This document shows positions 1 through 42,875 of a stretch of 42,875 nt of DNA, one piece after another (positions within the stretch are counted from its first letter, which is position 1; every line of letters begins with the position of its first letter). The DNA comes from Chitinophaga pinensis (GTDB lineage: Bacteria > Bacteroidota > Bacteroidia > UKL13-3): positions 1-42,875 of the forward strand of contig CAMDHZ010000024.1 in NCBI GenBank assembly GCA_945898275.1, given 5' to 3'. The position numbers and the translations under genes are program-made. The notes beneath the pieces were generated by a model. That model was not told where the DNA came from. It ran no database searches and saw nothing but the letters and a program-made list of their open reading frames with translations.

Positions 1-1
1 A

Positions 2-394
2 GACGAAACGCAACCTGACCTTCGCCGCATCAGTCCATTAGGCCATTTTTTAAGGGCCTCACACTTAGATGAACGCCCACAATTGATTAATATACTTAAG
101 GGTGAAATGAGTTTTGTGGGGCCGCGCCCTTTGCTTAAATCGTATTTGCCCCATTATTCCTCAGAGCAGCAAAAACGGCATTTGGTAAAACCCGGTTTAA
201 CCGGATGGGCTCAACTACATTATACCCCCGATATGGATTGGGTTAGTTATTTTAAATATGACATGTTTTATATTGAGCATTTAGGATGGAAACTTGACCT
301 CATTATTTTACCAAGAACATTAGCAAAAATCACAAAAAAAGAAAGTCAAAAACCCAAAAAGGGCTGTACGAGGCAGCCCTTTGCAAAAATTTAA
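2..394 (+). CDS. Sugar-phosphate transferase (polyprenyl glycosylphosphotransferase), C-terminal part only
   Basis: The reading frame is open from base 2, so the gene begins left of the window. The visible residues carry the bacterial sugar transferase (PF02397) core: DERPQLINILKGEMSFVGPR, then the conserved KPGLTGWAQ and a closing amphipathic segment. Members transfer a sugar-1-phosphate from a UDP-sugar to undecaprenyl phosphate at the inner membrane, the first step of repeat-unit assembly. Whether this is a short PglC-like or a long WcaJ-like enzyme cannot be judged because the N-terminus is missing. Its position just before wza and wzc fits a conserved EPS core. The last codons overlap a hairpin, and the tail after LAKI is basic and not conserved. 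A second transferase of this family lies at 4881-5483. Confidence 0.88.
   Translation, partial: DETQPDLRRISPLGHFLRASHLDERPQLINILKGEMSFVGPRPLLKSYLPHYSSEQQKRHLVKPGLTGWAQLHYTPDMDWVSYFKYDMFYIEHLGWKLDLIILPRTLAKITKKESQKPKKGCTRQPFAKI
358..382 (+). repeat. Hairpin inside the 3' end of the sugar transferase gene
   Basis: The eight-base arms AAAGGGCT (358-365) and AGCCCTTT (375-382) are exact complements around a 9-base loop, and the transferase stop codon follows at 392. There is no clear T-run after it on the plus strand, so it is either a weak terminator or an mRNA 3'-end stabilising stem acting together with the hairpin at 411-441. Confidence 0.45.
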
Positions 395-410
395 TGCCTG
401 CGTAACACAA

Positions 411-441
411 AAAGCCCGCGATGGTTCACTTTTCGGGCTTT
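411..441 (+). terminator. Probable intrinsic terminator after the sugar transferase gene
   Basis: AAAGCCCG (411-418) pairs exactly with CGGGCTTT (434-441) around a 15-base loop, 17 bases after the transferase stop codon. The downstream tract GTTGCTTGT is only moderately T-rich. Position and symmetry support termination or partial read-through into wza. The 3' arm overlaps the possible -33 element of the next promoter. Confidence 0.45.
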
Positions 442-466
442 GTTGCTTGTAATGCCTCTATATTTG
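439..466 (+). promoter_or_regulatory. Possible Bacteroidota-type promoter for wza-wzc
   Basis: TATATTTG at 459-466 matches the Bacteroidota -7 consensus TAnnTTTG exactly, and TTTG at 439-442 could be the -33 element with a 16-base spacer, slightly short of the usual spacing of about 19. If real, transcription would start close to base 473, almost on the first ATG of wza (474). That would favour the second ATG at 486 or a leaderless message. Sequence match only. Confidence 0.3.
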
Positions 467-473
467 CCGCCAA

Positions 474-1298
474 ATGCAAAACCGCATGTATAAAGCCTTT
501 TCATGGCGCACTTCTTTAATAGGCGCTTTTTTTGTTCTTTTTTTAATGGGTACCACCACTTCTTGCATAAGCCGCAAAAAGCTCACCTATTTGCAAACCC
601 CTACCGAAGTTAGCGACTCTATGGTATTTCAGCTTAAGCGAAGCGACTATAAATTGCAGATTAACGATATTGTGAACATTGACATTCGTTCCATTAATCC
701 TGAATCCAGTGCGCTATTTAATCCAGGCGGTGATTTGCGGCAAAACTTAATCGCCGGGGATATTATTTTTTACTTACAGGGTTATTCTGTGGACAATGAA
801 GGCTACATCGAAATTCCTGTTGTGGGCAGGGTATATGTTGTAGGTAAAACCATCAAAGAGCTTAAAGAAACTTTAGACCAAAAATTGACCGAATATTTTC
901 AAGAAAACAGCGTGAGTACAAGGGTGCAATTAGCAGGCATACGCTTTTCGGTAATAGGCGATATCAACAGACCCGGGAAATACGTGGTGTATCAGATCCA
1001 GGCCAATATTTTTGATGCCCTAGCGCTTTGTGGGGATATTAACATAGTAGGCGATAGGCGGCAAGTACAGATTATACGCCAATACCCCGAAGGCCTTAAG
1101 TTATATGAAGTAGATCTTACCGATGTTAATGCTTTGAGTGATCCAAGATTTTTTATTCAGCCGAATGACATCATTAATGTGAAGCCCATGCGGGTTAAAA
1201 CTTGGGGTATAGGCACCACCGGTTGGCAAACCATTAGCTTGAGCTTAGCCACTTTGGCCTCGGCGCTTACCATTGTGCTTACCCTTCAACGATTATAA
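474..1298 (+). CDS. wza: Wza-type outer-membrane polysaccharide export lipoprotein
   Basis: The protein has 274 residues. A lipoprotein signal peptide spans residues 1-30 with a hydrophobic core and lipobox TTSC, giving Cys31 as the lipidated residue. A Poly_export (PF02563) region follows (DYKLQINDIVNIDIRSINPE) and then an SLBB-type beta-grasp region around residues 155-235 with the signature GDINRPGKYVVYQ. A C-terminal hydrophobic segment (about 250-272) probably crosses the outer membrane, as in E. coli Wza. Members form the export channel for high-molecular-weight capsule or exopolysaccharide and work with a Wzc-type co-polymerase, which is the next gene. The ATG at 474 is used here; ATG 486 is also possible and would leave a shorter n-region. 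The protein is shorter than E. coli Wza (about 380 residues), as is usual for Bacteroidota forms with fewer SLBB domains. Confidence 0.9.
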   Translation: MQNRMYKAFSWRTSLIGAFFVLFLMGTTTSCISRKKLTYLQTPTEVSDSMVFQLKRSDYKLQINDIVNIDIRSINPESSALFNPGGDLRQNLIAGDIIFYLQGYSVDNEGYIEIPVVGRVYVVGKTIKELKETLDQKLTEYFQENSVSTRVQLAGIRFSVIGDINRPGKYVVYQIQANIFDALALCGDINIVGDRRQVQIIRQYPEGLKLYEVDLTDVNALSDPRFFIQPNDIINVKPMRVKTWGIGTTGWQTISLSLATLASALTIVLTLQRL

Positions 1299-1308
1299 AG
1301 TTTTATTT

Positions 1309-3801
<2,493 letters not shown>

Positions 3802-3818
3802 ATTTAATATTCAATCAA

Positions 3819-4853
3819 GTGTCAAACTTTGAGATGTACGAAAGCCCCTTTCACCAAGGTGATTTAAGCGCCTATAGCTTTTTAGTGACCGGAGGGGCTG
3901 GCTTTATTGGTTCCAATTTGGTGGAGTATCTGTTGAAATACGGAGCCAAAAAAGTGAGGGTTTTAGACAATTTAAGCAATGGCTACCGCGAAAATGTTGA
4001 ACTCTTTTTGCATAATCCCCATTACGAATTTATAGATGGGGATATACGCAATTTGGCAACCTGCCATAGGGCCCTTGAGGGCATGGATTTTTTAAGCCAC
4101 CAAGCTGCCTTAGGCAGTGTGCCCCGAAGCATTAAAGACCCTATTACCACCAACGCGGTTAATATCGATGGGTTTTTAAATATTTTGGTAGCGGCTAAAG
4201 AAAGTACCCAACTGAAGCGTATGGTGTATGCCGCCTCCAGCAGCACCTATGGAGACAGCCCTCTCTTGCCAAAAGTAGAAGGGAATGAGGGCAAACCTTT
4301 GAGCCCCTATGCCGTTACCAAAGCCGTAAATGAATACTATGCCGATGTTTTTAGTCGCGTATACGGCTTTAACACCATAGGGCTAAGGTATTTCAATATT
4401 TTTGGACCACGTCAGAATGCCAACAACCCCTATGCCGCCGTTATCCCCATTTTCTGCAAACAGTTTTTAAAAGGAGAGGCCCCGACCATAAATGGAGATG
4501 GCATCACCAGCCGGGATTTTACCTTCGTGGAAAATGCCGTACAAGCCAACATTAAGGCGATGTTGTTGGGCTTTGAAAGCGAAACCCTTTTACCTAATAT
4601 AAATAAGCATGAGGTTTTTAATGTAGCCTGTGGCGATCAGATAAGCCTAAACGAAATGGTGGATATGCTAAAGCGCATAAGTGGGAAGGAATTACAGGCC
4701 CAGTACGGGCCCGAGCGTGCAGGAGATGTTCGACACAGCAGGGCGTCTATAAAAAAAGTTGAACAACTTTTGGGTTATAAGCCCACTATTCGATTTGAAA
4801 AAGGACTTAAGCTTGCCTATAATTGGTATTTAACCAACCTCACCAGCCTTTAA
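3819..4853 (+). CDS. tviC: NAD-dependent UDP-GlcNAc(A) C4-epimerase, TviC/WbpP type
   Basis: Extended SDR of 344 residues from GTG 3819; ATG 3834 is an alternative that loses five residues. The nucleotide-binding motif GGAGFIG lies at 25-31, the catalytic Ser/Thr run SSSTYG at 140-145, and YAVTK at 164-168. The segment SVPRSIKDP (100-108) is typical of the WbpP/TviC subgroup, which epimerises N-acetylated UDP-hexoses or their uronic acids at C4 (UDP-GlcNAc to UDP-GalNAc, UDP-GlcNAcA to UDP-GalNAcA). A TviB/WbpO-type dehydrogenase at 37927-39228 would provide the uronic acid. It starts 17 bases after wzc, so it probably belongs to the wza-wzc transcript. It converges on the minus-strand transferase gene, whose end is only 27 bases away. 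UDP-glucose 4-epimerase activity is less likely but not excluded. Confidence 0.85.
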   Translation: MSNFEMYESPFHQGDLSAYSFLVTGGAGFIGSNLVEYLLKYGAKKVRVLDNLSNGYRENVELFLHNPHYEFIDGDIRNLATCHRALEGMDFLSHQAALGSVPRSIKDPITTNAVNIDGFLNILVAAKESTQLKRMVYAASSSTYGDSPLLPKVEGNEGKPLSPYAVTKAVNEYYADVFSRVYGFNTIGLRYFNIFGPRQNANNPYAAVIPIFCKQFLKGEAPTINGDGITSRDFTFVENAVQANIKAMLLGFESETLLPNINKHEVFNVACGDQISLNEMVDMLKRISGKELQAQYGPERAGDVRHSRASIKKVEQLLGYKPTIRFEKGLKLAYNWYLTNLTSL

Positions 4854-4880
4854 AAGAGAATAAATTTATCAAATAAAAAA

Positions 4881-5483
4881 TCAATTGCCAGTAAACGGAG
4901 GCATAGTGACTGTTTCACTTTTGGAAACCCCCTCTTTTTTAAAGACTTTTTTTAATGTCAGAATTAGAATTTTTATATCCAAAGAAAGTGTCCGATTGTC
5001 TACATACCAAATATCAAATTCAAACTTTTGCTGCCAAGAAATAGCGTTTCGCCCGTTAACTTGAGCCCAACCGGTAATGCCTGGTTTTACCTCATGACGT
5101 CGAAGTTGATGCTCATTATACAATTCCAAATATTTCATTAATAATGGTCTTGGACCAACCAAACTCATTTCACCTTTTAGCACATTCCAAAACTGAGGCA
5201 ACTCATCTAAACTGGTTTTACGAATCCAGCTACCAATCCAGGTAATTCTTTTATGGTCTGGCAGAAAATTACCATGCTCATCTCTGGCATCATTCATCGT
5301 CTTAAATTTATAAATATAGAATGGTTTATTTCTAAGGCCCGGCCGTTGTTGAATAAAGAATACTTTTCCATTATTGGAAAAATAAAGCGAAATGAAAAGA
5401 AAAAACAATACCGGACTTGATACTAGTAAGATTAAAGAAGAAGCCAATATGTCAATTGTTCTTTTTAGCATATTGTATTTCAT
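4881..5483 (-). CDS. PglC-like initiating phosphoglycosyl transferase
   Basis: From ATG 5483 the protein has 200 residues, the usual size of monotopic PglC-type enzymes; ATG 5471 is also possible, and the longer frame starts at a TTG. It opens with a single N-terminal re-entrant hydrophobic segment (KRTIDILASSLILLVSSPVL). The family core follows: YKFKTM, the catalytic-region KTSLDELPQFWNVLKGEMS, VGPRPLL and KPGITGWAQVNGRNA. It would transfer a phospho-sugar (often a diNAcBac, QuiNAc or GalNAc type) from a UDP-sugar to undecaprenyl phosphate on the inner membrane. It is the last gene of the minus-strand acyl-module run and is the second transferase of this family in the window. Two initiators could serve two glycans, or one may be the locus-specific replacement. 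Confidence 0.9.
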   Translation of the reverse strand: MKYNMLKRTIDILASSLILLVSSPVLFFLFISLYFSNNGKVFFIQQRPGLRNKPFYIYKFKTMNDARDEHGNFLPDHKRITWIGSWIRKTSLDELPQFWNVLKGEMSLVGPRPLLMKYLELYNEHQLRRHEVKPGITGWAQVNGRNAISWQQKFEFDIWYVDNRTLSLDIKILILTLKKVFKKEGVSKSETVTMPPFTGN

Positions 5484-5542
5484 TTTACGTATTATTTCAA
5501 AATTTTCAAGTGAATTAAATAATAACAAATACTGTATTGTTT

Positions 5543-6253
5543 TTAGGTCCTTCCACTATTTAAAAGCATTTGTTTCTTTGTCTCTAGGATTTCTTTGTTG
5601 AACAGTCCAAAATCGCCGTGGCCTCCAAAAAAATAATCATAATCATCAGTCACTTCCAGATACTTATCAATTGTTTTTTCATATTTCAGTTTATCGCTGT
5701 GGGGAAAGTTTAATGGGGTATGATAATCTAGCATTAAAGCATCACCAGTAAACAACACTCTTTCCAAGCCATATGATAAACAGGTAGTTGTATGACCAAA
5801 AGTTTCGTAACAGACAAATTTCAGATCACCAAATAACAAAACAGAGGACTCCCTTACAAAATGCTGGCTTGTACTATCTTTAAATTCTATTGGCTTAATA
5901 CCGTCCATATACTTTGATAAGTTGAGTTTTGAATCTTTCATAAAATTAAAGCATTCATCAGAACAAAAAAAAGGTACTTCCGGACTTATATCCAATAAGC
6001 CCTTAAAATGATCTAAATGGCCGTGAGTAATTAAAATTCCTTTTGGTTCTGCCTCACAATCTCTTATTAAATCTAAACATCTTTGGGCCACCCCAAATCC
6101 CATATCGACTATTATCGCAGTTTCTGAGAACTTACTTATTATAATTAAACTGTTTGCTTGACGATAGGTTTCTTTGATGCGGTAAATATTAAACCTATCG
6201 GTTGAAAACAATTTTTCCCGATGATGTTCTTTTAAGTTCGTCAACCCTTTCAA
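5543..6253 (-). CDS. Metallo-beta-lactamase-fold hydrolase, possibly a thioesterase
   Basis: The 236-residue frame has all seven metal ligands of the MBL fold: HGHLDH (His77, His79, Asp81, His82), His154 in FGHTTT, Asp171 in TGDAL and His212 in GGHGD. This is a complete binuclear site. There is no ATG before residue 51. The possible starts are TTG codons at 6253, 6244 or 6211, all inside the 3' end of the acyl ligase gene, so the two genes overlap by 17-59 bases and are probably translationally coupled. No signal peptide is visible, so it is cytoplasmic. In this neighbourhood of ACP, KAS III and ligase genes, a role in releasing or editing acyl thioesters is plausible. That is inference, since the fold alone does not fix the substrate. 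Confidence 0.8.
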   Translation of the reverse strand: MKGLTNLKEHHREKLFSTDRFNIYRIKETYRQANSLIIISKFSETAIIVDMGFGVAQRCLDLIRDCEAEPKGILITHGHLDHFKGLLDISPEVPFFCSDECFNFMKDSKLNLSKYMDGIKPIEFKDSTSQHFVRESSVLLFGDLKFVCYETFGHTTTCLSYGLERVLFTGDALMLDYHTPLNFPHSDKLKYEKTIDKYLEVTDDYDYFFGGHGDFGLFNKEILETKKQMLLNSGRT

Positions 6254-7592
6254 GTTTTATGGCACTATGATGTATTCCAATAATTTCAGAAATATGTTTA
6301 ACAACTTTGCTCGAATCATCTATGCTATTTTCAAGCTGAATGATCAGATTATCGTCTACACCCCCTACGGCACAGGCCATTTGAAATCTATTCAATATTA
6401 TTTGTTCGACTTCATCCAATGAAATACGTGAACCATATACTTTTAAAAATCTTGATTTTCTTCCTTTTATGTAATAAAAGCCTTCTTCATCTACATAAGC
6501 CAAATCACCAGTTTTTAAAACATTCATGTTAACGTCGCCTAATGCCAAATCTTCTATTTGTTGGGCATAACCCATTGTAACATTAGGCCCAAAAAAAACA
6601 ATCTCGCCAGTTTCTCCTAAGTTAACTAGACTTCCATTTTCACTATGTAATTCAATTCTGCATTCACTTATTGGAATCCCAATACTTCCAACCTTATCGA
6701 GTGCACGGCCAGGAGGTAAATAGGTCATTCTTGCAGATGACTCGGTTTGACCATATGTTGCAATAAAAAGCTTGTTATTTTTAACACAATACTGTGCTAT
6801 TTTCTCAAATAAAGCTGTCCTTAGTTTGCCTCCGCCTTGGCTTAATACTTTTAGCTGATCAGGAATAATTCTTTCAAACCTAAGCTTATCAAGAATTTCA
6901 AAACTATAAGGAACGCCCGTAAAATTGCTTACGTCCGCTGATTTTACTTGCTGCCAAAGATTTCGATCTGTTAATGACAAATGAGACATATGCAATTTTG
7001 CCCCAGCAAATAAATGGCTAAGAACGACCGACATCCCCATTGTATAATACAACGGTAAAATGCCTAGTGCCACATCTTCCTCTTTTATTCCTAATGATTT
7101 CGATACCATTCTAGAACTAGCAGTGATATTCTCCAAGCTATGTCGAACCAATTTAGGACTACCGGTACTGCCGCTTGTTGGCAATAAAAATTTCAACTTC
7201 GGATGAAGATTATAATTAATATTTTTACTTTTTGAATTTTTATAAATGCTAAATCTTTCAAAAGTGTAAACTAAATTTAGATTGATTTCTTCTGAGTGTT
7301 GCTTTAGTTTTATAATAAAGTTGGGTGGGTACTGTTTGTTCAATTTGTTAAGTAGAGTGCCGTCCAGTTCATGGCTTAACATTAATGTCACTGCATTGTG
7401 GTTTAATAACCCAACTAAAACCGCTACGGATTCAGCAGAGTTATCGGCTAAAAAAAATACAAGCGAACCACTAGGTATATTTCCAACAAGTGTTTCATAA
7501 ACACGAACAAAATCGCCTAAATTATAATTGCTCAAATAGCTATCGCTAACTATTCCAAATTGCCTATTGTTTGTGGAATTTAATAAAAACAT
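6195..7592 (-). CDS. AMP-forming acyl (carrier protein) ligase
   Basis: The ANL-superfamily protein has 465 residues, shorter than typical acyl-CoA synthetases. Core motifs in order: P-loop TSGSTGSPK (139-147), ATYGQTES (A5), TGDLAYVDEEG (A7), GRKSRFLKVYG (hinge, A8) and the C-terminal RTSSGKI with the catalytic Lys460. It is therefore a complete two-domain adenylating enzyme. It should activate a carboxylic acid as acyl-AMP and pass it to a phosphopantetheine thiol; the ACP genes at 8330 and 12048 are the obvious acceptors. The acid cannot be read from the sequence. ATG 7592 starts 4 bases after the stop of the upstream SDR gene. It belongs to the compact run from ACP2 (12284) to the PglC-like transferase. 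Confidence 0.88.
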   Translation of the reverse strand: MFLLNSTNNRQFGIVSDSYLSNYNLGDFVRVYETLVGNIPSGSLVFFLADNSAESVAVLVGLLNHNAVTLMLSHELDGTLLNKLNKQYPPNFIIKLKQHSEEINLNLVYTFERFSIYKNSKSKNINYNLHPKLKFLLPTSGSTGSPKLVRHSLENITASSRMVSKSLGIKEEDVALGILPLYYTMGMSVVLSHLFAGAKLHMSHLSLTDRNLWQQVKSADVSNFTGVPYSFEILDKLRFERIIPDQLKVLSQGGGKLRTALFEKIAQYCVKNNKLFIATYGQTESSARMTYLPPGRALDKVGSIGIPISECRIELHSENGSLVNLGETGEIVFFGPNVTMGYAQQIEDLALGDVNMNVLKTGDLAYVDEEGFYYIKGRKSRFLKVYGSRISLDEVEQIILNRFQMACAVGGVDDNLIIQLENSIDDSSKVVKHISEIIGIHHSAIKLERVDELKRTSSGKIVFNR

Positions 7593-7596
7593 TGTC

Positions 7597-8328
7597 TTAA
7601 AGCACTAAGCCACCATCTACCCTCAAAACTTGACCTGTTATATATGAGGACTTATCAGATAGAAGAAATGCGCATACATCGGCAATTTCTTCCGGTTGTG
7701 CAAGCCTCCCAAGGGCGATATTGTATTGATTTGAAGCAAACTTTTCCTCTATGTTTTTTAAAAGCCTATCTGTAGCCACCATACCTGGTGCAATGGCATT
7801 TACTCGAATCCCCATACTGCCAAGTTCCTTTGCAGCTGAATAGGTTAAAGCATTTACAGCGCCTTTAGTGGCAGAATAGTTTAATTGACCTGAGACGCCC
7901 GATAATGATACCGAGGACGAAATGTTGACAATGGATGGGTTAGTAGTTCTTTTTAAATAAGGAATCATTGCCCTCATTAATAGCAGGACTGCTTTTAAGT
8001 TAACATCAATCATTTCATTTAATTTCTGTGTATCAAACAACCTAAACATTTCATATTGAACAACACCGGCGCAATTCACTAATCCATTTATTTCTACACA
8101 AAAATCCTTTAATTTCTTTCCGAACAACACTATATCTGATTCATTTCTTAAATCAATTTCAAATATTGTTAGTTGGTTTGAATATACTTTCTTTAGCTCT
8201 TCTAAAGCATTGTTTGTGTTTCGAATTAAAGCGACTACCCTAGATTTTTCAAGTAAAAGTTTCTTCGTTATCGAAAATCCAATTCCCGAACCAGCACCGC
8301 TTACAACAAAAGTATTGTCTTCAAACAT
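7597..8328 (-). CDS. SDR oxidoreductase, FabG-like (3-oxoacyl reductase candidate)
   Basis: From ATG 8328 it has 243 residues; the longer frame begins at a TTG inside the ACP gene. The classical SDR signatures are present: SGAGSGIG near the N-terminus, NCAGVV, the catalytic Ser in VNISSSVS, YSATK, and the C-terminal GQVLRVDGG found in FabG-type enzymes. The family reduces 3-oxoacyl-ACP with NADPH, or other ketones. The start lies one base beyond the ACP stop (TGACATG), so it is tightly coupled to the carrier protein. With KAS III and ACP directly upstream, reduction of a short 3-oxoacyl-ACP to a 3-hydroxyacyl-ACP is the likely job. Sugar-keto reduction remains possible. A second SDR (11282-11995) is only distantly similar. 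Confidence 0.85.
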   Translation of the reverse strand: MFEDNTFVVSGAGSGIGFSITKKLLLEKSRVVALIRNTNNALEELKKVYSNQLTIFEIDLRNESDIVLFGKKLKDFCVEINGLVNCAGVVQYEMFRLFDTQKLNEMIDVNLKAVLLLMRAMIPYLKRTTNPSIVNISSSVSLSGVSGQLNYSATKGAVNALTYSAAKELGSMGIRVNAIAPGMVATDRLLKNIEEKFASNQYNIALGRLAQPEEIADVCAFLLSDKSSYITGQVLRVDGGLVL

Positions 8329-8329
8329 G

Positions 8330-8569
8330 TCACAAATCAACTTTACATTTATCTAAAACATCATTAACCTTCAAGTAGCTCGTACAATCTAGAATATCTT
8401 CTGCATCTAACATGATGTTAAATGTATCCTCTAATGCTGTCGCAAGAGATAATTGCGCAACAGAATCCCAACTCTCTAAATTTTCTTTACTAAGGTCTTC
8501 ATTCACTTCATTTTCAGAAATGTTAAAGACCTCCACAAACACCTTAACTAGTTTCTCTTTCCTGTTCAT
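8330..8569 (-). CDS. Acyl carrier protein (ACP1)
   Basis: Small acidic protein of 79 residues with the carrier-protein signature ESWDSVAQLSL. Ser36 in the DSV motif is the predicted phosphopantetheine site. Helices before and after the motif follow the four-helix ACP pattern. The ATG at 8569 lies inside the end of the KAS III gene (26-base overlap), and the stop is one base from the SDR start. It differs from a housekeeping AcpP, which normally reads DSLDTVE around the serine, so it is a dedicated carrier. Likely partners are the ligase at 6195, KAS III at 8544 and the SDR at 7597. There are two different ACPs in the same run, the other at 12048-12284. Confidence 0.88.
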   Translation of the reverse strand: MNRKEKLVKVFVEVFNISENEVNEDLSKENLESWDSVAQLSLATALEDTFNIMLDAEDILDCTSYLKVNDVLDKCKVDL

Positions 8570-9653
8570 AATTTGTTGATTTTAACTCGATAATTGGCAA
8601 AATCGCGGCATTCAATAAATTTACACTGCCACAAGCCCATGATAAACCTGCTCCAAAACCACTTATAAACACCTTTTTTCTCACCTCTTCACTCTGAGCG
8701 GGCTCTTTACCCCAATGGTCGCACCATAATAAAGGAATCGAGTTGCTGCTATTATTTCCAAATTCATGAATCGAAATGAGCATTTTGTCAAATGGTATCT
8801 TGGCTTTTCTGCTAATCTGCTTCAACATGTAGAGATTTGCTTGGTGAATGGCAAAAGACGAATAATCAGAAGTTGTCGTATTTGTATAATGGAAAAAATC
8901 ATTAAAAAGCAATGGAACGTCTGTAATGCTAAAATTAAATACCGCCATGCCCTTCATATGGGTATTATAATATGATCTCAAAATCCCATCGCCCCACACA
9001 AACTTTTGATTCACGACATCAAGATTTTTAAAAGCCCCGGCAGGAGTAATAATAGAAGATGCCCTAGCCCCATCTGTCTTGAAAGCGAAGTTCATTGTTT
9101 CTGAATGGGCATCCGAAGCCTTTTCTAACGAAACAGCACTTCCACTGTCACCAAATAGCATAATAACTGTCTTATCCTCTTCATTTAGAGTTCGGTGTGA
9201 CGTATCTGCTGTAATCAATAAGGCCCTATTTTTACTAGATGTTTGCAGTAGCCTTGAAGTTAGATTGAGAGCATAAACAAATCCAGAGCAAGCCAAACTA
9301 ATATCCAAGCAAAAAACATCATCGGGCAATCCAAGTCTTCCACATAAATCATATGCTGTAGCAGGGAAACGGTTATCGGGCTTTTGACTGAGAAATACCA
9401 AAATGCCTATAGACTCAGTATCGATGTTTAATTTATTAATCAACGCTTTGGCCGCATTAAAGCCTAAATCTGATGCTGTTTCATTTGATAAACAATGCCT
9501 TATACGCTTTACCCCGGTTAACTCTTGAAATTTTTTTACATTTTCTTCACCAAAAGCATCGATATAGGTTTCGATTTCTATTTTATTTTCCGGAACACAA
9601 GTGCATACTCCAGAAATTATCAGGTTGCTAATCGAATCAAACATTAAACTCAT
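8544..9653 (-). CDS. 3-oxoacyl-ACP synthase III-like enzyme with intact triad
   Basis: Thiolase-fold KAS III (FabH-like) protein of 369 residues. The catalytic triad is visible: Cys122 in DISLACSGFVYAL, His270 in AIHQAN and Asn300 in EFGNNSSNS. A C-terminal glycine-rich segment (SGFGAGLSWACG) matches the family. These enzymes condense an acyl thioester with malonyl-ACP, or in side branches transfer acyl groups. ATG 9653 overlaps the stop of the upstream homologue by four bases (ATGA), and the end overlaps ACP1. The position next to a catalytically dead homologue suggests a heterodimer. The start is clear; ATG 9644 is a minor alternative. Housekeeping fabH is unlikely given the EPS context and the missing fabD/fabG/plsX neighbours. 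Confidence 0.9.
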   Translation of the reverse strand: MSLMFDSISNLIISGVCTCVPENKIEIETYIDAFGEENVKKFQELTGVKRIRHCLSNETASDLGFNAAKALINKLNIDTESIGILVFLSQKPDNRFPATAYDLCGRLGLPDDVFCLDISLACSGFVYALNLTSRLLQTSSKNRALLITADTSHRTLNEEDKTVIMLFGDSGSAVSLEKASDAHSETMNFAFKTDGARASSIITPAGAFKNLDVVNQKFVWGDGILRSYYNTHMKGMAVFNFSITDVPLLFNDFFHYTNTTTSDYSSFAIHQANLYMLKQISRKAKIPFDKMLISIHEFGNNSSNSIPLLWCDHWGKEPAQSEEVRKKVFISGFGAGLSWACGSVNLLNAAILPIIELKSTNYEQERETS

Positions 9654-10654
9654 TGGTTCATAGAAAAATTTAAAGAGTCTATATCCAATATCACATCAGT
9701 AAATATTACTTCTGAATCTATTTGCTCGGCCTCAATCTCTAAATCTGCTTTCGCTAAACACAATCCGTCTGAAACGGCTAAAAGAATGACTTTGCTTAAG
9801 TCTTTTGATTTAACTTCATTAAAAAATAACTTATAAATTAAATCCAAAGTGCCAATTGAACAAAATGTTAATTCCTCCGACGAATTCCTTAAATCATCAT
9901 TTAGGGCAAGATCGACAAATGCGTCAGAAATAACGATTGAATTGCTGACTAATTTATTAAAGCCAAATTTTTCGTTTTGTTCTTTGACAAAATTCACAAT
10001 CTTTACTATATCCAAACTATACAACCAATTATCAGATAGTCTGGAGTCAAATTCTTTAGCAGAACCATTATAACGGAAGCCACCCTTCCCTAAAAAATAT
10101 GTTTCTTTTAGCTTGGGTTCAATTATATAATCAAAATGCCAAGAATTCTCATTAGAACTTGAACGGCCTAAAAGCATAACTGTTGCAGAATCGCCTAAAA
10201 CAATGTTTTGACTTACATCTTCCTTTAAATTAAACTTAGAGGGTGAATCCCCAAAAACTAAAATTGCGTATTTTAAGAAAGGATTCCTAAACAAAGCTGC
10301 AGCAATATGTAGCCCTTTTATAACAGAAATGTGGCCTTCATTAATGTCATAGCAAATGATGTCATTTGGTAAATCCCACCTTGATTGTAGAATACCTGCT
10401 GTAATGGGAGATCTAAAGTCAGGGGTTCTTGAAATAAAAACCACAGCTCCAATTTCAGATTTGACTTTTCCGAAACTCTCCATCAGACTTATTCCTGCTT
10501 GGGTTGCCAAGTCGCCAACAGTTTGATTGGCCATTAAATACCGATACCAATTTTTAATTTCTGAAGACAATTTGGTTTCTGGCGGAATTTGAATTTTCCT
10601 AGTAGGCAGTGCTACTCGGACACCCATAATACGACAAGGCGGTACTTCAAACAT
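9650..10654 (-). CDS. KAS III homologue lacking the catalytic triad
   Basis: The 334-residue protein keeps the thiolase-fold landmarks of its neighbour (FISRTPDFRSPITAGILQ against FLSQKPDNRFPATAYDL, then IVLGDSATVMLLG). Hand alignment shows all three active-site residues replaced: the Cys position is His108 (YDINEGHISV), the His position is Ser (VISDAF), and the GNNSS segment is lost. It probably cannot condense. By analogy with chain-length-factor subunits in type II polyketide synthases, it may be a structural or selectivity partner of the intact enzyme encoded immediately downstream with a four-base overlap. ATG at 10654 shares one base with the upstream stop (TAATG). The frame is uninterrupted and coupled, so this is not a decaying pseudogene. 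Confidence 0.8.
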   Translation of the reverse strand: MFEVPPCRIMGVRVALPTRKIQIPPETKLSSEIKNWYRYLMANQTVGDLATQAGISLMESFGKVKSEIGAVVFISRTPDFRSPITAGILQSRWDLPNDIICYDINEGHISVIKGLHIAAALFRNPFLKYAILVFGDSPSKFNLKEDVSQNIVLGDSATVMLLGRSSSNENSWHFDYIIEPKLKETYFLGKGGFRYNGSAKEFDSRLSDNWLYSLDIVKIVNFVKEQNEKFGFNKLVSNSIVISDAFVDLALNDDLRNSSEELTFCSIGTLDLIYKLFFNEVKSKDLSKVILLAVSDGLCLAKADLEIEAEQIDSEVIFTDVILDIDSLNFSMNQ

Positions 10655-11304
10655 TAGATTATTTCCTTAGCTGGTATTCCAAATACCGTAGCCCCTTTTT
10701 TAACATTTCGCAAAACCACACTGCCCATCCCAACCGTGGCAGATGCTCCAACTCTGACCCCCTGTAAAATTTTGGCCCCGGCGCTTATGTAACATAGCTC
10801 TTCAATTTTACAATTTCCTGCAATAAAAGAGAAGGAATTTAGCTGGCAAAAGGGGCCTATTTCCACATCATGACCTAAAATAACAGCGCCTTGAAAATAG
10901 GTGTGATTGCCTATTATACAATCGCTGGAAATTGACGTATTTGCCTTTATGGCCACACCTACTCCTATTTTGGCTGAAGGAGAAATTAGGGCTTTAGGAT
11001 GAATTAGGTTTATAAAAACACCACCTTTTCCATTTATTTTCTCGACCACTTTCATTCTATCATGAACTTTTCCAATTGCACAAAAGAAAACATCATTCTT
11101 TTCCATCGAATAAGCATCCACTCTTCCTAAAACCGGTGGATAGCCCAAACTCTCGATGTTTGAAGGGTTGTCACTAATAAAACCTTTAATGTTATAAGGG
11201 GCGCCATGGTCAATACAAACTGTCGCTAAATCGAAAGCTTCTCGTGCTAATCCTCCTGCACCTAAAATTACTAAATCGCGCTTATGCAATGCTGTAGCCT
11301 CCAT
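10654..11304 (-). CDS. NeuD/PglD-like sugar acyltransferase (left-handed beta-helix)
   Basis: The protein has 216 residues. A Rossmann-like N-terminal domain (DLVILGAGGLAREAFDL) is followed by a hexapeptide-repeat left-handed beta-helix (from about residue 105, with IGVGVAIKAN, IGNHTYFQG, HDVEIGPFC). This is the NeuD/PglD architecture that transfers acetyl or larger acyl groups from CoA to amino-sugar nucleotides. The catalytic histidine is probably the His in GHDVEIG. It overlaps the upstream SDR by 23 bases and the downstream KAS-like gene by one. Its place in the middle of ACP/KAS genes makes it the best candidate for moving the module's acyl product onto an amino group. Acetyl-CoA as an ordinary donor remains possible. 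Confidence 0.85.
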   Translation of the reverse strand: MEATALHKRDLVILGAGGLAREAFDLATVCIDHGAPYNIKGFISDNPSNIESLGYPPVLGRVDAYSMEKNDVFFCAIGKVHDRMKVVEKINGKGGVFINLIHPKALISPSAKIGVGVAIKANTSISSDCIIGNHTYFQGAVILGHDVEIGPFCQLNSFSFIAGNCKIEELCYISAGAKILQGVRVGASATVGMGSVVLRNVKKGATVFGIPAKEII

Positions 11305-11995
11305 CTATCGGAATTTCAGTACCTGTTAACCATTCACTTTTTTCACTTAATAAAAAAGTCACCAATCCAGAAACATCCTTAGGGCTTCCAAATCGATTTA
11401 ATGGATACTTGCTTAAATGACCATTATGTTTTGAATCTTCTATAAAATCTTTTGTCATTTTAGTTTCAATCAAGCCTGGTAAAACCGTATTAACCCTAAT
11501 GGCTTTTGGCGCCAATTCCAATGCCAGCGATTTGCTAAAACTTGATATAGCCGCCTTCATGCTCGCGTATATAGAATTGCCGAGGGTTGGCTTAATGGCC
11601 GACATGGAGCCGATAAATACCACAGAGCTACCGTCTTTAAGCATTCTGTTTTTTATAAGGCTATTAATCAAGTAAACATTAGATTTATAATTAACTTCAA
11701 GCATTTGTTCAAAATCGCTTATATTCAAAAACCTAATTGGCGTTCTTTTTAAGAATCCTGCATTCAATACCAATCCATCTAAGGGTTCTAATTCCGAAAA
11801 CAACCCCACTACATGGTCGTAATTACTCAAGTCAGCCCGAATGAATTTGTAATAAGGTTCATTAAGTCTCGAGGCAATCTCATGATTCTTCCTTCCAGTA
11901 CCAAACACTTTCCATCCTTGCACAATCAGCTCCTCTGCTGTTGCAAAACCAATATCTGAAGAAATTCCTGTTATTAAGCATCTTTTATCATTCAC
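11282..11995 (-). CDS. SDR oxidoreductase (second of the acyl module)
   Basis: Classical SDR with TGISSDIG (cofactor loop), LNAGFLKR, the catalytic Ser in IGSMSA, YASMK and the C-terminal EIPIDGG. GTG 11995 is chosen because AAAGAG lies about eight bases before it; the open frame runs on to a TTG at 12001, which sits too close to that site. That gives 237 residues. It would reduce a keto group, either 3-oxoacyl-ACP (as a FabG homologue) or a keto sugar. It lies between ACP2 and the NeuD-like acyltransferase and overlaps the latter. Two SDRs in one run could act at different reduction steps, or one on the sugar and one on the acyl chain. Confidence 0.82.
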   Translation of the reverse strand: MNDKRCLITGISSDIGFATAEELIVQGWKVFGTGRKNHEIASRLNEPYYKFIRADLSNYDHVVGLFSELEPLDGLVLNAGFLKRTPIRFLNISDFEQMLEVNYKSNVYLINSLIKNRMLKDGSSVVFIGSMSAIKPTLGNSIYASMKAAISSFSKSLALELAPKAIRVNTVLPGLIETKMTKDFIEDSKHNGHLSKYPLNRFGSPKDVSGLVTFLLSEKSEWLTGTEIPIDGGYSIA

Positions 11996-12047
11996 TTCCA
12001 ATCTCTTTGTTAATTATAAACGAGGACTAAACCAAATGATAATATTT

Positions 12048-12284
12048 CTATTTAGTCATTATCAAATTATACAAATCTTGTAAGGTAATTGCATTTTTAA
12101 AATCATTAGTTGAAATTACCAAGTCATACTTCTCGTCAATCAACGCAATCATAGATAAAGCTGCCATTGAATCCCACTTCTCGTGATTTCTAAATTCAAA
12201 ACTCCCATCAAAAACTTGAATGTCAACATCTAGAGCTTCACTTAGCAGAGCACTTACATCAAACAAGGTCAAATTGTCTCTCAT
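12048..12284 (-). CDS. Acyl carrier protein (ACP2)
   Basis: Acidic protein of 78 residues with KWDSMAALSMI; Ser39 in the DSM motif is the predicted phosphopantetheine attachment site. It is only weakly similar to ACP1 (79 residues, 8330-8569) outside the motif, so it is not a recent duplicate. First gene of the minus-strand acyl run; 52 bases separate it from the SDR start and 101 from the end of the Wzi-like gene upstream, so a separate promoter there is possible though no consensus was seen. One ACP may carry the starter and the other the extender or finished acyl group. Confidence 0.85.
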   Translation of the reverse strand: MRDNLTLFDVSALLSEALDVDIQVFDGSFEFRNHEKWDSMAALSMIALIDEKYDLVISTNDFKNAITLQDLYNLIMTK

Positions 12285-12385
12285 TTTTTTTCGCTAAGGT
12301 ATACAATTTTTTTATAAATACCATAAAAAACTAACCGAGCTTGCAAAAGTCAGAACATCCATTCTCATGAGTAATTCAGTGAGTA

Positions 12386-14074
12386 CTAGAAATCCTCATA
12401 TCCCCAGAATAAAGCCGTCCTAATTCCGAAACTAATCCAATTAGAATTCCCTAAAACCACATTCCTGTTGAACTCTTCATATAAAAAATTAAAGTTTTCC
12501 TTCCGATAGATGTATTTCAATTCTAATCGCATATTAGTTATAGGATTAATTACATAAGATATACTATTTGTTAGATAAAAAATATCCCTGCTTACTGGAC
12601 CACCAGTAAAATAGCCTAATTCGAAATCTTCTCTATCTTCATAACTACGTCTTATGTCATTACCCATATTCACTAAAGAAGTATCCATCCCTCGTTTACC
12701 GATATTAACTTTGTTAAGGAATTCCCACCTACCTCTTTTATAAAAAAATAAAATCACTAACTCCCTAAAATTGGTTTCCCAAGGATGCGCAAGTGGTAGA
12801 CCTTGACTCTCATAATTTGTTAGAGTACCTCTATGACTATACATGAACGGTCTAGCGCTATTAACTTCAATTAAAGCAGTAAATTTATTAACTCCAATGG
12901 CGCTAAAATATTTAGATCCAATTTGCCAAGAATGATAGTTATCTCTGTGACCTTGAGAAATCTCTTTTAAACCAGTAAACATAAAATCATCTATGGCCAA
13001 TTGAGAATAAATTTTAAGATTATCGTTAATTTGATAGGACATGCTTAAACCTACCATGGCATTTCCAAGCTCAAATCCTCTATTTGCTTCTAAAGCACGA
13101 TAAAATATAATTGGATTCAAGAAATTAATGTCAATGGCTGATGATGTTGTCAGACTTTGTCCGGTTATATAACTTTCGAAGATGCTAAAGTTCCAACGCT
13201 TACTTAAACTTATATCTAAATAATGTATACTTGCAAACTTCTTGGCGTATATGCCATTTAATGAAGTAGCTGGATTTATATCATTGAGCAAAGCATACAA
13301 ATTTATGTAGCGTAATTTCCAGAAATTTGTTTCTAATCTTAAATAACCATAAGGAACCGTATGATCACTTAACAGCATCGATCTATAACCTTCACCAAAA
13401 AAGTGACTACCATGACCAGCACTAATGTTAAAAAATTTATTCAAATTATAACTAATTTCACCAACTGCAAAGGGGAAATCAAAACCGAAATTTTTATATC
13501 CTCTGTGCATAACCAAACCTAAAGAGCTACCTTTATTATTGAAATAAACCGATTGATACTTGGGAAAATATGCTTGTTGTTCCATGAAAATTGTTTGAAA
13601 AGAAAACTTTTTTCCTAACCTTCCTTCAACAATAAATCCTCTAGTATTCAAAAATGTTTTATGACCTTCAATCCTATTTCTATCAAAACCTAATGATAAA
13701 TTTAAAATATAATTAAAGTAGATAGAAAAATCTTCATGCTCAACACTATAAAAATCTTCATAGTATACTTTTTTTTCAAGATTACGCCAAATCTTTTTCA
13801 AACCAAAATCCTTGTACTTTATATCTAGCGACTCTTTTTCTTTTTCACCATTATAAACTAATCTTTCAAAATTTGAGTAACCAAAGTCACTCTGCTTTTG
13901 AGGCCAAACAGAAGAATGATCCTGTTTTGACGAATCTAAAAAACATGACACCAATAATCTAAACTCCCAACTAACAGGGTGTAATTCAAACCTTTTTTCT
14001 TGCGCATTTAAGAAAAACGGGACTACACAAAAAAAACGCAAAAGGATTATTAAACTCAATCTCTCAGTACTCAC
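12386..14074 (-). CDS. Wzi/RemB-like capsule-assembly outer-membrane beta-barrel
   Basis: From GTG 14074 the protein has 562 residues, with an N-terminal signal peptide (hydrophobic LIILLRFFCVVPFFLNAQ, cleavage likely after NAQ). The body is rich in alternating aromatic/polar strands and ends in Phe (WGYEDF), as outer-membrane barrels do. The segment GHGSHFFGEGYRSMLLSD matches the signature of Bacteroidota Wzi/RemB proteins. Wzi-family proteins anchor or assemble capsule at the surface; RemB is linked to gliding-related surface polysaccharide in Flavobacterium. It lies between the acyl run and an 879 bp gene-free stretch, in the same orientation. Annotation is by motif and topology, since this family diverges quickly. 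Confidence 0.78.
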   Translation of the reverse strand: MSTERLSLIILLRFFCVVPFFLNAQEKRFELHPVSWEFRLLVSCFLDSSKQDHSSVWPQKQSDFGYSNFERLVYNGEKEKESLDIKYKDFGLKKIWRNLEKKVYYEDFYSVEHEDFSIYFNYILNLSLGFDRNRIEGHKTFLNTRGFIVEGRLGKKFSFQTIFMEQQAYFPKYQSVYFNNKGSSLGLVMHRGYKNFGFDFPFAVGEISYNLNKFFNISAGHGSHFFGEGYRSMLLSDHTVPYGYLRLETNFWKLRYINLYALLNDINPATSLNGIYAKKFASIHYLDISLSKRWNFSIFESYITGQSLTTSSAIDINFLNPIIFYRALEANRGFELGNAMVGLSMSYQINDNLKIYSQLAIDDFMFTGLKEISQGHRDNYHSWQIGSKYFSAIGVNKFTALIEVNSARPFMYSHRGTLTNYESQGLPLAHPWETNFRELVILFFYKRGRWEFLNKVNIGKRGMDTSLVNMGNDIRRSYEDREDFELGYFTGGPVSRDIFYLTNSISYVINPITNMRLELKYIYRKENFNFLYEEFNRNVVLGNSNWISFGIRTALFWGYEDF

Positions 14075-14953
14075 TGTTACGTTCTAGTTTAGACAATAAT
14101 ACAACTCTAACATTATGCTAGCACTTGACACTTTCATTATTAAAAACCAAAATACAATAAGTTGCACTTGCTAAAACAATAACCGTATAATCGCTTACTT
14201 TTAAATATGTGCTAAATCATACCCCAAAAGTCCGATTAGTCGTAGTTTTTTATTTGTCATTAGTAATAAATTATAATTTACTAATAATTAAGCATTTGGC
14301 AGTATGCAATAAAGAGGATAACAACAAGATACAATTTAAGAATTGTAAAGATATTGTAATCTTTAAGCGCTGTGAAGATTAGTGGAACTCTTACATCAAA
14401 ACATTTATCACATACCAATTTAAGGATTGCAATTCGTAAATTACCCAAAAATGATTACATCTTTGGAAAAGTTTTAATTTCCTTTCAGCAATTGGAAATT
14501 CACTAAACATTATGATAACCAGAATCAAAAAGAACACCTCATCAAGAGAAAATACAACGGCAATTTGGTCATAACCGATATGCTGCGGTTCTGCAGTGTT
14601 GCATTAAATACGGCCGACTGTAGGAAATAAAAAAAATTGTAAACAGGCATTTACTAGTAAGACTACTTTCAACAAAGGCATGTGGCATGCTGCTGTAGGT
14701 TTACACATCAAATTAAGTTGCAAAAAGACAATTACCTGGCACACTTGTCTGAATCATTAATAGATTTTACTTTAACCATCTAATATGTGTATTCTTTCAA
14801 GAAAAACAATAGATGCTTCGAACTACATACAAGTCAAAGCATTCCCTCTTTGTAAACGCTTTATTGGGACACTCTGTTTAAGGTACTTGACAAAATTTAA
14901 TCGCTTGAAAACAAACTAACATTAAATTAAAAACAAAACTACTTTTAAAAAAT
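14075..14953. other. 879 bp stretch without a recognisable gene
   Basis: All frames are broken by stops and no tRNA or IS end was recognised. There is an AT-rich stem TAAAGAT/ATCTTTA (14346-14365), too weak to call a terminator. Bases from about 14560 to 14720 are locally less AT-rich than the rest, and an open run of about 50 codons without a start (plus strand, ending near 14630) might be a relic of a lost gene, though nothing in it is recognisable. The stretch must hold the promoter for the Wzi-like gene unless transcription reads through from the deacetylase, but no TAnnTTTG element was found near the Wzi start. Confidence 0.6.
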
Positions 14954-15787
14954 TCATTTACATATACTTGAATAGGCATATTTAGTATCCTCAGTTTCTA
15001 GAATTGCTTGAGAAAGTGAAACGAAATTAAACTCATCTATAAGTTTATGGAATTTATTAAATGCTCCTTTAATTCCTAAATAATTTAAAATGAAACGCTC
15101 ATTGTAAACAGGTTTTTGATAAACATCAAAATCTCGCAAATGAAAATATGTCATATTATACTCTGAATCATTAAATAAATATTTTAATAAATAATACGGA
15201 AAAATACGGAAATAACCGCCACCAGTATATATGATTTTTTGTCCTAAAAACAGTGTGAAATTCATAGGAAATTCTAATATAACACCAGACTGAGTGTTTA
15301 ATTTAGTTGGAATTTTAATATCCAAACTACTAAATCCTCCGTAGCTTCTGTTCGCTGAAAATATAGAACAATCTACCTCAATACCCGCATCTATAAGAAT
15401 TTCCAAAGCCCATTTGTTTGATTGAGTTATTGTGAATGCCGGAGCTCTATACATAACAATCTTTTTTCCAATGCACTGCTCAAGGCTATCCAATGCAGTA
15501 TAAGTATCTTCCTTTAACTGAGTAGGAGTTAATTTAGTTAAAAAATGATGTTTATCAGAATGGCATCCGATATCATGACCCTGCTCATAGATTTTTCTAA
15601 TTATGTGAGGGTGGCTTCTAGCGATAATACCTAAACAAAAAAAGGTCGCTTTTATCTTTCTCGAATCTAACAGATTTAGAATATCATCCAGATAATTCTC
15701 AAGTATGGGTTCGTATTTTGAGGCCACGCCCTTTTTAAATAAGATATAGGTGTACCATTCTTCTAAATCAATTGTGAGAATATTCAT
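14954..15787 (-). CDS. NodB-type polysaccharide deacetylase
   Basis: CE4-like protein of 277 residues. The NodB motifs are intact: TIDLEEW with Asp7 as the metal/base residue, HSDKH (His76, His80) as the metal-binding HxxxH, and YRAPAFTI with Arg114. The C-terminal part resembles the DUF3473 extension seen in EPS-associated deacetylases. No signal peptide is seen, so it acts in the cytoplasm on lipid-linked intermediates or sugar nucleotides, or is exported in an unseen way. The family removes N-acetyl (or O-acetyl) groups from glycans, exposing amines. It is 15 bases downstream of the GNAT gene, in the same run. Confidence 0.87.
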   Translation of the reverse strand: MNILTIDLEEWYTYILFKKGVASKYEPILENYLDDILNLLDSRKIKATFFCLGIIARSHPHIIRKIYEQGHDIGCHSDKHHFLTKLTPTQLKEDTYTALDSLEQCIGKKIVMYRAPAFTITQSNKWALEILIDAGIEVDCSIFSANRSYGGFSSLDIKIPTKLNTQSGVILEFPMNFTLFLGQKIIYTGGGYFRIFPYYLLKYLFNDSEYNMTYFHLRDFDVYQKPVYNERFILNYLGIKGAFNKFHKLIDEFNFVSLSQAILETEDTKYAYSSICK

Positions 15788-15802
15788 GTTGACGCGAATA
15801 AA

Positions 15803-16789
15803 TTATATTGAATCATGCATGGCTGCCATCATGTTCCAGTTTTTACTCTCTGAAAAATGATTTTCTAGTGACACGTTCAATGGTAAAACGGTAAAGTTTT
15901 TATTAGGCAGTTGAATAATCCCGTTGCTCAGTAACTTAAATTTATTCACTCTACCCACATTCATGTAAGCGTAAAAATCTGCTTTTAAGGATTTTGCAGC
16001 TTGTTTTATTCTTGGGAGCAAGTGAATTAATGAATCAAGGTTTCCTACAAAATCAACGATTACCATTTCCGTTAACCTTCCTGATTTTTTTAAGTTAAAT
16101 ATCGCCACTAAACTTTTATGCCCTTTCTCATATTTAATCATTCCATATTCTAGAGTAGGATGTTCTAAGTATCTCCATTTGAAATAATTTTCAACATAGT
16201 GAGACGAAATATATTTGTCAAAAGTTTTGTTTTTTCCAAGTTTTTCTAATATATCTATGTCTAGTTGGTAAACATCCATGATTTTAACTGGTTTTGATTT
16301 AGATTTAGAAAACCTTGATATACCAATATTAATCGGGTTTATGATACAAACATTCCATAATGGCTTGCCTAAAAAGTTCCAACCTAAATTGATATAGATT
16401 GGCAAACTATTCTGATTAGGAAAATTAAAAACCACATCCTTACCTGCATCAAGAGCTCTTTTCAATCCATCTAATCTCATCCGCGAAAAAATGCCATACT
16501 TTTGATGTTCTTTGCTCACAACGCTGTCACAAGGTTGCAAAGCGCTGAAAACCTGACCTCTATAATTGAATTGCCATGGCCATAGGTTATTAAATCCAAC
16601 TATCTTTCCATTGATTGTGGCGACTGTTAAAATTGGGCTACCAAAAACATTGTCTTCGTACTTCCATTTCCAAAATTTGTCGCCTCTCTTGAACTCAGCT
16701 CTTTGTACGTCACTAAAAACGCTATTTAGTAGAGATAATATTTCTTCTTTGTCTTTACTTTCAGCCAAACGAACTTCAATTTGATTCAT
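15803..16789 (-). CDS. GNAT-family acyltransferase
   Basis: The protein has 328 residues and opens with a GNAT fold (VRLAESKDKEEILSLLNSVF, then the acetyl-CoA loop region around VVSKEHQKYGIFSRM) followed by a second GNAT-like half containing YVENYFKWRYLEHP. This two-lobe layout is common in EPS clusters next to polysaccharide deacetylases. It probably acylates a sugar amine or hydroxyl. ATG 16789 is 9 bases beyond the glycosyltransferase stop, so it is co-transcribed. The substrate is unknown. A pairing with the downstream deacetylase (remove one acyl, add another) is possible but speculative. Confidence 0.72.
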   Translation of the reverse strand: MNQIEVRLAESKDKEEILSLLNSVFSDVQRAEFKRGDKFWKWKYEDNVFGSPILTVATINGKIVGFNNLWPWQFNYRGQVFSALQPCDSVVSKEHQKYGIFSRMRLDGLKRALDAGKDVVFNFPNQNSLPIYINLGWNFLGKPLWNVCIINPINIGISRFSKSKSKPVKIMDVYQLDIDILEKLGKNKTFDKYISSHYVENYFKWRYLEHPTLEYGMIKYEKGHKSLVAIFNLKKSGRLTEMVIVDFVGNLDSLIHLLPRIKQAAKSLKADFYAYMNVGRVNKFKLLSNGIIQLPNKNFTVLPLNVSLENHFSESKNWNMMAAMHDSI

Positions 16790-16798
16790 TGCCTTATC

Positions 16799-17926
16799 TT
16801 ATTCATTATAAATTTGATACAATCCTTCCCAAATCAAATCCTGTTTAAAATTTTGAGCCCATAGCACACCATTCTTTGAGAACTTTAATCTTAGTTCAGC
16901 ATCTAAGTAAAGAATCTTCATCTTTTCAAATAAACTTTCTACATCTTTTAACTCGGACAATAATCCATTAAAATTTTCTGAAACAGCGTTTTGTACACCA
17001 GAAACCCTCGTGCCTACTACAGGTATTCCCATCGCTGCTGCTTGAATAAAAACCGCACCAAAACCTTCTGACCAAGTGGGCAATATAAAAACATCCATCA
17101 TAGACATGTATAAAGGAATATCCTTTTGAAAACCCAAATAGAAAATATTGGGATTGGCCTCTATCTTGGACAATATTGTCTTGTCTGATAAATTGTGGTG
17201 CTCGATTTTACCAAGTAAAACGAGCTTAGAAGGATATATTTCTGAAAATTTGACGAAGGCATTGTACAACTCATTAATGCCTTTTCGGTTATTTAATCTG
17301 CCAACGAAACCAAAAACAAAATCATCACCTAATTGTAATTCCGCCCTTAACTCCTTGGCTTTTAATTGAATATCTTCAGTAATTTGAAACTTACTTAAAT
17401 TTATACCATTACTACTCCCATAACCAATAACCCGAGTCTTAGGTTTTGGAAATAATTTTAATTGAACGGCTTTTGTTCTAATCGCCTCGCTAATGCAAAC
17501 AATACGGTGGGCTAAAACACCAATTAGTTTAAGAACAAGCATCAAAATTAGGCGTTTTATACCTTTTTCTGTCTCAAATCTAAGACCCCTTGCGGTGTAT
17601 ATTCTTAAAGGAACCCTTGTAATAAAAGCTGCAATAGTTCCTAAAAAACCCATCTTTGACGTTCCTACATTAACAATATCTGGTTTTATTGTTTTAAAAA
17701 ACTTAATAATTTGAAACAATGTATTGACGTCATTCAGCACACTTATCTCCCTTTTTATGGTAAGTGCTAAAAACTCACAACCTTCCGTCTCACAAAATTT
17801 TTGGGCTGCATCGTCTTTTTGCGTGATTAAATACACCTTGTAACCTTTTGATACAAAATATTTAACCTGACCTTCCAATAAAATCACACTTCCAGGGGCG
17901 GTAACACCTAAAACTAACTTCTTCAT
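16799..17926 (-). CDS. GT4 family glycosyltransferase with altered EX7E motif
   Basis: The GT-B protein has 375 residues and the GT4 C-terminal pattern: FGFVGRLNNRKGI (phosphate loop) and LPTWSEGFGAVFIQAAAMG. In the EX7E motif the second acidic residue is Gln (E-GFGAVFI-Q). That is unusual because this Glu normally contacts the donor sugar nucleotide; some GT4 members tolerate changes there. The N-terminal domain (LVLGVTAPGSVILLEGQVKY) resembles CapM/PglA-like capsule enzymes. It adds one sugar to the lipid-linked repeat unit at the inner face of the membrane. Start ATG 17926 is 7 bases from the neighbouring gene's stop. Donor and linkage cannot be predicted. Confidence 0.88.
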   Translation of the reverse strand: MKKLVLGVTAPGSVILLEGQVKYFVSKGYKVYLITQKDDAAQKFCETEGCEFLALTIKREISVLNDVNTLFQIIKFFKTIKPDIVNVGTSKMGFLGTIAAFITRVPLRIYTARGLRFETEKGIKRLILMLVLKLIGVLAHRIVCISEAIRTKAVQLKLFPKPKTRVIGYGSSNGINLSKFQITEDIQLKAKELRAELQLGDDFVFGFVGRLNNRKGINELYNAFVKFSEIYPSKLVLLGKIEHHNLSDKTILSKIEANPNIFYLGFQKDIPLYMSMMDVFILPTWSEGFGAVFIQAAAMGIPVVGTRVSGVQNAVSENFNGLLSELKDVESLFEKMKILYLDAELRLKFSKNGVLWAQNFKQDLIWEGLYQIYNE

Positions 17927-17933
17927 TTTTTAT

Positions 17934-18875
17934 TTATCCCTTTCTGAATTTCTCCATATTACCGAGCTCAAAATAATCCAAAATATTCCGAAACTGATTG
18001 TTATTATTCCCTTGTTTCGAATTTAATGTATGAAGATTAGTCTTTTGGGTTTTGCCAATTGCAATAAATGTCTGACTGAATACCCCTGTAACAATAACCT
18101 TTTTATTCATTAACAAAGAACCGACCTTTAGCCATAAATCATCAGCTAAGAAACAAAGCTTTTTCAATAAATCGGCATCAAAAATTCTTTGAGATAATGA
18201 ATTTGGAGGATATAAAACACCTCCAACCCCGGTAGGAACAAGAAAAAATGAAGATTTATTTTTTTTAATGTTTTTTTTCCAAAGCTTATAAGGCAATATT
18301 TTACCATTCAATGCATCTGTGGTGATTTTATGCCCTCGATTTGAAATGATACAATCACTATTCTTCTCATGATAACTAACCAATGTAGAAACAATATTTT
18401 TAGGATAATAGACATCATCATCAACAGTTATAATTATATCATTTGGATATTGTTGAACGGCATAAAAATATTTCTTATGAGATCTTAAATCATCTTCAAC
18501 AAAACATATTTCTAAACCCCGCTTTTCAAGAGTTTTTAACCTATCAGGGAGATCTATTCCCTCAAACTGTGGTTTTGATAACCATAGGATAACCTTGTCT
18601 GGTCTATACAGCTGTCGGAACATACATTCAATAACAATCCATACCTCATTTATTCTTGCGGGATAGGTGGTAAGCGAAACAATAACTTTGCAATCTCGCT
18701 TTTCCGTATTTAAACTAAGTGTATACTTGTCTCGATTTGAATCTAAGTAACTTATAAAATTAAGATCGAAATAAATTTTTATCGCTTTTGCAACTAATCT
18801 GTTGAAGGCCTTTGTAATAATACCAAAGGCATTATCATTAGGCAAAGCAAAGTAAAATGAAAAAATTCTATCCAT
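17934..18875 (-). CDS. GT-A type glycosyltransferase (capsule-locus family)
   Basis: The protein has 313 residues. The core starts with VIVSLTTYPARI, followed by SHKKYFYA and the metal-binding ITVDDDVYYP, which supplies the DxD motif. This arrangement recurs in Bacteroidota and Pasteurellaceae capsule loci. No transmembrane helix is evident apart from a mildly hydrophobic N-terminus. It should add a sugar in a metal-dependent way to the growing repeat unit. The upstream neighbour on the same strand is a broken SGNH-type remnant, leaving no intact gene directly before it; the ATG at 18875 lies 9 bases from the remnant's final stop. Inverting or retaining chemistry is not evident. Confidence 0.8.
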   Translation of the reverse strand: MDRIFSFYFALPNDNAFGIITKAFNRLVAKAIKIYFDLNFISYLDSNRDKYTLSLNTEKRDCKVIVSLTTYPARINEVWIVIECMFRQLYRPDKVILWLSKPQFEGIDLPDRLKTLEKRGLEICFVEDDLRSHKKYFYAVQQYPNDIIITVDDDVYYPKNIVSTLVSYHEKNSDCIISNRGHKITTDALNGKILPYKLWKKNIKKNKSSFFLVPTGVGGVLYPPNSLSQRIFDADLLKKLCFLADDLWLKVGSLLMNKKVIVTGVFSQTFIAIGKTQKTNLHTLNSKQGNNNNQFRNILDYFELGNMEKFRKG

Positions 18876-18884
18876 TTGTTGTCG

Positions 18885-19169
18885 TTATTTAAACATGTAA
18901 CTTTTTATACAAAGTACTTCAGAAAATTTTAATGCTCCAGAAACATTTAAATGCTCTGCATCATATAAATAACTTTATGTATTTTGGAACATCGAATCTT
19001 TCGAATAATCCAAAACATCTACTTTATATTTCAAGGATATTTTATTCAACACTTCGTAAAACTGCAAATCGATATTCTTTTGCGTAGGCGAAACAACCAA
19101 AATTAAATTTATTTTATTTTTTTGAACCGTATAGATAAAAAGAATTGAGGCTACAAATGAAAAAAACAT
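18885..19169 (-). pseudogene. Nonsense-broken C-terminal remnant of an SGNH-type (acyl)esterase
   Basis: From ATG 19169 the frame codes 64 residues up to TAA at 18975-18977 (ILVVSPTQKNIDLQFYEVL...VDVLDYSKD). Past that stop the same frame continues with SYLYDAEHLNVSGALKFSE and ends at 18885-18887. DAEHLN followed by G and F is the catalytic DxxH block that closes SGNH hydrolases and related O-acetylation proteins, and the VVSPT and D-Y-S segments fit the preceding strands. The N-terminal two thirds (nucleophile Ser block) are missing, and a stop lies just upstream in frame (about 19182-19184). So this is a truncated gene with one internal nonsense codon. It sits between two intact glycosyltransferase genes and was probably an O-acetylation gene lost from the locus. 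Confidence 0.72.
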
Positions 19170-19203
19170 TTTTTTATCCCTTTAATGAATTAAACAACAT
19201 ATT

Positions 19204-20286
19204 TTAAATGCTATTAAAAAAATTTAGAAATTCAATCCCTATCTTTTCAACACTAAGCCTCTCTTTAATTTCGCGGGCCTTATTTCCAATTTGATTACGC
19301 AGGGTATTCGATTCAATCAACATTTCTATTTTCATTGCAAATTCATCATATTCTCCATCCGCAACAATAAACCCATCTTTTCCATCTTCCATAATTTCGT
19401 GTGCCGGAAAGCTATCAAAGCAAACACAGGGCAAGCCTGCGGCCATAGCCTCGCACAATGCATTTGGAAAACCTTCCATCCTACTTGGCATGGCAAAAAT
19501 TGAAGCCCGAGCGTATAATTGGTCTAAATCTTCAACCCTGCCTAACAACTGGACGTGTTCAGTCAAATTTCTGTTTTGAATCAATTGTATCAGGGTGTTT
19601 TTAAGCGGACCATCGGCTGTGAAACCCAGCTTCCATCCGTCTCTATTTCGAACCCGCTCAAATATATCAATCATCCTGTCTTGACCCTTTTCAATGGACA
19701 GTCTTCCTACTACTATGATTAATTTTTCTTTTGGAATATCATATGGCATTATTTCTTTAACCGCGCCATTGATTACTTTGATGTTTAACTTATTCTTAAA
19801 GTTTAACCTATAAAAATCTGCCGAAGATTCCGTTTGTGCAATAAAACCCGTTGAAAAAGGATATAAATACTTTTTCATTACCCTGGTGCTGAATTTGAAT
19901 TTTTTATCGGGCTTTGTAACATCACCAATGAAAATTTTTGTGCCTAATGCCAAATTAGCTAATAGTGCAATGCCATTAAACGTGTCAGACATGGATAGAA
20001 TTGCGTCTGGCTTGTTTTGTTTGATTCGTTTTCTTAAAAAGAACACCAGCCTCAATCTATAAAATATCAGATTAAAAAGATTGCCTTGGCGTTTAAACCT
20101 CGGGTAATCAATTTTAATTTTTTCGTTTAATTCAAAGAATACCGTTCCCTTTAAAAGAGAAATAAAGACTACCTCAATATTTTGCGAAACAAAATAATTT
20201 GATAAATTTGATACTGTTCGTTCTATACCACCCAAGTGAAAGGAGGGAGAAACCACCAAAACTTTCTTAACCCTATTGTTATTCAT
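19204..20286 (-). CDS. GT4 family glycosyltransferase
   Basis: GT-B enzyme of 360 residues from ATG 20286, which overlaps the upstream stop by one base (TGATG). Features: the N-terminal donor-side loop HLGGIERTVSNLS, IIVVGRLSIEKGQD, and an intact EX7E motif in MEGFPNALCEAMAAGLP. These mark a retaining GT4 enzyme that transfers a hexose or N-acetylhexosamine to the lipid-linked acceptor in the cytoplasm. It is the first gene upstream of the SGNH remnant. Its specificity is not readable; closest general resemblance is to GalNAc/Gal transferases of the PglH/PglJ/WbpH type. Confidence 0.9.
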   Translation of the reverse strand: MNNNRVKKVLVVSPSFHLGGIERTVSNLSNYFVSQNIEVVFISLLKGTVFFELNEKIKIDYPRFKRQGNLFNLIFYRLRLVFFLRKRIKQNKPDAILSMSDTFNGIALLANLALGTKIFIGDVTKPDKKFKFSTRVMKKYLYPFSTGFIAQTESSADFYRLNFKNKLNIKVINGAVKEIMPYDIPKEKLIIVVGRLSIEKGQDRMIDIFERVRNRDGWKLGFTADGPLKNTLIQLIQNRNLTEHVQLLGRVEDLDQLYARASIFAMPSRMEGFPNALCEAMAAGLPCVCFDSFPAHEIMEDGKDGFIVADGEYDEFAMKIEMLIESNTLRNQIGNKAREIKERLSVEKIGIEFLNFFNSI

Positions 20287-21392
20287 CAAGCTTGGTCTTT
20301 TGCTGCAATGTGAAGCGACAATTCATCCGTTGACATAAATTCAATATCCGGCCACTTCTTTGTTGCGGATTGTAATAATTCTTTTAGAAGATTTAAATTT
20401 TTAGATCGGTTAGTTTCGTCAAGCTCGCCTAAAAAATTTAACCTATGAGAGGTGATGATTGCCGGGGTATTCCATTTAAACGCGCTCTCAATTTGTTTCA
20501 AGCAAATATCCAAGTAGTTGATTTTATTAGAAACACTTGGCTCAAACAGGCAATTTCTAACCAAATAGACTTGCTTATTTTTGTTTTTTTGACCAGTATA
20601 ATGGTATTGTGTTTTTTTCTCATTATCACTGGTTTTTATATTTTGTTTTTTAGATCCTTGTAAAAAGTTTATTCCAACTTCTTTTAATGCATCCTCAATG
20701 TTTGCATCCCAAGTGTAGTTGGGTGCAATAAATGAAACTGAATCTTTTTCAAATAACTCTGCAAACATATGGGCTGCCTCTTTCACCGTGCTAGAAGGAT
20801 CTAAGGCGCCTTGTGAAAAATCATTGCGTGCCAATGCTTCAACAATCTTTGAGTTTATTGCAAAAGTTTTAAACTCAAATGCCGCTCTATATGAACTATC
20901 GGATTTCTGCAGGGCATTCATCCATAAACCGGCATTGACATGCTCACGACCATGAAGTTGCGGCATAAATACATGCTTCTCTTTTCCTTCAAACCATAAT
21001 TTTAAGGATTGGGAATGCCTTGGATATCTCTTAAAGCTTACTTCTGCTTTCTCATAATGGTAGCTCATAAATCCACTTGATTCGATTTTGTCAAAATCAG
21101 GATTTGCCATAATACAGTTGGCAGTTAGTTTGGCAGGATTCCCATTTTTATCTTTTACACTGCTTAAAACTTCAAACAATCCGATTAAGTCATTTTCGCT
21201 TTCTAGCGAGTCATACTTTAAAAAGGAGTCGTTTCCATCAATCAAATTTTTATCTAGAAGTTGTTTATAAACCTTTTGTGACGGCATTCTTATAGATCCC
21301 CAATCATCCGATTCTATAACTATTATCTTTCTGTTGGTTTTAAATGCCAATGCATTCAAAACATTTCGCAATAATGCTGACGAAAAACTCAT
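20286..21392 (-). CDS. Divergent NodB-like (CE4) deacetylase-type protein, copy B
   Basis: The protein has 368 residues and is a paralogue of the gene at 21924-23102, with the same key positions. ESDDWGSIRMPS places two aspartates at 29-30 like the NodB TFDD motif, and PQLHGREH places His147 and His151 as an HxxxH pair. FIAPNYTWD and IITSHRLNF could be the later CE4 motifs. A NodB-like fold is therefore proposed, although overall similarity to classical CE4 enzymes is low. The start overlaps the acetyltransferase stop by four bases (ATGA). Likely role: deacylation or other hydrolysis of the glycan or a precursor. No signal peptide. The pairing of two copies around a single acetyltransferase is conspicuous. 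Confidence 0.68.
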   Translation of the reverse strand: MSFSSALLRNVLNALAFKTNRKIIVIESDDWGSIRMPSQKVYKQLLDKNLIDGNDSFLKYDSLESENDLIGLFEVLSSVKDKNGNPAKLTANCIMANPDFDKIESSGFMSYHYEKAEVSFKRYPRHSQSLKLWFEGKEKHVFMPQLHGREHVNAGLWMNALQKSDSSYRAAFEFKTFAINSKIVEALARNDFSQGALDPSSTVKEAAHMFAELFEKDSVSFIAPNYTWDANIEDALKEVGINFLQGSKKQNIKTSDNEKKTQYHYTGQKNKNKQVYLVRNCLFEPSVSNKINYLDICLKQIESAFKWNTPAIITSHRLNFLGELDETNRSKNLNLLKELLQSATKKWPDIEFMSTDELSLHIAAKDQA

Positions 21393-21919
21393 TGATTTTC
21401 TTTAAGCCTGCTTCCAATTAACTTGGCAGGGTTTCCGCCAATTATACTATAAGGAGGAAAGTCCTTAGTGACCACAGAACCCGCCCCTATTATAGTGCCC
21501 TCACTAATTTTTCTTCCCGGTAAAATGATAGAATGACTTCCAATCCACACATCATCCTCAATTATTGTTCTTTGTGCCAGCGATACCCCTTGTTTTAGCA
21601 TGGGTATGTCGGTTCGATCAAAATTATGCTTAGCATTATAAATCGTAACATGAGGACCCATCATCACAAAATTCCCTATATAAATGTCCTTTGGAACTTT
21701 ACAATTCCTCGCAATACTAGAATAGTCACCAATTTCAATTCCATTGCCCTTACCAAAATGCGCTCCTGGACCAATGTTCACTTTTTCGCCACATTTCTTA
21801 AAAATTCTTCGGCAGGTAACGTACCTAATCCATTCAAAAAAAGAACCCAAAATTGGAAATGTTGGTCCCGGAAGATGGCTAAGCACTGCATAAAAAAAGA
21901 AAAGCCTAATTGTCTTCAT
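21389..21919 (-). CDS. LbH-family O-acetyltransferase (WcaF/maltose O-acetyltransferase-like)
   Basis: The protein has 176 residues. A hydrophobic N-terminal segment precedes hexapeptide repeats (from about residue 48, with IGPGAHFGKGNGIEIGDYSS and IEDDVWIGSHSIILPG). The catalytic histidine lies in YNAKHNFDR, and the ending SIIGGNPAKLIGSR is typical of the family. It should transfer acetyl from acetyl-CoA to a sugar hydroxyl. It sits between the two NodB-like paralogues, four bases from the upstream one and overlapping the downstream one. The arrangement suggests acetylation and deacetylation of the same residue or adjacent positions. Confidence 0.85.
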   Translation of the reverse strand: MKTIRLFFFYAVLSHLPGPTFPILGSFFEWIRYVTCRRIFKKCGEKVNIGPGAHFGKGNGIEIGDYSSIARNCKVPKDIYIGNFVMMGPHVTIYNAKHNFDRTDIPMLKQGVSLAQRTIIEDDVWIGSHSIILPGRKISEGTIIGAGSVVTKDFPPYSIIGGNPAKLIGSRLKENQ

Positions 21920-21923
21920 TTAA

Positions 21924-23102
21924 CTATCGTTTATATTTTACATCATAATAGAACGATTTTGGATTTATGCCCAAAAAATATTTGGGTTTTGAGGCAATTT
22001 CATCACCCAATTGGTCGCTTGACATAAATTCAATTTCTGGATATACCCTAAGCATTTCACTTATGAGTTTATTAAGAATCTGTAAGGTATTTTCTCTGTT
22101 TTCTTTGACAATAGATCCAATATAATTGACCCGATGAGAGCTTATCACAAAAGGCTTTTTAGAAGCAAAGGCAATTTTCATTTCACCCATAACCCGGTTC
22201 ACCCAATCAAAACCCCAATCTCTACTTGGTTCAAAGGTTCCATTTCTTCTCCAATAAATTTGACCCAATTTATTTCTTGAACCTATCAATCTATTTCTTA
22301 TGGCAAATCTAGCCTCTGCATAAGTTAAAAATTGTGCCCCCATCTGATGAAACTTTATTCCGTTTTTTAAAAGAAACTCATCCATTTTATCACTTCGTAT
22401 GGATGTGGGAGCTACAAAAGATGTGGATCTAAAACCAAATAAATTCTCAAACAAATCCAATCCTTCGGCTATTACTTTTTCAAATCCAATTAATTCATTT
22501 GATTCTTCGTAATCAAAGGCAGCCAAGTATCCCATAAATCGTTTGGACGAAATCTGATTGGTTACAGCAAGAAGTGTTCTATAATCAAAGGCCAATTTTT
22601 CAAACTCATTGCCCGATCTGACTGCTTTTAACCATTCAAGGGGATTTAGGTGCTCCCTTCCATGAAATTGAGGCCACAATAACCTGCTTTCCATCCCTTT
22701 CTGCCAAATTTCAAAAGACTTAGCATGATTGGGATAATTTTTATACGTTTCCGTTATCGGCTCATAAAAATACTCTTGTAATCCTGCGTTTTCTATTTTC
22801 TCAAAATCAGGATTGGCAACTACCGCACATGCCGTAATACAGGGATGATTCCCTTTATGATCTTTGTGCTGCGTTAGTGCATGGAACAATTCACTCAAAT
22901 CATCCTCACTTTCTAAAGAATCGTATTTTGCAAATGAGCTATCACCAAAAGGTACTCCTTTTTCTATAAGTTTATTATATACCTCTAATGATGGCATAGA
23001 AATGCTTCCCCAATCATCCGATTCTATTACAACTATTTTCTTGTCAGTAACCCAACCTGGTGCATTCAATATGCTTTTTTTTATTTTATTTACAAAACTC
23101 AT
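21924..23102 (-). CDS. Divergent NodB-like (CE4) deacetylase-type protein, copy A
   Basis: The protein has 392 residues and shares with copy B: IESDDWGSISMPS (Asp29, Asp30), the KYDSLESEDDL block, VANPDFEKIE, and PQFHGREHLN (His147, His151 at identical positions). It also has SFVAPTSIR and VISSHRVNYIG as candidates for the later CE4 motifs. It is longer than copy B at the C-terminus. ATG 23102 overlaps the stop of the upstream epimerase by four bases. Conservation of both metal-motif histidines and aspartates in two diverged copies argues that they are active and different in substrate. A cytoplasmic location is inferred from the lack of a signal peptide. Confidence 0.68.
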   Translation of the reverse strand: MSFVNKIKKSILNAPGWVTDKKIVVIESDDWGSISMPSLEVYNKLIEKGVPFGDSSFAKYDSLESEDDLSELFHALTQHKDHKGNHPCITACAVVANPDFEKIENAGLQEYFYEPITETYKNYPNHAKSFEIWQKGMESRLLWPQFHGREHLNPLEWLKAVRSGNEFEKLAFDYRTLLAVTNQISSKRFMGYLAAFDYEESNELIGFEKVIAEGLDLFENLFGFRSTSFVAPTSIRSDKMDEFLLKNGIKFHQMGAQFLTYAEARFAIRNRLIGSRNKLGQIYWRRNGTFEPSRDWGFDWVNRVMGEMKIAFASKKPFVISSHRVNYIGSIVKENRENTLQILNKLISEMLRVYPEIEFMSSDQLGDEIASKPKYFLGINPKSFYYDVKYKR

Positions 23103-23941
23103 TTCATAATGGCTTTAATACCCGATTCTAAATCAAACTTGGGCTCCCAACCCAATTCATTTTTCACTTTTGATATATCGGCAACCGAGTCTAAAACTTC
23201 ACCTTTGCGATATTCATGGGTAAACTCTATTGTAAACTCATTTGAACTATTCCTGTGGATAATTGATACCAACTCTTCAACGCTATAAGATTTACCGGTA
23301 CCTAAGTTAAAAACTTCAAACCCGCGCCATTTATAATATAAACCCATGGCAATGGCCTTTACTACATCATCAATGTAGACATAATCGCGCTTAGGTCTTG
23401 GGTCTTTGAGCACAATATTGCTCTCCCAGCCTATTTTCTCCAATATCTCAGGAATTAAAAATTGACCTTTTTGCCCGGGACCGTATACATTGAACAATCT
23501 GAATGCAATTACCGGAATAGAAAAATCTATTGCATAAGACCTACACAATTCTTCACTAAAATATTTTGTTCTGGCATAAGGGTTATGCGGATGAACACTA
23601 TGCAATTCATCAACGGGAACATACTGAGGCGCTCCATAAAAATAAGAACTCATGTATATAACCTTGGCATTCCAAAGTCTTGCCAATTCTAAAACGTTTA
23701 TGGTTGATACGAGATTAAACTCATAAAATGACCGAGGGTCATCAAAAGAATTTGGTACAAAAGTTTTTGCTGCAAGGTGAACTATACTATCGCATTTTTG
23801 GATGTTTTTAACATTATCCCAAGTTCCAATATCCCAACCTTGCGATCTAGAAATTTCCACCACCTCATTCCCTTCCTTCATAAGAAATGGCACCAGGCTT
23901 TTACCAATAAAACCATGAGAACCGGTTATTGCTATTCTCAT
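23099..23941 (-). CDS. NAD-dependent nucleotide-sugar epimerase/dehydratase (extended SDR)
   Basis: From ATG 23941, which overlaps the upstream stop by four bases (ATGA), the protein has 280 residues; ATG 23947 is also possible. Motifs: ITGSHGFIG, HLAAK, SSYFYG with YARTK as the catalytic Tyr/Lys, and RLFNVYGPGQ. It belongs to the GalE/RmlB-like superfamily and acts on a nucleotide-activated sugar. The immediately preceding nucleotidyltransferase probably supplies the substrate. The reaction (4-epimerase, 4-reductase or dehydratase) cannot be told apart from these motifs. Confidence 0.82.
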   Translation of the reverse strand: MRIAITGSHGFIGKSLVPFLMKEGNEVVEISRSQGWDIGTWDNVKNIQKCDSIVHLAAKTFVPNSFDDPRSFYEFNLVSTINVLELARLWNAKVIYMSSYFYGAPQYVPVDELHSVHPHNPYARTKYFSEELCRSYAIDFSIPVIAFRLFNVYGPGQKGQFLIPEILEKIGWESNIVLKDPRPKRDYVYIDDVVKAIAMGLYYKWRGFEVFNLGTGKSYSVEELVSIIHRNSSNEFTIEFTHEYRKGEVLDSVADISKVKNELGWEPKFDLESGIKAIMK

Positions 23942-24648
23942 ACCCATTTGAAATTTGGATCGTTAACTTTTTGGGTAGCTAATTCATAATCAGACGGACG
24001 GCCAATATCCAGCCAAAAGCCCCCATATTCATAAACCGTTGCCGGGTTGTTTACCTCCAATAGTTTATACATCAGGTGATCGAAACCGAAAAAGGTATCT
24101 TTAGGAATATATTCCATTACTTCTTTGTTCACCATATACACCCCCATACTCACCAAAAATTCATAACTCGGCTTCTCTTCGAACTTAACCAGCTTACCGC
24201 TATCATTATGATGCAGAAGACCGTAGTCTATTCGTTCACTTCTTCGATGAGACGCAATCGTGAAAACGGATTCGGTGTTGACGTGGTTATCATAAAATTC
24301 AGAAAAATTTAAATCCGTGAGTACATCTCCATTCATTACCAGGAAATTTTTCGGCAAATCCTCCACTAGCGTCAGGGGTCCCATTGTGCTTAGGGCCTTG
24401 TCTTCCATCGTATAATCTATTTTAATTCCCCATTTGGTACCATCCCCAAAAAACGCCTTGATTATTTCAGCCATGTGATTTACGGTTATGGTTACGTGGT
24501 TGAAACCATGACTTTTTAATTGAAGCAATATTAATTCTAGAATAGGTTTATCCCCAAGCGGAACCAAAGGTTTTGGTAATGTCATGGTATAGGGTTTAAG
24601 TCTTGTGCCCTTGCCACCGGCCAATATAACAGCTCTTTTACTCATCAT
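23938..24648 (-). CDS. Sugar-1-phosphate nucleotidyltransferase
   Basis: The protein has 236 residues and the nucleotidyl-transferase signature LAGGKGTRLKPY near the N-terminus, then TLPKPLVPLG (substrate lysine region), FLVMNGDVLTD (metal Asp) and the closing GGFWLDIGRPSDYELA. The last block is shared with mannose-1-phosphate guanylyltransferase-like and HddC-like enzymes. The protein is short, lacking the C-terminal beta-helix of GlmU or the cupin of ManC. It activates a sugar-1-phosphate with an NTP. Two adjacent Met codons (24648 and 24645) are equivalent starts. It forms a pair with the epimerase at 23099. Confidence 0.86.
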   Translation of the reverse strand: MMSKRAVILAGGKGTRLKPYTMTLPKPLVPLGDKPILELILLQLKSHGFNHVTITVNHMAEIIKAFFGDGTKWGIKIDYTMEDKALSTMGPLTLVEDLPKNFLVMNGDVLTDLNFSEFYDNHVNTESVFTIASHRRSERIDYGLLHHNDSGKLVKFEEKPSYEFLVSMGVYMVNKEVMEYIPKDTFFGFDHLMYKLLEVNNPATVYEYGGFWLDIGRPSDYELATQKVNDPNFKWV

Positions 24649-24662
24649 AATTACAGGTAAGA

Positions 24663-25937
24663 TTATTTAATAAGGTCAATAATAGGTGTTGAATTCTCGG
24701 TTAGGTTCGCGATAAAAATATTCCCCAAATAGGTAGTTAAAGTCAATACTTCAAAATCCGTTCTGAAAATCATATAACACTGCAATAAAAAAATGGGTAA
24801 ATAAATCCAGAGTAACCATTGGATTCCCCTTTTTCTTGCATTATCTCTCCATGCTAAACCGAGAAATACCAAGGTTGAAATTAATAAAAGCTTCACAAAT
24901 CGATTATTTACCAAACCCGCTTCATTACCTACTACAAACGTTAATACTCCCAAAACCAAGGATAAAACAAAAAAATAATTTGTGATTTTGGAGTAAACGA
25001 ACCGTTTGCCCATGATACTAAAAAATACCAATACCAATACTGCAAAATATAATGGTAACAGTTTTGACAATTTAACATTAATGTTTTTACTTTCCAAACT
25101 AACAGCCATATTGCTCACGTAAGTTTCTTTGGTGAATGTATCTACCCGATTTTCAATCGTACTGCCTTCTAGAATAGACAATTTCAATATATTTTCTGAA
25201 ATTATATTTGAAGCAGCGAATAACATTACAAAAACAACAATCACATATTTATTGCTTTTTAGCTTGCTCAACACTAAAGATACAGGAAATAATAGTACTA
25301 CAGGAATAAAGGACCAATGAATAAGAAAAGTTAGGCTATTTAAAACAATATATTTAACTCTACGCTGTTTTAAATAAAAGATTATCGTGTAAAAGAAAAA
25401 AAATGTGGCTAATGGAAATCTAACCGCATTGGCTCCTCCTGACAGGGGATAGATAAACAAAAAGCTCGCTAACAACACATAGAAAAAAAAATTTCTCTTT
25501 GGTGCAATTAAGTCGCGCACATTTAACAAAAAATATATCTCCCGAATAAAACCTACAACTACATAAAAGTAGATAAAACTTAATATACCAAAAAACAAAT
25601 GGGTATTTGCCGAAAACCTCGATATAAAATAAGTCATCGAAGATAAATAGATATCTGGATTTACCCCCTCAGTCACATAAGTACCAAGGATGCTAACTTT
25701 AAAATCACTCCAGCTAGCATTAGAGCTTTCTAGAAACCTATTGCCAATTCTGCTACCATCCATGCCAGATTTGGTAACCATGGTATAACCTATAAAAAAA
25801 CCAACTACCGAAAAACCAAAACGAGCAGTTTTAGAAGTAAAGTCTTTTAAAGAGAGAAACAATACCCCTAAAGGCCAAATTAAAAAAACAACAGAATTAA
25901 CTATGTAGTTAATTCTATTGTTAGCATATACCGCCAT
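24663..25937 (-). CDS. wzy: Multi-spanning Wzy/EpsG-like repeat-unit polymerase
   Basis: Integral membrane protein of 424 residues with about ten to twelve hydrophobic helices and a large loop after the first helices (SGMDGSRIGNRFLESS...VNPDIYLSS). The pattern with Tyr-rich, Phe-rich helices (FFFFYTIIFYLKQ) fits the EpsG/Wzy group. Such proteins join undecaprenyl-linked repeat units at the periplasmic face. No sequence motif proves the role; topology, size, uniqueness in the window and adjacency to Wzx support it. An O-antigen ligase is the main alternative. ATG 25937 shares one base with the upstream stop (TAATG). Confidence 0.76.
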   Translation of the reverse strand: MAVYANNRINYIVNSVVFLIWPLGVLFLSLKDFTSKTARFGFSVVGFFIGYTMVTKSGMDGSRIGNRFLESSNASWSDFKVSILGTYVTEGVNPDIYLSSMTYFISRFSANTHLFFGILSFIYFYVVVGFIREIYFLLNVRDLIAPKRNFFFYVLLASFLFIYPLSGGANAVRFPLATFFFFYTIIFYLKQRRVKYIVLNSLTFLIHWSFIPVVLLFPVSLVLSKLKSNKYVIVVFVMLFAASNIISENILKLSILEGSTIENRVDTFTKETYVSNMAVSLESKNINVKLSKLLPLYFAVLVLVFFSIMGKRFVYSKITNYFFVLSLVLGVLTFVVGNEAGLVNNRFVKLLLISTLVFLGLAWRDNARKRGIQWLLWIYLPIFLLQCYMIFRTDFEVLTLTTYLGNIFIANLTENSTPIIDLIK

Positions 25938-27007
25938 TAAAACAAAATTTCTTCAAACGAAACTATAGATTTCACGTGTGGGGTGGGATTTACAGTGTCA
26001 TATCTATCAAACCGGGGCATATAAGGCTTCGCAATTTCAAAAGTATAATAAAAATTACAGTCGGGATTATTGATAAACATAGAAGTAGAAATAGTAGAAA
26101 CAACAACGGAATTTTTTAACTGCATAATTAAAAATTCAGCAGGCACTTGCCCATCAATTACCTCCACCTTATCCACAAACTTTACCTTAACTTCATCAAT
26201 AAAATCTCGATAAGGTTTATAATTTATCGGATGTGATTTTAAATAAATCTTTTTATCAGGAAAAGATTTTAAAAGATAATCTATCATCAACTTTTCGAAC
26301 GTATTGTCGTCTCGCATCGATTGGCTTATGAAAAACACAGTCCCCTCAACCTCTTTCAGGATAAACCTATCCAACTTAAATACCTTATTCATCAACTCGA
26401 ACAACTGTGTTGATTTTTCAATTTCAATTTTTCGAAGCACCTTCTTATTCCAATTCTTATACTTTTCTGGAAAAGTAACGTAAACCTTAGAAACCCCTTT
26501 TAAAAAGGCATAACGATAGGCATTAATCGCATTAACAAGTGGATCCGCCTTATACCCATTTTTCTTCCACCAAATTCGCATTTCCAGTTCCATCTTCAAC
26601 TGGCCATAAGATCTAGACTTCATTGGATTGTATGCCTTCAAGCCATCTTGGTATAATCTTACCTCGGTTCCCTTTTTGTTTAATTGATAACTCAAAAGAC
26701 AGTTTAAGGGATCGTTTTCCTGAAAAATAATGAAGCAATCCCAATTTTTGGATAAAAGACTATTAACAAGTTCTTTGGTGGGGGCACTTAAGGCCTGCTT
26801 GAAATGGATATCGTCATTAAAATGAATGATGTCTAAACCAAGTCCGTCAAAATCAAATGGTCTATCCATTCGTTTATGCAACTTTTCATGTTTGATGACT
26901 AAAGTAATCTTATGCGTACTTAAATCGTAAACTTTATTTATGAATATCTCATTTAAGGTTAAGCTTAATTGATACTCGGTATAAACATTGAACAGTATAT
27001 TTTTCAT
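25937..27007 (-). CDS. Putative nonulosonate (sialyltransferase-like) glycosyltransferase
   Basis: The protein has 356 residues and no N-terminal signal or membrane segment. It shows the short motifs shared by bacterial sialyltransferases of the GT38/GT52/GT80/GT97 groups. A D/E-D/E-G-like motif reads YQDG (Asp121-Gly122), an HP motif is in YLKSHP (His259-Pro260), and a serine/threonine motif is in VVSTISTSMF (304-309). In the known enzymes these bind and activate CMP-sialic acid. A CMP-nonulosonate pathway is encoded next in the run (28533-36673), so transfer of pseudaminic-type sugar is a good inference. It overlaps the Wzx stop by four bases. Overall identity to named families could not be assessed. 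Confidence 0.6.
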   Translation of the reverse strand: MKNILFNVYTEYQLSLTLNEIFINKVYDLSTHKITLVIKHEKLHKRMDRPFDFDGLGLDIIHFNDDIHFKQALSAPTKELVNSLLSKNWDCFIIFQENDPLNCLLSYQLNKKGTEVRLYQDGLKAYNPMKSRSYGQLKMELEMRIWWKKNGYKADPLVNAINAYRYAFLKGVSKVYVTFPEKYKNWNKKVLRKIEIEKSTQLFELMNKVFKLDRFILKEVEGTVFFISQSMRDDNTFEKLMIDYLLKSFPDKKIYLKSHPINYKPYRDFIDEVKVKFVDKVEVIDGQVPAEFLIMQLKNSVVVSTISTSMFINNPDCNFYYTFEIAKPYMPRFDRYDTVNPTPHVKSIVSFEEILF

Positions 27008-28518
27008 TTTTTAATAAATACCTTGGCTATAGATAATTGCTCTTTTTTATCAAAACTAATAAAAAAAACCAAAAGTGAATACATTAAAACCACATAAATT
27101 AGGGTAATTGATGCTTTTATGTATTGATTATCAAAATATTCAAAGGGAATAAGCGAAGCGGAAAGAATTACTGCACCAATGGGCATTAATGTTTTCACAA
27201 AAATTTGCAAGAGGAAGTTAGAAACATCAAAGGAAACAAATTTTTTCAATAGAAATACCCTTACAAACAATGCCAAAAGCTCAAGCACTATGGCAACAAG
27301 GAAAATTGATTGCGGGGGATAATCCATTTTAAAAAACAAGTATCCAAGGGGTAAATTCAATAAAATTATGGTGCTAATCCAAACGCTGTACTCTTTAACT
27401 TTTCCTATGGCATTAAAAACCACTTGAAGCCCGCCTGATAAACTTGTTGTAAAGCTAAATAGGAGGATATATTTTGTAAATATTACGGTACTATTTGGAA
27501 TTGTCTTTAACCACAGATTCAAAATGAACTCAGCCTCCAATAAAAAGAAGAGGATAAAATAGGCAGTAGAAATAACTGATAATTTGGTCATAACGATTAC
27601 ATTATTTACCATCTGACTTTCCTCCTTACTGCCTGCATTTTTTAATATTCTAGGGGTTAATGCACCGGTAATTCCCTGAGATAAAATTCCTAAAGCAAAA
27701 TTTACTTGAGATGCTATACCGTAAGCTGCATTTTTAATTACCCCAAAAAATATGTTCAGCAAAACAGACACCCCTTGATTACGGCCCATCACTGCCAATG
27801 ATCCAAATATATTCCACCCCATAAAGCCCAACATGTTTTTCAAAATTGCTTTATCGATGTATTGCATAGAAAAAACCGCTTCTTTAAATCTTCTCGAAGT
27901 GTACCACCAGTTTATTCCCAAAACCAATAAAGCTGAGATTAACAAAAGTATTGTATAGAAAACAAGCTTATCAAGTTGATAGGAAAAATATTTTAAGATG
28001 AGAACAATAATAATTTTAAATAGGGTGCCTAAAATACCAAGGATAGCGTAGAGTAAAAAGTTCTCATGGGCTTTTACAACTCCTAGGTAAGGGGTAGCAA
28101 TAATAGAAATAACCGTTATGCCGCCCACTAAAAACAACAAAATTCTAGCCGCTGGAACTCTAGCAGGTGGTATATCTAAAAATCCCTCCACGGCCCACCA
28201 ACCAAAAAATATAATTACAAAAAATATAGCAAATGCGTATAAAAGATGAATCAGCATGGCATTTGAGAAAGCTTTTAACTGATTCTCAAATATTTTTTCT
28301 CCTAAGGCAAAAGCCACGTAACGTTGTGTAGTCATGGATAAACTCCAATTAACAAAGGTAAGGGCGCCCACAAAACCAACCATTAAGGTATAAAGTCCAT
28401 AATCTTCTACGCCTAATTCTTGCAAAATTACGGGGGTAATTCCAATTCCAATAACTGCTGCAAAGAGTTTTTGGAAAGAAATAGCAAATGAATTGAAAAG
28501 AAAACCTTTTTTTTTCAA
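27004..28518 (-). CDS. wzx: Wzx-type repeat-unit flippase
   Basis: Polytopic protein of 504 residues with about fourteen hydrophobic helices and the N-terminal FAAVIGIGITPVILQELGVEDYGLYTL, typical of the MATE/MVF-like Wzx group. It moves undecaprenyl-linked repeat units across the inner membrane. The only usable start is TTG 28518, directly followed by nine A residues (lysine codons) on the coding strand. There is no in-frame ATG for many codons after it. The start is 14 bases from the pseI stop. Pairs with the Wzy-like gene, indicating a Wzx/Wzy-dependent pathway together with Wza/Wzc. Confidence 0.88.
   Translation of the reverse strand: MKKKGFLFNSFAISFQKLFAAVIGIGITPVILQELGVEDYGLYTLMVGFVGALTFVNWSLSMTTQRYVAFALGEKIFENQLKAFSNAMLIHLLYAFAIFFVIIFFGWWAVEGFLDIPPARVPAARILLFLVGGITVISIIATPYLGVVKAHENFLLYAILGILGTLFKIIIVLILKYFSYQLDKLVFYTILLLISALLVLGINWWYTSRRFKEAVFSMQYIDKAILKNMLGFMGWNIFGSLAVMGRNQGVSVLLNIFFGVIKNAAYGIASQVNFALGILSQGITGALTPRILKNAGSKEESQMVNNVIVMTKLSVISTAYFILFFLLEAEFILNLWLKTIPNSTVIFTKYILLFSFTTSLSGGLQVVFNAIGKVKEYSVWISTIILLNLPLGYLFFKMDYPPQSIFLVAIVLELLALFVRVFLLKKFVSFDVSNFLLQIFVKTLMPIGAVILSASLIPFEYFDNQYIKASITLIYVVLMYSLLVFFISFDKKEQLSIAKVFIKK
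28507..28515 (-). repeat. Nine-base homopolymer at the start of wzx
   Basis: Nine consecutive T on the plus strand (A on the coding strand) lie immediately after the TTG start codon of wzx. Loss or gain of one base would shift the frame at the second codon. This is the typical setting for slippage-driven on/off switching, though the tract is short and lysine-rich starts are common in AT-rich genes. Confidence 0.6.
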
Positions 28519-28532
28519 CGGGGCAAAGAAAA

Positions 28533-29567
28533 TTAAATGAGGGTAAAATCCAATCTATCTCCCTTTTCTGCTGATCGTTTTGCAAATTGCCCAATAAAAT
28601 CATGATAGTATTTCGGATGCAAACCAAATCCTGGCCTGATACTTTTCACATGCTCCTCTGTAATAATTTCTCCAGCTTTAATATCTTTCACTACATACAG
28701 CGATCGTGAAAAATCTTTACCTTTTGCTTGTTTTTCTGTCAAATTATAATCCACAACCCCAATGGCTTTTTCTGCTTCCCGAACAGATCTTACCATATCA
28801 GTAAACTCCTGTTCATTCATCGAGAATGAAGCATCTGGTCCTCCAATGGAGCGGTCTAAAATAAAATGTTTTTCAATGATTTTTGCACCAAAGCAAGTGG
28901 CTACAACAGGCACAGTAGCTCCCATCGTATGATCTGAAAGCCCTGCAATAACTCCAAAACGCTCTGCAAAATCTTTCACCATCACCATTTTAGCCTCTTC
29001 AATAGGAGCAGGATAACTGGAAGTACACTTTAACAGGGCGATATCATTATTTCCCATTCTTCTGCAAGCATCTAATGCAAGCTCAATGTCCTCCATAGTG
29101 GAAATGCCCGTAGAGAGAATCATGGGCTTTCCTTTAGAGGCAATATATTCAATAAGAGGAATATCCGTGATTTCAAAGGAAGCAATTTTATATGCCGGAG
29201 CATTTAAGTTTTCTAAGAAATCAACAGCGGTTTTATCAAAAGGCGATGAAAAACAAATCAATCCTTGTTTTTCAGCCTCATCAAATAAAGCCTGATGCCA
29301 TTCCCAAGGAGTAAAGGCAGACTCATACAATTTATAATAGGTTTGACCGTCCCATATAGATCCCGATTTAATAATAAAATCATCTTTATCACAATCAATT
29401 GTTAAGGTATCTGCCGTGTACGTTTGTAATTTTATAGCGTTAGCGCCTGTTCTCTTCGCTGCCCTTATGGTTTCAAGAGCAGTTTCTAAACTCCCATTAT
29501 GATTGGCAGAAAGTTCTGCTATAATAAAAACACCATCGCTGCTTAGATCAAAAGTTCCTATTTTCAT
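28533..29567 (-). CDS. pseI: Pseudaminic acid synthase (NeuB family)
   Basis: From ATG 29567, adjacent to the upstream TAG (TAGAATG), the protein has 344 residues, the usual length. The open frame extends 24 codons upstream into the formyltransferase, but MKIGTFDLSSDGVFIIAELS is the familiar N-terminus. NeuB-domain blocks: SANHNGSLETALETI, IKLQTYTADTL, FSSPFDKTAVDFLE, ILSTGIST, and a C-terminal SAF antifreeze-like domain (FSRSLYVVKDIKAGEIIT). The combination KLYESAFTPWEWH is characteristic of PseI rather than NeuB or LegI. It condenses 6-deoxy-AltdiNAc with phosphoenolpyruvate. Expected partners PseB and PseC are 6 kb upstream. Confidence 0.9.
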   Translation of the reverse strand: MKIGTFDLSSDGVFIIAELSANHNGSLETALETIRAAKRTGANAIKLQTYTADTLTIDCDKDDFIIKSGSIWDGQTYYKLYESAFTPWEWHQALFDEAEKQGLICFSSPFDKTAVDFLENLNAPAYKIASFEITDIPLIEYIASKGKPMILSTGISTMEDIELALDACRRMGNNDIALLKCTSSYPAPIEEAKMVMVKDFAERFGVIAGLSDHTMGATVPVVATCFGAKIIEKHFILDRSIGGPDASFSMNEQEFTDMVRSVREAEKAIGVVDYNLTEKQAKGKDFSRSLYVVKDIKAGEIITEEHVKSIRPGFGLHPKYYHDFIGQFAKRSAEKGDRLDFTLI

Positions 29568-29568
29568 T

Positions 29569-30429
29569 CTATTCAAATTTTTCATTAAGCTCAACAACCA
29601 AGTGTGATTCTCTAATTTTGTCAATACATAATACAGCATTGCTGCATTTTACCAACAAAGGCGAGGTAGATAGTATTGTGCCATTTTCTGTTTCATAGTG
29701 AAACCCATAATCAGACTTTGATACCTTGTCTATGGTTACTTTTGTGTTTTGATAAAAACTGAAGGCTCCGGGATACGGAAAAGCTTGCGCTCTCACCCAA
29801 TTAATGATGCGTTCAACATTCCATTCCCAGTTAATCCTGCCATCTTCTGGGGTTCTTTTACCAAAATATGTGGCCTTTGTTTCATCTTGAATGGTTTGTG
29901 ATAGGATACCTGCTTTGTAGTCGCTAAAAACTTGTTCTATCAAAGGGATATAAAGATGTTTGTATTTTTCTAGAACAGTGGCACCCGTATCATTCTCCTC
30001 AATATCAACATGAATCTGATGCAAAATTGCCCCTGTGTCGCAGCCTTCATCTATTACATGTGCGGTAATACCTGTTTGCTTCTCATTGTTGATAATGGAC
30101 CAAACGTGAGGCGTTCTCCCTCTATACTTTGGTAATAATGAGCCATGAACATTAAAGCATAAGTCCCGTGCCAAATTAATGACCTTCTTTTCTATAATGA
30201 ACAAATAGTTTACGGAGGCAATAACATCACACTCCAGACCTACTAAAAATTGATTGATTTCCTCTTTTCTTGGATTTCCTGCATAAACCGGTATGTTAAC
30301 AGTCTCACACAATGAAATTATGCTTTTAGAGGCTTTATCGGTTAGCACAAAAGCAATGTTTACTTTAGACAAAAAATAAGTAAGAACCACTTCGCCAAGT
30401 CCTCCAGAAACAAGAAAAGCAACTCTCAT
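29569..30429 (-). CDS. Formyltransferase (10-formyl-THF-dependent, sugar N-formylation)
   Basis: The protein has 286 residues and the Formyl_trans_N core: NVHGSLLPKYRGRTPH gives catalytic Asn93 and His95, and DEGCDTGA gives Asp131. All three residues of the triad are intact. The C-terminal half (RTPEDGRINW, then a small barrel) resembles FMT/ArnA C-domains. Sugar N-formyltransferases of this kind act on dTDP- or UDP-amino sugars in O-antigen pathways. Here it lies directly upstream of pseI, where a formyl group on the 4-amino of the altrosamine precursor (C7 of pseudaminic acid) is plausible. It overlaps the upstream GNAT by four bases (ATGA). Confidence 0.86.
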   Translation of the reverse strand: MRVAFLVSGGLGEVVLTYFLSKVNIAFVLTDKASKSIISLCETVNIPVYAGNPRKEEINQFLVGLECDVIASVNYLFIIEKKVINLARDLCFNVHGSLLPKYRGRTPHVWSIINNEKQTGITAHVIDEGCDTGAILHQIHVDIEENDTGATVLEKYKHLYIPLIEQVFSDYKAGILSQTIQDETKATYFGKRTPEDGRINWEWNVERIINWVRAQAFPYPGAFSFYQNTKVTIDKVSKSDYGFHYETENGTILSTSPLLVKCSNAVLCIDKIRESHLVVELNEKFE

Positions 30430-30977
30430 TTATTAAGCAACGAATAAATAACCACGTCTTTATACGCTCCATTGTAAACACAATGTTCATTGAGCCTTGC
30501 ATCTAAAAAATAATCCGCTTGTTCAAGCGCTGCATATAAGTGAGGTCTCAGATCAAAAGCATACACATACAGTTTATGTAAACCTAATTCTATGAATGCA
30601 ATCTGTCTAAGAAGGCTTGCGTAGCTAATCCAAAGTTTACTGAAGTGCTGTTTCTCTAACTCTGTATTCATGATGAAAGACACCTCGGCATTCTTGTCTA
30701 TCCAATTGATATGCACCAAACCGCCATAACCAATACAAACGCCATCTTCTAAAAATGAAAATAATATTTGATTGGGCTGTTCTTGGTCAAAGAGTTTTGC
30801 CACTACATTTTCAAAATAGGCATCTTGGTCTTCTTGAGTCAAGGGCTTTGCCTGTCTAAGGTGGTAAATTTGCTCGTTACGCCATTTCATAATGTCGTAG
30901 CGGTCTTCCAATCGGATAGGAACTAATGCGAACCGTCCATTTGAAAAAAGTTGCTTATTTAAACACTTATATTCCAA
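30426..30977 (-). CDS. GNAT N-acetyltransferase, PseH-like candidate 1
   Basis: The GNAT has 183 residues and the RimJ/RimL layout: RFALVPIRLEDRYDIMKWRN, CIGYGGLVHINW (beta-bulge strand), AEVSFIMN, then the acetyl-CoA region and LYVYAFDLRPHLYAALEQA. The open frame begins at a TTG (30977), 7 bases after the upstream stop; the next ATG is at residue 29. Its size and neighbourhood fit PseH, which acetylates the 4-amino group of the UDP-altrosamine intermediate. A second GNAT (33915-34460) is an equal candidate for that step. With a formyltransferase present, one GNAT may act at another nitrogen. Confidence 0.78.
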   Translation of the reverse strand: MEYKCLNKQLFSNGRFALVPIRLEDRYDIMKWRNEQIYHLRQAKPLTQEDQDAYFENVVAKLFDQEQPNQILFSFLEDGVCIGYGGLVHINWIDKNAEVSFIMNTELEKQHFSKLWISYASLLRQIAFIELGLHKLYVYAFDLRPHLYAALEQADYFLDARLNEHCVYNGAYKDVVIYSLLNK

Positions 30978-30984
30978 AACAGAA

Positions 30985-32292
30985 TTAATTGAGTCGTTTA
31001 AATCCTGAATGACAAACAGGACCTTCTAATAACTTATTGACATCCTCTGCTCCTTGTACACATTGAGCTATTGTTTTATAAACCTCATTTAGGTTATCAA
31101 AGTAACGATCAAAATAAACATCTTCATGAGCGGTAGATGCATAAAAATTGGTGCTTGCCAAAAACCCTCTCTTTAACATTTCTTGTGTTAAGAGCGTTTT
31201 GTATTTTAAAGCATCAGGATAATTAAAGCTGTAAGTGGAAAGTGATGGTATTCCTGAAATGGAAATTTCTAAGCCATTCTCATCAGCAATTCTTTGCCAG
31301 CCTTCTTGCATTTTTCTTCCTTTCAGAGTAATAATTTCCCAAGATTTTACTCGCTCCATTACCTCCAATGTTCTTAGAGCTGCTGTAGGGCCTATTCGTT
31401 CTGTCCAAAAAGTACTACTAATAAATGTCTTTTGCGCAGCTTCCATTACTGAGCGTTTTCCAACTACAGCTGTAAGTGCATATCCATTTCCAATGGTCTT
31501 TCCAAACATAGCCAAATCAGGTTCCACTCCATATTTTTTATAAATTCCTCCGAAGGTTTCTCTAAATCCGGAGGTACATTCATCAAATACCAACACAATA
31601 TTTTTTTGGGTAGCCAAGTCCCTTACTTTTTGCAAAAAATTATCTTCAGGTCCAAAATTTCTTACTACCTCCATTTTGATAACGCCAATATTGTTTTCAC
31701 TAACTATTTTTTCCAATTCAAGAAAGTTATTGTAGTGAAATGGAAATACGGTATTCTTTAGATTTTTGGGTACCCCTGCTGGGTCAAGTCCGGGAAGCAA
31801 ATGTCCTGATAATCCATCCCCATCATTATGATTGGTAGAAAGATACCAATCATGCCATCCATGATAACCGCAGATTGCAACTTGATCTTTTCCTGATGCC
31901 GCCCGAGCTATTCGAATAGCGATGGCATTCGCTTCACCTCCGCTTCTTGCAAAGCGCACCATATCCGCCCATGGATTGATTTCTACTAGTTTTTCTGCTA
32001 AATAAACTTCTTCAGGACAAGAGAAAGTGCTCATGTTTCCTTTACGTACTGTTTCCATAACAGCAGCATCCACTTCCTCATTTCCATAACCTAGCGTATT
32101 TGTTCCAATGCCCATAATAGACATATCTGTATAGGTCTTTCCATCCAAATCTGTTACAAGACATCCTTTGGCCTCTGAGAAATAAGAAGGCCATTGGTCC
32201 GGTAAAAACATTTCAGGTCTTTTTGACAACAACATGGTTCCACCTGGAATCAGTTGCTTCGCTTTTTTATATAAATCTTGTCCAGTTCCCAT
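30985..32292 (-). CDS. Class III PLP aminotransferase (glutamate-1-semialdehyde aminomutase-like)
   Basis: The protein has 435 residues and a complete aminotransferase class III pattern: FARSGGEANAIAIRIAR, GYHGWHDWY, DECTSGFRETFGG with Asp237 and the PLP lysine Lys265 in FGKTIGNGYAL. Its N-terminus (LYKKAKQLIPGGTML) matches the GSA-aminomutase subfamily, but the gene sits inside a nonulosonate cluster rather than with heme genes. It could transaminate a keto or aldehyde carbon of a sugar intermediate. This class is often found beside SpsF-type cytidylyltransferases; its reaction there is not established to my knowledge. ATG 32292 shares one base with the upstream stop. Confidence 0.85.
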   Translation of the reverse strand: MGTGQDLYKKAKQLIPGGTMLLSKRPEMFLPDQWPSYFSEAKGCLVTDLDGKTYTDMSIMGIGTNTLGYGNEEVDAAVMETVRKGNMSTFSCPEEVYLAEKLVEINPWADMVRFARSGGEANAIAIRIARAASGKDQVAICGYHGWHDWYLSTNHNDGDGLSGHLLPGLDPAGVPKNLKNTVFPFHYNNFLELEKIVSENNIGVIKMEVVRNFGPEDNFLQKVRDLATQKNIVLVFDECTSGFRETFGGIYKKYGVEPDLAMFGKTIGNGYALTAVVGKRSVMEAAQKTFISSTFWTERIGPTAALRTLEVMERVKSWEIITLKGRKMQEGWQRIADENGLEISISGIPSLSTYSFNYPDALKYKTLLTQEMLKRGFLASTNFYASTAHEDVYFDRYFDNLNEVYKTIAQCVQGAEDVNKLLEGPVCHSGFKRLN

Positions 32293-33056
32293 TATTGTAT
32301 TGATTTATCGTTGTTTAATGATTTTAAATAACCTTCGTTACGTACAATATCTTGATTGGTAAATTCATGGATATTGTTGATAATATACATAGTGTAATCC
32401 ATCCAAGAGGCTTCTACCCCTAATTTGGCTACAAGCAACTTAATGGTGTCTAAATCCTTTGGTTCATCAACGGTCATTCTAATATGATTGTAATTTTCAG
32501 GTGCTTGAAAATGTACGGCTTTAAATAAATTACCCCCTTTGATATCCGAATTATTTCTTATATAGGGTGTTACATGTTCTCTTTCAGAAGGCAATTTAGC
32601 CTCCTTCCAGGCTTTTTCTAATGATTTGAAAGTAAATACTTCAACATCTTGGCCATCTGGGAATTCCTCTATAAGTATATTAGCGACATAATCAGCATTA
32701 GATTCAATCAGAAATTTAACTACTTGGTCAATTAAAATAGGATCTAACAAAGGACAATCTGATGTTACACGTACCACGTAATCAGGACGAAATGGCAAGG
32801 CTGCTTGATAAAAACGATCCAAAACGTCATTCAAACTTCCTTGAAAAGTATTTACATCAACTTTTTTTGCAATATCTATGATTACTTCAGCACCATTTTC
32901 ATGTGTAGTGGCAACACAAAAATCAGTAACCAATTGAGCTTTTTTTACGCGCTCCAAATGCAATCCCAATAAGGTTGTATGAGCCAAACCCTGAGTTACT
33001 TTGTTAGGAAATCGTGTACTTCCTACTCTCGCCTGTGTAATCAATAAAATTTTCAT
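32292..33056 (-). CDS. spsF: SpsF-type CMP-sugar (nonulosonate) cytidylyltransferase
   Basis: From ATG 33056, which overlaps the upstream stop by four bases, the protein has 254 residues; ATG 33065 would add three. It belongs to the CTP_transf_3 group with the SpsF-like N-terminus LLITQARVGSTRFPNKV, then RVTSDCPLLDP and MTVDEPKDLDTI. The sequence differs from classical PseF/NeuA (which open with IPARGGSK). It is the only cytidylyltransferase in the window and therefore the likely enzyme making the CMP-nonulosonate. Co-transcribed with the aldo/keto reductase and the class III aminotransferase. Confidence 0.8.
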   Translation of the reverse strand: MKILLITQARVGSTRFPNKVTQGLAHTTLLGLHLERVKKAQLVTDFCVATTHENGAEVIIDIAKKVDVNTFQGSLNDVLDRFYQAALPFRPDYVVRVTSDCPLLDPILIDQVVKFLIESNADYVANILIEEFPDGQDVEVFTFKSLEKAWKEAKLPSEREHVTPYIRNNSDIKGGNLFKAVHFQAPENYNHIRMTVDEPKDLDTIKLLVAKLGVEASWMDYTMYIINNIHEFTNQDIVRNEGYLKSLNNDKSIQ

Positions 33057-33925
33057 TGGTGCCATATAGCAGGGTTTAATAATTCTGATTCATTTACTAC
33101 TATACTATCAATAGCATTAAACACATCCTTTGAAACGTTCAAATGCATGGTTTCTAAATTGGTTTTTAATTGTTTTGATGAGTCCACACCAATTAAAACC
33201 CCATCAATATAATCTCTGCTCATTACATATTGAAGTGCTAAAGCTTCTTTAGAAATTTTAAAATCATTTGTTAGTTCATCTAGTTTTTTGAGATATTTCT
33301 CCAAAGGTTTTAATTTTGATGGAATGTTGTTTAAATTCATAAAAAACAAGCCTTGAAGAAATACAGATCTAGTATGTGTTTCTATTCCTTTTTCTTTAAG
33401 TTTAACCATTACATCACCCCTCAAATTATAATTGTCTAATGCATTGAATGGTGCTTGAATCACATTAAAAATACCCAAATCACATACTTCATTCATTTGT
33501 TCATTGGTATACAAAGAAATGCCAAGTTTTAAAAACTTCTTACCCTTGTGCTCCAATAAGGCATCCAATTCTTTAGTATTTGTATTCTTAAAATCATCAA
33601 AATTGTGAAACATGATTGTATCTACACAATCTACCTTTAATTTACCTAGTGAATGATTAAGAGAATCCATCATACTTAATCCATTCTTTAGACTGAATTT
33701 TGTGATAACTCTAAAGTCTTTTGCATGACCACATAATTCAAAATAATTCCCTATTCGTTCTTCCGAGGTTCCATAAGCAGCAGCAGTATCTAAAGTTGAG
33801 ATGTTGGATTCTTTACATAAATCTAAAATCTCAATTACCTCAGCTTCATGAATCTGTCCATCTGAATTATTAATTCCATAATTCAAACCAAACTGTACTG
33901 TACCTAAAATAATTTTACTTTTCAT
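33053..33925 (-). CDS. Aldo/keto reductase
   Basis: The protein has 290 residues with the AKR catalytic tetrad visible: Asp46 and Tyr51 in STLDTAAAYG, Lys76 in VITKF and His107 in IMFHNF. It opens with KIILGTVQFGLNYG and ends with the NADPH-binding region. It should reduce or oxidise a carbonyl of a sugar or related small molecule. It overlaps the GNAT upstream by 11 bases and the SpsF gene downstream by four. Aldo/keto reductases appear beside SpsF-like genes in several nonulosonate clusters, yet classical pseudaminic acid synthesis has no need of one, so the gene hints at a modified end product or precursor. Confidence 0.85.
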   Translation of the reverse strand: MKSKIILGTVQFGLNYGINNSDGQIHEAEVIEILDLCKESNISTLDTAAAYGTSEERIGNYFELCGHAKDFRVITKFSLKNGLSMMDSLNHSLGKLKVDCVDTIMFHNFDDFKNTNTKELDALLEHKGKKFLKLGISLYTNEQMNEVCDLGIFNVIQAPFNALDNYNLRGDVMVKLKEKGIETHTRSVFLQGLFFMNLNNIPSKLKPLEKYLKKLDELTNDFKISKEALALQYVMSRDYIDGVLIGVDSSKQLKTNLETMHLNVSKDVFNAIDSIVVNESELLNPAIWHQ

Positions 33926-34460
33926 ATAAAGGGTTAAAAATGGCCATTCTTAAAATATCATCATACCCATCAATCGTTTCAACATGATTTCTAAAACGAC
34001 CCTCTTCAATAAATCCAATCTTTCTGTAAAGTTCAACCGCAGAAATATTTTTAGCATGAACTCCAAGATTTACTTTCCTCAAATCAAGTATTTCCGAAAA
34101 ACAATAATTAATTACTGCAATACTAGCTTCTTTAGCATATCCCTTTCCCCATTCAGTAGGATCACCCATCATTATTCCATATTCTGCATATCTATGCTTC
34201 TTATTTATTGGATCAATTTTTATATTTCCGATGTGTTTATTTGAACTTTTCAAATGAATTGCCCAAAAAAGAATATTAGAGGCCTCTACTTCCTTTAAAA
34301 AATCATGTAGCTTTTCTAATGTATAATCACCTCCTGACTCCAAATATTTATTTACTTGAGGATTATTCATCCAACTTATATAATTATCGGAACAATGAAC
34401 TAACCCTAAGGGGATTAGATTCAATCTTTCGGAAACTAATGTAGGCGCCTTAACTTCCAT
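33915..34460 (-). CDS. GNAT N-acetyltransferase, PseH-like candidate 2
   Basis: From ATG 34460, inside the pseC end with an 11-base overlap, the protein has 181 residues; the longer frame starts at a TTG. RimJ/RimL-like GNAT: SERLNLIPLG, HIGNIKIDPI, the acetyl-CoA loop EWGKGYAKEA, and LYRKIGFIEEGRFRNHV. It directly follows pseC in the run, the position where PseH would be expected. Probable role: acetylation of the 4-amino group of UDP-4-amino-4,6-dideoxy-AltNAc. If the formyltransferase takes that position, this enzyme may act elsewhere. Confidence 0.8.
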   Translation of the reverse strand: MEVKAPTLVSERLNLIPLGLVHCSDNYISWMNNPQVNKYLESGGDYTLEKLHDFLKEVEASNILFWAIHLKSSNKHIGNIKIDPINKKHRYAEYGIMMGDPTEWGKGYAKEASIAVINYCFSEILDLRKVNLGVHAKNISAVELYRKIGFIEEGRFRNHVETIDGYDDILRMAIFNPLYEK

Positions 34461-35658
34461 AAAATGAAATAATTCTTTCAATTACATAATGTAACTCATC
34501 ATTACTAATTGTAGGATACATAGGCAAACTAATACATTTAGCATAATAGGATTCTGCTTTGGGCATATCGCCTTCCTTCCATCCAAATTGTCTGTAATAA
34601 GGCATTAAATGCGTTGGGATATAATGAATCTGAGCAAAAATTTGATGCTCCCTCAAATAGTTATACAATCCCAACCTGTTTTCAACTTCTAAAACATATA
34701 GATGATAGGCATGACCTTCAACCACTCCAGATTGTCCCTTCACAAAGGACTTCCCTTGAAAAGCTTTTTGATAAATAGCTGCAATTTTTCGTCTTTTTTG
34801 AAGACCTTCATCCGCTCTTTTCAATTGACTAAGCCCTAAAGCAGCCTGAAAATCAGTGATACGGTAATTATAACCTAAAATCTGCATTTCCATGTACCAT
34901 GCTGGGTAATCTATCTCCTGCTCACCGCTAACCGCTAACTGCTCACCGCAAGCAAATTCCACAGAATTCTGATACAGCGCATCATTTTTTGTTATTCCAT
35001 GCGTTCTTAGCATCATCAAATTATGATATAATTCCTCATTGTTAGTAGTTATCATACCGCCTTCACCTGATGCAATGTGCTTTACAGGGTGAAATGAAAA
35101 AATGGCTAAATCAGCAAAATTGCCATTTCCACAGTGCTGTTTATTACCATTACTATCAATAAAGTATCCACCCGGTGAATGACAAGAATCTTGAATAATC
35201 CAACAGCCAAATTCATCAGCTAAAGCTCTAAATGCTTCTAAATCAACAGCACGTCCTGCAAAATCTACAGGTATAATACCTTGATAGGTTCCTTTTGGCG
35301 AAGATTCAAGCAACTTTCTAACGGCATGAATATCCAATAAATAGGTATCAGGATCAATATCAGCAAAAACAACCTCACCACCACAATAGCGAACACAATT
35401 AGCTGATGCAGCAAAAGTGATAGGAGTAGTAATGACTTTATCTCCAGGTTTTACACCTAAGGCTAGTGCATTCAAATGCAATGCAGCAGTACCATTGGCC
35501 ACCGCAACAGCATATTTACAACCAATATATTCCGCAAAAGCTTTTTCAAACTCAAGAATCTTAGGACCCTGCGTGAGATAATCTGATTTTAAAGTTTCTA
35601 CTACAGCTTGGATATCTTCTTCTGTAATATGCTGTCTTCCGTAGGGTATTGCTTTCAT
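34450..35658 (-). CDS. pseC: UDP-4-amino-4,6-dideoxy-L-AltNAc transaminase (DegT family)
   Basis: From ATG 35658 the protein has 402 residues; the frame extends ten codons upstream into pseB without a better start. DegT/DnrJ/EryC1 family signatures: MKAIPYGRQHITEEDIQAV, YLTQGPKILEFE, NGTAALHLNALAL, QDSCHSPGG, the PLP lysine Lys193 in SFHPVKHIASGEGG, and YNYRITDFQAALG. The YLTQGP and HPVK patterns are typical of PseC. It transfers an amino group from glutamate to C4 of the keto intermediate made by PseB, which is encoded four bases upstream. Residues about 237-247 are encoded by a heptanucleotide tandem repeat and look like an extra loop before the conserved WYMEMQ block. Confidence 0.9.
   Translation of the reverse strand: MKAIPYGRQHITEEDIQAVVETLKSDYLTQGPKILEFEKAFAEYIGCKYAVAVANGTAALHLNALALGVKPGDKVITTPITFAASANCVRYCGGEVVFADIDPDTYLLDIHAVRKLLESSPKGTYQGIIPVDFAGRAVDLEAFRALADEFGCWIIQDSCHSPGGYFIDSNGNKQHCGNGNFADLAIFSFHPVKHIASGEGGMITTNNEELYHNLMMLRTHGITKNDALYQNSVEFACGEQLAVSGEQEIDYPAWYMEMQILGYNYRITDFQAALGLSQLKRADEGLQKRRKIAAIYQKAFQGKSFVKGQSGVVEGHAYHLYVLEVENRLGLYNYLREHQIFAQIHYIPTHLMPYYRQFGWKEGDMPKAESYYAKCISLPMYPTISNDELHYVIERIISFYGS
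34918..34949 (-). repeat. Heptanucleotide tandem repeat inside pseC
   Basis: On the coding strand four heptamers of the form GCRGTKA (GCGGTGA, GCAGTTA, GCGGTTA, GCGGTGA) plus GCAG run in tandem. They code a short stretch (around CGEQLAVSGEQ) not expected in PseC proteins. Such heptamer arrays resemble short tandemly repeated repetitive sequences known from cyanobacteria and seen in other AT-rich genomes. The reading frame stays open across it. Confidence 0.75.
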
Positions 35659-35662
35659 AAAG

Positions 35663-36673
35663 CTATATTTCAAAAGTTGAGTCAACATGTTCTTTAATCA
35701 ACGCTCTTAGTCCCTCAACGGTTTCCCATTCGCTATTTTCACCTGAATTATATGCGAAACCTACAGGAACTTTAACAGCATTGTGTTGTCCTATAAAATC
35801 TTCTAGTGACCAATTATGCGAGGATGGTAAAATGGTATAGTACTTACCTAAATCATAAGTATAATAAGAATCCGATGGCGTAATCATTTCTTCGTGTACC
35901 TTTTCACCAGGTCTAATGCCTACTACTTTATGCTCACACTCAGGTGCAATAGCTTCTGCAACGTCTAGAATCCGATAAGAAGGTATTTTAGGAATAAAAA
36001 TTTCCCCTCCCCATGCATGAAATAAAGCATGCATTACCATATCAACTCCTCCTTGTAATGAAATATTAAATCTAGTCATCTCAGGGTCTGTGATAGGTAA
36101 AACACCTTCTTTCTTTTTATTGATGAAAAATGGAATTACTGAACCATTAGAGCCCATCACATTTCCATATCTAACCACACTAAAGCGAATAGGATTCCAA
36201 CCTTTGATGTTATTCGCAGCAACAAACAATTTATCAGAGGCCAACTTAGTAGCACCATATAAATTAATAGGCGCACAAGCTTTGTCAGTTGACAGGGCAA
36301 CTACTCTTTCAACGTTAGTTTGTAAACAGGCATCAATCACATTTCGTGCGCCATCAATGTTTGTTTTAACACATTCCTCAGGATTGTACTCTGCAATAGG
36401 AACATGTTTCATTGCAGCAGCATGAATTACGTAATCGACATCTTTGAAAGCTCTTATTAATCGCTCTTTATCTCGAACATCGCCAATAAAAAATCTTATC
36501 TGAGGGTATTTTTCTTGAGGATAATCTTGAGACATTTGAAATTGCTTTTGCTCATCTCTTGAAAAAATAATGAGTTTTCTTATTTCAGAATGATGAGACA
36601 GAATATGGCTTGTAAGTGCCTTACCTAATGAACCTGTCCCTCCAGTAATTAATACAGATTTACCTTTCAGCAT
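35663..36673 (-). CDS. pseB: UDP-GlcNAc 4,6-dehydratase (inverting, 5-epimerising)
   Basis: The protein has 336 residues and GGTGSLG (11-17) for NAD(P), ALSTDKACAP with Thr129-Asp130-Lys131, and the catalytic Tyr139 and Lys143 in NLYGATK. A tyrosine there and the ending region (IRPGEKVHEEM) mark the PseB/FlaA1 short-chain group. It converts UDP-GlcNAc to UDP-2-acetamido-2,6-dideoxy-beta-L-arabino-hexos-4-ulose, the first step to pseudaminic acid. ATG 36673 is 11 bases from the stop of the second dehydratase gene. The usual TDKAANP reads TDKACAP. Confidence 0.92.
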   Translation of the reverse strand: MLKGKSVLITGGTGSLGKALTSHILSHHSEIRKLIIFSRDEQKQFQMSQDYPQEKYPQIRFFIGDVRDKERLIRAFKDVDYVIHAAAMKHVPIAEYNPEECVKTNIDGARNVIDACLQTNVERVVALSTDKACAPINLYGATKLASDKLFVAANNIKGWNPIRFSVVRYGNVMGSNGSVIPFFINKKKEGVLPITDPEMTRFNISLQGGVDMVMHALFHAWGGEIFIPKIPSYRILDVAEAIAPECEHKVVGIRPGEKVHEEMITPSDSYYTYDLGKYYTILPSSHNWSLEDFIGQHNAVKVPVGFAYNSGENSEWETVEGLRALIKEHVDSTFEI

Positions 36674-36684
36674 TTCAACGTAAT

Positions 36685-37893
36685 TTACATTTTTGAGTCC
36701 AAATACTTTCCTAATTCCTTGTGTCCAAAGTCAGGAATCATTTGAATAAATAAGTCTACGATTTCTTTCTTTGTCCAAAAACTTCTTAATCTCATAGCCA
36801 TAATGTGCTTTTCAAAGTTAACTATTCTTTCTTTTTCAATATTCAATTCGTTTTTGATAATACCAATATTTTGAAACCGTTGCATATCAAGAATCTCTTT
36901 TTCAGTGAAGAATTCCTCAAAATCCTTCTCGCCTGTAGTATCACTCTCTGTAAACAAACAAGGCCATACTTCCCCTTCGCTCAGTGACAGGCCACTCTTT
37001 TCCTTATTTTCAAAAAACTGTCGTGCTTCTTCTTCGGAAGAGCAGATGTATGGCTCATACCCCAACTGCTTCAGATAATTAACAGCAATTTCTGCAAAAG
37101 TGATGAGATGTAAACTTTCGCTCAATTTAGGAAAAAAAATATCTCGGTTTTCACCAAAAATGCAAGACATCAAACATAATTCACCGGACTCCTGGGGCAC
37201 TACAAAGTATCGCTTGATATCGCTGGGCGCAACAATAGGTTGACGCTTCTGAATTCGTTGATTAAAGCCATGTAGCAAAGAACCATCCGAAAAAGCCACA
37301 TTGGCAAAGCGAGCTGTTGAAATTTCGATGTCCGTGCTTCTGCGCATCAGAAACATTTCCATAATGCGCTTGGAAGCCCCCATCATATTAACCGGGTTAG
37401 CCGCCTTATCAGTAGAAACACAAAAGTATTTTTTAACCCCTTTTTTGATAGACTGCTGAATGGTTTTATCCGTATTAAACACATTCACTTGAATCATGCG
37501 CATCAAAGTAAAAGAATCTTTTTCCGAGCGAACATGTTTCAGCGCAGAAAGATTCAATACATAATCATAAGCACCATCTGCTTCAATAAATGCATCATAC
37601 TCCACCGAACCTATGTCAAGTGCAAAAGTTTGAAAATCACCGTCTATATAACCAAAAGAACTTCTAATATCTCTCACCAATTCAACCATGTTGTTCTCAC
37701 TAATATCCACAACATGAAGTTTCAATGGATTTCTCTTAAAAATCTCTTTTGTAACAGCCTGCCCAATAGTGCCTGCTCCACCCAAAACCAAAAATCTTGA
37801 CTGTTGAACTATATTACCTAGCTGGTTTTCATATCTAGCTATATCGTTACTAAACAAAAGGGCATTTCGGCCAATTAGCTGAAGTATATTCAT
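36685..37893 (-). CDS. Second UDP-GlcNAc 4,6-dehydratase-like protein (Met-type, retaining class)
   Basis: The protein has 402 residues. A Polysacc_synt_2 domain shows GGAGTIG (38-44), STDKAANPVN (Thr161-Asp162-Lys163) and the block MMGASKR, where Met171 stands at the usual Tyr position before Lys175. This substitution is shared with PglF/WbpM-type retaining 4,6-dehydratases. Unlike those it has no membrane helices, and it carries about 120 extra residues at the C-terminus (EEARQFFENKEK and following) without recognisable motifs. It would make UDP-2-acetamido-2,6-dideoxy-alpha-D-xylo-hexos-4-ulose. No second DegT aminotransferase is present to convert that product, so its partner is unknown or outside the window. 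It lies directly upstream of pseB. Confidence 0.82.
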   Translation of the reverse strand: MNILQLIGRNALLFSNDIARYENQLGNIVQQSRFLVLGGAGTIGQAVTKEIFKRNPLKLHVVDISENNMVELVRDIRSSFGYIDGDFQTFALDIGSVEYDAFIEADGAYDYVLNLSALKHVRSEKDSFTLMRMIQVNVFNTDKTIQQSIKKGVKKYFCVSTDKAANPVNMMGASKRIMEMFLMRRSTDIEISTARFANVAFSDGSLLHGFNQRIQKRQPIVAPSDIKRYFVVPQESGELCLMSCIFGENRDIFFPKLSESLHLITFAEIAVNYLKQLGYEPYICSSEEEARQFFENKEKSGLSLSEGEVWPCLFTESDTTGEKDFEEFFTEKEILDMQRFQNIGIIKNELNIEKERIVNFEKHIMAMRLRSFWTKKEIVDLFIQMIPDFGHKELGKYLDSKM

Positions 37894-37926
37894 CTAAATT
37901 AAATTATTTATGCTTTCTAAAGTGAA

Positions 37927-39228
37927 TTATAACCTTGAGTCAACCAAATCCTTTTCTAAAATCCCCTTCACATCATACACCACTACCTTATCCGATTTGG
38001 CAATGGACATTGTTTTGAAAGCTTTATGCGCCACAGCCAATATTATGGCCGAATAGTCTTCTAAGATGGGAGGTGTGCTGCCGCTTAAAATATCGAGTCC
38101 ATAATCTTGCTTTACTTCCAAGGCATCTGCCCAAGGGTCGTATACTTCCACGTTTACATCAAAGCTGCGCAATTCTTCGTAGATATCGATAACACGGGTA
38201 TTCCTCACATCCGGACAATCCTCCTTAAACGTGAATCCCAAAATGAGCACCTTAGAATCAATGACCTTAATGTCTTTGCGCATCATCAATTTGATGGTTT
38301 CCTGGGCTACATGTCGACCCATGGAATCGTTGAGGCGGCGGCCAGCCAAAATAATCTCGGGGTGATACCCCACTTCCTGGGCCTTTTGGGCTAAATAATA
38401 TGGATCTACACCTATGCAATGTCCACCCACCAATCCGGGCTTAAACTTCAAGAAATTCCATTTGGTGCCGGCTGCCTCCAATACCTCATGGGTATCAATG
38501 CCCATAAGATTGAATATTTTGCTGAGTTCGTTTACAAACGCAATGTTAATGTCGCGCTGGCTATTTTCTATCACCTTGGCGGCCTCGGCAACTTTAATGG
38601 AAGAGGCTTTATGGGTGCCTGCTTCGATGACGCTTTTATAGAGCTGATCCACAAACTCGGCAGCCTCCGGGGTGCTGCCAGAGGTAACTTTAAGGATTTT
38701 GGTGACTGTATGCTCTTTATCTCCCGGATTAATGCGCTCAGGCGAATAGCCCACATAAAAGTCTTCGTTAAATGCTAAGCCTGAAACCCTTTCCAAAACC
38801 GGGGCGCATTCATCTTCCGTAACCCCCGGGTATACGGTGGATTCATAAATAACGTAATCGCCTTTCTTCAATACGCTGCCCACGGTTTCGCTGGCCTTTA
38901 TCATGGGCGTTAAAACCGGACGGTTGTGCTTGTCAATTGGCGTAGGTACGGTGATGATGTACACATTGCATTCCTGAATATTACCCACGGCGGTGGTCAC
39001 CCAAAGGCCTGTATCGTGTGTGTTCTTAAAAGCCTCCGGGCTAACCAAAACGCTTTTCAACAGGGCGTCTTCTACTTCCAGGGTATGGTCTTTGCCTTTG
39101 CGAAGCTCTTCAATGCGTTCGGCATTGATGTCGAAACCAACGGTATGGTACTTTTTGGCGAATTCAACCGCCAAAGGCAGGCCAACATAGCCTAGGCCAA
39201 TGATGCAAATTTTAGGCGTTTGGGTCAT
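37927..39228 (-). CDS. tviB: UDP-N-acetylhexosamine 6-dehydrogenase, TviB/WbpO type
   Basis: UDP-glucose/GDP-mannose dehydrogenase family protein of 433 residues. The N-terminal NAD fold has GLGYVGLP (11-18). The catalytic region has [12 protein letters not shown] with Lys218, and the nucleophile Cys271 in [13 protein letters not shown]. The third domain contains [15 protein letters not shown]. The spacing [22 protein letters not shown] resembles TviB/WbpO rather than WbpA. It oxidises C6 of UDP-GlcNAc or UDP-GalNAc in two NAD+-dependent steps to the uronic acid. That product feeds the TviC-like epimerase (3819) or the WbpB/WbpD branch (40318-41940). It is the first gene of the long minus-strand run; 198 bases separate it from the regulator upstream, with no clear promoter seen. 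Confidence 0.9.
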
Positions 39229-39426
39229 TTTTCTGGTTTTTAAAATCAGCTTGGAAATACTTATTTGATTAAAGAATGACTGATTCTCGTTATTAATCCA
39301 AGCTGCTAAATTTTGTGTTCTAGGCTTCTTTTTGGAAAGCAGTGGCTTAACTTAAATTATTTAGTTTTTTTAGAAATCTATTGCAAAATCTTTCATAAAA
39401 ACACCTAATACGTATAGCATCAATGT

Positions 39427-39966
39427 TTACTCGGTTTCGGAGCCCCAAATAATGAGCACCCCATCTTGTTCAAGTTTGTCTTTAAGCGTTTCGTATTCGC
39501 TCTGGCTAAGTACCAAAGGCCTTAATTTCCTATTTATCAAGGCTTCGGCTTTGTTCACCAATTGCATTAGGTTGTCTTGGTCTATTTGGCCCACTATAGC
39601 TAAGTCTATAATGCCCGAATCTTTGCCTTTGGCATAATCGCCGGTAATAAGGGCCAGTTCTACAGTGCCCAAGCGTTCTATTACTTGCTCTACAATGCGG
39701 TCGAAACCCAAATACTTGCCCACCATATTGCGAATGTCAACAAACAAAGGGTTTTTAACATTGGCCTTGTACAATACGGTATTGCCTGCGTTTTCGCTTT
39801 CAAGCAAGCCGGCTTCGGTTAATCGGTTCAATTCTACCCGCACGCTGTTGGTGCTTTCGCCAAACTCATCCGCCAAGCTTCTCAAATAGGCCGCGTTGTT
39901 GCTGTTGCTGAAGAATTTCAGCAACAACTTGATTCGGGTCTTCGATGTGATAAGCGTTTCGAGCAA
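39427..39966 (-). CDS. Winged-helix regulator with a degenerate nucleotidyltransferase-like domain
   Basis: From TTG 39966 (no ATG in frame upstream) the protein has 179 residues. Residues 5-70 form a winged helix of ArsR/MarR-like type (RIKLLLKFF, YLRSLADEFGESTNSVRVEL with the recognition helix, and LNRLTEAGLL). From about 100 the pattern ALITGDYAKG...IIDLAIVG resembles the MNT-type nucleotidyltransferase core, but the first aspartate of the SDIDL pair is replaced by Ile, leaving only Asp121, so enzymatic activity is doubtful. Similar two-part proteins often stand at the boundary of Bacteroidota EPS loci, which suggests local transcription control. The nucleotide-binding pocket might sense a sugar nucleotide (inference). 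Target sites were not identified. Confidence 0.78.
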   Translation of the reverse strand: MLETLITSKTRIKLLLKFFSNSNNAAYLRSLADEFGESTNSVRVELNRLTEAGLLESENAGNTVLYKANVKNPLFVDIRNMVGKYLGFDRIVEQVIERLGTVELALITGDYAKGKDSGIIDLAIVGQIDQDNLMQLVNKAEALINRKLRPLVLSQSEYETLKDKLEQDGVLIIWGSETE

Positions 39967-40317
39967 GGACTTGATTGTAGGGCTTGTTCATGTAACCAAC
40001 AAGCAGAAAGAAAGGTCGAATTTTTCACGGCTTCGCCGTCCTCAGTCACATTTTGGGACTAAGCTTAAATGAGCATTTTTATTACTCATTTTACAATGCA
40101 AATGAAGCAATACTTTTCAAATGTTAAAATGTTTTAATATTAAAAAACCAAAGATTTTTTAGACTTTCTAACCTACTGATATTATAATGGTTATAAAAGT
40201 AAAGACCTGTCTCAATTAAAAGCATTGGCCTAAATTTCGTTCGAATCGGGTTTTTGTTACCGAAAAGTTATGTGAAAAGTGTGAGGATGGGGGGTAAGGC
40301 CTTGACTTACGTCCATT
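39967..40317. other. 351 bp intergenic region between the regulator and the wbpB-like gene
   Basis: It lies between the end of the lhgO-wbpD-wbpB run and the start of the regulator, both on the minus strand. It contains a short stem ACGGC/GCCGT with loop TTC (40027-40039) and a weak GTAAG/CTTAC stem near 40294-40310. Neither has a T-run on the minus strand, so termination is unproven. The part from 40080 to 40200 is very AT-rich and could hold the regulator's promoter, but no TAnnTTTG match was found. Confidence 0.5.
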
Positions 40318-41352
40318 CTATATTTGGCGTTTTGATGGTCTGGGAAATGCTTGGTACATGCGCTCTATAATGTCAACCACTTTCAATCCTTCGAGGGCAT
40401 TGGTGGTGATGCTGGCTTTTTGATTTAAAACCTCTATTACGTTGTTAATGACGAATTGGTGGTTGGCCGCCGAGCCTTTGAACTGGCCGTAATCATTACC
40501 GGGATTGGTTGGAGCCAAAAGGGGCTTTTTGCCTTCTTTTAGGTGGCAGATTTCCAATTCGTTCATATACTGCCCCCCTATTTTTATGCTGCCTTTTTCG
40601 GCTATTAGGGTCATACTGCTCTCCAAATTTTGGTCCCAAATGGAGGTGGAAAAATTCAAACTGCCCATTCCTCCATTTACAAATTTAAAATTCACAAAAC
40701 CGCTGTCTTCAAAGTCGGTAGAATGACCATGATTGAAATCGGCAAAGCGGGCTTGAATGTCTTCAATATCGCCAAACAACCAGTACATAATGTCTATAAA
40801 ATGGCTGAATTGGGTAAAGAGGGTTCCACCATCCAGATGAGCGGTTCCGTGCCAACTTCCAGCTTGGTAATAGCGGTGGTCGCGGTTCCAGTAACAATTC
40901 ATTTGCACCATATACACATGGCCCAAAATACGGCTTTCAAGGGTTTGTTTGAGCCATTGCACGGGTGGTGAATAACGGTTTTGCATCACCACAAATACAT
41001 GCTTATTTACTTGTAGGGCTTTGTAAATAATCTGCTCCGCATCTACCCGGTTTAGCGTCATAGGCTTTTCTATAACCACATGCCTGAATGCATTAAGGCA
41101 TTGAAGGGCATGTTGGGCATGCAGTCCGTTCGGGCTAGCCACTACCACCACATCAACGGCTATTTGAGACTCTAAAAATTCTTCCAATGAATAGAAAAAG
41201 GGAATTTCCCTTAAACTGCCCAAGTCAAAGTCAGGCTTCACACAATCTACCAAAGCCGAAAGTTCAGCCTCCGGATGGTTGTGAATGATTTCAGCATGTC
41301 GGCGCCCAATGCGACCGAAACCCAATACCGCGAATTTCACCTTTGTTTGCAT
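40318..41352 (-). CDS. wbpB: Gfo/Idh/MocA oxidoreductase, WbpB/WlbA-like UDP-GlcNAcA 3-dehydrogenase
   Basis: The protein has 344 residues. N-terminal NAD fold GFGRIGRRH (11-19), VIEKPM (Glu95-Lys96-Pro97) and, in the C-terminal domain, DGGTLFTQFSHFIDIMYWLFG, shared with WbpB/WlbA proteins. The known enzymes oxidise C3 of UDP-GlcNAcA with tightly bound NAD, regenerated by reducing 2-oxoglutarate to 2-hydroxyglutarate. The gene directly follows the acetyltransferase (TGA abuts ATG). The matching aminotransferase WbpE is not in the window. Specificity is inferred from context, since the Gfo/Idh family is broad. Confidence 0.78.
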   Translation of the reverse strand: MQTKVKFAVLGFGRIGRRHAEIIHNHPEAELSALVDCVKPDFDLGSLREIPFFYSLEEFLESQIAVDVVVVASPNGLHAQHALQCLNAFRHVVIEKPMTLNRVDAEQIIYKALQVNKHVFVVMQNRYSPPVQWLKQTLESRILGHVYMVQMNCYWNRDHRYYQAGSWHGTAHLDGGTLFTQFSHFIDIMYWLFGDIEDIQARFADFNHGHSTDFEDSGFVNFKFVNGGMGSLNFSTSIWDQNLESSMTLIAEKGSIKIGGQYMNELEICHLKEGKKPLLAPTNPGNDYGQFKGSAANHQFVINNVIEVLNQKASITTNALEGLKVVDIIERMYQAFPRPSKRQI

Positions 41353-41940
41353 TCAAACCATCTTTTCTACCACACCCAAATGCAGCTTATACATTTGCCC
41401 CGATTCCGGACATCTGGCTACACCCTGTGCATCGAATTCCAAACGCTGCCCGTATTCGCTCATCCAGCCTATTTGCCTGGCCGGATTGCCTACCAGCAAG
41501 GCATAATCGGGTACATTTTTGGTTACCACGGCTCCAGCGCCAACAAAAGCGTATTTTCCAATCTTATGCCCGCACACTATGGTGGCATTGGCTCCAATAG
41601 TAGCCCCTTGCTTCACCAAGGTAGATGCATATTGATTTCGACGGTTTACAGCGCTTCTGGGGTTTAAAACATTGGTAAAAACGCAAGACGGTCCAAGAAA
41701 CACATCGTCTTCACACTCTACCCCGGTATATAAACTCACATTGTTTTGAATTTTTACATTTTTGCCCAAAACCACATGGGGAGACACCACCACGTTTTGT
41801 CCAATATTACAATGGGCACCAATAACACAATGGCTCATAATGTGTGAGAAATGCCATATTTTACTGCCTTCGCCAATGGTACAAGGTTCGTCAATAACGG
41901 CTGTAGGGTGTGCGAAAAAAGAGGCGCTTTGGTTGTGCAT
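41353..41940 (-). CDS. wbpD: UDP-GlcNAc3NA N-acetyltransferase, WbpD/WlbB-like
   Basis: Left-handed beta-helix protein of 195 residues. The N-terminal [20 protein letters not shown], the block [13 protein letters not shown] and the ending [16 protein letters not shown] are hallmarks of the WbpD/WlbB group, which acetylates the 3-amino group of UDP-2-acetamido-3-amino-glucuronic acid. The C-terminal [10 protein letters not shown] is a short Cys-containing tail seen in many homologues. Start ATG 41940; 32 bases separate it from the lhgO stop, with a small hairpin between. Together with the WbpB-like gene it indicates a GlcNAc3NAcA-type residue or a relative. Confidence 0.86.
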
Positions 41941-41946
41941 AGCAAA

Positions 41947-41960
41947 AAGCCTTGTGGCTT
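41947..41960 (-). terminator. Small hairpin between lhgO and wbpD
   Basis: On the coding strand AAGCC pairs with GGCTT around the loop ACAA and is followed by TTT, 13 bases after the lhgO stop. The stem has only five pairs, so it could attenuate rather than end transcription into wbpD. Confidence 0.3.
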
Positions 41961-41972
41961 AAGCCCGGCAAT

Positions 41973-42875
41973 TTAAGTTAAATGCTCGATAATTTTATCG
42001 GCAATGGCCAAAGAAGCGGTGGCTGCGGGGCTTGGGGCGTTGAGAACGTGTACCCCACCCTGCGACTTTTGAATAACAAAATCGTCTACCAATCCGCCTT
42101 GTTTGTTTAGTGCCTGGGCTCTTATTCCTGCCCGGCCAGGCATAAGGTCGTGCATTTGCAATTCGGGCATCAGTTTGCGGAGGGCTTTCAAAAAGGCCGT
42201 TTTGGAAAAAGCCCGGTGGTATTCGCCCAGTCCATATTTCCAATGCTTTCCGAACAGTTTCCAGGTACCGGCAAAGCCCAAAGAGGCTGCAGTATCGCCT
42301 GCATGGAAATCGGTTTTGTTATAGCCTTCGCGTGCAAAACTAAATACGGCATTGGGTCCACATTCGGCCCCTCCATGCACCATGCGGGTAAAGTGTACCC
42401 CTAAGAAAGGAAAATTTGGATCTGGAACCGGATAAATCAAGTGTTTTACCTTGTGGTGGGCCTCAGGGGCCAATTCGTAGTAATCGCCTCTAAACGGAAC
42501 TATTCTAATTTCCGGATTAAGGCCATCCAAACGGGCTATGCGGTCTGATTGTAAGCCTGCGCAAGCCACGAGGCTTTTGGTTTGATACTGTCCTTTGTTG
42601 GTTTTTATCGAAATGGTTTGGCCTTGATGACCGATGGCTTGAACTTCTTCGAGATAATGAACCCGACTTCCTGATTGTATGGCACTCATGCGCTCTTGCA
42701 GGCGGCTGGTCACGGCGGGATAATCCACTATACCTGTTTGCTCTACCCTAATGGCTTGAATGCCGCCAACAAATGGCTCAATTTCGCGTATTTCTTTTGG
42801 GTCTATCAGCCGTAATTGCCCGAGGCCATTGGCTATGCCTCGTTCTATTATTCCGGGCAAACGGTTCACTTCGCT
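41973..42875 (-). CDS. lhgO: L-2-hydroxyglutarate oxidase/dehydrogenase (LhgO), N-terminus outside the window
   Basis: The frame is open to the window edge (codons for Ser-Glu precede the first internal GTG at 42869), so about the first quarter, with the FAD-binding GxGxxG, is missing. The visible part is typical of LhgO: FRGDYYEL, LGVHFTRMVHGGAECGPNA, RAGIRAQAL, GGLVDDFVI and LNAPSPAATASLAIADKI. The family oxidises L-2-hydroxyglutarate to 2-oxoglutarate and passes electrons to the membrane quinone pool. It stands upstream of wbpD/wbpB in the same orientation. That fits disposal of the 2-hydroxyglutarate that WbpB-type enzymes produce; the stereochemistry match is not shown by the sequence. 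Confidence 0.9.
   Translation of the reverse strand, partial: SEVNRLPGIIERGIANGLGQLRLIDPKEIREIEPFVGGIQAIRVEQTGIVDYPAVTSRLQERMSAIQSGSRVHYLEEVQAIGHQGQTISIKTNKGQYQTKSLVACAGLQSDRIARLDGLNPEIRIVPFRGDYYELAPEAHHKVKHLIYPVPDPNFPFLGVHFTRMVHGGAECGPNAVFSFAREGYNKTDFHAGDTAASLGFAGTWKLFGKHWKYGLGEYHRAFSKTAFLKALRKLMPELQMHDLMPGRAGIRAQALNKQGGLVDDFVIQKSQGGVHVLNAPSPAATASLAIADKIIEHLT

Follow-up and report, generated by a model that had tools for sequence, protein, structure and literature searches.

The analyzed stretch of DNA, hereafter the window, comprises 42,875 nucleotides of Chitinophaga pinensis and belongs to a 106-contig genome assembly of 3.5 Mb that is 98% complete. On its reverse strand, an ORF at 25937..27007 (P0001, 356 aa, ATG start codon) encodes a PF07388-family (polysialyltransferase-type) glycosyltransferase that we propose to be a CMP-nonulosonate transferase. 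It lies between a Wzx-type flippase of the MatE type upstream (27004..28518, reverse strand; PF01554, 29.6 bits) and a Wzy-type polymerase of the EpsG family downstream (24663..25937, reverse strand; PF14897, 42.2 bits), just as the initial annotation of this DNA had it. The beginning of P0001 shares four bases with the end of wzx (ATGA), and its stop codon shares one base with the wzy start codon (TAATG), which places the gene inside a compact operon.

Upstream of wzx, the same strand carries the genes of a pathway of the pseudaminic acid (Pse) type. They encode the pseudaminic acid synthase PseI (28533..29639; TIGR03586, 505.8 bits against a cut-off of 340.25), a sugar N-formyltransferase (29569..30429; formyl_trans_N/C in Pfam) with a 51% identical counterpart in locus L096 of a congener, a GNAT protein (GNAT1, 30426..30977; Pfam and locus comparison) at the slot held by PseG in L096, a class-III (GSA-type) aminotransferase (30985..32292; Pfam and NCBIfam), an SpsF/KdsB-like cytidylyltransferase as the proposed CMP-nonulosonate synthetase (32292..33065; PF02348, 105.2 bits, with merely 12.1 bits against the PseF model TIGR03584), an aldo/keto reductase (33053..33925; Pfam), a PseH-like N-acetyltransferase (33915..34481; TIGR03585, 58.2 bits, below the cut-off of 93.1), the aminotransferase PseC (34450..35688; TIGR03588, 457.1 bits, cut-off 423.5), and the dehydratase PseB (35663..36673; TIGR03589, 513.3 bits, cut-off 407.75), all on the reverse strand. 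With PseB, PseC, and PseI above their curated cut-offs, the CMP-nonulosonate pathway previously claimed for this locus is well founded. The locus also encodes two GT4 proteins and has a GT2 match below threshold. PseG is absent from the window, and a search of the 98%-complete genome at E ≤ 0.001 did not find it. Among 16 PseI-bearing loci that we compared, 6 likewise lack it, and all 6 encode a GNAT1-like protein (27% identical in one of them); L082 is left out of this comparison, not being a Pse cluster.

According to the initial annotation, P0001 is a member of no named family. This did not hold up: residues 103–311 match Pfam family PF07388 (A-2_8-polyST, alpha-2,8-polysialyltransferase) with 48.3 bits, i.e., twice the curated gathering cut-off of 23.3 bits (46 bits in a whole-genome search), and an E-value of 1.3e-12 puts this match far beyond chance. 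PF07388 is the only Pfam family that matched P0001 at E ≤ 1. At this threshold there was thus no match to PF07922 (GT52) or any other sialyltransferase family, nor to PF05159 (Capsule_synth; KpsC/KpsS-type, GT118), and the GT52 and KpsC-like enzymes that had been put forward for structural comparison found no echo at the profile level. Three matches in NCBIfam each stayed far under the respective cut-off.

The short motifs YQDG, YLKSHP, and STISTS highlighted in the initial annotation are present at residues 119–122, 255–260, and 304–309, and its numbering of Asp121 and His259 follows correctly from the first two. We built an alignment of P0001, its relative L032, and eight other proteins of the PF07388 type. 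Of these eight, L035 has no Pfam match in hmmscan yet scores 27.5 bits in a genome search, and for L036 the GT52 score (44.5 bits) exceeds that of PF07388 (23.8 bits). In this ten-row alignment, Y119-Q-D-G122 (codons at 26642..26653, reverse strand) falls on the EDG/EEG of the relatives and, in the derived profile, on LVEEG of the polysialyltransferase SiaD, which makes it the counterpart of the D/E-D/E-G motif. The strict published GT38 form of this motif is absent from P0001, where Q120-D121-G122 keeps the second acid and the glycine and no more; nine of the ten aligned sequences have D or E directly before this glycine. K257-S-H-P260 (26228..26239, reverse strand) agrees with the HP motif in its (K/R)xHP form, to which the literature assigns CMP binding. 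P289-A-E291 (26135..26143, reverse strand) corresponds to FPAED of SiaD, and S304-TISTS309 (26081..26098, reverse strand), the S/T motif of the donor domain, aligns with the Ser/Thr stretch of the relatives and with SIASTS of SiaD. H259 and E291 are invariant across the ten rows, and G122, K257, and P260 are conserved in at least 90% of them. A loose version of the motif triad (acid-G, then [KR]xHP 90–200 residues on, then [ST][ST] 30–65 residues further) arose in 34 of 20,000 shuffles of P0001, which is its sole carrier among 30 proteins tested from the 50 window ORFs of at least 100 aa.

A profile of the eight other proteins, built without P0001 and L032, recovers P0001 with 30.1 bits (E 3.8e-6 when scaled to 177,635 sequences) and L003, the same gene as L032, with 24.6 bits; no shuffled decoy and no other window protein rose above 5 bits. 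Further PF07388-listed proteins reach 17.6 (L005), 16.2 (L024), and 15.5 bits (L019), the last two being epimerase-like. Comparing the P0001/L032 pair, whose members are 26–29% identical, with the eight by hhalign gave a probability of 97.5% (E 8.7e-12) over 287 columns, in which every motif was in register, and in a two-versus-two comparison, where the probability was just 34.8%, HP and S/T nevertheless stayed in register. Searched against the PDB, the ten-row profile finds two SiaD polysialyltransferase sequences over nearly their full length (E 3.9e-14, 56 bits, including a large HMMER bias term of 34.9 bits), followed by the next match at E 0.074. This bridge is carried by P0001 and L032 because the eight-row profile lacking both of them found nothing in the PDB, SiaD included. 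A profile of two L037 proteins did not reach SiaD either, and PDB searches with a single sequence and with two sequences yielded no relative of P0001. At the sequence level, the "new" transferase of the initial annotation is therefore a rare and divergent branch of the polysialyltransferase family, not a new family.

AlphaFold2 models of P0001 and L032, computed from an input of two sequences, reached mean pLDDT values of only 44.4 and 44.5, with moderate confidence confined to the C-terminal part. For this poor P0001 model, the GT38 polysialyltransferase 5wcn is the first PDB match in Foldseek (E 1.7e-3) and ranks first in VIA (Z 9.8, rmsd 8.0, 176 aligned residues), followed by GT80 sialyltransferases (Z 8.5–9.7), the UDP-GlcNAc 2-epimerase 4nes (Z 8.9), KrkA (9yfz; Z 8.6), and KpsC (8fux; Z 8.3). 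The equally poor L032 model has polysialyltransferase 5wc6 as its first VIA row (Z 10.5, rmsd 3.0, 139 aligned), an entry not among its best 50 Foldseek matches. For both models, the top VIA rows are tied with UDP-GlcNAc 2-epimerases (Z within 1) and no Foldseek match reached E 0.001. We noticed no GT52 or GT97 entries among the matches listed, which excludes nothing. A search of BFVD with a poor model returned a CDP-glycerol glycerophosphotransferase at best (E 1.2e-3), which we set aside. Altogether, the fold comparison weakly supports a GT-B architecture with a CMP-type donor domain in P0001. A fold other than GT-B, named in the initial annotation as the outcome that would speak against its proposal, was not seen, although a mean pLDDT of 44 makes this a weak test.

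The neighborhoods of other PF07388 genes were compared as well; gene names in these loci come from BLAST against the window or labelled proteins and from reading of the sequences. Across 15 genomes of the class, a NeuB/PseI gene is located no more than 10 kb from 10 of the 16 PF07388 genes that exceed the cut-off and no more than 25 kb from 11 of them (9 of 15 within 10 kb without the window), using 38 of 51 NeuB matches after dropping 13 at ≤ 43.1 bits. The five genes without NeuB on their contig comprise two on one 7-kb contig and one each on a 10-kb contig, at a contig end, and on a 23.6-kb contig. For PF07388 matches below cut-off, the share with a NeuB-family gene inside the 10-kb limit is 2 of 12, and for GT4 proteins (PF00534) of the same genomes it is 10 of 150 (the best 150 of 256 matches; Fisher p 3e-7). 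These controls were unmatched for locus type, and the count speaks of association with nonulosonate loci, not of activity.

A comparable Pse-type locus is found in congener G002, where L096 reads AKR-CMPsyn-GSAT-PseG-formyltransferase-PseI-Wzx-GT4-PF07388-Wzy over the 20 kb covered, which do not include PseB and PseC. Its PF07388 protein (61.3 bits) and P0001 occupy equivalent slots despite barely aligning by BLASTP (E 0.18), with the aligned piece covering the HP motif, the P-x-E region, and the Ser/Thr stretch. Pse-type company is also seen for L035 (G093; PseB-PseC...PseI-Wzx-PF07388) and L084 (G380). Other family members keep Leg-like or NeuC-containing company (L032, which adjoins a Leg-type pathway, as well as L085, L090, and L038), lie near a NeuB of another kind (L086), or have a NeuB-type protein beside a HAD-like protein (L088 and L089), PseA/HisH/HisF-like genes at a contig end (L087), a CMP-transferase-like gene as the only relevant neighbor (L034), a KdsB-like gene (L037), or a NeuB 23 kb away (L036). 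No nonulosonate-type genes were seen around L091. PF07388 genes thus neighbor Leg- or other-type pathways as often as Pse-type ones. Since the family is not Pse-specific, the donor of P0001 has to be deduced from its own locus.

Family match, motif registration, operon position, and pathway genes can all be read directly from the DNA, and together with the position of its counterpart in the congener they indicate that P0001 is very probably the transferase for the CMP-nonulosonate of its locus, and in our preferred reading a GT-B enzyme that would add the pseudaminate-type sugar to the Wzx/Wzy repeat unit. In this function, though not in the novelty of its family, the proposal of the initial annotation is supported. 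The C-terminal domain would bind the pseudaminate-type sugar that the adjacent pathway supplies in CMP-activated form, with K257, H259, P260, and the S/T loop surrounding the CMP and D121 serving as the general base toward the hydroxyl of the acceptor, by analogy with studied enzymes. Presumably with inversion of configuration, P0001 would add one sugar residue to the lipid-linked repeat unit, which the neighboring Wzx would then flip and Wzy polymerize. Excerpts of PMC2169525 provide the experimental background: activity of NmB-polyST was abolished by E153A and G154A and fell below 10% with H278A or P279A singly and to none with both, and for PmST1 a role as general base is suggested for D141, which is homologous to the second acid, with its H311 binding the phosphate of CMP. 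The same excerpts have the initial acid of D/E-D/E-G pointing into the protein core, so Q120 of P0001 appears tolerable. According to PMC12887879, sialyltransferases and retaining Kdo transferases share the (K/R)xHP motif, in which Lys/Arg usually contacts the cytosine. Counting against our reading, DEG and HP motifs also occur in Bacillus subtilis SpsB, which PMC7439481 describes as dispensable for Leg transfer.

GT38 polysialyltransferases belong to polysialic acid capsule loci. P0001 resembles those known from bacteria (PF07388, CAZy GT38; Mannheimia SiaD with structures 5wcn/5wc6, and NmB-polyST) in its above-cut-off profile match, in having the acid-G, (K/R)xHP, PAE, and S/T motifs in register, and possibly in the GT-B-like C-terminal domain of the weak models. 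It differs from them by its highly divergent sequence with Q-D-G in place of D/E-D/E-G and by being encoded alongside a Pse-type pathway in a Wzx/Wzy locus. With the GT80 and GT52 sialyltransferases PmST1 and Lst it shares short motifs and the proposed catalysis, and GT80 structures are among the top matches of its poor model, whereas its only sialyltransferase Pfam match at E ≤ 1 is PF07388. Two further enzymes can be compared by their descriptions in excerpts. KpsS1 of Acinetobacter baumannii (GT118) is a retaining Pse5Ac7Ac transferase related to KpsC/WbbB (PMC12887879), similar to P0001 in the proposed CMP-Pse-type donor but not in its family, with P0001 having no Capsule_synth match at E ≤ 1. 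GtfS of Tannerella forsythia, a Pse5Am7Gra transferase (PMC6120980, PMC6388019), is likewise encoded in a Pse gene cluster with Wzx and reported to have D/E-D/E-G and HP motifs, but comprises 445 aa instead of 356 aa and serves a protein O-glycan instead of a Wzy polymer. The Pse and Leg transferase candidates of T. forsythia are said in part of PMC7439481 to have a TagB domain.

Alternatively, P0001 could use a different CMP-ulosonate as donor, Kdo or a sugar resembling it, in place of the Pse-type sugar of the pathway, and might then be a retaining enzyme like KpsC/KrkA. The (K/R)xHP motif shared with retaining Kdo transferases, the KrkA and KpsC structures among the matches of the poor model, and the two PF07388 proteins of G291 encoded beside a KdsB-like gene (assigned by sequence reading) on a 7-kb contig without NeuB would fit this view. 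We nevertheless consider it unlikely given the missing PF05159 match at E ≤ 1, the Pse-type pathway encoded directly upstream in the same operon, and the concentration of PF07388 genes near NeuB/PseI. Similarly, the polysialyltransferase as nearest solved structure could suggest that P0001 is a true polymerase of a nonulosonate homopolymer like the GT38 capsule enzymes. Flanked by Wzx and Wzy and accompanied in its locus by two GT4 proteins plus the GT2 match below threshold, P0001 fits better with the addition of one residue to a heteropolymer unit, and we judge the polymerase quite improbable.

Still harder to sustain is the idea that P0001 is a GT-B enzyme using UDP- or CDP-activated substrates and owes its PF07388 score to general resemblance among GT-B proteins. 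UDP-GlcNAc 2-epimerases and TagF are frequent among the model matches, and the PF07388 matches below cut-off include six proteins read as such epimerases (L019–L021 and L024–L026), so that weak scores against this family mean little. However, P0001 scores at twice the cut-off that these proteins fail to reach, and [KR]xHP is present in 15 of the 16 PF07388 proteins over cut-off including P0001, but in none of the six epimerase-like ones. That P0001 merely replaces the missing UDP-sugar hydrolase PseG, also a GT-B protein, was rejected as barely credible because L096 combines PseG with a PF07388 gene in the same slot and because the six PseG-less loci of our comparison have the GNAT1-like protein instead.

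With P0001 taken as the nonulosonate transferase of the locus, its donor may be other than plain CMP-Pse5Ac7Ac because the pathway is non-standard, lacking PseG and having an extra aldo/keto reductase, aminotransferase, and formyltransferase. The trio of aldo/keto reductase, cytidylyltransferase, and GSA-type aminotransferase is complete in 14 of 17 compared loci besides the window (exceptions: L083, L035, and L084), which is not an independent frequency since the loci were sampled via the cytidylyltransferase. Pairing an SpsF-like protein with an aldo/keto reductase is not new given the fused gene of a Vibrio cluster described in an excerpt of PMC7371886, and Flexibacter maritimus appears in part of PMC3210612 as the source of an 8-amino nonulosonic acid. 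An oxidize-then-aminate route to an 8-amino-type nonulosonate is a possibility here, not a result. More broadly, we tentatively suggest, while finding it doubtful as a whole, that PF07388 serves Bacteroidota Wzx/Wzy loci as a general family of nonulosonate transferases and that P0001 is a polysialyltransferase-type pseudaminyltransferase with a non-standard Pse donor (N-formylated and/or aminated by the aldo/keto reductase and GSA-type aminotransferase pair). PF07388 is not a fixed partner of the pathway as it is absent over cut-off from all 13 genomes with the closest CMP-synthetase clusters (L069–L081). In 7 of these 13 clusters, Pfam searches with downstream proteins gave two Capsule_synth matches, one PF07388 match below cut-off, one asparagine synthase, and three proteins with nothing above cut-off.

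Few established pseudaminic acid transferases turned up in our literature search, which led to Maf proteins, FlmG, GtfS, and KpsS1 (GT118). With most subscription journals outside its coverage, the search found no report of such a donor-enzyme combination or of a GT38-type Pse transferase, and a text search found no mention of "PF07388". If our reading is correct, a sialyltransferase family best known for Neu5Ac polymers extends to Pse-type sugars and single additions, the pairing of PF07388 with NeuB/PseI in Wzx/Wzy loci becomes a simple rule for finding further candidates, and P0001 could be used to synthesize glycans that contain rare nonulosonates.

Close relatives of P0001 are rare: always counting the genome of the window, the order contributes 2 of 64 genomes and the class sample 2 of 395, while a two-row profile retrieved 1 of 395 genomes sampled from the phylum, the window's own. 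PF07388 genes over cut-off are present in 4 of 64 genomes of the order and 15 of 395 of the class (16 genes). Plasmid and phage records gave no match to P0001, and viral contigs scanned with five different queries contained no relative; the best phage (PHROGs) family (E 0.012, function undefined) was rejected. A contig scan recovered two loci only, i.e., L032 and the identical copy L031 on a metagenome-assembly contig whose 21 kb are 100% identical to the window.

Across the 18 compared loci, the presence of the GNAT protein encoded at 30426-30977 of the window was mutually exclusive with that of the UDP-sugar hydrolase PseG. Ten of these loci carry PseG and lack the GNAT protein, six carry the GNAT protein (at just 27% identity in one of them) and lack PseG, and none encodes both. 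Both genes are missing from the remaining two loci, one of them a contig of 5 kb and the other lacking PseI. At L076 and L078, two of the related clusters sampled by cytidylyltransferase, the GNAT protein forms part of a larger protein (343 and 353 aa), and a search of the window's own genome found no PseG match. The GNAT protein may be a component of a PseG-independent Pse route.

Beside it, window 30985-33925 encodes a trio of an aldo/keto reductase, a SpsF/KdsB-like cytidylyltransferase and a GSA-type aminotransferase. This trio is repeated across related Pse clusters, in some of which two of its members are joined as a single long ORF, and its product could be an amino-substituted nonulosonate.

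Additional nonulosonate transferases are possibly encoded at L076 (15932-17206) and at the related cluster L072 (16544-17839), where proteins of 424-431 aa that share 44% identity with each other lie downstream of PseI. In both, an RPHP motif precedes a GPTST stretch, and a Pfam scan of the L076 protein alone gave no match above the cut-off. A search of the window's own genome assembly found no second PF07388 match; an additional NeuB-family gene lies outside the window (G000:C3:105075-105767, 182.3 bits).

Elsewhere in the polysaccharide locus, two KAS III-like proteins, two SDRs and a PglD-like acyltransferase (7597-12001) perhaps have a role in an unusual N-acyl group. Two proteins of 368 and 392 aa at 20286-23102 are related to each other, one with a sub-threshold GH57 match; their relatives are also paired at the Leg-type locus L032, and another pair is found at L096, the similar Pse-type locus of a congener. 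The Polysacc_synt_2 protein adjoining the Pse genes (36685-37893) is 81% identical to that encoded by the first gene of the L032 Leg-type cluster. Finally, a metagenome-assembled contig titled Chryseobacterium gleum (L031) is identical to the window over 21 kb and is possibly mislabelled or from the same population.
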